IMG/VR virus record: IMGVR_UViG_3300044631_002202
Coordinates: 1-35,295 of that record
Length of the DNA stretch: 35,295 nt
Strand: one strand, 5' to 3'
From: a virus
The notes under the pieces were generated by a model. That model searched no databases and was not told the origin of the DNA. It saw nothing but the letters and a program-made list of their open reading frames with translations. Position 1 is the first letter of the stretch. The number at the start of each line of letters is the position of its first letter. This document shows, in pieces, positions 1 to 35,295 of this stretch. The translations under genes and the position numbers were made by a program.

Positions 1-127
1 AGACGGGCGACTACATCGTCAAAATCGAATACGGCGAGGAAGAAATGAGCTTCCGCGCGGGCACAGATGGCGAGAGCCACGGCCAAGACTACGATGGCAC
101 AATCATCGACATGACCACGACTGATCA
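1..127. repeat. Terminal direct repeat, left copy (circular overlap)
   Basis: The first 127 bases are identical to positions 35169-35295. A repeat of exactly 127 nt at both contig ends is what a de Bruijn assembler run at k=127 leaves on a circular contig. The gene crossing the join stays in frame when one copy is removed, which supports a circular or circularly permuted molecule of about 35,168 bp. Confidence 0.9.
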
Positions 128-248
128 CGTGCAGTGGTGGTGCGCTGGTGAACTCTACACGCGGCTCCAAAGGGCCAAGCGCAAGATCGAGGACTTGGAG
201 GCGAACGACAAAACTGAGCCACCCGAAACGCAAGCCCAAGACCTATGA
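1..248 (+). CDS. Small acidic cassette protein, 3' part (continues from 35021)
   Basis: This is the 3' part of a gene whose start is the ATG at 35021. Joining 35021-35168 to 1-248 gives an intact 131-residue reading frame. I do not recognise the family. The protein is acidic, has no membrane segment and ends in a charged, helix-prone tail (RAKRKIEDLE). Its C-terminus contains ANDK, which is encoded by the 5' half of the attC-like palindrome at 200-325 and recurs in the next gene. The TGA stop overlaps the ATG of the next gene (ATGA). It is the first of three small genes between terminase and the structural genes; the flanking palindromes suggest cassette acquisition. Function unknown. Confidence 0.75.
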   Translation, partial: TGDYIVKIEYGEEEMSFRAGTDGESHGQDYDGTIIDMTTTDHVQWWCAGELYTRLQRAKRKIEDLEANDKTEPPETQAQDL

Positions 249-325
249 GCACCAACCAAACGCCACCGAAGCCCGAGACAGTGCAGGCCAGCCCGCAAGG
301 GTTGGCTCCAGTGCCATTGTTCGCC
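200..325 (+). repeat. attC-like imperfect palindrome 2
   Basis: The outer boxes GGCGAAC (200-206) and GTTCGCC (319-325) are perfect 7-nt complements, in the position of integron R'' and R' boxes (AAC...GTT). An unpaired spacer follows. The inner arm 213-224 (ACTGAGCCACCC) pairs with 299-312 (GGGTTGGCTCCAGT), leaving two extrahelical bases in the 3' arm. The stop of the upstream gene and the start of the downstream gene lie in the 74-nt terminal loop. This is the R box/spacer/L box/variable loop layout of attC sites. Folding and functionality are inferred. Confidence 0.6.
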
Positions 326-583
326 GTTGGAGATCGTGTGATAGCAACCTGTGAACTAACTCAACCTCCATCCGATGAGTTGCCCGGACAGCACTTTTGC
401 GATGTCGGGGATGAGTTGGAAATCCGACAGGTCCGCCCAAACGGCTGGTATGTCGTCGCTCACCCTTGGCGTGAAGCAGGAGCGGGTTTTTTGATTCGCC
501 ACCGGGAACTTGATTCGGCGAACGACAAGGATCAGGCGACCGATGGGGCGCATAACCAGAATCAACCAACGAAGTCCAAGTAG
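245..583 (+). CDS. Small cassette protein, possible SH3-like fold
   Basis: A 112-residue protein starting at an ATG that overlaps the preceding TGA. The core (residues about 26-90) has FAVGDRV, a conserved-looking VGDELEI and NGWYVVAHP, a pattern seen in small SH3-like beta barrels; this is only a fold suggestion. The first 25 residues are encoded by the 3' half of one attC-like palindrome and the last 20 (from ANDKDQ) by the 5' half of the next, so only the centre is cassette-specific. There are no catalytic motifs or membrane segments. The TAG stop is one base before the next ATG, suggesting co-translation. Function unknown. Confidence 0.7.
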   Translation: MSTNQTPPKPETVQASPQGLAPVPLFAVGDRVIATCELTQPPSDELPGQHFCDVGDELEIRQVRPNGWYVVAHPWREAGAGFLIRHRELDSANDKDQATDGAHNQNQPTKSK

Positions 584-657
584 TATGAGCGAAGAAATCC
601 AAAATGAAAAGTCGGGCAGCAGCGCCCCATCTGGTCGCCTGCATCCGATTGTTGTGC
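517..657 (+). repeat. attC-like imperfect palindrome 3
   Basis: Outer boxes are GGCGAAC (517-523) and GTTGTGC (651-657), conserving the AAC/GTT ends. The inner stem has 17 pairs: GGCGACC plus GATGGGGCGC (535-551) against GCGCCCCATC plus GGTCGCC (622-639), with one extrahelical T at 632. Eighteen bases separate the AAC from GATGGGGC, the same distance as in the copies at 11737 and 34956. The loop holds the stop of one gene and the ATG (585) of the next. The loop sequence also resembles that of the 11737 copy. Confidence 0.65.
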
Positions 658-887
658 CTTGGGTTGGCAAGCTGAAGCATGACCGCCAAGTGTTTGCTGA
701 TTGGGGCATGATCCGCGATGAGGCGGGCGATCTGATATTCAAAGTAGCAGTCCCACATTGTTTATCGGAGGAGGATTTGGGAAGATACCGCCGCGAGAAA
801 ATCGACCCAACACAGGTCCGCGTCGATGCGCTGCTAAACGCTCTCAATGGGCACAACAGTGATTCTACAACTGGAGTCACATATTGA
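585..887 (+). CDS. Small cassette protein
   Basis: A 100-residue protein. ATG 585 was chosen over an upstream in-frame ATG because it follows the TAG at 581-583 and sits in the same palindrome loop position as the other cassette starts. Its first 20 residues (MSEEIQ..., SSAPSGRLHP) closely resemble the start of the protein at 11805 because both are encoded by the same kind of palindrome. The centre (VPWVGKLKHDR, then a DLGRYRREK helix) is not recognised. No clear attC-like palindrome follows its stop, so the array seems to end here or its last site has decayed. Function unknown. Confidence 0.65.
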   Translation: MSEEIQNEKSGSSAPSGRLHPIVVPWVGKLKHDRQVFADWGMIRDEAGDLIFKVAVPHCLSEEDLGRYRREKIDPTQVRVDALLNALNGHNSDSTTGVTY

Positions 888-972
888 AACGCCCCGCGAC
901 ACTTTTAGACACTAGGCAAACGCCGCTGATCCGTTCGTATATTGCCCTCCCTTTTGACTCCCGCCACCCGGT

Positions 973-1314
973 ATGCTGTCTGATGCCATCGCCGCCGCTG
1001 CCCGCCGGTCTCTCGACGCTTTGCGTGCGGGCTTTCCGGGGCGCATTTTGCTCGGCACGCGGCAGATCCAGGCGGCGGTGACGACACGCCGCGCCGAGAT
1101 CGAGCAGGCCGCGGGCGGATTCGTGCAGGGCATGACGCTCGTCGCGCATGTCGATCACGACGCGCTGAAGGACACCGGGCTCATCAACAGCACCGGCGCG
1201 CTCACCAAACGGCAAATCATCACGCACGACGGCGTGGACTACCGCCTCAAAAGCGTCACCGCCGACCCTCACGAGACCACGTGGATCATCCGCGCCGAGC
1301 AAGAAGTGCGCTGA
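973..1314 (+). CDS. Putative head-tail joining protein
   Basis: A 113-residue protein with an N-terminal helix and a beta-rich C-terminal part containing THDGVDYRLKSV and a final WIIRAEQ strand. That pattern is common in small lambda FII/stopper-like head-tail joining proteins, which seal the filled head for tail attachment. The length (lambda FII is 117 residues) and position at the head of a tail-completion cluster agree. There is no Shine-Dalgarno; the ATG is 14 nt after a TTTTGAC box. Assignment rests on size, pattern and context. Confidence 0.45.
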   Translation: MLSDAIAAAARRSLDALRAGFPGRILLGTRQIQAAVTTRRAEIEQAAGGFVQGMTLVAHVDHDALKDTGLINSTGALTKRQIITHDGVDYRLKSVTADPHETTWIIRAEQEVR

Positions 1315-1324
1315 CCGCCTCCCG

Positions 1325-1361
1325 GTCTCATTGTCTCCTTGTCCGATTGTCCGATTGTCGT
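1325..1361 (+). repeat. GTCTCATTGTC-type octamer spacer
   Basis: Tandem variants of TGTCCGAT/TGTCTCAT, the complement of GACAATSA, fill the space between the 973 and 1388 genes. This is the late-region polarity of the same octamer family found in forward polarity at 23.8-26.8 kb. Confidence 0.7.
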
Positions 1362-1387
1362 CCGCCTTTTGACACCCCGCCCCGCGC

Positions 1388-2029
1388 ATGGCTACCTCTC
1401 GCATCGCAGGCGATCTCAATGTCGAAGGCTCGATCACCTTTGGCGACTCCATCCTCCCCGGCATCACGCGTTCCAACATGATCCAGGAGGACTTCGCCGC
1501 GTATCCGGTCGATTTCAGCGACCTGCGCGTCTGGGATGCCTTCGGCACGATCATCAGCTCCGCCGCGAATGACGACCTCGGCATCTCCACCGGCGGCACG
1601 TTCGGCACGGATGCGCCCTACATTTCCGCAGGCGACCTCAAAGCCGCAGGCGCCACGACCCGCCGCGCACGCTTCCTCATCACGCTGCCGCCCGAATACG
1701 TCGCAGGCCAGTCCATCCGCCTTTCGGCGTATGCCGGCATGGTCACCACCGCCGCCGACACGAGCTGCACCCTGGACTTTGAAGCCTATGCGCGGAACGT
1801 CACCGGCTCCGGCGCTCTCGCGACCGGCAGCGATCTCGTCACCACCTCGGCGACCTCGATCAACTCGACCACCTTTGCGGAAAAGACCTTCGACCTCACC
1901 GCCTCCGGTCGCGTGCCGGGCGATGTCATCGACGTGCGCATGAGCATCGCCTGCACCGACGCCGCCACCGGCACCGCCGTCATCCCCGCCGTCGCCGCGC
2001 TTCAGCTCAAGCTCGACATCAAAGGCTGA
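1388..2029 (+). CDS. Putative virion structural protein
   Basis: A 213-residue protein with an N-terminal strand-turn segment (GDLNVEGSITFGDS) typical of phage fibre or decoration proteins, then a beta-rich, Thr/Ser/Ala-rich body that resembles a jelly-roll or carbohydrate-binding beta sandwich. No enzyme motif or membrane segment is visible. It sits between the head-tail joining and tail completion candidates, so a head decoration or tail-associated role is plausible. ATG is 14 nt after TTTTGAC. The exact family is not recognised. Confidence 0.5.
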   Translation: MATSRIAGDLNVEGSITFGDSILPGITRSNMIQEDFAAYPVDFSDLRVWDAFGTIISSAANDDLGISTGGTFGTDAPYISAGDLKAAGATTRRARFLITLPPEYVAGQSIRLSAYAGMVTTAADTSCTLDFEAYARNVTGSGALATGSDLVTTSATSINSTTFAEKTFDLTASGRVPGDVIDVRMSIACTDAATGTAVIPAVAALQLKLDIKG

Positions 2030-2041
2030 CCGCTTCCCGCT

Positions 2042-2854
2042 ATGCTCACCGTGCGCGGCATCGACACTCGCAGCCTGCGCTCATCGTATGCGGCCTTCAG
2101 CGCGGAGGCGAAAAAGCGCATCGTCGAGAAAATCGTGCGCACCGACGCCATGGGCTTCGTGCGCGACATCATCGCCATCACGCCGCCGGGTCATCAAGGC
2201 GCTCCGTTCGTCTCGGGTGGCAAGGGCAACACCGCCTTTGCCACCGGGCTGCTTCAGATCAAAAGCGACATCCTCAAAGTCTATGCCACGCCCTCGTGGG
2301 TCTATGGCTACGTGATGAAGACGGTGAACAAAAAAGCCGCCGCCGCATTCTACGGCATTTTTCAAAGCGGCAACCGCTCGCAGCTCAACGACTGGCTCTT
2401 CAAGTCCGCGCCGCCATTCATCGCCAGCTTAAAGCTCGGATTCGATGGCGGTGCCGAGCACCAGCAACGCCGCAGCAAAAGCACCGGCCGCGTGAAAGGC
2501 AGCAAGCCGACGGTGATGATCCTCCCCGGCGAAGAATCCAAGCTGAAGGCCTACATCACAGCCACGCAGGAAAAAGTCGGCATGCTCGCCGGTGGCTGGG
2601 GTGCTGCCGCGACACAGCTCAAGGTCCGCATGCCCGCCGCCGCGAAAAAACACGCGTCTGGCTCCTGCCTCGCCCAAATCACGCCGAACCAGGTGAGCTA
2701 CACGATCACCAACACCGTCCCCTACTCCCGTCAGGCCGACGTCGATCGCCGCACTCAGTTCGTGCTCGACAGCAACAAGCGCCGCAACCGCCTCGCGAAA
2801 CGCATCCAAGTCGAGATCGAGGCCGAGCTCAAAAAACAATTCTCCCGCCGATGA
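2042..2854 (+). CDS. Putative tail completion protein (HK97 gp10/lambda Z-like)
   Basis: A 270-residue basic protein. The N-terminal helix and the segment around PPGHQGAPFVSGGKG, the TNTVPYSRQADVDRR motif near residue 225 and the basic C-terminal helix resemble the HK97 gp10/lambda Z-type proteins at the tail end that meets the head. It precedes the tail-terminator and major-tail candidates, the usual order. It is longer than typical gp10 (about 110-200 residues). The stop overlaps the ATG of a 24-residue membrane ORF. Assignment is moderate. Confidence 0.45.
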   Translation: MLTVRGIDTRSLRSSYAAFSAEAKKRIVEKIVRTDAMGFVRDIIAITPPGHQGAPFVSGGKGNTAFATGLLQIKSDILKVYATPSWVYGYVMKTVNKKAAAAFYGIFQSGNRSQLNDWLFKSAPPFIASLKLGFDGGAEHQQRRSKSTGRVKGSKPTVMILPGEESKLKAYITATQEKVGMLAGGWGAAATQLKVRMPAAAKKHASGSCLAQITPNQVSYTITNTVPYSRQADVDRRTQFVLDSNKRRNRLAKRIQVEIEAELKKQFSRR

Positions 2855-2925
2855 TCACCTACCTCCTCCTCTCCCTCGCCGCCCTCATCCTCTGGAATCT
2901 CATCCTCCCCCCCGCCGCCGAATGA
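2851..2925 (+). CDS. 24-residue membrane peptide ORF
   Basis: A tiny ORF whose ATG overlaps the previous TGA (ATGA). It encodes MITYLLLSLAALILWNLILP followed by PAAE: one hydrophobic helix and a short polar tail. The ATGA overlap and the start of the TAACCCT spacer immediately after its TGA suggest a true gene rather than chance, but it is too short for certainty. Small membrane peptides in phage morphogenesis operons can be minor holins or have no known role. Confidence 0.35.
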   Translation: MITYLLLSLAALILWNLILPPAAE

Positions 2926-2930
2926 GCCTC

Positions 2931-2979
2931 CTAACCCTTAACCCTTAACCATTAACCCTTAACCCCTAACCCCTAACCC
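2931..2979 (+). repeat. TAACCCN heptamer spacer
   Basis: Seven near-perfect 7-nt units (TAACCCT, TAACCAT, TAACCCC) fill most of the intergenic space before the gene at 2990. This is the longest and cleanest example of the family that precedes many late genes. Confidence 0.85.
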
Positions 2980-2989
2980 GAGCTCACTC

Positions 2990-3460
2990 ATGCCCGACCA
3001 CACACCCCTCTCCCAAAAGCTCGAATCCGCGCTCGCCGCCTACCTCACCGGCGTGAAGTCCAGCATGAGCCTCTCGACCACGCAGGTGATCACCGCGCAT
3101 CAATCCGCCGCCGCGGTCGATTCGCCGCGCATCGTGGTGCAGTGCCAGTCCATGTCCCCGCGTCTCATCTCCATGCCTGGCGTCATGGACGTCGTGCTGA
3201 ATGTTCACTACATCTCCGACCTCGAAACCACCGCCGAAACGCACAAGACCGAGGCCGCCAAGCTCATATCGTGGCTGTGCGACACCGAGACGATCCGCAC
3301 CGCGCTGAACATCGCCACGCCCGACACGCGCACCGTCACCGGACTGCACATTTACCTCCTCCAATGGGCTGGCGTCGAAATGACCGCCGACCCCGACCGC
3401 GCCCAGCATCAAACCACCTGCACCCTCAACCTCATCGCCATGGGCAAAGACCTCGTCTGA
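2990..3460 (+). CDS. Putative tail terminator protein
   Basis: A 156-residue alpha/beta protein: an N-terminal helix (LSQKLESALAAYL), a central strand region with MDVVLNVHYISD, a helix with AAKLISWLCDTE and a last strand with TCTLNLIAMG. This arrangement fits lambda U/HK97 gp10-type tail terminators, which cap the growing tail tube. It lies directly before the major tail protein candidate. Its TGA stop is embedded in a TCTGATTG repeat unit, so the spacer repeat supplies the stop codon. Confidence 0.45.
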   Translation: MPDHTPLSQKLESALAAYLTGVKSSMSLSTTQVITAHQSAAAVDSPRIVVQCQSMSPRLISMPGVMDVVLNVHYISDLETTAETHKTEAAKLISWLCDTETIRTALNIATPDTRTVTGLHIYLLQWAGVEMTADPDRAQHQTTCTLNLIAMGKDLV

Positions 3461-3500
3461 TTGTCTCCCTGTCCGATTGTCTCCCTGTCCCATTGTCCCC
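3455..3500 (+). repeat. GTCTGATTGTC-type octamer spacer
   Basis: Five imperfect units of TGTCTGAT/TGTCTCCC/TGTCCGAT follow the 2990 gene and contain its stop codon. Confidence 0.7.
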
Positions 3501-3539
3501 CCTTTTGACACCCATCCCCCGTCAACCTCCTTCTACTTT

Positions 3540-3923
3540 ATGGCTGCTACCCAACTCGGAACCAACGGCGTCTTCGCCATGTCCTCACAGACCGGCTTCA
3601 TCATCCAGTCGCAAAGCGACGCCTTCGAGGTCGAGCAGCGCATCACCGTCGATCATACCGGCGAGAAGGTCGGCATCACGCTTTACGGCGACCAGCGCAA
3701 AATCACCATCGAAGGCCTTGTGCCGACCAGCTCCGCCTTCAGCACCCGCATGGCGGCACTGGTCACCTTGGCAAACTCTCCTGGGGATTTCTACCGCTCC
3801 AGCGCCTCCGCAGGCTACGGCGACACCGTCCACCTCGGCACCACGCAGACCAAGAACAACGAAGACTTTCACCGCTTCTCCACGCAGCTCTGGGCCTCTC
3901 CGTTCGCCGACCTCGGTGCCTAA
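3540..3923 (+). CDS. Putative major tail (tube) protein
   Basis: A 127-residue protein rich in beta strands and lacking membrane segments. It has repeated polar strands (EQRITVDHTGEKVGITLYG, RKITIEGLVP) and ends in an aromatic turn region, as expected for a compact tail-tube subunit. Position after the tail-terminator candidate matches lambda U-V order. ATG 3540 was chosen because the upstream in-frame region consists of spacer repeats; a TTTTGAC box lies 30 nt upstream. It could also be another small tail protein. Confidence 0.45.
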   Translation: MAATQLGTNGVFAMSSQTGFIIQSQSDAFEVEQRITVDHTGEKVGITLYGDQRKITIEGLVPTSSAFSTRMAALVTLANSPGDFYRSSASAGYGDTVHLGTTQTKNNEDFHRFSTQLWASPFADLGA

Positions 3924-3962
3924 CGGAGCCCCTAACTCCTAACTCCGAACCCTTAACGGTTC
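3919..3962 (+). repeat. TAACTCC heptamer spacer
   Basis: Degenerate 7-nt units (TAACTCC, GAACCCT, TAACGG) occupy the gap before the gene at 3982. Confidence 0.7.
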
Positions 3963-3981
3963 AGATCCCGCCCTAGATCCC

Positions 3982-4401
3982 ATGTCCGAGCCCTCCGGCA
4001 CCTACTCCGCGCGTCCGCATTCCATCAACGACACGCGTCTGTTCGCCGCTCTCACCGCGCTCGGCATCGCGCCCATCGACGGGCCGAAACTCTACACCGG
4101 CGAGACCGCCGACGGCTCCCCGCGTCAGACCTGGTATCTGGAGCGGGAGAGCCGCTGCGGCAAATACAAGACCGCCGAAATGATCGCCGCGTGGAATGAT
4201 CCCAAGTGGCACGAAGGCAACCCCGAGCACCCGCTCGCCTACATCCGCTGCGCGTTCATGAACCACCACGCCGCCGTCGATCACATCAAACAGCAATGCG
4301 GCCTCTACGTCGTCCGCGGCCGCGGCGGGAAGTTTGGCCTCGTGTCGAGCGACCTCGACAAGAAGACCACAGACACCATTCTGCGCACGCTCGGGAGGTG
4401 A
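3982..4401 (+). CDS. Hypothetical protein
   Basis: A 139-residue soluble protein that I do not recognise. It has a central WYLERESRCGKY segment and a C-terminal region RGGKFGLVSSDLDKKTTD, with several aromatic and basic residues that could suit nucleic-acid or protein binding. It lies between the major tail and gpW-like genes in the late operon, so a minor structural or assembly role is possible. No Shine-Dalgarno is visible. Confidence 0.5.
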   Translation: MSEPSGTYSARPHSINDTRLFAALTALGIAPIDGPKLYTGETADGSPRQTWYLERESRCGKYKTAEMIAAWNDPKWHEGNPEHPLAYIRCAFMNHHAAVDHIKQQCGLYVVRGRGGKFGLVSSDLDKKTTDTILRTLGR

Positions 4402-4489
4402 GACAATCGGACAATCAGACATTGGACAATGAGACCATGAGCATCTGCCTGTCTCATTGTCTGCCTGTCTGATTGTCCCATTGTCTCCC
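4401..4489. repeat. Octamer spacer in inverted configuration
   Basis: The first half carries GACAATCRGACAATCAGAC units and the second half the complementary TGTCTCATTGTCTG units, so the transcript could fold into a long imperfect hairpin between the 3982 and 4527 genes. No U-tract follows, so it is not a standard intrinsic terminator. Confidence 0.6.
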
Positions 4490-4526
4490 GCCACCTCCCG
4501 CCCCCGTTTGACTCACGCGCCCGCGT

Positions 4527-4817
4527 GTGACTGACGAAATCGTCCGACTTCTCGCCGAGACATGCACGCGGGCCTCCATCATCGAGGCGCGGGATGCCGT
4601 TTTCCGCGCCCATCTCGCGAACGTGCGCGAGCCCACCATCGTCACCGCCGTCTCGTTCGAGAACCACTCGACGACCTTCCAAGTCGGAGCCTCACCCGCC
4701 GAGCGTCTACAATTTCTCTCGCAATGCCGCGCCGCTCTCAACCACCTCGACGGCCACAGCGCCACCCCCGCGAACGGCGTGAAGCTCGATTTCTCCACCC
4801 GCTTCACCAGCACCTAA
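4527..4817 (+). CDS. gpW-like head-tail connector
   Basis: A 96-residue protein starting at GTG, 14 nt after a GTTTGAC box. The centre VSFENHSTTFQVGASP followed by the helix ERLQFLSQCRAAL matches the beta-hairpin then helix plan of lambda gpW, which binds the portal and completes the DNA-filled head. Position immediately before the portal gene is that of W in lambda. It is about 25 residues longer than gpW. Confidence 0.55.
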   Translation: MTDEIVRLLAETCTRASIIEARDAVFRAHLANVREPTIVTAVSFENHSTTFQVGASPAERLQFLSQCRAALNHLDGHSATPANGVKLDFSTRFTST

Positions 4818-4847
4818 CTCTTCACTTCTAACTCCTCAACCTCCCCC

Positions 4848-6404
4848 GTGTCCAGCCACCGATCCCGCCAGCGCGCAAAAGCCCGCGCCTTAGAGTCCCA
4901 GCACGCCGCGCAGATGCACCTGCAGCGCGCCACGGGCACGTCCTCGCGGCCGGCGGATGTGCTGAACTACCTCGGCGTCGAGGCCGCGCGGTGGACGCCG
5001 AACCGCGGGCAGATGAACTTCGCGCCGCTCGATCCCGGTGCGGTGCTCACGGGTGGCAATCGCAAAACCGTCCTGCGCAAGTCGCGCTGGCTTTGCTACA
5101 ATGACGGCTATGCGCGTTTTCTGGTGAACGGTCTCGCGAACCTCATCGGCTACTACACCCTGCAGCCTGCGACGAAAGACAAAGCCTGGAACAAAATCGC
5201 CGACCGGCACTGGAAAAACCGCATCAAGTCGCCCGCCGTCTTCGACGCGGCGCGCAAACTGAACCATGCCCGCTGGCAGATCGCGCTTTCCCGTGCTGCG
5301 CTGCGTGATGGCGACGTGCTCACGGCCCTCTCCTACGCGCAAAGCGGGGCAGGGCAGGTGCTGCTCTACGGCTCACATCAAATCGACAGCGGCTCACGCG
5401 AGGAAAAAGACGGTTTCCACGATGGCGTCTACTACGACCAGTTTCGTGCGCACACCGGCTACAACCTCGTCTCGAAGTTCGACGGCAGCGAAAAAGGCAC
5501 CACCATTCGTGCCTCTGATGCCATCTACTATGGCGATTTTCAGGACAGCGCCGAGGTGCGGCCGATGCCGCGCCTCACGCATGCGATCAATGACTTGCAC
5601 GACATCATCGAGATCGACCTGGACAGCAAGCTCGGCATCAAACGCCGCCAGTTCGTCGGCATTTATCGCAAACGCCAGAAGGCAAACTCGCAACCGTTCG
5701 GCCTCGGCGTCTATCAGGCCCCGCACGTCGAGACCGGCAGCAGCGTCACCAGCACGAACGCCGACGGCAGCACCGCGGCGCAGCAAAATCTCGTCTCCGT
5801 CGAGGCCGTGACCGAGCGCACCGGCCTCGGCTCACTGGAGGAGGGCGAGGACTTCGGCGTCGTCGAGTCCGATCAACCGGGACCGAACGAGCGTGAGTTC
5901 AATAAGTCGCTGCTCTCGAAGATCAGCCTCGGCATCGGCCTGCCGCCGTCCGTCACCTTCTCCATCCTCGGTGCCGGTGGCCCCGAGGTGCGTTTCCACA
6001 TGGCGCAACTGCAACGGTGGATTCAGATCGAGCTGCTGAACCTGCTGACCGCCGTCCAGGCGCACTATTTCTGGGTGATGGGGACCGACATGGCCCGCGG
6101 CGCGCTGCCTTTCCCGGATGATCCCGAGTGGTGGACGCACATCGCCATCCCATGCAGCGACCTCACCATCGATCGCGGCCGTGAACTCAGCGGAAAAATC
6201 GCCGCGCTCAAAGTCGGCGCGCTCACCCATGCGGATCTCTACGCCGAGGCCGGGAACGACTGGGAAGAACGCATCGAGCTGCAGGCCGAAATCATCGCCC
6301 ACGCCGCCGCCGTCGCCGCGCAAAAAGGCCTCACCGGCGGACTCGCCGATCTCATGCCTGATTGGTCCACCAAGGCCGCGCCCGCCACGGCGGCGATGCC
6401 TTGA
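4848..6404 (+). CDS. Portal protein, lambda GpB type
   Basis: A 518-residue portal, the dodecameric ring at one capsid vertex through which DNA is packaged and to which gpW attaches. It starts at GTG after a TAACTCC-type spacer. Family-like features include the N-terminal basic stretch, the MNFAPLDPGAV region, ARFLVNGLANLIG, a central region with GDVLTALSY, and the crown-side helix LGIGLPPSVTF that resembles the LGVPYEQLT region of lambda portals. The Ala-rich C-terminus is as usual. Length is close to lambda gpB (533). Placement between gpW and the head protease is typical. Confidence 0.85.
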   Translation: MSSHRSRQRAKARALESQHAAQMHLQRATGTSSRPADVLNYLGVEAARWTPNRGQMNFAPLDPGAVLTGGNRKTVLRKSRWLCYNDGYARFLVNGLANLIGYYTLQPATKDKAWNKIADRHWKNRIKSPAVFDAARKLNHARWQIALSRAALRDGDVLTALSYAQSGAGQVLLYGSHQIDSGSREEKDGFHDGVYYDQFRAHTGYNLVSKFDGSEKGTTIRASDAIYYGDFQDSAEVRPMPRLTHAINDLHDIIEIDLDSKLGIKRRQFVGIYRKRQKANSQPFGLGVYQAPHVETGSSVTSTNADGSTAAQQNLVSVEAVTERTGLGSLEEGEDFGVVESDQPGPNEREFNKSLLSKISLGIGLPPSVTFSILGAGGPEVRFHMAQLQRWIQIELLNLLTAVQAHYFWVMGTDMARGALPFPDDPEWWTHIAIPCSDLTIDRGRELSGKIAALKVGALTHADLYAEAGNDWEERIELQAEIIAHAAAVAAQKGLTGGLADLMPDWSTKAAPATAAMP

Positions 6405-6430
6405 CGCTTTTTTGACATGCGCGCCCGTGC

Positions 6431-7621
6431 ATGTCCCACGCTCCCCGTTCTTGGTATGCCATCCGCGCCGCTGCATCCGACTCCGCGCCCGTCGAGGTCT
6501 CGATCCATGACGAGATCGGAGCCTGGGGCATCTCGGCGAAGCAGTTCCTCGGCGAACTCGCCAGCATCCCGGCTGCACGTGCGATCTCTCTCTCCCTCCA
6601 CTCTCCCGGTGGTGAGGTTTTCGACGGTCTTGCCATTTACAACGCGCTCAAGTCCCGCGGCAATGTCGATGTGACCATCGCAGGCCTCGCGGCCTCCATG
6701 GCCTCCGTGATCGCCATGGCTGGCCGCACGGTCACCATGCCGCGCAATGCGTATTTGATGATCCACAACCCATCCGGCGTCGCCATTGGCGACAGCGCCG
6801 ACATGCGCGAGCTGGCCGATCTGCTCGACAAGCTCAAAGGCTCGCTCGTCTCCGCCTACACCGAACGCACCGGCATCGACCCCGAGGAGATCGAGGAAAT
6901 GATGGACGCCGAGACCTGGCTCACCGGCGAGGAAGCCGCCGCGAAGGGTTTTGTGGACAGCGTCAGCGACACACTCGCCCTCGCCGCCTCCGCATCCTTT
7001 GGCTCCCGCTTCGCGCATGCGCCGCGTGCGCTGTTTGACACGCCACCGCCTGTCATGGAAACGCAAAATCCAGAAACCCCCGTCGCCGCGACTGAAGACT
7101 CCACCGAGACCACCGTGGAAGTCACGACGACCGAATCCACAACGGGAACGACCACCACGGTCGAAACCAGCACCGAAACGCCCGACCTTGCGGAAGAAAC
7201 CGCCGATCCCGAAGCAAGCATGAACGATGCCGCTCTGGCCGTCGCCGCTGCGGGCGTGCTGAAAAAGGCCCGCGCCACCCGGGCGCAGGTCGAAGCCCTC
7301 ACCACCGAACGCGACGCCGCGCTCGCCAAAATTTCCGAACTCGAAGCCGCCAACACCACGCTCCGGTCCTCCGTTGAGCTGGTCGCACAACTGCGCGCCG
7401 AGATCGCGAAGCTCGAAGCCGATGACAAGACGCTCGCCGCACGCGCCGCCGAGATCGCCGCCAGCCACGGGCTCCGCCCGGATGCGCTCGGCGCGCTCCC
7501 CGCGCCCGTCGGAGAAGCGCCATCGCTGCTCGATCAATTCAATGCGCTGAACGGCGCTGAAAAGCGCGCCTTCTACCTCAAAAACGAGGAGCAGCTCAAA
7601 CGTGAAATCTACAAGAAATAA
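6431..7621 (+). CDS. ClpP-like prohead protease with scaffold-like tail
   Basis: A 396-residue protein combining a ClpP-family serine protease domain (about 1-185) with a C-terminal tail. HSPGGEVFDGLAIYNAL is the oxyanion-loop signature; Ser89 in GLAASMAS and His112 in LMIHNP are the likely nucleophile and base, and Asp159 or Glu161 the acid. After it comes a Thr/Glu-rich linker (about 205-262), then a coiled coil (275-345). Such fusions act as protease plus scaffold during procapsid assembly, as lambda C/Nu3. It lies between portal and capsid genes. ATG is 14 nt after a TTTTGAC box. Confidence 0.9.
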   Translation: MSHAPRSWYAIRAAASDSAPVEVSIHDEIGAWGISAKQFLGELASIPAARAISLSLHSPGGEVFDGLAIYNALKSRGNVDVTIAGLAASMASVIAMAGRTVTMPRNAYLMIHNPSGVAIGDSADMRELADLLDKLKGSLVSAYTERTGIDPEEIEEMMDAETWLTGEEAAAKGFVDSVSDTLALAASASFGSRFAHAPRALFDTPPPVMETQNPETPVAATEDSTETTVEVTTTESTTGTTTTVETSTETPDLAEETADPEASMNDAALAVAAAGVLKKARATRAQVEALTTERDAALAKISELEAANTTLRSSVELVAQLRAEIAKLEADDKTLAARAAEIAASHGLRPDALGALPAPVGEAPSLLDQFNALNGAEKRAFYLKNEEQLKREIYKK

Positions 7622-7639
7622 ACTCATCCACCAACGACC

Positions 7640-8521
7640 ATGACTCTGAACTTTAATGACTCCATCTACGCGCAGGACGTGCTGAACGCCTTCGTCGCGA
7701 CTCTGGCGCCCTTGCGCGCTTTCTCCCGTGATCTCTCCGGTGCCACCGCTGCCGTCGGGAACGCGGTTTACGTGCCTCGCATCGACGCCGTGACGGCCAC
7801 GACCTTCAACCAGTCCTACACGGGCACGGGTGGCACGGTCAACACCATCACCGTCAGCCTGGACAAGCACCGCATCCAGACCATCGACCTCACGGACGTG
7901 CAGCAGCTCAACAGCTCTGCCGCGAAGATCGAAAACTTCGCCCGTCAGCAGGGGCAGGCGCTCGCCAAGATCGTACTGCAGGACATCTGGTCGGTCATCA
8001 CCACGACGAATTTCGGCGCGGCCGTGGTGACCACCGCCGCCTCCAACTGGAGCAAGACGCAGGTGCGCGCGCTGCGCAAGCAGCTTTCGCAGTCCAATGT
8101 GGATCTCTCACAGGTCTCGCTCGTGCTCGACACCGAGACGCACGACGCCCTGCTCGGCGACTCCACCATCAACCAGGCTTACGCTTATGGCGGTGCCGAG
8201 GCGATTCGCGAAGGCCGCATCCCGCGTCTCATGGGCTTCAATGTCTATGAGTCGAACGTCATCCCGCTCAACTCGATCAGCCTCACGGCTTTCGCCTGCC
8301 ACCCGGATGCGATCGCGGTCGCCATGCGCAACATCAACACCGTCGTTCCTGACGGCGTCTATCAGGGACTCGAAACCCTGACCGATCCCGCCAGCGGCAT
8401 ATCGATGGGCTACCGTCGCTACTACGACGGCGGCACGGGCAAGGTGTATGCCAGCGTCGAATGCCTCTTTGGCTACGCCGCCGGTCTCACTCCCGGCCTG
8501 AAGATCGCCACGGTGCCTTAA
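7640..8521 (+). CDS. Major capsid protein
   Basis: A 293-residue protein in the exact place of a major capsid gene, after the protease. Features fit an HK97-fold coat protein: an N-terminal region with a FNQSYTGTGG loop, a long spine helix (AKIENFARQQGQALAKIV), a P-domain with SLVLDTETHDALLGD and a C-terminal YRRYYDGGTGKVYASVE strand leading to an Ala/Gly end. No Shine-Dalgarno is visible despite the expected very high expression. A strong terminator follows. Confidence 0.8.
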   Translation: MTLNFNDSIYAQDVLNAFVATLAPLRAFSRDLSGATAAVGNAVYVPRIDAVTATTFNQSYTGTGGTVNTITVSLDKHRIQTIDLTDVQQLNSSAAKIENFARQQGQALAKIVLQDIWSVITTTNFGAAVVTTAASNWSKTQVRALRKQLSQSNVDLSQVSLVLDTETHDALLGDSTINQAYAYGGAEAIREGRIPRLMGFNVYESNVIPLNSISLTAFACHPDAIAVAMRNINTVVPDGVYQGLETLTDPASGISMGYRRYYDGGTGKVYASVECLFGYAAGLTPGLKIATVP

Positions 8522-8539
8522 TCGACACCTTCACTCACG

Positions 8540-8568
8540 GACTGGCAGTCATGGTGCGGCTGCCAGTC
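8540..8568 (+). other. Stem-loop downstream of capsid gene
   Basis: ACTGGCAG and CTGCCAGT form a perfect 8-bp stem with an 11-nt loop just after the capsid stop. There is no U-tract, so it may stabilise the 3' end of the capsid mRNA ahead of the terminator at 8592. Confidence 0.5.
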
Positions 8569-8591
8569 CCTTCACTCTGGGAGCAATCCCG

Positions 8592-8630
8592 CCCGCGTTC
8601 GGAGCACCACCGGCGCGGGTTTTTTATTTT
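8592..8630 (+). terminator. Rho-independent terminator after capsid gene
   Basis: CCCGCG (8592-8597) pairs with CGCGGG (8614-8619), with a further CGG/CCG inside the loop, followed by a TTTTTTATTTT tract. It separates the head genes from the glycosyltransferase genes. Confidence 0.8.
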
Positions 8631-8648
8631 AGCAACTCGCCCAAGATC

Positions 8649-10373
8649 ATGAAATTATCGCTTTGCTTCATCGCTGGAAATGTCGAACGCTACATCGAGC
8701 GTTTCATACGGTCCTTTGCTCCTTTGGTCGATGAAGTCGTGATGGTCCGCGCCGTGGGTTTCCAGCAGGCCGATCATACATTGGAAATTGCCACCGGCGT
8801 TTGTGACGCGCTGGGCCTGCCCTTCATCTCGCGCGAATATCGCAACTCGGCCGCGCATGCGGAGTGGCCGCATGTGGACGACTTCGCCGCCGCACGGAAT
8901 GAGTCATTCGCCGCCGCCTCGCATGAGTGGGTCGTGTGGGCGGACACGGACGACATCATCGACGACGCCAGCATCGCCACCATCAAGAGCGCCATCCAAA
9001 ACACGCCGGATACCGTCGTGGCCTATGCGCTGCACTACAACGTGCCCGAGGACGGGCTCAGCGTGTGGAAAGAGCGCATCATCCGTCGCGGCTCGGCTCG
9101 CTGGATTCATCCGATCCATGAGGCCCTGGAGTTTGGAGACGATGCGCAGAAAAAGATCGTGCGCATCCCCGGTGCCACGTTTGAGCACCGGCCTGATGTG
9201 CGCGCCGGTCGTGTGGCCAATGACGAGCGCAACGCGCGCATTCTGGATTCCATTCCGGCGGACCAGCGCACCACTGGGCAGGCGTTTCATTTGTTCCAGT
9301 CGTGGCGCGCCTTGGGGCGCATGGCAGATGCCGCGCGTCTGGCGGTGGAGACACTGACCCAGCAATCGAACGAGCTGAAGCCGCCGGAAAAATACGAGCT
9401 CATGATCGCGCTCGCGCAGATGAACCAGCAGCCGGAAGGCCGCGCGGATTTGCTGCTGCAGGCCATCGGTCTTTGTCCCGAGCGGCGGGAGGCTTACGGT
9501 GAGATGGCGCTCACAGAGATCGCGCTTGATCGTCCCGTGCAGATGCTGGCGTGGACGCGCGCCATGCTCGCCCTGCCGCGCCCCGAGGGCTATCTCTGGA
9601 ATCAACGCGAGATGTATTACGGCTGGTGCGGTGTGAATCTGCACGCCATGGCACTGCGGGCGAACGGGGACAATGTCGGCGGTGATGTGCATGAGATCAA
9701 TCACCTCAAACGTCACGGCGCGGCGATTTCACTGCTGCATGCCACGCGCGGCAGGCCGGAGCAGGCGGCCCGTGCGCGCACGCTTTGGCTGAAACGCGCC
9801 GCAGATCCTGACAGCATCGAGCACATCTTTGCCATGGATGCCGACGATGAAAAATCCGGCGCGCTCGTGCTCTACCGGCACGTGGTGCAGTTCCACCGCA
9901 GTGACAGCGTCGGCGCGTGGAATCTCGCCGCGGCGGCATCGCATGGGAAGATTCTCGTCCAGCTAAACGACGACTTCGATCCACCGGTGCATTGGGACCG
10001 CATGCTCATCGACGCGTTTGGTGGATGCAAAGACCCCGCTGTTTTGCGTGTGAGCGACGGCCACCGCACCGACGACCTCTTGTGCCTCGCTGTCATGAAC
10101 CGCGCCCGCTACAAACAACAGGGCTATTTCCTGCATCCGAAGTTCAAATCGGTGTTCTCGGACAACTATCATTCTTTTTGCGCCTTCCGCGACAACTGCA
10201 TCATCGACGCGCGCCACATCGTCATTCATCACCACCACCCCTTCTTCAACAACGGCCAAGGCTGGGACGAAATCTACGCCGCCCACAACTCCCCCGAACG
10301 CTACGCCGAAGGTGCCGCCATCTACGAACAACTCACCGGCGAAAAAGTCCGCACCGTGCCCCCTAACTCATAA
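8649..10373 (+). CDS. Two-domain family-2 glycosyltransferase
   Basis: A 574-residue protein. The N-terminal domain (1-240) starts LSLCFIAGNVERYIERF and contains WADTDDIID, where D99-x-D101 is the metal-binding DxD of GT2 (GT-A fold) enzymes that move a sugar from a nucleotide-sugar to an acceptor. The middle is helical, TPR-like. The C-terminal domain (about 400-560) has a second GT-like LVQLNDDFDPP motif and a His cluster HHHHPF. It lies between terminators in the late region, beside a second glycosyltransferase. Targets could be virion proteins or host surface glycans; neither is shown. No Shine-Dalgarno is seen. Confidence 0.75.
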   Translation: MKLSLCFIAGNVERYIERFIRSFAPLVDEVVMVRAVGFQQADHTLEIATGVCDALGLPFISREYRNSAAHAEWPHVDDFAAARNESFAAASHEWVVWADTDDIIDDASIATIKSAIQNTPDTVVAYALHYNVPEDGLSVWKERIIRRGSARWIHPIHEALEFGDDAQKKIVRIPGATFEHRPDVRAGRVANDERNARILDSIPADQRTTGQAFHLFQSWRALGRMADAARLAVETLTQQSNELKPPEKYELMIALAQMNQQPEGRADLLLQAIGLCPERREAYGEMALTEIALDRPVQMLAWTRAMLALPRPEGYLWNQREMYYGWCGVNLHAMALRANGDNVGGDVHEINHLKRHGAAISLLHATRGRPEQAARARTLWLKRAADPDSIEHIFAMDADDEKSGALVLYRHVVQFHRSDSVGAWNLAAAASHGKILVQLNDDFDPPVHWDRMLIDAFGGCKDPAVLRVSDGHRTDDLLCLAVMNRARYKQQGYFLHPKFKSVFSDNYHSFCAFRDNCIIDARHIVIHHHHPFFNNGQGWDEIYAAHNSPERYAEGAAIYEQLTGEKVRTVPPNS

Positions 10374-10410
10374 GCCCTAACCACTAACCCCTAACCACTA
10401 ACCCTTCCCC
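10371..10410 (+). repeat. TAACCNC heptamer spacer
   Basis: Five units of about 7-8 nt (CTAACCAC, TAACCCC, TAACCCT) lie immediately before the GTG start at 10413. Confidence 0.75.
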
Positions 10411-10412
10411 CC

Positions 10413-11015
10413 GTGCCCCACCTCTCCATCCTCACACCCTCCGTCTGGAGCCGCGCCGCGCAAACCAACGCACTGCGGGAAAAGATCGAGGCGCAGATCG
10501 CCGAGCTGAATCTGCCCGGTGCCGTCGAGCACCTTGTGCTGCTGGACAATCGCTCGCGCTCCATCGGACTCAAGCGACAGTCCCTGCTCGATGCCGCCCG
10601 CGGCGAGTTCATCGCCTTCGTGGACGACGACGATGATGTGTCCGCCGATTACGTCGGCAGCCTTGTCACCGCGATTTTCACCACGCCCGAAGCTGATGTC
10701 ATCACCTTCGAGCAATCAGCCATCTACAACGGCAAACCCTTCACCGTCGTTTTTCAATCCGGTGCCAAGGACGAAAAGCTCATCCTCGACGGCCCCGACG
10801 ATCAACGCATCACCCGCGGGGCGTGGCACGTCTGCGCCTGGCGTCGCAGCAAGGTGAGGCACTGCCAGTTCCTCGACAGCAACTACGGCGAAGACTTCGC
10901 CTGGGTCGCGCAGGCCCGGCTGCATGCGCAGCGCGGTCATCACATCCCCCGCATCCTCCACACCTACCGGCACGACGCGCAAAACACGCTCGCGCCGGAG
11001 CCTTTGACACTTTGA
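10413..11015 (+). CDS. GT2-like glycosyltransferase, short
   Basis: A 200-residue protein starting at GTG. LSILTPSVWSR at the N-terminus is the usual first strand of GT2 enzymes, and RGEFIAFVDDDDDVS (aspartates 71-75) is the DxD nucleotide-sugar site. NYGEDFAWVAQA near residue 160 matches the ED acid motif before the catalytic helix. The compact length resembles single-domain phage or polysaccharide-locus enzymes. It probably works with the 8649 enzyme on the same glycan. Followed by a strong stem-loop. Confidence 0.7.
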   Translation: MPHLSILTPSVWSRAAQTNALREKIEAQIAELNLPGAVEHLVLLDNRSRSIGLKRQSLLDAARGEFIAFVDDDDDVSADYVGSLVTAIFTTPEADVITFEQSAIYNGKPFTVVFQSGAKDEKLILDGPDDQRITRGAWHVCAWRRSKVRHCQFLDSNYGEDFAWVAQARLHAQRGHHIPRILHTYRHDAQNTLAPEPLTL

Positions 11016-11053
11016 ACCGATCAAGCGCAGCGCATGCCCTTGCTGCGTGGTTC

Positions 11054-11092
11054 ACCCGGCGCGGTCTTTTGGTTGGGGCCGCGCCGGGTTTC
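11054..11092 (+). terminator. Strong stem-loop after glycosyltransferase genes
   Basis: ACCCGGCGCGG (11054-11064) and CCGCGCCGGGT (11079-11089) are perfect 11-bp complements around a 14-nt loop, followed only by TTTC. The stem is strong but the T-tract weak, so termination may be partial. Confidence 0.6.
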
Positions 11093-11097
11093 ACAAC

Positions 11098-11125
11098 CCA
11101 TCACTCCTAACCACTAACCCTTCAA
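11098..11125 (+). repeat. TAACCNC heptamer spacer
   Basis: Three or four TAACCAC/TAACCCT-type units lie between the stem-loop and the gene at 11144. Confidence 0.65.
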
Positions 11126-11143
11126 TCACAGAGGTTCGGCCCC

Positions 11144-11380
11144 ATGAACGAGACCACCAAAGAACTCCTCGACGCCCTCGGCTTCGAGTCCCTCGGCGAA
11201 GACGCCGACCTGCGCGGCTTTCAGCAGTTTGTGCTGAAGGACTTTCCCGACATTTGCGTCAGCATCCCCGACCATGACACCGACGTCTGCCTCGCCTCCG
11301 CCATCTTCCACGCCGGAGCCGCCGCCGCCCGCGCCGAGATCCGCAAACATCACACCGCATTCGTGAACGCGCTGTGGTGA
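11144..11380 (+). CDS. Hypothetical small protein
   Basis: A 78-residue acidic protein, not recognised. It has two helices separated by a DFPDICVSIPDHDTDVCLA segment. No membrane segment is seen. It starts the group of small genes between the glycosyltransferase genes and the tail chaperone, a place that often holds minor head-tail adaptors, but nothing identifies it as one. A TAACCNC-type spacer lies upstream. Confidence 0.5.
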   Translation: MNETTKELLDALGFESLGEDADLRGFQQFVLKDFPDICVSIPDHDTDVCLASAIFHAGAAAARAEIRKHHTAFVNALW

Positions 11381-11385
11381 AGAGT

Positions 11386-11475
11386 GGGACAATCAAACAA
11401 GCAGACAATCAGACCATGAGACAATCAGATTCTCCCCGTCTCCCCGTCTCATTGTCTGATGGTCCCATTGTCCCT
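11386..11475. repeat. Octamer spacer in inverted configuration
   Basis: GACAATCAGACCATGAGACAATCAG-type units are followed by complementary TGTCTCATTGTCTGATGGTC-type units, giving a possible long hairpin. It resembles the spacer at 4401-4489. Confidence 0.6.
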
Positions 11476-11508
11476 CCCTCCGCTCCTCTCCACCCTTACC
11501 TCACCGTC

Positions 11509-11742
11509 GTGCATGCAGGCGATCACTCCACCGGCCTCGATTTCTACGACTGCCGTGAGCACCAGTGGCAACTCTCCCACGCCCACGGCACTCCGATCTG
11601 CACCCTATGGCCCCGAGACACCCGCACCCGTCACCTCACGCTTACTCGCCCCCAAGCCCAACGCCTCGCCAGCTACCTCTTCCACTTCCACCAGCACGCC
11701 TCACTGCCCCGCCACCGGCACGAGCTGGAATGGCATATTTAA
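11509..11742 (+). CDS. Hypothetical protein, intact copy of a duplicated gene
   Basis: A 77-residue protein if started at the GTG after the spacer; a much earlier in-frame GTG at 11374 would translate the repeats and seems unlikely. It ends YLFHFHQHASLPRHRHELEWHI-like (His-rich), and nearly the same ending recurs at 12126-12222 (YLSHFHQHAMLP...EYHI), so the gene was once duplicated in tandem. Its TAA stop lies inside the left box of an attC-like palindrome. Function unknown. Confidence 0.45.
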   Translation: MHAGDHSTGLDFYDCREHQWQLSHAHGTPICTLWPRDTRTRHLTLTRPQAQRLASYLFHFHQHASLPRHRHELEWHI

Positions 11743-11875
11743 CGTCAATGATCACGCGCCCGATGGGGCACGTGAAGAGAATCAACCCAAAAAATTCAAG
11801 TGATATGGCCGAACAAAATCAAACATCGAAGTCCGACAGCAGCGCCCCATCTGGTCGCGTGCATCGGCGTTGCGC
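11737..11875 (+). repeat. attC-like imperfect palindrome 4
   Basis: The left box ATTTAAC (11737-11743) fits the integron consensus RYYYAAC; the right box is GTTGCGC (11869-11875). Eighteen bases after AAC comes GATGGGGC (11762-11769), pairing with GCCCCATC (11844-11851); flanking CGCG and CGCG also pair with small bulges. The ATG of the next gene (11805) is in the 74-nt loop. The sequence closely resembles palindrome 3 at 517-657. Confidence 0.6.
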
Positions 11876-12104
11876 AGTATGCGGCTGCTCAAAACTCTTT
11901 TACGGCTCGAAGCCCAAGAATGACTCCGGGCCAGCGGATCATGTCATGCACTGGAACACTTGGGAGAGTAAAGGATTAACTCCGCCGCACGAGGTGCAAA
12001 GAGGCAGTCAGCCGCGATATGTCTGCGCCGGTGGAGGCAAGCCATACGTCGAGAGTGCGCCGAACGACAAGGATCTGGCGTGGCGGGCGCTGGACTCTGA
12101 ATAA
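11805..12104 (+). CDS. Small cassette protein with Cys-rich motif
   Basis: A 99-residue protein between two attC-like palindromes. ATG 11805 is in the loop of the first. The N-terminus (MAEQNQ..., SSAPSGRVH) matches the protein at 585 because it is palindrome-encoded; the C-terminus holds NDKD like the other cassette genes. The unique centre has CAVCGC followed later by HVMHW and a YVCAGGG segment, suggesting a small zinc-binding site, unproven. It is inserted between an intact gene and the tail fragment of that gene's duplicate. Confidence 0.65.
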   Translation: MAEQNQTSKSDSSAPSGRVHRRCAVCGCSKLFYGSKPKNDSGPADHVMHWNTWESKGLTPPHEVQRGSQPRYVCAGGGKPYVESAPNDKDLAWRALDSE

Positions 12105-12132
12105 ACCAACAAAGCAGCCCTCGCCGTTGCCA
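12059..12132 (+). repeat. attC-like palindrome 5 (short, diverged)
   Basis: It opens with GCCGAAC then GACAAGGATCTGGCG, nearly identical to palindrome 3 (GACAAGGATCAGGCG at 524-538), and closes with GTTGCCA (12126-12132). The arms around 12075-12092 and 12112-12134 pair imperfectly. The loop is much shorter than in the others and holds only the upstream stop. It marks the right end of the inserted cassette. Confidence 0.45.
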
Positions 12133-12222
12133 GCATCGCAAAGCGCGCCTCCTACCTCAGTCACTTCCACCAGCACGCCATGCTCCCGCACGCCGCCAGC
12201 ATGATCGAATATCACATCTAAC
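12126..12222 (+). pseudogene. 3' fragment of a duplicated gene
   Basis: In one frame this reads AVASIAKRASYLSHFHQHAM and then a tail ending EYHI and TAA. It parallels the last 30 residues of the gene at 11509 (SYLFHFHQHASLP...LEWHI). The fragment has no start of its own and begins right at the right box of palindrome 5, as if a cassette had replaced the first part of a second gene copy. Confidence 0.6.
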
Positions 12223-12258
12223 TCATCACTCTTCACCCCTAACCCCTAACCCTTCACG
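12218..12258 (+). repeat. TAACCCC heptamer spacer
   Basis: TAACTCATCACTCTTCACCCCTAACCCCTAACCC-type units precede the gene at 12265, continuing the late-gene spacer family. Confidence 0.7.
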
Positions 12259-12264
12259 CATTCC

Positions 12265-12567
12265 ATGCGCTCCCTCTCCGCCGCCTCCTACGACCTCCTC
12301 CAACGGTCCAACTTCTTCACCCTGCTCGTCAGCAACGACCAGCGCGACCGTTTCCACGCGGCGGTCATGTGGCGCATCGTCCATTCGGCCTCGCTGGACG
12401 TCGTCACTGCCATCACGCCCGAGGATCTCGCAAAGCAGGCCAAGGTGGATTTGTGGCACGTCTCCCCTTCCGACCTCGCCCCCGTCTTCACCGTGATCAA
12501 TGAATCGCTGACCGCCGTGAACGCCGCCTTCGTCACCACTGAATCCGGCGACGTCCCTTTGACCTAG
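12265..12567 (+). CDS. Tail assembly chaperone, short form
   Basis: A 100-residue protein just before the tape-measure gene, where lambda G lies. It is helical and acidic toward the end, as expected of the chaperone that coats the tape measure during tail-tube assembly. The heptamer CCCTTTG (12555-12561) sits just before the TAG with CCT and TTG in the zero frame (X XXY YYZ), so a -1 slip would continue translation in the frame that runs on to 12803. Identification rests on position and the frameshift layout. Confidence 0.55.
   Translation: MRSLSAASYDLLQRSNFFTLLVSNDQRDRFHAAVMWRIVHSASLDVVTAITPEDLAKQAKVDLWHVSPSDLAPVFTVINESLTAVNAAFVTTESGDVPLT
12555..12561 (+). other. Candidate -1 ribosomal frameshift site
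   Basis: CCCTTTG reads C CCT TTG in the upstream frame, matching X XXY YYZ. The -1 frame is open from 12543 to 12803, overlapping the first ORF by 25 nt. After slippage the protein continues Asp-Leu-Asp-Asp-Ser. Slippage of a Leu TTG codon to TTT is less favourable than classic AAA-type sites, so efficiency is uncertain. Confidence 0.5.
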
Positions 12568-12803
12568 ACGACTCCGACGATCCGCCCTGGTTGGAGTCGC
12601 TTACATGGGCTGCTGTGCGCTGCGGGCATGACCCCGACGTCGTGTCATGGTCATGGCCTTTCCTGCGCCTCCTCCGCTTCATCCACGCCGACCTCCGCCG
12701 CAACGGCGTCAAATGCTACTTCACCAACCGCCCCCAAGTCAGCCTGGCCGATCTCAAAGCCAAGTCCGATAACCTGCTATCCGAACTCGACGACTACCTC
12801 TAA
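12562..12803 (+). CDS. Frameshift extension of tail chaperone (G-T like)
   Basis: This reading frame has no good start (only a TTG at 12591) but is in the -1 frame of the preceding chaperone gene and begins within its overlap. Its product would add about 80 residues, including DDSDDPPWLE, a Trp-rich segment and a helical end (LADLKAKSDNLLSELDDYL). This is the plan of lambda gpG-T, made in small amounts by frameshifting, which bridges tape measure and tube subunits. Alternatively it is a separate small gene starting at TTG. Confidence 0.5.
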
Positions 12804-12847
12804 AACTCATCACTCATAACCCTTAACTCATAACTCCTAACACTCCC
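12803..12847 (+). repeat. TAACTC heptamer spacer
   Basis: CATCACTCATAACCCTTAACTCATAACTCC-type units precede the TTTGAC box of the tape-measure gene. Confidence 0.7.
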
Positions 12848-12870
12848 CTTTGACTCCCCTCCCACCCTAG

Positions 12871-14031
12871 ATGTCCGTCCAAGTCCAAATCGGTGCCGAT
12901 GTCACGCAGTTCGACGCCGTCGTCGCCACACTCCCCGACAAAGTCGCGCGTTCGTCGCAGCAGATGACCCGCGCGAACGGCGGCCTCATGCGCAGCCTCG
13001 GCGGTGTCTCCATGCAGGTGCAGGACATCGCCGTGCAGCTCCAGATGGGCACGCAGGCATCGACGGTGCTGGCGCAGCAGGGCTCGCAGCTTTTGTCCGC
13101 GTTTGGGGCCGGTGGTGCGATTGCCGGTGGTGTCATCGCCATTGGCGGCGCGTTTCTGGCGATGGCGGACAATTCGCGCAAGGCTTTCAATGAAGCCGCA
13201 CGCGGTCATGATGATCTCATGAGCCGTTTCCAGCGCGGTTTTCTTGGGGGCGCGGGTGATGTGGCGGAGCAGACCGCCATCGTCACTCAGCAGGTCGATA
13301 AACTTGCATCGAAGATTCGAGACATTTGGGCAGACAGGTCTGCTGCAGATGTGATCGCCGAAACCTTTGGCGGCCCCAGCTTTGACGACAAAGTCAACCA
13401 AATGGCCTACCAGCAGGAGGATTTGGAGGCATTGCAAAAACGCGCCGACAATGAAATCATCGCCCGTGGTGCGCAGGAGTTGCAAATCATCAAGGCACAG
13501 ATTGCCGGGGAAAAAGAAAAAGCCGCGATTTTGCAGCATCAGCTCAACCTGATGCGCGAAGAGGAAAAAATCAACGCCTCCGCCGCTTCACCTGCGGCAA
13601 AAAACGTCATGATGAATTTGGCCCGCGCACGTTCGGATCTGTCTTTCAACCAGCTCAACTTGCAGGGAGCCACCCCCACCGGCCCAAATCTCCTCGGCCG
13701 CGTCACCGGCTTTTTTGGCGCGGCGATGACTCAGATGGCCCCGACCATCGACGCGATCTCGAACCGTCTCAAAGAACGCGCCCAGCAGAGCCTCTCCCGC
13801 ACGCAGGCCTTCGCCGGTGCACTCGGCAACCTGCGCGGCGACATGGACACCAGCACCGGCCGCAGCGCCTTCAATCCGCTCCGTGCCGACGGCAGCAAGC
13901 AGCTCTCCGAAATGGCCCGCCAAACCGCCGCCCTCCGCCGCGTCGCCCAAACCGGCGACAAACAAACCAGCCTCCTCCAGTCCATCGACAACACCATCCG
14001 CCGCCTTAACCTGATTCCAAAATACTCATAA
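12871..14031 (+). CDS. Tail tape-measure protein, short
   Basis: A 386-residue protein with the signature QVQDIAVQLQMG...STVLAQQGSQLLSAFG near residues 50-75, typical of lambda-like tail length tape-measure proteins. A hydrophobic Gly/Ala segment follows (80-98), then long helices with a coiled-coil region (180-235) and a helical C-terminus. Tape measures set tail length; the usual rule of about 1.5 angstrom per residue would give a tail of roughly 58 nm, shorter than lambda's. A TTTGAC box lies 16 nt before the ATG. Confidence 0.85.
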   Translation: MSVQVQIGADVTQFDAVVATLPDKVARSSQQMTRANGGLMRSLGGVSMQVQDIAVQLQMGTQASTVLAQQGSQLLSAFGAGGAIAGGVIAIGGAFLAMADNSRKAFNEAARGHDDLMSRFQRGFLGGAGDVAEQTAIVTQQVDKLASKIRDIWADRSAADVIAETFGGPSFDDKVNQMAYQQEDLEALQKRADNEIIARGAQELQIIKAQIAGEKEKAAILQHQLNLMREEEKINASAASPAAKNVMMNLARARSDLSFNQLNLQGATPTGPNLLGRVTGFFGAAMTQMAPTIDAISNRLKERAQQSLSRTQAFAGALGNLRGDMDTSTGRSAFNPLRADGSKQLSEMARQTAALRRVAQTGDKQTSLLQSIDNTIRRLNLIPKYS

Positions 14032-14082
14032 CCCATCACCCCTAACCCATAACCCTTAACTCTTAACCTCTAACTCCCACCC
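14029..14082 (+). repeat. TAACCCN heptamer spacer
   Basis: About seven units (TAACCCAT, TAACCCT, TAACTCT, TAACCTC) fill the gap between tape measure and the next tail gene. Confidence 0.8.
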
Positions 14083-14841
14083 ATGCCCGCCACCCACCGC
14101 GGCACCGTCGCCACCCTCCAAGCTGAAGCCACGACCTCGATCTCCCGCGAGACCATCTCGCACATCGAGACTGTGACCATGAGGCGCGAGGACGCCCAGG
14201 ATCGCGGCAATCTGCGCCTGCTCGGCGAGTTCAAGACCGTCAACGACATCACCACAACGCTGTCCAACATCGAGATCCGCTACCTCCCCGGCGAGCTCGC
14301 CGAGGTGCAATACACGTATTCGGGCGGCACCGACAACACCCAAGTCAACCCCGGCGACCTCACCGGCGCCGTCGGCATCGGCGGCAGCTCGGAGACCTGG
14401 GAGCTGGATGTGAAGCTGCGCACCGTGTCACTGATCCGGCATCCTCGCTACGCCACCGTTTCAGATTCGGACAAGCGAGTGCTCGCCGCCATGATCCAGT
14501 TCGGCCTCATCGACAGCGAAGGCAATGAGATCCGCCGATTCCTTTCCAATAGCGGACTGGCGAATCAATGCGCCAACCTGATCGAGCTGGAAGGCATCAC
14601 CAGCTACGAGGCAGCCTTTTATTCGCTGCGCCGCACGCAGTTCAATTCGTCCGACGTCCCGCTGCCTCGCATCGGCAAAATCAGCGACCCTGGCGCGCCT
14701 GCGCCGCCGATCGCTGCCGGTGAAAACTGGCTCGTCATCGGCTACCGCGGGAAATATGCCGGCAACAAATGGACCGAGCTCGTCACCGAGTGGGAAAGCT
14801 CCGGCGGCGGTCTCGGCTGGGACAACGGCCTCTACTCCTAG
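14083..14841 (+). CDS. Putative distal tail protein
   Basis: A 252-residue protein directly after the tape measure, where distal-tail and baseplate-hub genes lie. It is beta-rich in the first half (LGEFKTVND, IEIRYLPGELAEVQYTY) and has no enzyme motif. The end is Gly-rich (ESSGGGLGWDNGLYS). I do not recognise the family; a tail-tip role is inferred from position. Confidence 0.45.
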   Translation: MPATHRGTVATLQAEATTSISRETISHIETVTMRREDAQDRGNLRLLGEFKTVNDITTTLSNIEIRYLPGELAEVQYTYSGGTDNTQVNPGDLTGAVGIGGSSETWELDVKLRTVSLIRHPRYATVSDSDKRVLAAMIQFGLIDSEGNEIRRFLSNSGLANQCANLIELEGITSYEAAFYSLRRTQFNSSDVPLPRIGKISDPGAPAPPIAAGENWLVIGYRGKYAGNKWTELVTEWESSGGGLGWDNGLYS

Positions 14842-14893
14842 TATCCGTTAACCCCTAACTCATAACCCCTAACTCCTAACCCTTAACCCCCTC
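14840..14893 (+). repeat. TAACCCN heptamer spacer
   Basis: Six or more TAACCCC/TAACTCA/TAACTCC units lie before the ATG at 14895. Confidence 0.8.
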
Positions 14894-14894
14894 C

Positions 14895-15473
14895 ATGTCC
14901 CTCTCCTCCCCTCTCCCCCGACCGCGCTCCGGCGAGACCATCGCCGCGGCGCACATCACCGCGCTGTCGGAGGCGATCCGGGACCGCACGCCCATCTCCT
15001 CGCCATCCATCCGCGTCGTGCCGCGCACAGGCGGATTCGCACTGGAGACGATCACGAAGGGCGGCGGCATGGGCGGCACCTTTCGCGGGAACTGGTCCCC
15101 GAGCGCGGGTGATGACAACACCGTCGTCGTCAGCGGCGGCACCATTTACGACAGCCTCGGCGCGAAAATCGTGCCGGAGGCCACATTGAACGCGCCAAAC
15201 GACACGCTCTACTACATCTATCTCCAGGTGAACTTTACCGCGAACACCGTGGACGGCTACGTCGTCGGCGGCAGCATCAGCAGCGGGGTGATCAACATCA
15301 ACACCACCGGCTGCCCCGTGAACACGAACACCGCCGCCTACATCCTCCTCGCCACCTGGAATGGCGACGGCGGCGGCCTCGAAGAACGTTACGCATGGTT
15401 TCCGTTTAGCTTTCAGTTCAACCAAAAAGACGCCACCCCGGGCGATGTCGCTGCTAATTTCTGGATCTCGTAA
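14895..15473 (+). CDS. Putative tail protein
   Basis: A 192-residue protein starting with a Pro/Arg-rich, polar segment (SGETIAAAHITALSEAIRDR), which resembles the oligomerising N-terminus of some tail-fibre adaptor proteins, followed by a Gly/Asn/Thr-rich beta region. No membrane segment or enzyme motif is seen. It forms a run with the next two genes, separated by 3 and 15 nt, that leads to the fibre gene. Function inferred from position only. Confidence 0.45.
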   Translation: MSLSSPLPRPRSGETIAAAHITALSEAIRDRTPISSPSIRVVPRTGGFALETITKGGGMGGTFRGNWSPSAGDDNTVVVSGGTIYDSLGAKIVPEATLNAPNDTLYYIYLQVNFTANTVDGYVVGGSISSGVININTTGCPVNTNTAAYILLATWNGDGGGLEERYAWFPFSFQFNQKDATPGDVAANFWIS

Positions 15474-15476
15474 GCC

Positions 15477-15887
15477 ATGACCGTCCCTCCTCCGGTCAAC
15501 TATCGCGACGTCACGGTGATCCCGCCGCCGGAGCAGACGAACGGAGCCTTGCAACAAATCGCGCCGTATTATCGCGCAGGCGTGTTGGAGGATGCCGCGG
15601 GAGACGTCGGTGATGGCGTGACGATCGGCCTTGTGCCGGAAAAGGGCGAGCCTACGGCCGATCTCCCCGGCGGCACCGCCATCACCGGCCCGAACACCTT
15701 CGACATCTATCTCAAAGTCGTGCCCGTGCCGGTGCGCATCATCGCCACGTTTGACGACGGACTCGGCGGCACCCCTTACGATGAAGACTACCAGATGGGC
15801 CCCAGCACCATGCATCTGGCCATCGACGTCGCGGTCGATGAAGTGCTCCGCGGCATCGCCGCCGAGCGGCTCTTCTGGCCTTATTGA
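15477..15887 (+). CDS. Hypothetical tail-region protein
   Basis: A 136-residue protein starting 3 nt after the previous stop. It carries PPPEQTNGALQQIAPYYRAG and a middle strand region VPVRIIATFDDG, ending with a helical DVAVDEVLRGIAAERLFW. Not recognised. Tight spacing suggests co-translation with its neighbours and a shared tail-tip or baseplate role. Confidence 0.45.
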   Translation: MTVPPPVNYRDVTVIPPPEQTNGALQQIAPYYRAGVLEDAAGDVGDGVTIGLVPEKGEPTADLPGGTAITGPNTFDIYLKVVPVPVRIIATFDDGLGGTPYDEDYQMGPSTMHLAIDVAVDEVLRGIAAERLFWPY

Positions 15888-15902
15888 CACGCGCTCCCCC
15901 GC

Positions 15903-16439
15903 GTGGAATACGACGTTTATGTCAACACGACCATGAAGGTCGCTCTCGCCTCCGCCACCGGCGTCGCCGTGCCGGTCATCACGCCGCGCCTCCAGACGCA
16001 TCTGCGCCTGCGCGTTTACTTCTTCGCCCCCGGCGATGATCCCGCGCTCCTGAGCGGCTCGCCGACTTTCCGCGTCGCGCTAAAGGACAAATACGAGCCC
16101 AGCGGCTCCGTCCTCGCCCTCCTCTCCACCGCCACCGCCACCGGCGCGGACTACTATGAGTTTGAATGGGCCAGCGTGGACTCCACCGCCCTGCGCACGC
16201 TGCTCGATGACAACGACAGCGTCGAGGCCGCTCTGGAGCTCGAGTGGACGATCAGCGCCACCGTCGAACGCGTCACCATCCCCGTCACTATTGAAAACGC
16301 CTGGCTGCGCACCGCCGACGCCGCGCCCGACTTTCAACCCTTCGCCGCCTCCATCACCGCCAGCGGCTACCTCCGCCTCGTGAACACCTCCGGCACCGTT
16401 TTCCACATCGGCCTCAACACCGGAGAACCTCCCGCATAA
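15903..16439 (+). CDS. Hypothetical tail-region protein
   Basis: A 178-residue protein starting at GTG, 14 nt after TTATTGAC, a member of the TTTGAC box family. It is beta-rich throughout (YDVYVNTTMKVAL, TVERVTIPVTIENAW) and ends with strands and a VFHIGLNTGEPP tail, in the style of baseplate-upper or receptor-attachment domains. The next gene is the fibre. Not recognised as a family. Confidence 0.45.
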   Translation: MEYDVYVNTTMKVALASATGVAVPVITPRLQTHLRLRVYFFAPGDDPALLSGSPTFRVALKDKYEPSGSVLALLSTATATGADYYEFEWASVDSTALRTLLDDNDSVEAALELEWTISATVERVTIPVTIENAWLRTADAAPDFQPFAASITASGYLRLVNTSGTVFHIGLNTGEPPA

Positions 16440-16440
16440 G

Positions 16441-16480
16441 TCTCTCCCAGTCTCATTGTCTGATTGTCCCATTGTCTCCC
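16441..16480 (+). repeat. GTCTCATTGTC octamer spacer
   Basis: Four TGTCTGAT/TGTCCCAT/GTCTCATT-type units lie directly before the fibre ATG at 16482. Confidence 0.7.
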
Positions 16481-16481
16481 A

Positions 16482-18377
16482 ATGATCCGACATCTCCTTC
16501 CCCTCCTCCTTCTTTCCACCTTCGCCGCCGCCCAAACCGTCGGCCAATACGAAATCCGCAAACGCGGCGCGTCCGGCTTCACCAGCTACGGCGTCACGCT
16601 GAGCAACGGTCAAGTTATCGGCCAGACCGCCGGAATCCCCGCCGCCATCACGCCCTTCGGCGGGGCGTTCTCTGATCTGAGCGGCAAGCCAACCACCCTC
16701 AGCGGCTACGGCATCACGGACGGCCTCACCACCACCAGCAACCTCTCCGACCTCACCAATGCAGGCACCGCGCGGACCAACCTCGGACTCGGCGCCGCCG
16801 CCACGCTGGCGACCAGCACCGGCGGCAATTACACAACCGATGGCGGCAAGGTGATGATCTTTGGCAGCTTTGGCGAGGCCGACATCTCGCGTGCTCTCAC
16901 CATCCACCGCATCAACAGCGGCGGCTGGCTGCCCGGCGTGTTGCAGCTCGAATCCGAGGACAACGTGCAAGCCGTCATTTCGCCGAGCGATGGCATGGGC
17001 TCCTTTCAAACCTTCACGCTGCCCACCGTCGGCGGCACCCTGATCGGCACCGGCAACCTCACCGCCATCACCGCCACCGGCACCATCACCAGCGGCACCT
17101 GGCAGGGCTCGATCATCGCCCCCGCCTACCTCGGCACCGGCACCAGCATCAGCACAAAATACCTTCGCGGCGACGGCACCTGGCAGACCGTCAGCGGCGG
17201 TCTCGCCGATGGCGATTACGGCGACATCACCGTCAGCGGCAGCGGTGCCACATGGACGATTGATAACGGCGCAGTCAGCAACGCCAAACTGGCCAACAGC
17301 AGCATCACCATCAACGGCTCTGCCATCAGCCTCGGCGGCAGCGTCACAACGGCGACTTTGGGGTCGAACACGTTTACCAATCTTCAAACCATCACGCAGG
17401 CCAATGCGAACACGGGCATCCTCGCATCCACCGGCTACTCGCTCACGGGCAGCAACGAAACAAGCATGATTGACCTCGCGGGCACACTCAACACGACAGG
17501 TTCGCCAGCGGTCATTAAACTCAACGTCACGAACACTGCGAGCGGAGCGAGCTCGCGGCTTTTATTGCTGCAAGTCGGCGGCGTCGATAGGTTCCACGTT
17601 ACTCCTGCTGGAGTCGTCACAATTCGGCATTCAAGCTCGGTCAATGATTTTTTGACGTTAGGAGGAACTGCTTCGGCTGTAATCCAGTATAGCTCATACG
17701 TGCTTGGGCAGCATTACGCCTTGATTGGTGATTCAAACGGCAGCGGTGGCCCGACGCATTTTAAACTGGGTGCGCAAGGCATCATCACCTTTCAAAGCAC
17801 AAACCGATCTGACACTGGAACTCAGGATCTCATTGTCGGCCGTGATGCCGCTGCAACTTTGCAAGTCGGACAAGACGCGAACGCCGACGCCACCGACCAG
17901 ACCTTCAAGTCCGCCGACGGCATCACCGGCACCGACCGCAGCGGTGCTGACCTCACCCTCGCCAGCGGTCGCGGCACCGGCGCTGGCGCGGCCTCTGCGC
18001 TCATTTTCTCGACGCCTTCCGCTCTCTCCACCGGCACGACCGCGCAGTCTCTAACCGAACGTGCACGCATCACCTCGGCAGGGCTGACCATCGGCAGCAG
18101 CGGCGGCAGCGCCATTTCTCGCGTCATCACCGCCACCGCTACGCTCGACTTTGGCAGCATCGCCGCGCAATCCAGTGCCGATCTCACCATCACCGTCACC
18201 GGCGCGGCTGCTGGCGAAGCCGTCATGATGGGCCTGCCTGCCACCGCTTCCGCCGGCGTCGTCTTCAACGCCATCGTCACCAGCGCCAACACCGTCACCA
18301 TCCGCGCCACCAACACCACCGCCGCCCCCATCGACCCCGCCTCCGCCACCTACCGCGCCACCGTGATCCAACACTAA
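16482..18377 (+). CDS. Tail fibre protein with N-terminal signal-like sequence
   Basis: A 631-residue fibre-like protein. Residues 1-18 (MIRHLLPLLLLSTFAAAQ) look like a Sec signal peptide with an AAA/AAQ cleavage site. Next come short fibre repeats: SGKPTTLSGYGITDG, NLSDLTNAGTARTNLGLG, typical of phage long-fibre shafts. The C-terminal region has the GADLTLASGRGTGAGA-type triple-helix motif and Thr/Ser-rich ends. ATG 16482 follows the spacer repeats. A stretch near 17,630-17,880 is less GC-rich than its flanks, hinting at a swapped receptor-binding module. It probably determines host range. Confidence 0.75.
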   Translation: MIRHLLPLLLLSTFAAAQTVGQYEIRKRGASGFTSYGVTLSNGQVIGQTAGIPAAITPFGGAFSDLSGKPTTLSGYGITDGLTTTSNLSDLTNAGTARTNLGLGAAATLATSTGGNYTTDGGKVMIFGSFGEADISRALTIHRINSGGWLPGVLQLESEDNVQAVISPSDGMGSFQTFTLPTVGGTLIGTGNLTAITATGTITSGTWQGSIIAPAYLGTGTSISTKYLRGDGTWQTVSGGLADGDYGDITVSGSGATWTIDNGAVSNAKLANSSITINGSAISLGGSVTTATLGSNTFTNLQTITQANANTGILASTGYSLTGSNETSMIDLAGTLNTTGSPAVIKLNVTNTASGASSRLLLLQVGGVDRFHVTPAGVVTIRHSSSVNDFLTLGGTASAVIQYSSYVLGQHYALIGDSNGSGGPTHFKLGAQGIITFQSTNRSDTGTQDLIVGRDAAATLQVGQDANADATDQTFKSADGITGTDRSGADLTLASGRGTGAGAASALIFSTPSALSTGTTAQSLTERARITSAGLTIGSSGGSAISRVITATATLDFGSIAAQSSADLTITVTGAAAGEAVMMGLPATASAGVVFNAIVTSANTVTIRATNTTAAPIDPASATYRATVIQH

Positions 18378-18412
18378 CTGTTCACCCATAACTCATCACT
18401 CATAACCCTTCA
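18373..18412 (+). repeat. TAACTC heptamer spacer
   Basis: TAACTGTTCACCCATAACTCATCACTCATAACCC-type units separate the fibre and the gene at 18414. Confidence 0.7.
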
Positions 18413-18413
18413 C

Positions 18414-18848
18414 ATGAAATTCCTCCTCGCCCTCCTCGCCCTCTTCACCCTCGCCATCACCGCACTCCACGCCGCCGACGTAGTCACCATCACCAGCGCG
18501 ACCAGCGTCCTCGTGAACGGCGTGGACTACGGCAAACCCGCCGACGCCATCGCCAACAACAAACAGCTCGCGCCCGCCATCCAGCTCGCCCTGGAAAAAT
18601 GGGCCGCCGACATCACCGCCGACAAAGCCACCGCCGAGGCCGAGCGCAACGCGCTCAAGGCCCGCATCTCCACCGTCCTCAACACCATGCTCACCGAAGA
18701 ACTCAAAACCGGCGACGGCCCCAAAGCCGAACTCCTCCGCAAACTCATCGCCGAATCCCAAAAATCCGACGCCGACCTCAAACGCGAAGCCCTCGCCGCC
18801 GAGATCTCCGCCAAACAAGCCGAACTCCAAAAGCTCACCGGCCCTTAA
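18414..18848 (+). CDS. Exported or membrane-anchored helical protein, possible inner spanin
   Basis: A 144-residue protein beginning with a 21-residue hydrophobic signal/anchor (MKFLLALLALFTLAITALHA), then a mostly helical, charged, Ala/Glu/Lys-rich body (about 60-140) with heptad-like spacing. An N-terminal anchor plus periplasmic coiled coil is the plan of inner-membrane spanin subunits (Rz), which act with an outer lipoprotein at lysis. The lipoprotein candidate is four genes downstream. It could instead be a plain secreted protein. Confidence 0.4.
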   Translation: MKFLLALLALFTLAITALHAADVVTITSATSVLVNGVDYGKPADAIANNKQLAPAIQLALEKWAADITADKATAEAERNALKARISTVLNTMLTEELKTGDGPKAELLRKLIAESQKSDADLKREALAAEISAKQAELQKLTGP

Positions 18849-18888
18849 CTCATCACTCCTAACACTTAACCCATAACCCATCACCTCC
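18846..18888 (+). repeat. TAACCCN heptamer spacer
   Basis: TAACTCATCACTCCTAACACTTAACCCATAACCC-type units precede the gene at 18893. Confidence 0.7.
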
Positions 18889-18892
18889 CCCC

Positions 18893-19264
18893 ATGCTCCA
18901 CGACCACGACATGCCTCTCCAGCTCGCGCTCTGCATTGCCGGGGCTTTCGTGAGCGCCGTCGGCACCTGCGCCACCGCCATCATCGGGGCCATCCATGAC
19001 CTCGCCGTCATCGAGCCCGACGAGCTCGCCATTCAGCCGCTGCACGTCGTGCTCATCGGCTTCATCATCGCCCTCGCCACGTTCATCGTCCTCATCCTCC
19101 GCGCCGTCTGGTGCCGCGGCATCGACACCGTGAACCGCTTCAGCGACGCCCAGGAGCGCCTCACCGCGAAGATGGAGGAACTCTGCCAGCTCCAAACCCG
19201 ACGAGTGGAAAAGCTTGAAGAAATCAGCCTCTCCGCACTGCGAGACGCCACGCAGGGGAAATGA
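18893..19264 (+). CDS. Two-helix membrane protein, possible holin
   Basis: A 123-residue protein with two hydrophobic helices at about residues 8-30 (LALCIAGAFVSAVGTCATAII) and 48-68 (VVLIGFIIALATFIVLIL), then a coiled-coil cytoplasmic or periplasmic region (about 78-115). Two membrane helices, small size and place in the lysis group fit a class II holin, which forms lesions that let the endolysin reach the wall. A membrane anchor for another function cannot be excluded. Confidence 0.5.
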   Translation: MLHDHDMPLQLALCIAGAFVSAVGTCATAIIGAIHDLAVIEPDELAIQPLHVVLIGFIIALATFIVLILRAVWCRGIDTVNRFSDAQERLTAKMEELCQLQTRRVEKLEEISLSALRDATQGK

Positions 19265-19298
19265 CCCAGCAAGCGGCGATTGACTCGCCTCGCAAGGC

Positions 19299-19733
19299 AT
19301 GAGCCGCGAAGCCTGCTTCCTCTCCGAATTCCGCGTCGCCGACATCAGCGACGGCCGCGAGATCAACAAGCTCGAACTCCTGGAGCCGTTCCAGGTTTAC
19401 AGCGCCCATCTCGACAGCATCATCACCGTGCCGAGTGGCTTCAAATTCGACGGCGAGTCCATCCCGCTCGCCCTCCAATGGCTCGTCCCGCCGTTTGGTC
19501 AAAGCAAACGCGGCGCATGCGTCCACGACTACCTCTACCGCAACCACGGCTTTCACACCCTCACCGGCGTCCGCATCCCCGTCTCCCGAGCCGATGCCGA
19601 CGCCGTGTATCACGAGCTGATCCTCGCTAAAGGCCTCCCCAAATGGCGCGCCACGGTGCGCTATTACACACTCCGCGCCGTCGGCTTCATCGCCTGGAAC
19701 AACTCCCCCGCCAAAAAACAAGGCTTCGCATGA
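19299..19733 (+). CDS. DUF1353 family protein
   Basis: A 144-residue protein with the DUF1353 pattern: GFKFDGESIPLALQWLVPP, then GACVHDYLYRNHG, then RADADAVYHELIL and PKWRATVRYYTLRAVG. The His-Asp pair (VHDYLY) and the FDGESIP region are the conserved core. The family is common in phages next to lysis genes; its function is not established. ATG is 14 nt after ATTGAC. The stop overlaps the next ATG (ATGA). Confidence 0.75.
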   Translation: MSREACFLSEFRVADISDGREINKLELLEPFQVYSAHLDSIITVPSGFKFDGESIPLALQWLVPPFGQSKRGACVHDYLYRNHGFHTLTGVRIPVSRADADAVYHELILAKGLPKWRATVRYYTLRAVGFIAWNNSPAKKQGFA

Positions 19734-19999
19734 AACGCATTCATTCCTCATTCCTCATTGATACGCTGCGCTCACCCCTGCGGGGCAGCCGTTGGCTGTC
19801 TGTCTCGCTTTGCTCGGCTCTGGTTTCGTCATTCCTGGCCTCCTGCTCCAACCACATCGCCGGTCTCTCCCGCAACGACCGCCTCACCCTCTACGCCACC
19901 GCCGCCACCCTCACCGGACACCCCGAGCTCGCCGCCGCCGCCCAAGCCCTCCGCCGCCCCACCACCAGCGCCAAACAACCCCAACGCATCCTCCCTTAA
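19730..19999 (+). CDS. Small lipoprotein, Rz1-like outer spanin candidate
   Basis: An 89-residue protein with ATGA overlap to DUF1353. An N-terminal basic then hydrophobic stretch ends in the lipobox LASC (cysteine about residue 39), so it is probably lipidated. The mature part is short and ends in a Pro-rich tail (RRPTTSAKQPQRILP), as Rz1 outer-membrane spanins do. Spanins fuse inner and outer membranes at the last step of lysis. Its lipobox is further from the start than in typical Rz1. Confidence 0.55.
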   Translation: MKRIHSSFLIDTLRSPLRGSRWLSVSLCSALVSSFLASCSNHIAGLSRNDRLTLYATAATLTGHPELAAAAQALRRPTTSAKQPQRILP

Positions 20000-20048
20000 C
20001 CCCTAACTCCTACCCCTTAACTCATAACCACTAACCCCTAACCTTCCC
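19997..20048 (+). repeat. TAACCCN heptamer spacer
   Basis: About seven units (TAACCCC, TAACTCC, TAACTCAT, TAACCAC) separate the lipoprotein and endolysin genes. Confidence 0.8.
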
Positions 20049-20057
20049 CCGCCCCCC

Positions 20058-20621
20058 ATGAACCCCAAAGACATCCGCGCCCTCCAAGAGCGCATCGGCG
20101 CCGAGCCCGACGGTTTCTGGGGCCCCGCCAGCATCGCCGCCTGCCAGCGCCACCTGCGCAGCCTCATGCCAGCGAAAAACCCGTGGCCCAAATCCGATCA
20201 AGCCAGCCTCACCAAGTTCTACGGTGCCGCCGGTGACGAATCGAAACTCGTCCCCATCGCCGTTGCCGACCTCGGCCTCAAATACGACGGCAAGCCTGTG
20301 AGGATCATCCGCTGCCACGGCAAAGTCGGCGCCAGCCTCCGCCGCGTGCTCGAAGAAATCGCCAGCGGCCCCTCCCGGTCCGTCCTCGCTCAATACGCTG
20401 GCTGCTACAACAATCGTCCCATGCGCGGCGGCAGCCTGCCCAGCCTCCACGCCCGCGGTGCCGCCGTCGATCTCGACCCCGACACCAACGGCAACCACAT
20501 CGCCTGGCCCGTCGCCGCCACCATGCCGATCGAAGTCATGGAAGCCTTCAGCCGCGAAGGCTGGCTCTCCGCCGGTGCCTTCTGGGGCCGCGATGCCATG
20601 CATTTCCAAGCCACTCAGTAA
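20058..20621 (+). CDS. Endolysin, M15-type peptidase with N-terminal peptidoglycan-binding segment
   Basis: A 187-residue endolysin. Residues about 5-33 (IRALQERIGAEPDGFWGPAS) match a peptidoglycan-binding domain_1 repeat. The catalytic part has the M15 metallopeptidase pattern: LPSLHARGAAVDLD supplies His131 and Asp138, and GRDAMHF supplies Asp179 and His182, the zinc ligands and catalytic acid of VanY/D-Ala-D-Ala-type peptidases. It would cut peptide cross-links in the host wall. Position after holin and spanin candidates agrees. Confidence 0.8.
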   Translation: MNPKDIRALQERIGAEPDGFWGPASIAACQRHLRSLMPAKNPWPKSDQASLTKFYGAAGDESKLVPIAVADLGLKYDGKPVRIIRCHGKVGASLRRVLEEIASGPSRSVLAQYAGCYNNRPMRGGSLPSLHARGAAVDLDPDTNGNHIAWPVAATMPIEVMEAFSREGWLSAGAFWGRDAMHFQATQ

Positions 20622-20844
20622 TCGAACACGCCGTCACTCAAAAGCCACCTCTGCGCCGAGTCCGTTGAAAAACAAGCCACCAACTAGTCTTCGATTCTCG
20701 TAGGGGTCGCCACTCTCACTAGAGAGTGGAGAGGGGAGAAGAGGGCGGGAGAGGACTCTAAAGGACGCGAAAAGACGGTTTAGGCGTCACGCGACGTAAC
20801 TTTTAGAGCTTGACCTTTGCAAACTGTGTGGGTCTCATAGACTC
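20622..20844. other. Non-coding region between endolysin and integrase genes
   Basis: This 223-bp gap has no convincing gene. It holds the attP candidate, the inverted repeat at 20710-20729, a purine-rich stretch (20729-20765), a GGCGTCACG motif at 20783 that matches motifs near 32.4 kb, and a TTGACC element at 20810 that could be a -35 box for the integrase operon, though no clear -10 is visible. Confidence 0.5.
20690..20712 (+). other. Candidate attP core resembling a tRNA 3' end
   Basis: TTCGATTCTCGTAGGGGTCGCCA looks like the T-loop, 3' T-stem, acceptor strand, discriminator and CCA of a tRNA, as many phage attachment cores do. It lacks a matching 5' T-stem, as expected if only the shared core is present. 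It lies about 155 bp before the integrase operon and touches an 8-bp inverted repeat (CCACTCTC / GAGAGTGG, 20710-20729). Confidence 0.45.
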
Positions 20845-21432
20845 ATGAAAAATCAGCATGGGGTCACAATGCGCAAACGACGCAATAGGAGCGGTTCCAT
20901 TTCCTGGCAGATTGATTATGGTGTCGTCGATGGGAAAAGGATCCGGCAAAGTTTCGCGACGTTGGAGGAAGCTCGCAAAGCAAACCTTGGATTGTTTAAA
21001 AGTCGCAATGCTGGATTGGTCGAGATTGATCGAGAAAAACAGCGACTGCGTGCGCTGGTGGCTGAGCAAAGCAAAAAACTAGGCGAGCTTGAGCGTGAAA
21101 TTGTGCGGATGCGTGCTTATCGAGCAGGTGCTGTTTGCCCCAGTGAGTTGCGTGACCATCCGCATGTTTTTGAACTGCCACACGCAACGTCAGGAGTGTA
21201 TTTTTTGTGCGATGAAGTCAGCAGGATTCTTTACGTGGGAATGTCGCAGGATATTCCAGCTAGGGTGGCTCGGCACCGGCAGCGCGGTGTGATTCCGTTC
21301 TCCGTCGTTTTTGTCATTCCGTATGCCCCACATGAATGCTTTGAGATGGAGTCTTGGTGGATCAAAAAACTGCAACCTCCTCATAATGGAGAAGCGCCAA
21401 TTCAATTTCAAACGGGGCATTGCAGGCCATGA
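20845..21432 (+). CDS. GIY-YIG nuclease-like protein with integrase-type N-terminal domain
   Basis: A 195-residue protein. Residues 9-50 (RSGSISWQIDYGVVDGKR then QSFATLEEARKA) match the arm-binding N-terminal domain of the next gene's integrase (GSGRVSFQLDYGQVDGRR then TFSTRQEADQA). A coiled coil follows (60-92). Residues 115-185 form a GIY-YIG nuclease: SGVYFL (GIY, 117-119), ILYVGMS (YIG, 130-132), Arg140, His144, Glu169 and Asn181 all in place. The stop overlaps the integrase ATG. It is less GC-rich than the late genes. Such a domain pair could direct a nuclease to integrase arm sites; that is inference. Confidence 0.75.
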   Translation: MKNQHGVTMRKRRNRSGSISWQIDYGVVDGKRIRQSFATLEEARKANLGLFKSRNAGLVEIDREKQRLRALVAEQSKKLGELEREIVRMRAYRAGAVCPSELRDHPHVFELPHATSGVYFLCDEVSRILYVGMSQDIPARVARHRQRGVIPFSVVFVIPYAPHECFEMESWWIKKLQPPHNGEAPIQFQTGHCRP

Positions 21433-22556
21433 TCATTCGCGAGCGAAGCTATGGCAGCGGCAGGGTGAGTTTTCAGCTTGACTATGGGCAGGTGGACGGG
21501 CGCCGAAAGGTGGTGACGTTTTCAACGAGGCAAGAGGCCGATCAGGCGTTGAGGGCGGCAGGTGAAAGTAAAAAACAGCTTGGCATGCTGGGATTGACGG
21601 CGTCGCCGTTGGAGATGGCGGAGTTTTTGGCGGTGAGGGAACGGCTGCGGAGTTGTGGGGCTTCGATCCTGGAGGCGGTGGAATTTTTCATGGAGCATGG
21701 CTTGAAGGTGCGGCATCCGAAGTTGATGACTGCGCTGGTGGAGGATTTTATCTGGTCGCGCATCGAGCTCGGAAGGGATGTCCGCACGATTCAGACCTAT
21801 CGGCATGTGCTGCGGGCTTTGGCGCGGGCGTTTCCGCTGCGGCATGCGCACGAAATGACGCGCGAGGATCTAAAGGCGTGGCGGCGGTCGCAGGGGTGGA
21901 GCCCGGCGACGCAGAACAAGGCGATGGGTCATGTGCGCGGTTTGTTCAAATGGGCGATCGCGGAGAAGCATGCGGGCCTTGATCCGTGTGAAGGATTGGA
22001 GGAGGTGACGGTGTCGCCAGCGGAGGTGGAGGTGTTGTCGCTGCGGTCGTGTGAGGCGCTTTTGATGACGGGGCTCAAGGTCCCAAGGTTCATGCCGTTT
22101 CTGGTGCTGGGGCTGTTTCGTGGCATGCGGCGTTCTGAGCTGGAGCGGTTGCGATGGGAGGAGATCAATCTGGAGAGTGGATCGGTGATCGCGAGCGCGG
22201 CAAAGGTGAAGACGCGGCGGCGGCGTGTGATGGAACTGACGCCGCAGATGCGGGCATGGATCTCGGCGGCCGGGTGGACGGAGGAGATGATGCAGACGGG
22301 GCCGGTGGCTCCGAGCAATCTGAAGGTGCTCTGGCCGAAGTTTTGGCGGCAGGCGGGCTTGCCACGCTGGCCGCACAACGGGCTGCGTCACACGTTTGCC
22401 TCGATGCACTACGCGATGCACCAGGACGAGGCCGCACTGCAGGCGATCTTGGGGCAACGGTCGGCGGATGTGCTGCATACGAATTATCGGGCGCTGAAGA
22501 CGCGGGGTGAGGCGGAGAGGTTTTTTGCGCTGATGCCGACGGTGGGAGTGAGTTAG
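21429..22556 (+). CDS. int: Phage integrase, tyrosine recombinase
   Basis: A 375-residue tyrosine recombinase for attP x attB recombination. Domains: arm-binding N-terminus (1-50), core-binding SAM-like helices (95-185), catalytic domain (200-370). Catalytic residues seen: Arg234 in GMRRSEL, a lysine near 259-261, LRHTFAS with Arg320, and Tyr353 in HTNYRAL. The usual box II His is Asn317 (HNGLRH) and box III has Gln343 (LGQ) where His is usual; related phage integrases tolerate such changes. ATG 21429 overlaps the GIY-YIG stop, so both are probably co-translated. Confidence 0.9.
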   Translation: MIIRERSYGSGRVSFQLDYGQVDGRRKVVTFSTRQEADQALRAAGESKKQLGMLGLTASPLEMAEFLAVRERLRSCGASILEAVEFFMEHGLKVRHPKLMTALVEDFIWSRIELGRDVRTIQTYRHVLRALARAFPLRHAHEMTREDLKAWRRSQGWSPATQNKAMGHVRGLFKWAIAEKHAGLDPCEGLEEVTVSPAEVEVLSLRSCEALLMTGLKVPRFMPFLVLGLFRGMRRSELERLRWEEINLESGSVIASAAKVKTRRRRVMELTPQMRAWISAAGWTEEMMQTGPVAPSNLKVLWPKFWRQAGLPRWPHNGLRHTFASMHYAMHQDEAALQAILGQRSADVLHTNYRALKTRGEAERFFALMPTVGVS

Positions 22557-22582
22557 AGGTTAAGAGTTAGTGGTTAGGGAGT
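22553..22582 (-). repeat. GGGTTA-polarity heptamer spacer
   Basis: GTTAGAGGTTAAGAGTTAGTGGTTAG is the reverse complement of the TAACCCN-type late spacer. It is one of only two copies in this polarity, both in the early half of the genome. Confidence 0.65.
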
Positions 22583-22624
22583 GATGCGTTGACTGTTCTT
22601 GGTTCTTGGTTCTTGGTTGGAGGT

Positions 22625-22828
22625 ATGATTGACCTTACTTCGACTGTGCCGGGTTTGATTGTGCTGGTGGTGATGCTGGCGATCATTATTGCAACGATCT
22701 TGATGCCGCTCTACGTGATCCACATGAGCGGGCAGGTGGACAGGATGCGCAAGACGCTGGACCGGCTGCTGTGGCAGGCGGAGCAGCAGGCGAAACGTGA
22801 GGAGGAGCGCGATGCGCGAAAGTATTGA
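22625..22828 (+). CDS. Small single-pass membrane protein
   Basis: A 67-residue protein with one strongly hydrophobic helix (GLIVLVVMLAIIIATILM) and a charged coiled-coil tail (QAEQQAKREEERDARKY). ATG 22625 follows GGAGGT very closely; a TTG at 22589 is an alternative start. Between integrase and regulators, such proteins often act in lysogeny, for example superinfection exclusion, but nothing shows this here. A bidirectional terminator follows. Confidence 0.5.
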   Translation: MIDLTSTVPGLIVLVVMLAIIIATILMPLYVIHMSGQVDRMRKTLDRLLWQAEQQAKREEERDARKY

Positions 22829-22834
22829 AGACAT

Positions 22835-22865
22835 AAAAAAGGCCGCTCAATGAGCGGCCTTTTTT
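22835..22865. terminator. Bidirectional rho-independent terminator
   Basis: AAAAAA, then the 9-bp stem GGCCGCTCA / TGAGCGGCC with a 1-nt centre, then TTTTTT. The A-tract before and T-tract after let it work for both the rightward integrase/membrane gene transcript and the leftward regulator transcript. Confidence 0.9.
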
Positions 22866-22884
22866 GTTGAGGGTGTGGTGTGGT

Positions 22885-23121
22885 TTAGTCGCCGTTGCGA
22901 TCGGTGCCATACTCGCGCGGCTTTTCGTCCAGCGCAGCGGTGGTGGTGTCGGGGTAGAGGATGCGTGTGAGCAGGCGCACAAGGTAGTTGGAGACGCTGC
23001 GCTGATCCTGGCGCGCGGCCTCGGCGAGCTGGACTTTGAGAGACTTCGGCAGGCTGACGGTGAGAAGGTCGTTCTCAGGCCGTCGCTGGCGTTTGGGGGT
23101 GCTGGTTGATTTGGTTTTCAT
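22885..23121 (-). CDS. Ribbon-helix-helix regulator (leftward)
   Basis: A 78-residue protein, the only convincing gene on the - strand. After a basic N-terminus, LLTVSLPKSLKVQLAEAARQ and SVSNYLVRLLTRIL form the strand, helix, helix of ribbon-helix-helix DNA-binding proteins. It is transcribed away from the + strand RHH gene at 23224, with a shared AT-rich control region between them. In a temperate phage this arrangement suggests a repressor/antirepressor switch comparable in layout to Mnt/Arc or Cro/CI regions. Confidence 0.75.
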   Translation of the reverse strand: MKTKSTSTPKRQRRPENDLLTVSLPKSLKVQLAEAARQDQRSVSNYLVRLLTRILYPDTTTAALDEKPREYGTDRNGD

Positions 23122-23223
23122 GATGGCAGCTTAGACATGAACGCCAGCCTCCGCCGTTAAGAAAAAAAATTTAGTTTTTTCTTGCGTTAACACATACATT
23201 GTTGTATTTCGTCATACGATTCA
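23122..23223. promoter_or_regulatory. AT-rich control region between divergent RHH genes
   Basis: This 102-bp gap is much richer in A and T than its surroundings. It contains an AAGAAAAAA...TTTTTTCTT inverted arrangement (about 23160-23182) and the inverted repeat ATACA-TTGT-TGTAT (23194-23207), followed by a half-site-like ATACG. These are plausible operators for the flanking RHH proteins and a place for divergent promoters; no clear -35/-10 pair could be fixed. Confidence 0.55.
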
Positions 23224-23415
23224 ATGCGAAACACGATGCCGCGACACACTGCACCACGAGCGAGGGCTGTCTCTGACAGCGATGAAATGACGATGTTGAC
23301 CTTCCGCTGCCCGGCCGGGCTGCAACGCGCCGCGCGCCGTGCGGCGCAGCGTGACGGGCGGACGCTGAGCAACTGGCTGCGGCTGCAACTGGAGCGGCAT
23401 TTGAAGAGCGCGTGA
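23224..23415 (+). CDS. Ribbon-helix-helix regulator (rightward)
   Basis: A 63-residue protein. MTMLTFRCPAGLQRAARRAA gives the strand and first helix and TLSNWLRLQLERHL the second helix of a ribbon-helix-helix fold, close in pattern to the divergent regulator at 22885. It heads the early operon, so it probably controls early transcription or its own promoter. The basic N-terminal 20 residues may contact DNA. Another in-frame ATG at 23236 (MPRH) is possible. Confidence 0.75.
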   Translation: MRNTMPRHTAPRARAVSDSDEMTMLTFRCPAGLQRAARRAAQRDGRTLSNWLRLQLERHLKSA

Positions 23416-23440
23416 ACCTGAACCCTGACGACACCCGATT

Positions 23441-23632
23441 ATGAAACCGACCCGAGCCGCAAATTACCTGCTGATGTTCGACTTGTTTTTGTCCGGCGCG
23501 ACGCGCGCGGCGTCGCTGATGCATCAATGCCCCGACAGCCGCGAGGCATTCGGCCATCTGCGGGCGATGCGCGCGACGAATGCTAAGGCCTGCCTGCGCG
23601 AGTGGCGGCACATGCGCTCGCTAGGCGCGTGA
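23441..23632 (+). CDS. Hypothetical small protein
   Basis: A 63-residue basic, Arg- and Ala-rich helical protein (ATRAASLMHQ, LREWRHMRSLG). Not recognised. It follows the rightward RHH gene by 25 nt. Basic character and position suggest a small early regulator, unproven. Confidence 0.4.
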   Translation: MKPTRAANYLLMFDLFLSGATRAASLMHQCPDSREAFGHLRAMRATNAKACLREWRHMRSLGA

Positions 23633-23738
23633 TTTTCCCTCCCGGCGGGCAGCCGGGGTCGAGGCACCAGGCGCGGACACAGCGACCGGATGACACGCGG
23701 GACGAGAACCCGCGAGGCGGGCGAGCACCAGACGCAGC

Positions 23739-23796
23739 TACCACCCGGCGGGGAAGCGACGGGACTTTTTCAGACAGGGAGACAACCAGACAACCA
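23739..23796 (+). repeat. 58-bp direct repeat, left copy
   Basis: Starts TACCACCCGGCGGGGAAGCG and runs into GACAACCA octamers. It matches 24679-24736 with two mismatches. CCCG...CGGG followed by TTTTT within it resembles a weak terminator. The two copies bracket the ParB-like gene at 23836. Confidence 0.8.
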
Positions 23797-23828
23797 GACA
23801 ACCAGACAACCAGACAACCAGACAAGGA
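23781..23828 (+). repeat. GACAACCA octamer array
   Basis: Five GACAACCA units and a GACAAGGA unit in tandem, in the forward polarity of the early half of the genome. The final AAGGAG is 8 nt before ATG 23836 and probably acts as its ribosome binding site. Confidence 0.85.
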
Positions 23829-23835
23829 GACACTT

Positions 23836-24672
23836 ATGAAAACAAGAGTTGAAAAAATTGGGCCGGAGCAGGCGAAGTTTTATCTGAAAAAAAACACCCA
23901 TAATCGCCCACTGTCGCGATTTCAGGTGACTAAGTATGCCACGATTATGGAGCAGGGGCGGTGGCAGCTTAACGGCGAGCCTATTATCATCGCGGATGAT
24001 GGCACTCTCTTGGATGGACAGCACCGGCTTTCAGCCATTGTTTTGGCGGGAGTGAATGTGGAGTGTCTTGTTGTCGAGGGCCTTTCGCGCGAAGTGTTTG
24101 CAACATTGGGAACCGGCGCAAAGCGCAATGCAGGAGATGTCGCCGCGATGTTGGGATGTAAGAATGCGACCTGGGTGGGAGCGGCTTTGGGTTGCCTTCA
24201 TCGTTTGGAAAGCGGACTGATCGACTGCCAGGTTTCTATTCCCAATGACAAAGTTGAGGAGCTTATTCAGCGGTATCCTGAAGTGACGCAGGTGGTTTCG
24301 GATGCTGGTGCATCGGCAATTAAGAAGATACTTTCCATCGGTGTTTTCGCAGGTTTTTACATTTGGCTTTCGCGACGTTTTCCAGCGCAGGCATCTGATT
24401 TTTTTGAACAGCTCAAATCTGGAGTTGGCCTGATCGCTGGTAGTCCTGTATTGCTGCTGCGCGAGCGGCTAGTCGCTGACAGGAATAGCAAGGCCAGACT
24501 CCCACAACGTGAGATCGTGGCGCTTTTGATCAAGGCATGGAATGCCCACCTGACCGGGAAGTGGCCGAAGATTTTAAAGTATGCAGCGCTCCAAGAAACC
24601 TTCCCGGTAATTCGCGACGGAGTGGGCGTGGCTCGAAACGAGTCGGTTCCGATCCGCAAGCTGGCGGCTTGA
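23836..24672 (+). CDS. ParB/Srx-fold protein
   Basis: A 278-residue protein with LLDGQHRLSAI (residues 58-68), the core motif of ParB/sulfiredoxin-fold domains found in many phage proteins, preceded by NRPLSRFQVTKYATIMEQG. The C-terminal two-thirds are helical and unrecognised. Its exact role is unknown; relatives bind or modify DNA or nucleotides. It is less GC-rich than its neighbours and flanked by 58-bp direct repeats, so it looks like a removable insert. ATG 23836 follows AAGGAG; an upstream extension through the repeats is unlikely. Confidence 0.65.
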   Translation: MKTRVEKIGPEQAKFYLKKNTHNRPLSRFQVTKYATIMEQGRWQLNGEPIIIADDGTLLDGQHRLSAIVLAGVNVECLVVEGLSREVFATLGTGAKRNAGDVAAMLGCKNATWVGAALGCLHRLESGLIDCQVSIPNDKVEELIQRYPEVTQVVSDAGASAIKKILSIGVFAGFYIWLSRRFPAQASDFFEQLKSGVGLIAGSPVLLLRERLVADRNSKARLPQREIVALLIKAWNAHLTGKWPKILKYAALQETFPVIRDGVGVARNESVPIRKLAA

Positions 24673-24678
24673 TGACAA

Positions 24679-24736
24679 TACCACCCGGCGGGGAAGCGAC
24701 GGGACTTTTTCAGGTAGGGAGACAACCAGACAACCA
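24679..24736 (+). repeat. 58-bp direct repeat, right copy
   Basis: Matches 23739-23796 with two mismatches (GACAG versus GGTAG region) and again ends in GACAACCA octamers. It forms the leader of the next gene, whose ATG (24751) follows an AGGAG. Confidence 0.8.
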
Positions 24737-24750
24737 ACAGGAGACACAGT

Positions 24751-24984
24751 ATGATGACGGATTACTTGCATGATCTTTACTCGGCGGAGGCCGGGTTTAA
24801 CCACGTGGCACCGCCGGGGACACCGGTGATGCTGCTGCCGACGGAGGGCACGACGGAGGGCACGATCCGCACGCGGACGGCGGGCGCGGCCTTTATTGAA
24901 GGACGCTCGGTGATGGTGCTGACGGAGGCCTCGGCGCTGCCGGTGAATATCAATCGGGTCAAGGTGGAAGGAGGTCGCGCATGA
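24751..24984 (+). CDS. Hypothetical small protein
   Basis: A 77-residue protein, not recognised. It has a beta-rich centre (TPVMLLPTEGTTEGTIRTRT, GRSVMVLTEASALP). No membrane segment. The stop overlaps the next ATG and an AAGGAGGT Shine-Dalgarno for that gene lies inside its end. Early operon position only. Confidence 0.5.
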   Translation: MMTDYLHDLYSAEAGFNHVAPPGTPVMLLPTEGTTEGTIRTRTAGAAFIEGRSVMVLTEASALPVNINRVKVEGGRA

Positions 24985-25205
24985 AGGCGAGAGAGTCGTT
25001 TTTTTCACAGCCGATGACGAGGTATCGGCGGACGCAGCGGTTTGGGGATTACCTGATGCTGCTGTGCGTTTGGCTGGGTGCGTGCTGGCTGGGATGGGTG
25101 ATTTGCACGGCCATCCTGGCGAAACGGGTGATGGAGGTGGAGAGTGGAGTGTTCATCGGACAATCAGACAATCAGACCATGAGACAAGGGGAGGTGAAGC
25201 CATGA
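24981..25205 (+). CDS. Small membrane protein with repeat-encoded tail
   Basis: A 74-residue protein with one hydrophobic helix (LMLLCVWLGACWLGWVICTAIL) after a basic N-terminus. Its last 15 residues (GQSDNQTMRQGEVKP) are encoded by the GACAATCA octamer array, so the spacer repeat has become coding. A perfect AAGGAGGT precedes its ATG; its stop overlaps the next ATG. Function unknown. Confidence 0.5.
   Translation: MKARESFFSQPMTRYRRTQRFGDYLMLLCVWLGACWLGWVICTAILAKRVMEVESGVFIGQSDNQTMRQGEVKP
25159..25195 (+). repeat. GACAATCA octamer array inside coding sequence
   Basis: GACAATCA x2, GACCATGA and GACAAGGG in tandem. It encodes the C-terminus of the 24981 protein and ends in the AAGGGGAGG Shine-Dalgarno of the 25202 gene. 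Confidence 0.8.
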
Positions 25206-26095
25206 GTGTGCAGCGTGGTGATGGGTTAGGGGTTAAGGGTGATGGGCTGACGGTGCTGCCGGTGGGTGCGCTGAGCGGGCGGCATCATGAGCTGCCGAGG
25301 GCGAATGCGGAGCGCATGACAGGTGCCCAGGCGGCGGAAATGATGACGATGAACGATTCGGAGTGGATTCTGGCGGCGGCGATGCTGGACTCGCTGACGG
25401 ATGATCTGGCGATCACGCACGCGGCGAAGTGGTGGACGCTGAATCCGGATGAGATGCAGGGGAAGTGCGGGGAGGCGGATCTGCTGCTGAAGGAGCTGCA
25501 CAGCGATGGCATCGCGATGCTGATGGACATGGTGGCGGCGGCGACGGCGGGTCGTGTGCAGATGCGGCTGGGCTGGCTGCTGCGGGTCGCGAAGGCGAAG
25601 GCGAGGCATCGCAGTCTGATCTCGGCGCTGAGCTTTGAGAGTGTGAGGCATCGCATCCGGCTCGTGGAGACGGGGCTGCAAGCGCGGATCAAGGTGGACT
25701 CGGACGCGGTGTCGGGATCGCCGAGGTATCAGCGGGAGCGGTTTCGCGCACGCAAGCAGGCGGGGCTGTGCCGTGAGTGCTCCAGCCAGGTGGAGCCGGG
25801 GCATTCCCGCTGTCCGGAGTGCCGCAGGATTCACCGGCTGAGCGAGGAGAAGCGCAAGGAGCAACGGCGGAAGCTGCCGGCGGGTGCGATCTCGCTGCGC
25901 GAGTGGATGCTGCGCATGGCGGACAAGCTGCACCTGACCATCAAGGGCGTGCAAAGCCGCATGACGCGGGGCGCGATCGTGACGCCGCCGGTGGTGTATC
26001 GGAATCACACGCGGGTGTATGTGATGCCGCTGGAGGGTGGGGCAGGACAGGGAGACAATCAGACCATCAGACAAGGAGAAAGGAGGGCGGCGTGA
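25202..26095 (+). CDS. Zinc-ribbon protein, probable DNA-binding
   Basis: A 297-residue protein if started at the ATGA overlap. CRECSSQVEPGHSRCPEC around residue 190-207 is a four-cysteine zinc ribbon. After it come basic helices (EEKRKEQRRKL) and a segment ISLREWMLRMADKLHLTIKG that resembles an HTH, followed by TPPVVYRNHTRVYVMP. The first 20 residues include a GGGTTA-type repeat and the last 15 an octamer array, so both ends may be recent additions. Early operon position suggests DNA binding; role unknown. Confidence 0.5.
   Translation: MSVQRGDGLGVKGDGLTVLPVGALSGRHHELPRANAERMTGAQAAEMMTMNDSEWILAAAMLDSLTDDLAITHAAKWWTLNPDEMQGKCGEADLLLKELHSDGIAMLMDMVAAATAGRVQMRLGWLLRVAKAKARHRSLISALSFESVRHRIRLVETGLQARIKVDSDAVSGSPRYQRERFRARKQAGLCRECSSQVEPGHSRCPECRRIHRLSEEKRKEQRRKLPAGAISLREWMLRMADKLHLTIKGVQSRMTRGAIVTPPVVYRNHTRVYVMPLEGGAGQGDNQTIRQGERRAA
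26053..26080 (+). repeat. GACAATCA octamer array
   Basis: GACAATCA, GACCATCA and GACAAGGA units end the 25202 gene and lead into the AAAGGAGG Shine-Dalgarno of the 26095 gene. Confidence 0.75.
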
Positions 26096-26445
26096 TGAGT
26101 GCGGAAGTTTTGCGTGACACGCTGGAGGCATCCCAGGTGATGGAGATGCTGGGGCGGGTGCTTGATGAGCTGCGGGAGATCAAGTCGCGAGTTGGCGGGG
26201 CGGATGCAAATGTCCGCGGTCGTGATGAGACGGTGCCGCTGACGGCGAAGGAGCTGTGCGAGCGGTGGGGCATCGAGTCGGCGGACGCGGATCTGCGGCT
26301 GTTTTATCTGGCGCGCAAGTGTCGTGCCTGGGGACTGCGGCCGCTCAAGGGCACGCGGGGCTGGAAGGCGGTGTATTCGCGGGCGGATGTGCTGCACGCC
26401 GAAAGCTACGCTGCGGGAAAAATCAACCGGAGGAGGAATGCGTGA
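26095..26445 (+). CDS. Excisionase/MerR-like winged HTH protein
   Basis: A 116-residue protein. After an N-terminal coiled coil (MEMLGRVLDELREIKSRV), PLTAKELCERWGI then FYLARKCRAWGLRPLKG and GWKAVYSRADVLHAE form the helix-turn-helix plus wing of excisionase/MerR-like (HTH_17) DNA-binding domains. It could be the recombination directionality factor for the integrase or an early regulator. A strong AGGAGG is upstream; its stop overlaps the next ATG. Confidence 0.6.
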   Translation: MSAEVLRDTLEASQVMEMLGRVLDELREIKSRVGGADANVRGRDETVPLTAKELCERWGIESADADLRLFYLARKCRAWGLRPLKGTRGWKAVYSRADVLHAESYAAGKINRRRNA

Positions 26446-26843
26446 TGAGTGCGAATGAAATGCCACGAGCGGAGATTTTGAAACCGGCGAAGCATGGCTT
26501 CGTCATCGACCTGCATGACGGGCTGCGGCGTGTTCACATGCGGGTGTTTGAGTTTGAGCAGCAGACGGTCGCGCCGGGTGTCGAGTGTGACATGCCGGTG
26601 CTCATTGACGAGGGGCATGTGATTGCAAGGCTGAGGCAGGGGATGGAGGCGATGAGGGAGCGCCGCTTTACGGCGAATGACGAAGGACGAATGATGAAGG
26701 ACGAAGGGTGTATTCCGTATGTGCCGGAGTATGAGCAGAAGTTGTGCGCGGAGCGGCAGCAGCGGGCCTGGGAGCGCATGGGGCTTTCGGTTGGATCATT
26801 GGACAATGAGAAGGCCGGACAAGGAGAAGGGGGTGCGGCGTGA
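26445..26843 (+). CDS. Hypothetical early protein
   Basis: A 132-residue protein, preceded by GGAGGAGG. The first half is beta-rich (HGFVIDLHDGLRRVHMRVF). Near residue 78 the segment NDEGRMMKDEG is encoded by a GACGAAGGACGAATGATGAAGG repeat, and near the end LDNEKAGQGE is encoded by an octamer array. So two spacer-like repeats lie in frame inside one gene. Not recognised. Confidence 0.5.
   Translation: MSANEMPRAEILKPAKHGFVIDLHDGLRRVHMRVFEFEQQTVAPGVECDMPVLIDEGHVIARLRQGMEAMRERRFTANDEGRMMKDEGCIPYVPEYEQKLCAERQQRAWERMGLSVGSLDNEKAGQGEGGAA
26792..26826 (+). repeat. GACAATGA octamer array
   Basis: GGATCATTGGACAATGAGAAGGCCGGACAAGGAG-type units encode the end of the 26445 protein and provide the AAGGAGAAGG Shine-Dalgarno of the 26840 gene. 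Confidence 0.65.
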
Positions 26844-27130
26844 ATGCGATCTGGAACACGGCCCCGGCGACGTGCGCGGTGCGCGATTATCCCGCGCAGA
26901 CGTTGCAGCAGGCCCGGCAGAAGATGGATCAATGGTCGGAGCAGGTGCGGCTGATTGAGGATCTGCTGGGGCGCGAGGATGTCTCGGCGACGGACAAGAT
27001 GACGTTGTCGCTGGAAAAGGCGTCGGCGAACTGCTGCCTGATGGCATGTGCGAACATCATTACGGCCTGCGAGGAGCGGATGCGGGAGCAGGCGCGGCGG
27101 ATGGAGGAGAAATGGGGGTGGCTGCTATGA
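26840..27130 (+). CDS. Hypothetical helical protein
   Basis: A 96-residue protein starting at GTG (overlap with the previous TGA), preceded by AAGGAG. It is nearly all helical (LQQARQKMDQWSEQ, MREQARRMEEKWGW) with three cysteines. Not recognised. It may pair with the next gene, which it overlaps. Confidence 0.5.
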   Translation: MNAIWNTAPATCAVRDYPAQTLQQARQKMDQWSEQVRLIEDLLGREDVSATDKMTLSLEKASANCCLMACANIITACEERMREQARRMEEKWGWLL

Positions 27131-27789
27131 GCGACAACTTGCACATCGAGCGCGTGGCGGCGGAGCAGGGGGCGCGGGGCCTGAACTGCGGCGGACGCAG
27201 CGATGCGATGCGGCTGCTGGCGGCGGTGCTGAGTGAGTCCGTGATCGGTGCCGGATGCCTGGAGGACATGGGAAAGCGGGCCTCGCTGCTGGCGTGGCGG
27301 CTGGTGCCGTCGTCTCCGCTGGTGCCGGACTGGGTGACGATCACGCCATGGACGTATGATCTGAGCGTGGCGCAGGATTGTGATGAGGGGACGCGGCAGC
27401 AGGTCGTCGAGCTGCTGACGGACAACGGCCGCGTGGCGCACTCGGCACGGCTGCTCGGCCGGCGGGTGTCGCTGCTGGCGTATGCGTTTCGGCCGCAGTG
27501 TGATCCGGCGATTGAAGATGTGCTGCCATCGCTGGCAAGGCTGGGCGAGCTTTGGCAACTCAAAGCAAGCAACCAGCGCAGCGCGCCGAGCGCGGCGCTG
27601 AAGGCGCTGATGGACGACATGATCGTCCGTGCGAGCGCGCGGATGCATCGCGGAGGCGCGGCGTTCACGCCGTGGTTCAGCAAATCACGCGAGGCGTCGG
27701 CGGTCTTCGCCGAGGCGCAGGAAGGGAACACGAACCGCGGCGGGCAGCATCGCCGGAATCTGAGAAAGGAAACAAGCGAAACACTATGA
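27127..27789 (+). CDS. Hypothetical early protein
   Basis: A 220-residue protein; the ATGA overlap start at 27127 is used, but ATG 27112 with a GGAGG six to ten bases upstream would add five residues. Ala/Leu-rich helices dominate (SDAMRLLAAVLSESV, RASLLAWRLVP). The C-terminus is Arg/Asn-rich. No motif is recognised. Its stop overlaps the ParB gene start, suggesting joint expression. Confidence 0.5.
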   Translation: MSDNLHIERVAAEQGARGLNCGGRSDAMRLLAAVLSESVIGAGCLEDMGKRASLLAWRLVPSSPLVPDWVTITPWTYDLSVAQDCDEGTRQQVVELLTDNGRVAHSARLLGRRVSLLAYAFRPQCDPAIEDVLPSLARLGELWQLKASNQRSAPSAALKALMDDMIVRASARMHRGGAAFTPWFSKSREASAVFAEAQEGNTNRGGQHRRNLRKETSETL

Positions 27790-28976
27790 GCCAAAAATAC
27801 ATCAAATGGGGCGATCTCACGAAGGTCGTGGAATGGGACAAGAATCCGCGGCGTGATGCGCTGGCGTCCACCGAGGAGCTGCAAGAGTCGCTGCGGCGGG
27901 TGGGGCTGCAAGATGCGATTCACGTCTGGCAGCGGGGCGCGAACGCGAAGGAGCTGCTGCTTTTGAAAGGGCATCGCCGAGTGAATGCGATGCGTGTGCT
28001 CGGGTGGAAGGGATGCGCGATGGTGGTCCATGATTTCGCCGATGAGCAGCAGGCGTTTTTGTTTCTCCTGCAAGACCACGGGCACACGGTGTCGCTCAAT
28101 ATCGACGAGCGCATTTTGGCGGCCGAGAACGGCAGCGCGCTCGGCATCGAGCTGGGGAAGCTGGCGGATGCGCTGGGGGTCAGTCATGAGCGCGTGCAGC
28201 TCTGGCTCGATCTGGCGGGCAATCTGCCTGAGTCGGCCCGCGAGGCGATGGCGAGCGGTGTGCTGGGCATGAACACGGCCGAGATGGTGCTGCGTGTGGC
28301 GCGTGATGTGGGCGAGGATGCGGCCGCCGCGGCGGTGCAGATGGTGCTGCACGATCCTGTGAGCGGCGAGCCGATGAGCGGTGCGATGGCGCGCGCGGCG
28401 ATCGAGGCAAAGTATCTTCAGCCGAAGCGGTGGCATGCGGAGTGGATCGAGCGCATGGGCGCGATGGCGAAGACGCATCCGGTGTCGGCGGGTTATGTGT
28501 TCGAGCCGTTTGAAAAGCGCGGGCACTTCTGCCAAGGCGAGTCGGGCCAGCCGTGGCGGGCCTATGAATACGCGGATGGATTCATGCCTGGCGATGCGAA
28601 GGGTCGCCGCTGGGGCGAGGTTGCTTGTGAGCTGGGCGTGGCGGTGCATGTGGTCGCCGCGCCTAGATGCGTGGATGGCTGCGTTATGCTGGTAGAGCGC
28701 GAGCTCATCGAGACCGGGCTGGACATGGCGCGGGATGGCGCGGGTGGCAGTGGCAAGGCAGCGCGGCGCACCGAGCCGAAGCCGGATGCGCGCGGCTGGT
28801 GGCGGGCGAGCGAGACGCTGCCGGATGATCAGATCACCGTGCTGGTGTGGGGCGGTGATGAGGTGCTGCTCGGCTATCATGAGGGCGAGGACTGGTGGGA
28901 CTCGTCACACGCGGCCCGACATCCGATCGACGTGACGCATTGGCAGGATGTGCCGGCGGAGCCGGTGGGGGTGTGA
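27786..28976 (+). CDS. ParB-like protein with C-terminal DUF551 domain
   Basis: A 396-residue protein. N-terminal ParB domain: DKNPRRDALASTEELQESL, then LLLKGHRRVNAMR (GHRR 62-65), the CTP/nuclease motif of ParB proteins. Residues about 120-145 (LGKLADALGVSHERVQLWL) form a KorB/Spo0J-type HTH. The C-terminus (340-392) reads GWWRASETLPDDQITVLVW ... VTHWQDVP, the DUF551 pattern often seen in phage proteins. A ParB-DUF551 fusion is unusual. It may bind phage DNA near the replication genes; no ParA partner is present. Confidence 0.7.
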   Translation: MSQKYIKWGDLTKVVEWDKNPRRDALASTEELQESLRRVGLQDAIHVWQRGANAKELLLLKGHRRVNAMRVLGWKGCAMVVHDFADEQQAFLFLLQDHGHTVSLNIDERILAAENGSALGIELGKLADALGVSHERVQLWLDLAGNLPESAREAMASGVLGMNTAEMVLRVARDVGEDAAAAAVQMVLHDPVSGEPMSGAMARAAIEAKYLQPKRWHAEWIERMGAMAKTHPVSAGYVFEPFEKRGHFCQGESGQPWRAYEYADGFMPGDAKGRRWGEVACELGVAVHVVAAPRCVDGCVMLVERELIETGLDMARDGAGGSGKAARRTEPKPDARGWWRASETLPDDQITVLVWGGDEVLLGYHEGEDWWDSSHAARHPIDVTHWQDVPAEPVGV

Positions 28977-29009
28977 CGACCGAAGCCCAGACACGGGCGA
29001 GAAAAAGCT

Positions 29010-29318
29010 ATGAATGCAACCACGACTCCAACGCCCGTCGTCTGCGGCGCTCTTGTTCGGCCTCTTCGAGCCAAGGTGATCGCCGCATATTTCAGCGCGT
29101 TACCAGCCATTGATCGCCTCCGCGAGATGCTGCGGCATTGCTGCGCGACGGACATTCTCAATGCGGGCGGAAATGTGCGCGATGTGCAAAGCCTGCTCGG
29201 GCAGGCGTCATTGGAGACAACGATGATCTATGTGCATGGCGACGGCGAGCGTGTGCGGAGTCCGCTCGATGCGATGACGGTGCCGATAAATGTGATTCCC
29301 TTTCAGCAAGCGGCATGA
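29010..29318 (+). CDS. C-terminal fragment of an integron-integrase-like tyrosine recombinase
   Basis: A 102-residue protein. Residues 36-90 match the C-terminus of integron integrases: LREMLRHCCATDIL, GGNVRDVQSLLGQ, TTMIYVHGDG and especially VRSPLDAM, the ending GVRSPLDAL of IntI proteins. Tyr74 (MIYVH) is the nucleophile position and Arg42 the box II arginine; box III His is Gln65 and the first arginine domain is missing, so it cannot act alone. Its stop overlaps the primase ATG (ATGA), which argues that it is translated. It may be a decayed remnant or a regulator. Confidence 0.65.
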   Translation: MNATTTPTPVVCGALVRPLRAKVIAAYFSALPAIDRLREMLRHCCATDILNAGGNVRDVQSLLGQASLETTMIYVHGDGERVRSPLDAMTVPINVIPFQQAA

Positions 29319-30538
29319 GCGACTGGCGCGACATCAAGGACGAGATCCGCGCGCGGCTGGAGCTGCGGCGGGTGATCGAGCACCTGAATCTGGGGCCGCT
29401 GCGGAAAGGATCGCGCGGCGGGTGGGTGATGGCGTGTCCGTTTCACGCGGAGAAATCGCCGTCGTTTGCGGTCGATGGCAAGGGGCATGAGGGGCACGGG
29501 CACTGCTTTGGGTGCGGGTGGTCGGGCGATGTGTTTGCGTTTTGGCAGGCGCAGCGCGGCGTCGATTTCAAGGCGGCGGTGAATGATTTGGCGATGATCG
29601 CAGGTGTGCGGCTGCCGAGTGATGTGAACTGGACGATGCCCGCACGACCTGCGCCTCCAAAGGCGGAAAAGCGGCTTGTTGAGACTGAGGAGCGTCCGCG
29701 GCTGCCGCCACTCCGTCACCTGCGCGAAGATGAATGCGCCGAGCTGGCGGCGTCGCGAGGACTGCGAACTGCGGCGGTGTGGCTGGCGGCGCGGACCTAC
29801 AAACGCGCGGCCTTCAGTATGTGGCCGATGCATGAGGATCATGGTGGCACCTGGAGCGAGCGCCGCAGTGGTGCGTGGCCGAGCTGGTGCGCGACGGACG
29901 ACACGCGCAACTGCGCTGAGTTTCGGCGCATCGACAATGGCAAGTATCCACGCAAGGACGGCGGTGAGATCAAGACCTGGAGCACGAGCGGCAAGAAGTG
30001 GCCGGTGGGGGCAGCGTCGCTCGACGGGCGCAAGGCGGTGATGCTGGTGGAGGGAGGGCCGGATATGCTCGCCGCGTATGATCTGCTCGATCAGCATGGC
30101 ATGGTCGAACGTGTCGCGGTGGTGTGCATGCTCGGCGCGGGCAATCGCATGCGGGACGATGCGCTGCCGTATTTTCAAGGCTGCCGCGTGCGCATCATGG
30201 TGCACGCGGACCCGCTCAAAGACCAGAACGAGCCGATCAACGGGCATCTACAGCCGCGCAAAATCCCAGGCATGGAGGCGGCGCTGCGATGGCAGGAGCA
30301 ACTGCGCGAGGCTGGCGCGGCGGTGGAGACGTTTCACATCGGCGCGATTTATGAGCCGGAGCATCTGGCCGAATGGTATGATCGGAAACGCAACGCGGCG
30401 GACGTGGGTATCCTGCATTCGGGGCTGTGCGATGCTGACGGCGTGCCGCTCAAAGACGTAAACGACGTTGTGAAGGCGGGCGCGGTGCTCGTGCATGACG
30501 ACGCGATGAGCGAGGCGGCGCGGTGCTGGGACTTTTGA
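29315..30538 (+). CDS. DNA primase, CHC2 zinc finger plus Toprim
   Basis: A 407-residue protein. The N-terminal CHC2 zinc finger has Cys41, His44, Cys64 and Cys67 (ACPFHAEKSP ... HCFGCGWSG). A linker with RPAPPKAEKR follows. The Toprim part shows MLVEGGPDMLAA (Glu246) and RIMVHADP (Asp299), the metal-binding acids. It makes RNA primers for phage replication with the SF3 helicase encoded next. The central DnaG RNA-polymerase domain appears shortened. The ATG overlaps the preceding stop. Confidence 0.8.
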   Translation: MSDWRDIKDEIRARLELRRVIEHLNLGPLRKGSRGGWVMACPFHAEKSPSFAVDGKGHEGHGHCFGCGWSGDVFAFWQAQRGVDFKAAVNDLAMIAGVRLPSDVNWTMPARPAPPKAEKRLVETEERPRLPPLRHLREDECAELAASRGLRTAAVWLAARTYKRAAFSMWPMHEDHGGTWSERRSGAWPSWCATDDTRNCAEFRRIDNGKYPRKDGGEIKTWSTSGKKWPVGAASLDGRKAVMLVEGGPDMLAAYDLLDQHGMVERVAVVCMLGAGNRMRDDALPYFQGCRVRIMVHADPLKDQNEPINGHLQPRKIPGMEAALRWQEQLREAGAAVETFHIGAIYEPEHLAEWYDRKRNAADVGILHSGLCDADGVPLKDVNDVVKAGAVLVHDDAMSEAARCWDF

Positions 30539-30584
30539 CGGCGGGCGATCATTGCAACCAATCAACTGAGATTTTTGAAAAAAA

Positions 30585-32186
30585 ATGGGCACAACCAAAA
30601 AGGGCAACGAGGGCAACCCGCGCCGCGGCAAAATGGCGGCGGGCGCGGATGGCAAGGCGCAGTTTGAAAGCGGTGCTAGCGCGGCGGCCCCGAAATATTT
30701 CGACGCGGATAAGGTCTGCGAGGAGCTGGCGCTGTGGTGGTATCCCGAGCGCGGCGATGCCTTCATGCGGCGCGGACCGAACGGGCAATGGGCGCAGTGG
30801 ACAAAAGACGCGGTGGTCGATGCGATGCGTGCGCTGCCGGATCGCATGATCGCCATCAAGGCCCGCGAGAATGAGATGCTGAGCGAGTCGAAGCAGGTGC
30901 TGCTGCATGCGCGGAATGTGCGCGTGCTCGACGCGGTTTATCCGTCGCTGCCTGGCTACGTCGAGGGGCTGCATGTGCTGGACTCGAAGGAGCGCGTCGT
31001 GGTAAAGCACTCGCCGCAATTGGTCCAGGCCAAAGAGGGCGAGTGGCCGCACATTCGCCAGCTCATCGAAGGCATGATGGACCGGCGGCCCGAGGGCGGG
31101 ATTGATCAGTCGCCGTATTTTTACTCGTGGTGCAAGGTCGCAGCGGAGGCGATCCGCAACGGCTCGCCGGGGCATTGGCGAGCAGGGCATGCGCTGATCC
31201 TGACCGGGCCTGCGGGCTGTGGAAAGAACCGCATACAGGAGAACATCATCACGCCGCTGCTCGGTGGCTATGGGCGATTCGCGGACCCGGCGAAGTTTCT
31301 TTTTGAGAGTGATGAGTTCAACGGCGACGTGTTTGCGGCGGAGCACCTGATGCTGTCGGAGATCCCGATGCCGTCGCAGAAGACGGTGGACCGCGTCGCT
31401 TTGGCGGAGAAGATCAAGCAGGTGGTCGCGAACCCGGCGCAGCGCATGCGCTTGATGCGCACCGAGCCCTGCACGGTGTCGCCGTTTTGGAGGCTGACCA
31501 TTTCGGTGAATGACGACAAGGACAAGTTGCGATCGCTGCCGATGATCACGGGGGATTTTGGCGACAAGGTGATCATTTTGCACTGCCGCCGCGTGCCGCT
31601 GCCGCTGCTGGAGGAAGACACCGAGGAGACGTGGAAACTTTTCCGCGAAACGATGGAGGATGAGCTGCCTTGCTTCCTTTATTGGCTGATCAACGAGTGG
31701 CAGATCCCCGACGCGCTAAAGCATTACCCCGACGGGCGCAGCGCGACGAGGTTCGGCTTTCGTGAGTATCACGCACCCTGCATCAAGGAGTCGCTTTATG
31801 AGGAGACGCCGCAGGCCGAGCTGATGCGGCTGATCGACATGGCGCGATTCACAAGCAAGGATGCGTGGTCGCCGGATGTCGAGGGCGGCGAAGACGGCGC
31901 GCAACTGTGGGATATGATCGGCGACCGCGAGCCGCTCGATTCGCGTGGTAACCGCATGCGCGTCTGGTGGGGCAGGGCGGAGACGCTGCAGATGTGGCTC
32001 ACGAACGAGGGGCCGTATCGGTGCAGCGTGGCGACCATGGCCAAGGCGCTTTTCCACAAAAACCGAGCCAGTGTGCTACTCGCGAGACTCCACCAGGACG
32101 AGGCATTCGCCGAGATTCGGCTCTCTAAGGTTGACGCCGACACAAGGGCGTGGAAGGGGTGGCGCATTGCTCCACCAAGTGAGTGA
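30585..32186 (+). CDS. SF3/D5-like replicative helicase
   Basis: A 533-residue protein. Walker A is LTGPAGCGKN (208-215), Walker B HLMLSEIP (Glu259) and motif C LTISVNDDKDK (Asn309), the order of superfamily 3 helicases of the D5/poxvirus and phage P4 type, though it lacks the fused primase, which is encoded just upstream. It would unwind the origin as a hexamer. A run of eight A residues precedes the ATG and no Shine-Dalgarno is visible. A C-terminal winged-helix-like part ends the protein. Confidence 0.8.
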   Translation: MGTTKKGNEGNPRRGKMAAGADGKAQFESGASAAAPKYFDADKVCEELALWWYPERGDAFMRRGPNGQWAQWTKDAVVDAMRALPDRMIAIKARENEMLSESKQVLLHARNVRVLDAVYPSLPGYVEGLHVLDSKERVVVKHSPQLVQAKEGEWPHIRQLIEGMMDRRPEGGIDQSPYFYSWCKVAAEAIRNGSPGHWRAGHALILTGPAGCGKNRIQENIITPLLGGYGRFADPAKFLFESDEFNGDVFAAEHLMLSEIPMPSQKTVDRVALAEKIKQVVANPAQRMRLMRTEPCTVSPFWRLTISVNDDKDKLRSLPMITGDFGDKVIILHCRRVPLPLLEEDTEETWKLFRETMEDELPCFLYWLINEWQIPDALKHYPDGRSATRFGFREYHAPCIKESLYEETPQAELMRLIDMARFTSKDAWSPDVEGGEDGAQLWDMIGDREPLDSRGNRMRVWWGRAETLQMWLTNEGPYRCSVATMAKALFHKNRASVLLARLHQDEAFAEIRLSKVDADTRAWKGWRIAPPSE

Positions 32187-32612
32187 GGAGTCCCGCAACA
32201 AGGGCGGTGGACGGAAAAGCGGCTTGTTACGGTGTGTTTCGGCGGCTTTCAAGTCACGCCGTCACGCTGAAAGTATTGAATCACAAGGCATCCGGCATGT
32301 TGTGACGGCGTGACGCAGCAAAAATGGGATTAGTGTTTAACAAGCCGCATTTCCTGCTTATTGTTAAGCATTTGATTAAAGGTAAAAAATCAGGAGTAAC
32401 GCCGTCACACTGGCGTGGGAGGCTTGATTTATAAGGCGGGCGGCGTGACGCCCGCTGGTGTGGCCCTACGTCGCCGACGGTCACAAGGAATCTTTTATCC
32501 GTCCGCCTCCCCGCAGGTTTATCGTCTATCGGCATTTGTGCGTGATGGGTGTGGGGGATGGTATGGAAGTCGGGGCGCGTAGTGGCTTCCGTTTGACTTC
32601 CACGCTTCCGCG
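32187..32612. other. Non-coding region with inverted GTGACGGCG motifs: candidate origin or packaging site
   Basis: A 426-bp gap without a supportable gene. CACGCCGTCAC (32255-32265) and GTGACGGCGTG (32302-32312) form a perfect 11-bp inverted repeat; ACGCCGTCAC recurs at 32399 and GGCGTGACGCC at 32442. Between them, 32318-32398 is clearly AT-rich for this genome. Iteron-like motifs beside an AT-rich stretch after the helicase gene fit a replication origin; position before the terminase genes also fits a cos or pac site. Confidence 0.5.
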
Positions 32613-33248
32613 ATGGCTGGAATGTCGCGAAAGGAAGCGGAAGTGGCGATGCTTCGGGCTTGTGCGGAAGCGCACAATGTCTCGGATCGGTCGGTGCGCA
32701 CTTGGCGGTCGAGTAATCCACCTGATCCTCGGTGGCTGATGTGGCGAAGGGAGTGGGGGAAAAAGCACGGATTCCCGTCGCTTGCGCCGGAGCAGACGGA
32801 CGTTGCGGGTCCTGCGTGGCTTGATGACCCGGAAGTTCAGCCGCCGGAGCACGTCGTCGATGACGGGCTTGGCGAAGGCATTGAGGCCGAGATCCTGCGG
32901 GCGAAGGCGGAATGCAAGCGCCTTGCCATTCGGTGCGGCTGGCTGGAGAAAAAGGGTGATTTCGAGGCAGCGGCGCTCCTGCACCGCGTGCTGGACGCGA
33001 AACGCGACGGTCTGCGCAAGCTGGCGGGCGACAACCCGGACATTCTGGCGAAAAGCGGCGACCTCGTGCCGCGCACGCACCTGCTGCAATACTGCGCCTC
33101 ATTGCGCACGCTGCTCTCCAATCTCCCGCAGCGGCTCATGGCGTGGATTCCCGACAATCTGCGCGACCAGGTGCGGCCCCAGCTCGACGCCGAGATCGGC
33201 GTCATCCTCCGCGCCGCTGAAGAAATCGACTTTGGATCTCCCGCATGA
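32613..33248 (+). CDS. Terminase small subunit, putative
   Basis: A 211-residue protein directly before, and overlapping, the large terminase gene. The N-terminus (SRKEAEVAMLRACAEAHNVS then DRSVRTWR) is helix-turn-helix-like, as in DNA-recognising small subunits. A long helical middle (AEILRAKAECKRLAIR) and a C-terminus for large-subunit contact agree. Family not exactly recognised. A GTTTGAC box lies 15 nt before ATG 32613; an alternative ATG is 32622. Confidence 0.65.
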   Translation: MAGMSRKEAEVAMLRACAEAHNVSDRSVRTWRSSNPPDPRWLMWRREWGKKHGFPSLAPEQTDVAGPAWLDDPEVQPPEHVVDDGLGEGIEAEILRAKAECKRLAIRCGWLEKKGDFEAAALLHRVLDAKRDGLRKLAGDNPDILAKSGDLVPRTHLLQYCASLRTLLSNLPQRLMAWIPDNLRDQVRPQLDAEIGVILRAAEEIDFGSPA

Positions 33249-34960
33249 CGGCCACATTTCCAACATTGCGCGACGAACTGCGCACGATCTGGCGTCCGCG
33301 GCCGAAGGCGGACATTTTGTCCTGGGTGCGGTCGAACGTTCACATGTCGGAGCGGTTCACCAATCGCCCCGGCCTTTACGACCCCGACTTCACCGCTTAC
33401 CTGATCCCGTGCCATCGCTGGTTCGGCGACTCGGACGTGCGCACCATCTCCTGTCCCAAGGGTGCGCAGCTCGGCTTCACGACTTTCCTCGCGAATGCGC
33501 TCATGTGGGCCATCTCCGAAGATCCCGGCCCCGCGCTTTTCCTCACCTCGACCACCGACAACGCACAAAGCTGGTCCGAACGCGAATGGCTGCCGCGTCT
33601 GCGTGACTGCCCTCGCATCAAAGAGCTTACGCCCCGCGGTCGGGACGCCATCAAAAAGCTCGAGCAAGCCTTCCTCACGATGACCGTGCGCCTCACCGGC
33701 GCGCAAAGCGAAAACAACCTCGCTTCCCGCCCGATTCGTTACTTGCTCAATGATGAAGTCGATAAATGGCCGCCGGGTTTCCTCGGCATCGCCGAGGCGC
33801 GCACGCTGTCCTATCGCGGCGTCGATAAAATCGTGCGCGGCAGCACCTGCACCACCGACGACGGCCCGATCTGGTCGTCGTGGGTGAATTCCACGCAGCA
33901 CCTGTGGCACGTGCAATGCCCGCACTGCCACGAGTGGCAGGTGATGGACTTCTTCAAGTCGATCAAATGGCCGGCACATCACCGCGATCTCGTCGGCCGC
34001 TGGGACGTCGAGGCCGTGCGGCGGGACACTTGGGCCGAATGCCTCGTCAATGGCTGCAAATGGGACCCATCCTTGAAAAATGAGATCGTGCGCCGTGGCG
34101 AAGCCGTCGCCACGAATGACCGCGCCTCACCGTCCGACAAAGGCATTCACCTGCCGTCGCTGCTCTCGCCGTTCCTGAGCTTCGGCGACCTCGCCGCGCT
34201 GTGGCTGCGCCGCAAAGATCAGCCCGGCGGGAAGCCCGACTTCTACAATCAATACCTCGGCCTTCCGTGGTCGCATGAAGAGTTCACCGTGAGCGAGCAG
34301 AAGGTGCTCGACTGCCGCGCGCTCGGTGACAATGCCTACATGATTAGCGAATGCCCCGTTGATCCCGTGGATTTCACTTTTACCGCCGACCCGGGCGAAC
34401 GCGAAACACACTGGAGCGTAGAAGCGACGGCTGCCGATGGATCAGCCTATGTCGTCGATTATGGCACTGTCCACACGATTGAGGATGTGTTGCCAGTGCT
34501 CGATCGCGAGTGGATCATCAAAGGCACCACGAAACGCGCCCGCATTGCCATTGGCGGCATCGACTCAGGCTACGCCACCGAACGCGTTTATCGTCTCTGC
34601 ATGGCGAGCCGCGGCCGACTCTGGCCGCTGAAAGGATCGGCCGCCGAGTTTGGCAAACCCGTCGATGTCTCGCGCATCCCGACCTATCCTGCCCTCGCGC
34701 TCTACACCTACGTCGATTTTTACTTCAAGTCCTCGCTCTACATCGACTCGATCTCCCGCCGAGCGCAGCCGTTTTGGTGGCTGCCCGCAAACTCAGGGCA
34801 CGACATCATCGCAGGTCATTCGGGTCAAGAGCTGCGCGCCAAACAAACCGCGCAACGCAGCATCCGCTTCTGGAAACCCGTCGCGAATGACCATTTCGGC
34901 GACTGCACGAAAATGCACCGCGTCATCCGCGAAGTGCGCAAGCAGATTTATCAGAGGTGA
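33245..34960 (+). CDS. Terminase large subunit, GpA family
   Basis: A 571-residue packaging motor and nuclease. The Walker A-like motif CPKGAQLGF (70-78) and Walker B RYLLNDEVDKWP (Asp170, Glu171) belong to the GpA type of lambda terminase. The C-terminal nuclease part has FTADPGERETHW and GIDSGYATERVY, and later NDHFGDCTK. A CPHCHEWQ zinc-like motif is near residue 226. It overlaps TerS by ATGA. GpA-type terminases usually cut cohesive ends. Length is a little under lambda gpA (641). Its stop lies in the left box of an attC-like palindrome. Confidence 0.9.
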   Translation: MTATFPTLRDELRTIWRPRPKADILSWVRSNVHMSERFTNRPGLYDPDFTAYLIPCHRWFGDSDVRTISCPKGAQLGFTTFLANALMWAISEDPGPALFLTSTTDNAQSWSEREWLPRLRDCPRIKELTPRGRDAIKKLEQAFLTMTVRLTGAQSENNLASRPIRYLLNDEVDKWPPGFLGIAEARTLSYRGVDKIVRGSTCTTDDGPIWSSWVNSTQHLWHVQCPHCHEWQVMDFFKSIKWPAHHRDLVGRWDVEAVRRDTWAECLVNGCKWDPSLKNEIVRRGEAVATNDRASPSDKGIHLPSLLSPFLSFGDLAALWLRRKDQPGGKPDFYNQYLGLPWSHEEFTVSEQKVLDCRALGDNAYMISECPVDPVDFTFTADPGERETHWSVEATAADGSAYVVDYGTVHTIEDVLPVLDREWIIKGTTKRARIAIGGIDSGYATERVYRLCMASRGRLWPLKGSAAEFGKPVDVSRIPTYPALALYTYVDFYFKSSLYIDSISRRAQPFWWLPANSGHDIIAGHSGQELRAKQTAQRSIRFWKPVANDHFGDCTKMHRVIREVRKQIYQR

Positions 34961-35091
34961 ACGCTCAATCTCTGCCAACCCTGGGGCACGACCAGGACAA
35001 CACGACAAAGGCCCAATAACATGACCGAAGCAAGCACACTAACAATGACCCAAGACCAGCCCCAGAGGTTGGCAGCAGAGCCGGGTTGTCC
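34956..35091 (+). repeat. attC-like imperfect palindrome 1
   Basis: Outer boxes GGTGAAC (34956-34962) and GTTGTCC (35085-35091). Eighteen bases after AAC lies CTGGGGC. CTGCCAACC plus CTGGGGC (34972-34987) pairs with GCCCCAG plus GGTTGGCAG (35059-35075), 16 pairs with one extrahelical A at 35066. The large terminase stop is in the left box and the next ATG (35021) in the 71-nt loop. Confidence 0.6.
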
Positions 35092-35295
35092 TCCCGAATG
35101 GCTGGAAGAGATAGTCGAAACTATCGGCATCACCGATGGCGTCGATCTTGTTGAATGGCACCTAGACCAGACGGGCGACTACATCGTCAAAATCGAATAC
35201 GGCGAGGAAGAAATGAGCTTCCGCGCGGGCACAGATGGCGAGAGCCACGGCCAAGACTACGATGGCACAATCATCGACATGACCACGACTGATCA
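35021..35295 (+). CDS. Small acidic cassette protein, 5' part (continues at 1-248)
   Basis: The 5' part of the 131-residue protein completed at 1-248. ATG 35021 lies in the loop of the palindrome at 34956-35091; the N-terminal 24 residues are encoded by that palindrome's 3' half. The unique part begins WLEEIVETIGITDG. No Shine-Dalgarno is visible. Positions 35169-35295 duplicate 1-127, so a single copy gives the real gene. Confidence 0.75.
   Translation, partial: MTEASTLTMTQDQPQRLAAEPGCPPEWLEEIVETIGITDGVDLVEWHLDQTGDYIVKIEYGEEEMSFRAGTDGESHGQDYDGTIIDMTTTD
35169..35295. repeat. Terminal direct repeat, right copy
   Basis: Identical to positions 1-127. See left copy; most likely an assembly overlap of a circular genome rather than physical terminal repeats. 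Confidence 0.9.

Follow-up and report, generated by a model that had tools for sequence, protein, structure and literature searches.

A probable integron-type cassette, inverted relative to its attC-like site, at a phage gene's stop codon

Here, we analyzed a 35,295-nucleotide stretch of phage DNA, IMG/VR record IMGVR_UViG_3300044631_002202, which we call the window. The segment we call cassette 4, made up of the attC-like palindrome attC_b and the small gene ORF4, is probably an integron-type cassette that an integron integrase placed, inverted, on the stop codon of the phage gene X and that was later imported together with a divergent X allele (X') by phage recombination. At the point of entry, the plus strand would read TAA/C (the slash marks the crossover), and its complement, G/TTA, would serve as the integrase core. 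Cassettes would thus be joined at minus-strand G/TT cores, each of which reads on the plus strand as a stop codon followed by C. The cassette gene would run opposite to the usual direction, with its start codon in the attC loop, where the incoming upstream frame would also end. Inserted in this way, successive cassettes would be translationally coupled to one another within the phage operon. Finally, a segment with X', cassette 4, and a further attC stub would have replaced most of the resident X, leaving its 3' tail. The coordinates of all features are listed in Table 1.

Table 1. Features of the window and their coordinates
Feature	Position	Strand	Description
Phage genome			35,168 bp plus a 127-bp end repeat (35169-35295 = 1-127)
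attC1	34960-35087	-	At the terminase gene stop codon (TGAA/C)
Cassette-1 ORF	35021-35295, on through the end repeat to 248	+	131 aa; start within attC1
attC2	204-321	-	Found by inspection; arms alone fold weakly and do not beat shuffles, z about +1
Cassette-2 ORF	245-583	+	112 aa; start within attC2; ATGA overlap with cassette-1 ORF
attC_a	521-653	-	Third main-array site; ssDNA fold z -5.0/-4.6
Cassette-3 ORF	585-887	+	100 aa; start within attC_a
AAC, right end of main array	855-857	+	Followed by phage sequence common to L088, L089, and the empty site of L090
Candidate target site			30 bp, AACAGTGATTCTACAACTTGAGTC
Gene X'	11488-11742	+	84 aa counted from the conserved part, protein ending EWHI; divergent allele of a phage gene found in single copy
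attC_b	11741-11871	-	attC-like palindrome AAC...GTT; canonical top strand opposite to ORF4
Cassette 4	11743-12064	+	Mobile unit; bounds AA/C at 11742/11743 and AA/C at 12064/12065
ORF4	11805-12104	+	99 aa, Cys-rich (CAVCGC); start codon ATG 11805 within the attC_b loop
attC_c	12063 to about 12137-12144	-	Half of an attC-like site, with AACGACAAGGATC as left arm and GCCAGCATC as right L box
3' tail of resident X allele	12146-12222	+	5' side cut; stop TAA 12219-12221
Downstream phage gene	12265-12567	+	96-98% aa identity in relatives with an empty X site
attC5	28975-29057	-	Tentative, low-scoring, degenerate attC-like site (GAC replaces AAC), located on the stop codon of another phage gene
ORF with integron-integrase C-terminal fragment	29010-29318	+	Starts in the attC5 loop

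The record encodes a terminase, a portal, a Clp-like protease, a tape measure protein, and a phage-type tyrosine integrase. Because of the latter, the phage is probably temperate. No tRNA genes were found in the window. The tape measure, ORF3, and ORF4 had no match among INPHARED phages, and searches of X', ORF2, ORF3, and ORF4 against Pfam and PHROGs returned no family above the cut-off. In two relatives, L004 and L005, a central part of the tape measure gene (13172-13674) is swapped between flanks that are ~90% identical; this is another mosaic segment of this genome. Spacers built of 7-base units (TAACCCC/TAACTCA type) lie between late genes at 2921-2984, 12219-12267, 14018-14098, 14831-14908, and elsewhere. 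A second kind, built of 8-base units (GACAATCA / TCTCATTGTC type), is present at 1318-1359, 3448-3497, 4394-4492, 11381-11479, 23781-23830, and 25159-25208; some of these form long inverted pairs and are not attC sites.

The ends of cassette 4 were located by comparison with an otherwise different viral contig, L143 (3300042905_005722). This contig is 91% identical to the window over 11741-12070 and unrelated to it on either side of this stretch, and the divergence starts exactly at the AAC triplets at 11741 and 12063. On the left, where the window has the end of X' (...ATTTAAC), L143 has a gene that is putatively Xre-like (...GGGAAC). At the right end, GCCGAAC is common to the two, which then differ. 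Since the shared unit diverges at both AAC triplets, cassette 4 begins and ends at AA/C. The right boundary is also common to contig L141; contig L142 is truncated, as is L141 on its left side. These two and L143 are the three further viral contigs with ORF4 homologues, and ORF4 was not found in a sample of 387 Verrucomicrobiota genomes, searched without a positive control. Several parts of the first-pass annotation agree with this picture. It had a small gene ending in the left box of a palindrome, and the X' stop codon (TAA 11740-11742) indeed overlaps the left box AAC at 11741-11743 of attC_b. It had a cassette gene coming next, which is ORF4, and it took the cassette as mobile and inserted outside the main array, which the recurrence of the unit in L143 between unrelated flanks supports. 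It had placed the insertion at G/TT 11869 or 12126, and the ends of the shared unit show that neither position is correct.

The arms of attC_b pair with two bulges and give a hairpin-scan score of 16.5-18.3. As single-stranded DNA, its minus strand folds better than shuffled sequences at z -2.5 and its plus strand at z -1.7. The bulge alignment is ambiguous, as another gap placement gives the opposite polarity class; the polarity was settled because the crossover could be located in L143. Adjoining the right end of the cassette, attC_c retains half of a similar structure. Its AACGACAAGGATC at 12063 pairs with GCCAGCATC at about 12129-12137. The first-pass annotation saw a complete second palindrome here, ahead of the tail; the L boxes are present, but there is no GTT box, the GTT at 12126 is not the end of a right box, and the fold is no better than shuffles (z about -0.3). 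We tentatively presume that attC_c is the remnant of a fifth cassette.

A hairpin scan anchored on AAC/GTT detects attC1, attC_a, and attC_b, all with AAC...GTT ends and paired R and L boxes, and at its threshold of 13 gave zero matches in three shuffles. The same scan without the anchor was unselective, with shuffles reaching 16.5. Long spacer palindromes at 4394 and 11381 were rejected as attC sites because they are GACAATCAGAC-type repeats, and a MAFFT alignment of host attC sites was set aside because it misplaced the arms. The attC cores and extrahelical bases of the phage sites are as described in PMC12901181. Two extrahelical bases occur at fixed places on one arm, and the same places are used in L133, a verrucomicrobial integron with a row of attC sites beside a full integron integrase gene (intI). 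Of the core GTTRRRY / RYYYAAC, the GTT is kept at the window sites and RRRY is matched by attC_b alone. None of the seven L133 sites adjoining the full intI matches GTTRRRY either, so this core does not discriminate in this group.

The phage attC-like sites are inverted relative to their genes. In the usual, though not obligatory, cassette order, the gene comes first and its attC follows in the same direction, whereas here the attC precedes and opposes its gene. This order follows from the crossover at the AAC left of the attC and is independent of the bulges. A comparison of bulges gives the same polarity. In L133, the cassette ORFs are on the strand opposite to intI; read along the intI strand, it is the right arm that carries the bulges. 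The right arm carries them in the phages as well, yet there the ORFs lie on that same strand.

The main array lies behind the terminase gene and continues across the end repeat. With attC1, attC2, and attC_a present and intI absent nearby, it has the at least two attC sites without intI that define a CALIN. Compared across relatives, this one phage site is either empty or filled with different cassettes, all joined at AA/C. The terminase gene ends ...GGTGAA/C, and attC1 comes next in both the window and L087. At the same place, L088 has other genes, including a putative C5-methylase (PF00145, E = 8.8e-4, below the cut-off), and L089 has a tRNA-like stretch together with a gene for a Mom homologue (PF25680, E = 8.3e-32). 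This stretch (L089 2871-2943) is a tRNA-like gene with an odd anticodon loop (ARAGORN: tRNA-???) and lies within the Mom-encoding cassette ORF. The window, L088, and L089 are the three records that reach the right end, and they rejoin at AA/CAGTGATTC-ACAACT-GAGTCA. L090 and L091 (76% terminase identity) have an empty site, GGCTAA/CAGTGAATCCACAACTTCAGTC, and joining the two main-array flanks of the window yields the empty-site sequence. The core of the empty L090 site is GTTAGCC. Among these relatives, sequence comparison thus points to mobile units with the crossover at G/TT. Even the empty site retains the ~30 bp to the right of the main array (AACAGTGATTC-ACAACT-GAGTCA; window 855-900; L088 3796, L089 3546, L090 2435), a conserved stretch that could be an attI-like landing site.

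Cassette 3 has a similar exact end. Its body ends ...CACAAC in the window, in L021 (two copies), and in L024, and each diverges right after AAC. Body 3 of L024 is only partly the same gene (48 aa, the N-terminal part), so the common end there is the short motif GGTCACAAC. Compared with L021, ORF3 shows coding constraint, with 9, 9, and 25 differences by codon position.

The cassette ORFs cross their junctions in one reading phase. We collected 18 ORFs that start in or near an attC-like site, one phage gene included, from six records (the window, L021, L024, L088, L089, and L143). Sixteen read the next AAC as a codon, and the other two end with TAA on AAC; by chance, one third would be in phase. 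We give no P value for this count, because the ORFs are not independent (relatives of cassette-3 and ORF4 recur among them), their starts were picked by eye, and they were counted after the pattern had been noticed. X' and the terminase also end on AAC. In 10 cases, the stop codon overlaps the next ATG or lies within a few bases of it (ATGA, TAGTATG, TGATATG, TAATG, TTAATATG), an arrangement that would suit translational coupling.

The history of gene X is harder to read. The window has two homologous X endings ~480 bp apart, and the first-pass annotation explained them by a tandem duplication of X, with a cassette inserted into the second copy and replacing its start. The similarity itself is real: a profile built from X proteins matches the tail fragment at 12105-12218 with E = 2.9e-13. 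Over the last 77 nt, the tail is identical to X of the relative L004 (IMG/VR 3300031857_019403) at 76 positions and X' at 51. Relatives with an uninterrupted X do exist: L004, L005, and L006 (the latter pair near-identical to each other at this site) have one X each, between the same neighbors on either side and with no second copy. All three relatives that span the site are therefore against a duplication, and among 27 phage records searched for X, a partial second copy was found in the window only. Resident alleles resemble each other closely (L004 versus L005, 231/255; L028 versus L004, 147/156 over the part present), and X' is farther from them than they are from one another, with 199/255 nt and 77% aa identity to L004 over the whole gene. 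The tail thus belongs to the resident allele, and X' is the outlier. A recent duplication would not leave this pattern, which points to phage mosaicism instead. The crossovers also lie outside the second copy, and replacement of its start by an integrase is not supported. The junction that cuts X, at about 12138-12146, is not a GTT site and looks like ordinary phage recombination. We regard the tandem duplication as distinctly improbable.

On a plain reading, X' and cassette 4 would have been imported together from another phage, and the tail would be what is left of the resident gene. The alternative closest to it is that the cassette entered in place, at the TAA/C of X in the window's own lineage, that X was later partly duplicated or deleted so that the tail remained, and that X' diverged where it stands. 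X' matches L004 at 87% over its first 126 nt and diverges increasingly toward the 3' end, so the imported piece may be smaller, perhaps the 3' part only, or X' may have diverged in place. The resident X target core, GTTAGAT, also fits GTTRRRY. However, the spacer upstream of X' is likewise unlike L004 (47% over 11440-11499, with flanks mostly 90-100%), which favors an imported segment, and insertion in place still requires the duplication step. We consider it unlikely, though worth keeping in mind. An assembly artefact, in which the X region would be a chimera of two co-occurring phages, must also be weighed, as the mosaic junctions are known from a single metagenomic assembly; the near-identical contig L020 stops short of them. 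Against this, the record is closed, with a 127-bp end repeat, and the cassette unit recurs in L143 with clean ends. A chimera is very improbable.

A different objection concerns the palindromes, which might be phage intergenic elements (terminators or translational couplers) exchanged by homologous recombination without any integrase. Stop and start codons do sit in the palindrome loop in the mRNA sense, the phages have no full intI, and phages recombine readily, with shared arms that could act as homology. Such exchange does not account for boundaries exactly at AA/C in unrelated contexts, for bulges placed as they are in attC sites next to a full intI, or for the intI fragment that adjoins one palindrome site. 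We judge this explanation improbable and favor integration of the inverted cassette by an integron integrase, followed by phage recombination at X.

No match above the TIGR02249 cut-off, and hence no full intI, was found in the phage records searched, and a complete integron, with intI and attI beside the array, is not present. Since these records have no full intI, we infer that an integrase acted in trans, probably one supplied by an integron-bearing host. A full intI was found in 107 of the 387 sampled Verrucomicrobiota genomes, and the same set gave one distant terminase match, at 32%. A verrucomicrobial link of the phage would be one of analogy. A bacterial source of the cassettes was not found: the pattern AAGTCSGRCAGCAGCGCCCC had 16 matches in genome contigs, tblastn of the cassette ORFs was negative in all 16, and the four that were inspected (L029, L030, L035, and L043) had no attC context. 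The window does contain a C-terminal intI-like fragment of 53 residues, at 29127-29276, which matches TIGR02249 positions 263-315 (40.8 bits, E = 3.4e-12). The fragment covers the catalytic Tyr region (...VRSPLD) and stands right behind the degenerate site attC5. L024 has a similar ...RVRSPLDTLADLPANVVPFQQ stretch behind its cassettes, with the last part present twice.

Phage CALINs are known. Qi et al. 2023 (PMC9892861) list 21 phages that carry attC sites and cassettes without an integrase, some with DNA methyltransferases; of the six phage attC sites tested in that paper, IntI1 recognized five. Going by the accessible text of that paper, the window is like these phages in having attC sites and cassettes without an integrase, and differs in that its genes are inverted to the attC, start in the loop, and keep one reading phase across the junction, as well as in an exchange site that is empty or variously filled in close relatives; no inverted design with the start in the attC was found in that text. 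Similarly, a limited literature search found no paper on start codons within attC sites combined with a fixed crossover phase. The inverted, phase-locked design therefore looks new. The window is like sedentary chromosomal integrons such as that of L133 in its one-gene units with AAC/GTT ends, the extrahelical bases of the L boxes, and the G/TT crossover. L133 has the usual gene direction and attC sites of 52-63 nt, whereas the window has the reverse direction, main sites of 118-133 nt, and an ATG in the loop. Reportedly, in work by Loot et al. from 2024, cassettes can enter genomes outside attI at simple cores (attG insertion). As far as that account goes, the window is alike in using simple cores outside attI; its targets are phage stop codons (TAA/C, TGAA/C), and several phages reuse one such site. 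Phages also carry accessory genes between their late genes, as morons and anti-restriction cargo, and the Mom homologue and putative C5-methylase in the relatives of the window are of this kind. Unlike morons, the cargo here is bounded by attC-like recombination sites.

Integrons have mostly been treated as bacterial gene stores, and rows of attC sites in phages have been reported mostly as borrowed pieces. With the same site empty in some relatives and variously filled in others, with a Mom homologue or a putative DNA methylase among the contents, phage cassette turnover becomes directly observable. The window supplies sites and strands for a test with IntI, in which the plus strand is predicted to be recombinogenic. 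More tentatively, and with slightly less than even confidence, we suggest that there is a pool of phage-adapted inverted cassettes, with the start inside the attC, a fixed phase, and overlapping stop and start codons, such that every cassette that lands on a phage stop codon would become a coupled late-operon gene. This pool would be common to different phages, include anti-restriction genes, and use the host integrase. If the inverted, phase-locked design is true, a cassette would need no Pc promoter for immediate expression, being translated within the phage operon.

Follow-up and report, generated by a model that had tools for sequence, protein, structure and literature searches.

Why would a phage protein that looks like a GIY-YIG nuclease begin with the same small domain as the tyrosine integrase encoded next to it, and to which DNA would such a domain direct it? 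We addressed this question in the window, i.e., the whole stretch of 35,295 nucleotides that was analyzed. A perfect direct repeat of 127 bp at its two ends (1-127 and 35169-35295) shows that the window, an IMG/VR record, is a complete circular phage genome of about 35,168 bp, and since it also holds a single intact copy of the attP core described below, the record does not represent an integrated form. An M15-peptidase endolysin gene (20058-20621) lies upstream of the nuclease/integrase pair. Both open reading frames of the pair were found where the initial annotation had placed them, and the ATGA overlap that it had reported is located at 21429-21432. The genes and their parts are as follows:

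20845-21432, + strand: GIY-YIG nuclease gene with an integrase-type head (195 aa; possible internal start at 20869)
20866-20961, + strand: nuclease head, putative arm-binding type (residues 8-39; integrase-head profile, predicted three-stranded sheet then helix)
20962-21114, + strand: helical linker of the nuclease (residues 40-90; single predicted helix)
21187-21387, + strand: GIY-YIG catalytic domain (residues 115-181; Y119, Y130, R140, E169, N181)
21429-22556, + strand: tyrosine integrase gene (375 aa; PF00589, PHROG 1, lambda Int fold)
21429-21584, + strand: integrase head, putative arm-binding type (residues 1-52; predicted strands 2-7, 13-22 and 25-31, then helix 34-57)

The ATG at 20869 (...GGGGTCACAATGCGC) lines up with the starts of integrases, and translation of the nuclease may in fact begin there rather than at 20845.

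We then compared the two N-termini, whose alignment had been claimed from reading the translations, and found the likeness to hold for about 40 residues. In a single pairwise BLASTP comparison, 18 of 40 residues were identical (45%) and 29 of 40 positive (E = 5e-8). A profile built from the integrase heads of 11 other phages, with those of the window and of phage L003 left out, recognized the window nuclease at 59 bits (E = 4.5e-18), the window integrase (E = 8e-21) and the L003 nuclease (E = 5e-17), with the next best match among the ~390 ORFs of the window at only E = 0.23. When the profile was run against 16 other GIY-YIG relatives, none was among its top matches and nothing fell below 0.2. 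In AlphaFold2 models, which come from shallow alignments (pTM 0.47 and 0.51) and are reliable locally only, both heads were beta-beta-beta-alpha with their elements in register: strands 8-13, 19-28 and 31-37 followed by helix 40-90 in the nuclease, and the same order in the integrase at the positions listed above. Model confidence (pLDDT) was about 80-97 in the heads, and 90-97 over most of the nuclease head. Together, these comparisons confirm that the nuclease head is homologous to the integrase heads.

The partner is assigned as a tyrosine integrase by Pfam PF00589 (E = 2e-7) and PHROG 1 (E = 2e-32); the best fold matches of its model include full-length lambda Int, and it keeps R234, K261, R320 and Y353 as read from alignments. 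Like the lambda-type integrases (lambda Int, Tn916/Tn1549 Int), it carries an N-terminal, probably arm-binding head made of a three-stranded sheet plus a helix; unlike in those systems, the same head is also found on a nuclease. By eye, the family lacks the usual first catalytic His, with N317 in the motif WPHNGLRH (window 21429-22556, L010 and L003), and where most relatives have the second His, the window, L003 and L010 have a Gln (LGQ).

The C-terminal part of the nuclease gave a borderline score with Pfam PF01541, amounting to 22.1 bits alone (cut-off 22.6) and 24.1 bits with its neighbours in frame. Its top fold match, however, was the GIY-YIG domain of UvrC (rmsd 2.1-2.3 over about 77 columns), and the secondary structure follows the canonical order of strand 117-122, strand 128-134, helix 137-147, strand 154-159 and helix 162-176. 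G117, Y119, Y130, G132, R140, E169 and N181 are invariant in five diverged members, and the catalytic residues are nearly invariant across the wider family. Thus, the description of a complete-looking nuclease has held and its homologues keep the catalytic residues, and by fold and by its conserved Y, Y, R, E and N the protein falls in the GIY-YIG superfamily, from which it would be expected to cleave DNA. The coiled coil proposed between head and nuclease domain appears as one long predicted helix of 51 residues. Purifying selection acts on the linker and catalytic part (dN/dS 0.14), and the ORF is intact in all three phages that carry the gene.

Many phages encode relatives of the GIY-YIG core, with highly diverse N-termini. 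Sinorhizobium phage NV1.1.1 (L005 4496-6381) has a related GIY-YIG gene that adjoins a tyrosine integrase gene, again with an ATGA overlap, and the protein (P0003) has an HTH_17-like head, as judged by a 41% match to L019. A second related protein, in L021 (4674-6474), also adjoins a tyrosine integrase and has an AlpA-like head by eye; in L020, the GIY-YIG gene lies some 600 bp upstream of the integrase gene. The proteins of NV1.1.1 and L021 are both uncharacterised, and they resemble the window nuclease in domain and gene position but differ in their heads. Of ~17 other lineages, about 3 had GIY-YIG genes near integrases; the sample is small, and we claim no general rule from it. Since the integrase-adjacent GIY-YIG proteins carry different heads, the aiming of such nucleases at the control of integration may have had more than one origin.

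In the DNA upstream of the pair, the following features were read:

20632-20648, + strand: left arm sites, CGTCAC (20632-20637) and a degenerate AGCCAC (20643-20648), assigned from their homology with the left pair in L010 (CGTCACTCAAACGCCAC)
20690-20712, + strand: putative attP core TTCGATTCTCGTAGGGGTCGCCA, a tRNA-like 3' end found as an exact 23-mer in 7 IMG/VR contigs
20707-20732, + strand: hairpin across the 3' end of the core (inverted repeat with 11-nt arms, 91% complementary; kept in L003)
20753-20776, + strand: three phased direct repeats GGAC/GGAC/AGAC in 10-bp steps, between the core and the right arms
20785-20800, + strand: right arm sites, CGTCAC (20785-20790) and CGTAAC (20795-20800), the second being CGTTAC in L003 and L004
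20790-20868, + strand: variable non-coding block with the second right arm site and the nuclease leader, 53% identical to L004
20808-21580, + strand: cassette identical in L003 and L004, comprising leader, nuclease and integrase head (773 bp, zero differences)

The 23-mer resembles the final 23 nt of a tRNA gene, with a T-loop of 7 nt, a stem strand of 5 nt and an acceptor strand of 7 nt before the discriminator and CCA, and in 7 of 7 IMG/VR contigs it is closely followed by either a homologous integrase or the nuclease and integrase pair. Because of this position, its conservation and its tRNA-like form, we infer that the core at 20690-20712 is attP. Other tRNA-like 3' ends serve as the core in other members, the L063 core giving a match to the 3' end of a tmRNA model (E = 0.0002). 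Phased repeats similar to those of the window are also present in L010, L011 and L016. When 20600-21000 was scanned for sigma-70 promoters, none was found.

Thirteen nuclease-free relatives in IMG/VR (11 with records between 28 and 40 kb, plus one of 25.4 kb and one of 6.9 kb) have two direct-repeat pairs, one on each side of the core, with the repeats of a pair mostly 10-12 bp apart. In all 13, the repeats run directly into int with nothing between attP and int, and searching these relatives with the nuclease protein returned integrase heads only. An automatic four-site search gave p<=0.05 in 11 of the 13 and was near that in the other two, whereas the pattern in nuclease-bearing phages was degenerate, at p = 0.38 for the window and 0.08 for L003. 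The motif closest to the arms of both is that of L010, of which the arms in nuclease-bearing phages seem to be degenerate versions. From phage to phage, the arm motif varies among CGTCAC, CGTAAC, CGTGAC, CGGCAC, CGGCAG, TGACAC, CGTCCC and CGTTAA.

This variation follows the integrase head. Using hand-aligned 9-mers from 11 phages, we found that distances between arm motifs correlated with distances between heads (r = 0.54, Mantel p = 0.0002), and the correlation persisted when the integrase core was controlled for (partial r = 0.46, p = 0.0003). Conversely, the core explained almost nothing once the head was given (r = 0.09). Adding a distant twelfth phage, L070, kept the trend (r = 0.56), the full set being L010, L011, L016, L044, L045, L057, L058, L060, L061, L063, L064 and L070; these 12 heads with their arm motifs make the arm-recognition code of these small domains directly testable. 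Since arm motif and head covary, the head is most likely the reader of arm sites and hence the determinant of arm-site specificity. The proposal that the shared head is the arm-site-binding domain of the integrase is thus well supported by the lambda-Int-like fold, by the putative attP and arm-like repeats upstream and by the covariation, and the nuclease head, from its likeness to those of L010 and L070, is predicted to bind arm DNA of the CGTCAC type. The residue after RxRx appears to track the fourth arm base, with N for C (L010 and L070), H for A (L011 and L016) and Y for G (L058, L061 and L064), but the window has a Y-type integrase without clear CGTGAC arms, and this one-residue code would be only a lead.

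The best match of the nuclease head among integrase heads was that of L010 (60% identity with E = 1.3e-14, and 68-69% over the aligned head), compared with 40-47% identity (E = 6e-7 at 40%) for its own partner. Since L010 has the same 23-mer core as the window together with CGTCAC arms, the nuclease appears keyed either to a phage competing for that site or to the arms that its own lineage had ancestrally. The initial annotation had named the phage's own arm sites as the target; the arm-type head agrees with this, but its being nearer to L010 (60%) than to the partner (40%) does not.

We also asked how the gene pair is distributed and how it varies. A search for the same pair in other phages found it in L003 and L004, i.e., in three contigs including the window, with two nuclease alleles. 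Single-protein scans of genome contigs with the nuclease and the integrase gave no match; in tblastn against plasmids, the integrase had no match and the nuclease one match, to a Methylovorus plasmid, covering the GIY-YIG part only. Between the window and L004, identity was 99.6% over the end of the endolysin gene, left arm and core, but fell to 53% over the right arm and leader. Within the nuclease it was 62% in the head, 91% in the helix and 95% in the core, and within the integrase 56% in the head and 92% in the core (nucleotide identity). Synonymous sites were nearly saturated in the heads, with dS of 1.4-2.2, but dS was only 0.18 in the nuclease linker and core, which suggests that the heads were replaced by recombination and not mutated in place. 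In L003 and L004, the 773 identical base pairs stand between flanks that are 9.6% different (log10 P = -33.7), a pattern indicating recent transfer of leader, nuclease and integrase head as one block. The best reading is that these three move as a cassette, with the co-variation of the two heads seen in one contrast (two alleles) and the identical block in one pair. Among the relatives, we found no nuclease-free locus with near-identical flanks. As to how the arrangement arose, a single insertion of nuclease core plus second head into int, which would make the nuclease head that of the ancestral integrase, would account for the likeness to L010, but the integrase heads of the window and L003 are too different for one insertion.

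The common head, the arm sites, the head/arm covariation, a selected and intact nuclease, the block transfer and nuclease-free relatives with the same core, all computed here, are best accommodated if the protein is a GIY-YIG endonuclease whose integrase arm-site-binding head lets it find phage attachment sites, in the service of homing or interference; we give this reading a probability of roughly one in two. In the mechanism that we infer, the head would dock on a CGTCAC-type arm site, and the long helix would bring the GIY-YIG domain to neighbouring attP/int DNA of any related phage that shares the cell. The catalytic domain would then cut attP or int of the related phage at a distance from the bound arm. 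A phage cut in this way and repaired from, or recombined with, the nuclease-bearing phage would receive the right arm and leader, the nuclease and a new integrase head, whereas a rival for the same tRNA-like site would, if unrepaired, be disabled; the benefit to the carrier could accordingly be homing, interference or both. The carrier itself would be spared by the alteration of its own arms and leader with the cassette. In the window, however, the left arm still fits the L010 pattern, so that the carrier would not obviously escape self-cleavage. The identical block in diverged flanks is the pattern expected from homing with co-conversion, although ordinary recombination could also have moved it. 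Homing or interference with rivals had been among the functions suggested at the outset, and both gain support from the cassette and from the nuclease-free relatives.

A more specific version, which we hold only tentatively and with the odds somewhat against it, is that of an attachment-site-directed nuclease: its head would be that of a rival integrase, it would cut attP/int of rivals for the same site, and it would move within a specificity cassette of arms, nuclease and matching integrase head, which would re-key the integrase of the recipient and confer immunity. If this were true, phages would contest host attachment sites with nucleases aimed by the integrase arm-recognition code, and integrase specificity could be swapped as a mobile cassette. 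There would also be a selective reason for the diversification of arm sites and integrase heads, and a principle known from the Odn nuclease (below), i.e., a rival's DNA-binding head joined to a nuclease, would extend from replication origins to integration.

Alternatively, the protein might be a regulator or competitor that binds its own arms and the int leader and so represses int or blocks or assists assembly of the intasome, with GIY-YIG activity being secondary. The distance from the right arms to the nuclease start downstream is 44 bp, so that binding there would affect the int operon, while the gene overlap suggests co-expression with the integrase, and in the model the long helix could conceivably serve for dimerisation. 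We nevertheless consider a regulator unlikely, given the invariant catalytic residues, the purifying selection on the nuclease core, a head nearer to another phage's integrase than to the partner's, and 13 relatives that do without the gene.

Somewhat less likely again is a purely selfish, free-standing homing endonuclease, which would cut int/attP of nuclease-free relatives, use its head only to find the insertion site and bring the phage no benefit. Such a gene would account for the sharp edges of the 773-bp block and would have targets in the nuclease-free relatives, and GIY-YIG homing enzymes are common in phages (PMC10448857). However, a plain homing gene would have no need of the new integrase head that the block includes, and no nuclease-free locus with near-identical flanks was found among the relatives to mark its insertion point.

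That the protein is a recent and functionless chimera of an integrase head and a stray GIY-YIG gene seems very improbable: only two nuclease alleles are known, and the N-termini of the wider GIY-YIG family are indeed very diverse, but the reading frame is intact in three phages with dN/dS of 0.14 and a full catalytic set, and the identical cassette has been kept intact in two diverged backgrounds. Least likely, compared with regulation or selfish homing, is an excision factor that sets the direction of recombination by nicking or by occupying the arms. The initial suggestion that the nuclease favours excision gained no support. The gene does adjoin int and attP, and GIY-YIG proteins also adjoin int in NV1.1.1 (with its HTH_17-like head) and L021, but 13 relatives that share the attP layout lack it, and a separate small candidate regulator (26083-26445; no Pfam match) is present in the window and also in L010.

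Returning to the attachment-site-finding nuclease, we compared it with known systems. The claim that no system of this design had been described needs qualification, since there is a conceptual precedent in Odn (Gp88), the origin-directed nuclease of Vibrio phage ICP1, a GIY-YIG/T5orf172 nuclease with a RepA head (PMC8263062) and with known RepA_N-T5orf172 relatives (PMC10448857). In both proteins, a nuclease of the GIY-YIG superfamily is joined to a domain that comes from the DNA-binding protein of a mobile element, and in Odn's targets, as in the integrase heads here, that domain is swapped together with its cognate DNA sites while the remainder of the gene stays. They differ in that Odn has a replication-initiator head and an origin as target, whereas here the head is that of an integrase arm-binding domain and the expected target an attachment site; moreover, the present gene, known from its sequence alone, overlaps the integrase gene of its own carrier, a temperate phage. 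The window nuclease has no RepA_N head and T5orf172 was not among its Pfam matches, which makes it an analogue of Odn rather than a member. Its head, too, may have been borrowed from a rival, the closest head being that of the integrase of L010, a phage with the same attP core, but it is explained equally well as the ancestral head of the nuclease's own lineage. The same Pfam search returned neither DUF723 nor DUF4397, which along with CapR are the DNA-binding domains of T5orf172/CapR homing endonucleases.

I-TevI cuts at a distance from its own binding site. It and the free-standing GIY-YIG homing endonucleases of the Seg type share with the window protein a small catalytic domain, a linker and a separate DNA-binding domain, and the block transfer seen here is consistent with homing and co-conversion as in those enzymes; here, however, the catalytic domain is C-terminal and the integrase-type head N-terminal, with no intron or intein. 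AP2 domains and integrase arm domains are alike. HNH homing endonucleases with an AP2 DNA-binding domain (PMC10448857) also join a nuclease to a small beta-sheet DNA-binding domain, but the nuclease is HNH and not GIY-YIG, and they are not known to descend from a neighbouring integrase. In the open-licence full-text literature, we found no GIY-YIG or other nuclease tied to an integrase arm domain, attP or excisionase in such a design. New here are the attP/arm layout, the head/arm covariation, the 773-bp cassette and a nuclease head nearer to the integrase head of another phage with the same core than to its partner's.

Several further observations were made in the window. The product of 26083-26445 is small and, by eye, HTH-like in its C-terminal part, and its counterpart in L010 has 74% nucleotide identity; it is a candidate excisionase or regulator. 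A strong, bidirectional terminator-like hairpin (AAAAAAGGCCGCTCAATGAGCGGCCTTTTTT) at 22835-22865 separates the integrase side from a leftward RHH gene, and an Rfam search gave chance matches only, around this terminator. Within 23739-24736, a gene that is ParB-like by eye is flanked by two 58-bp direct repeats, 97% identical and 940 bp apart, and is absent from the corresponding point of L004, suggesting gain or loss via recombination between the repeats. Lastly, repeats of 14 bp (CTTAACCC-like) and of 8 bp (GACAATCA / TGTCTGAT-like) form many intergenic clusters within 2926-20065 and 1310-26082, with some repeats reading into ORFs as DNQTTRQP runs.
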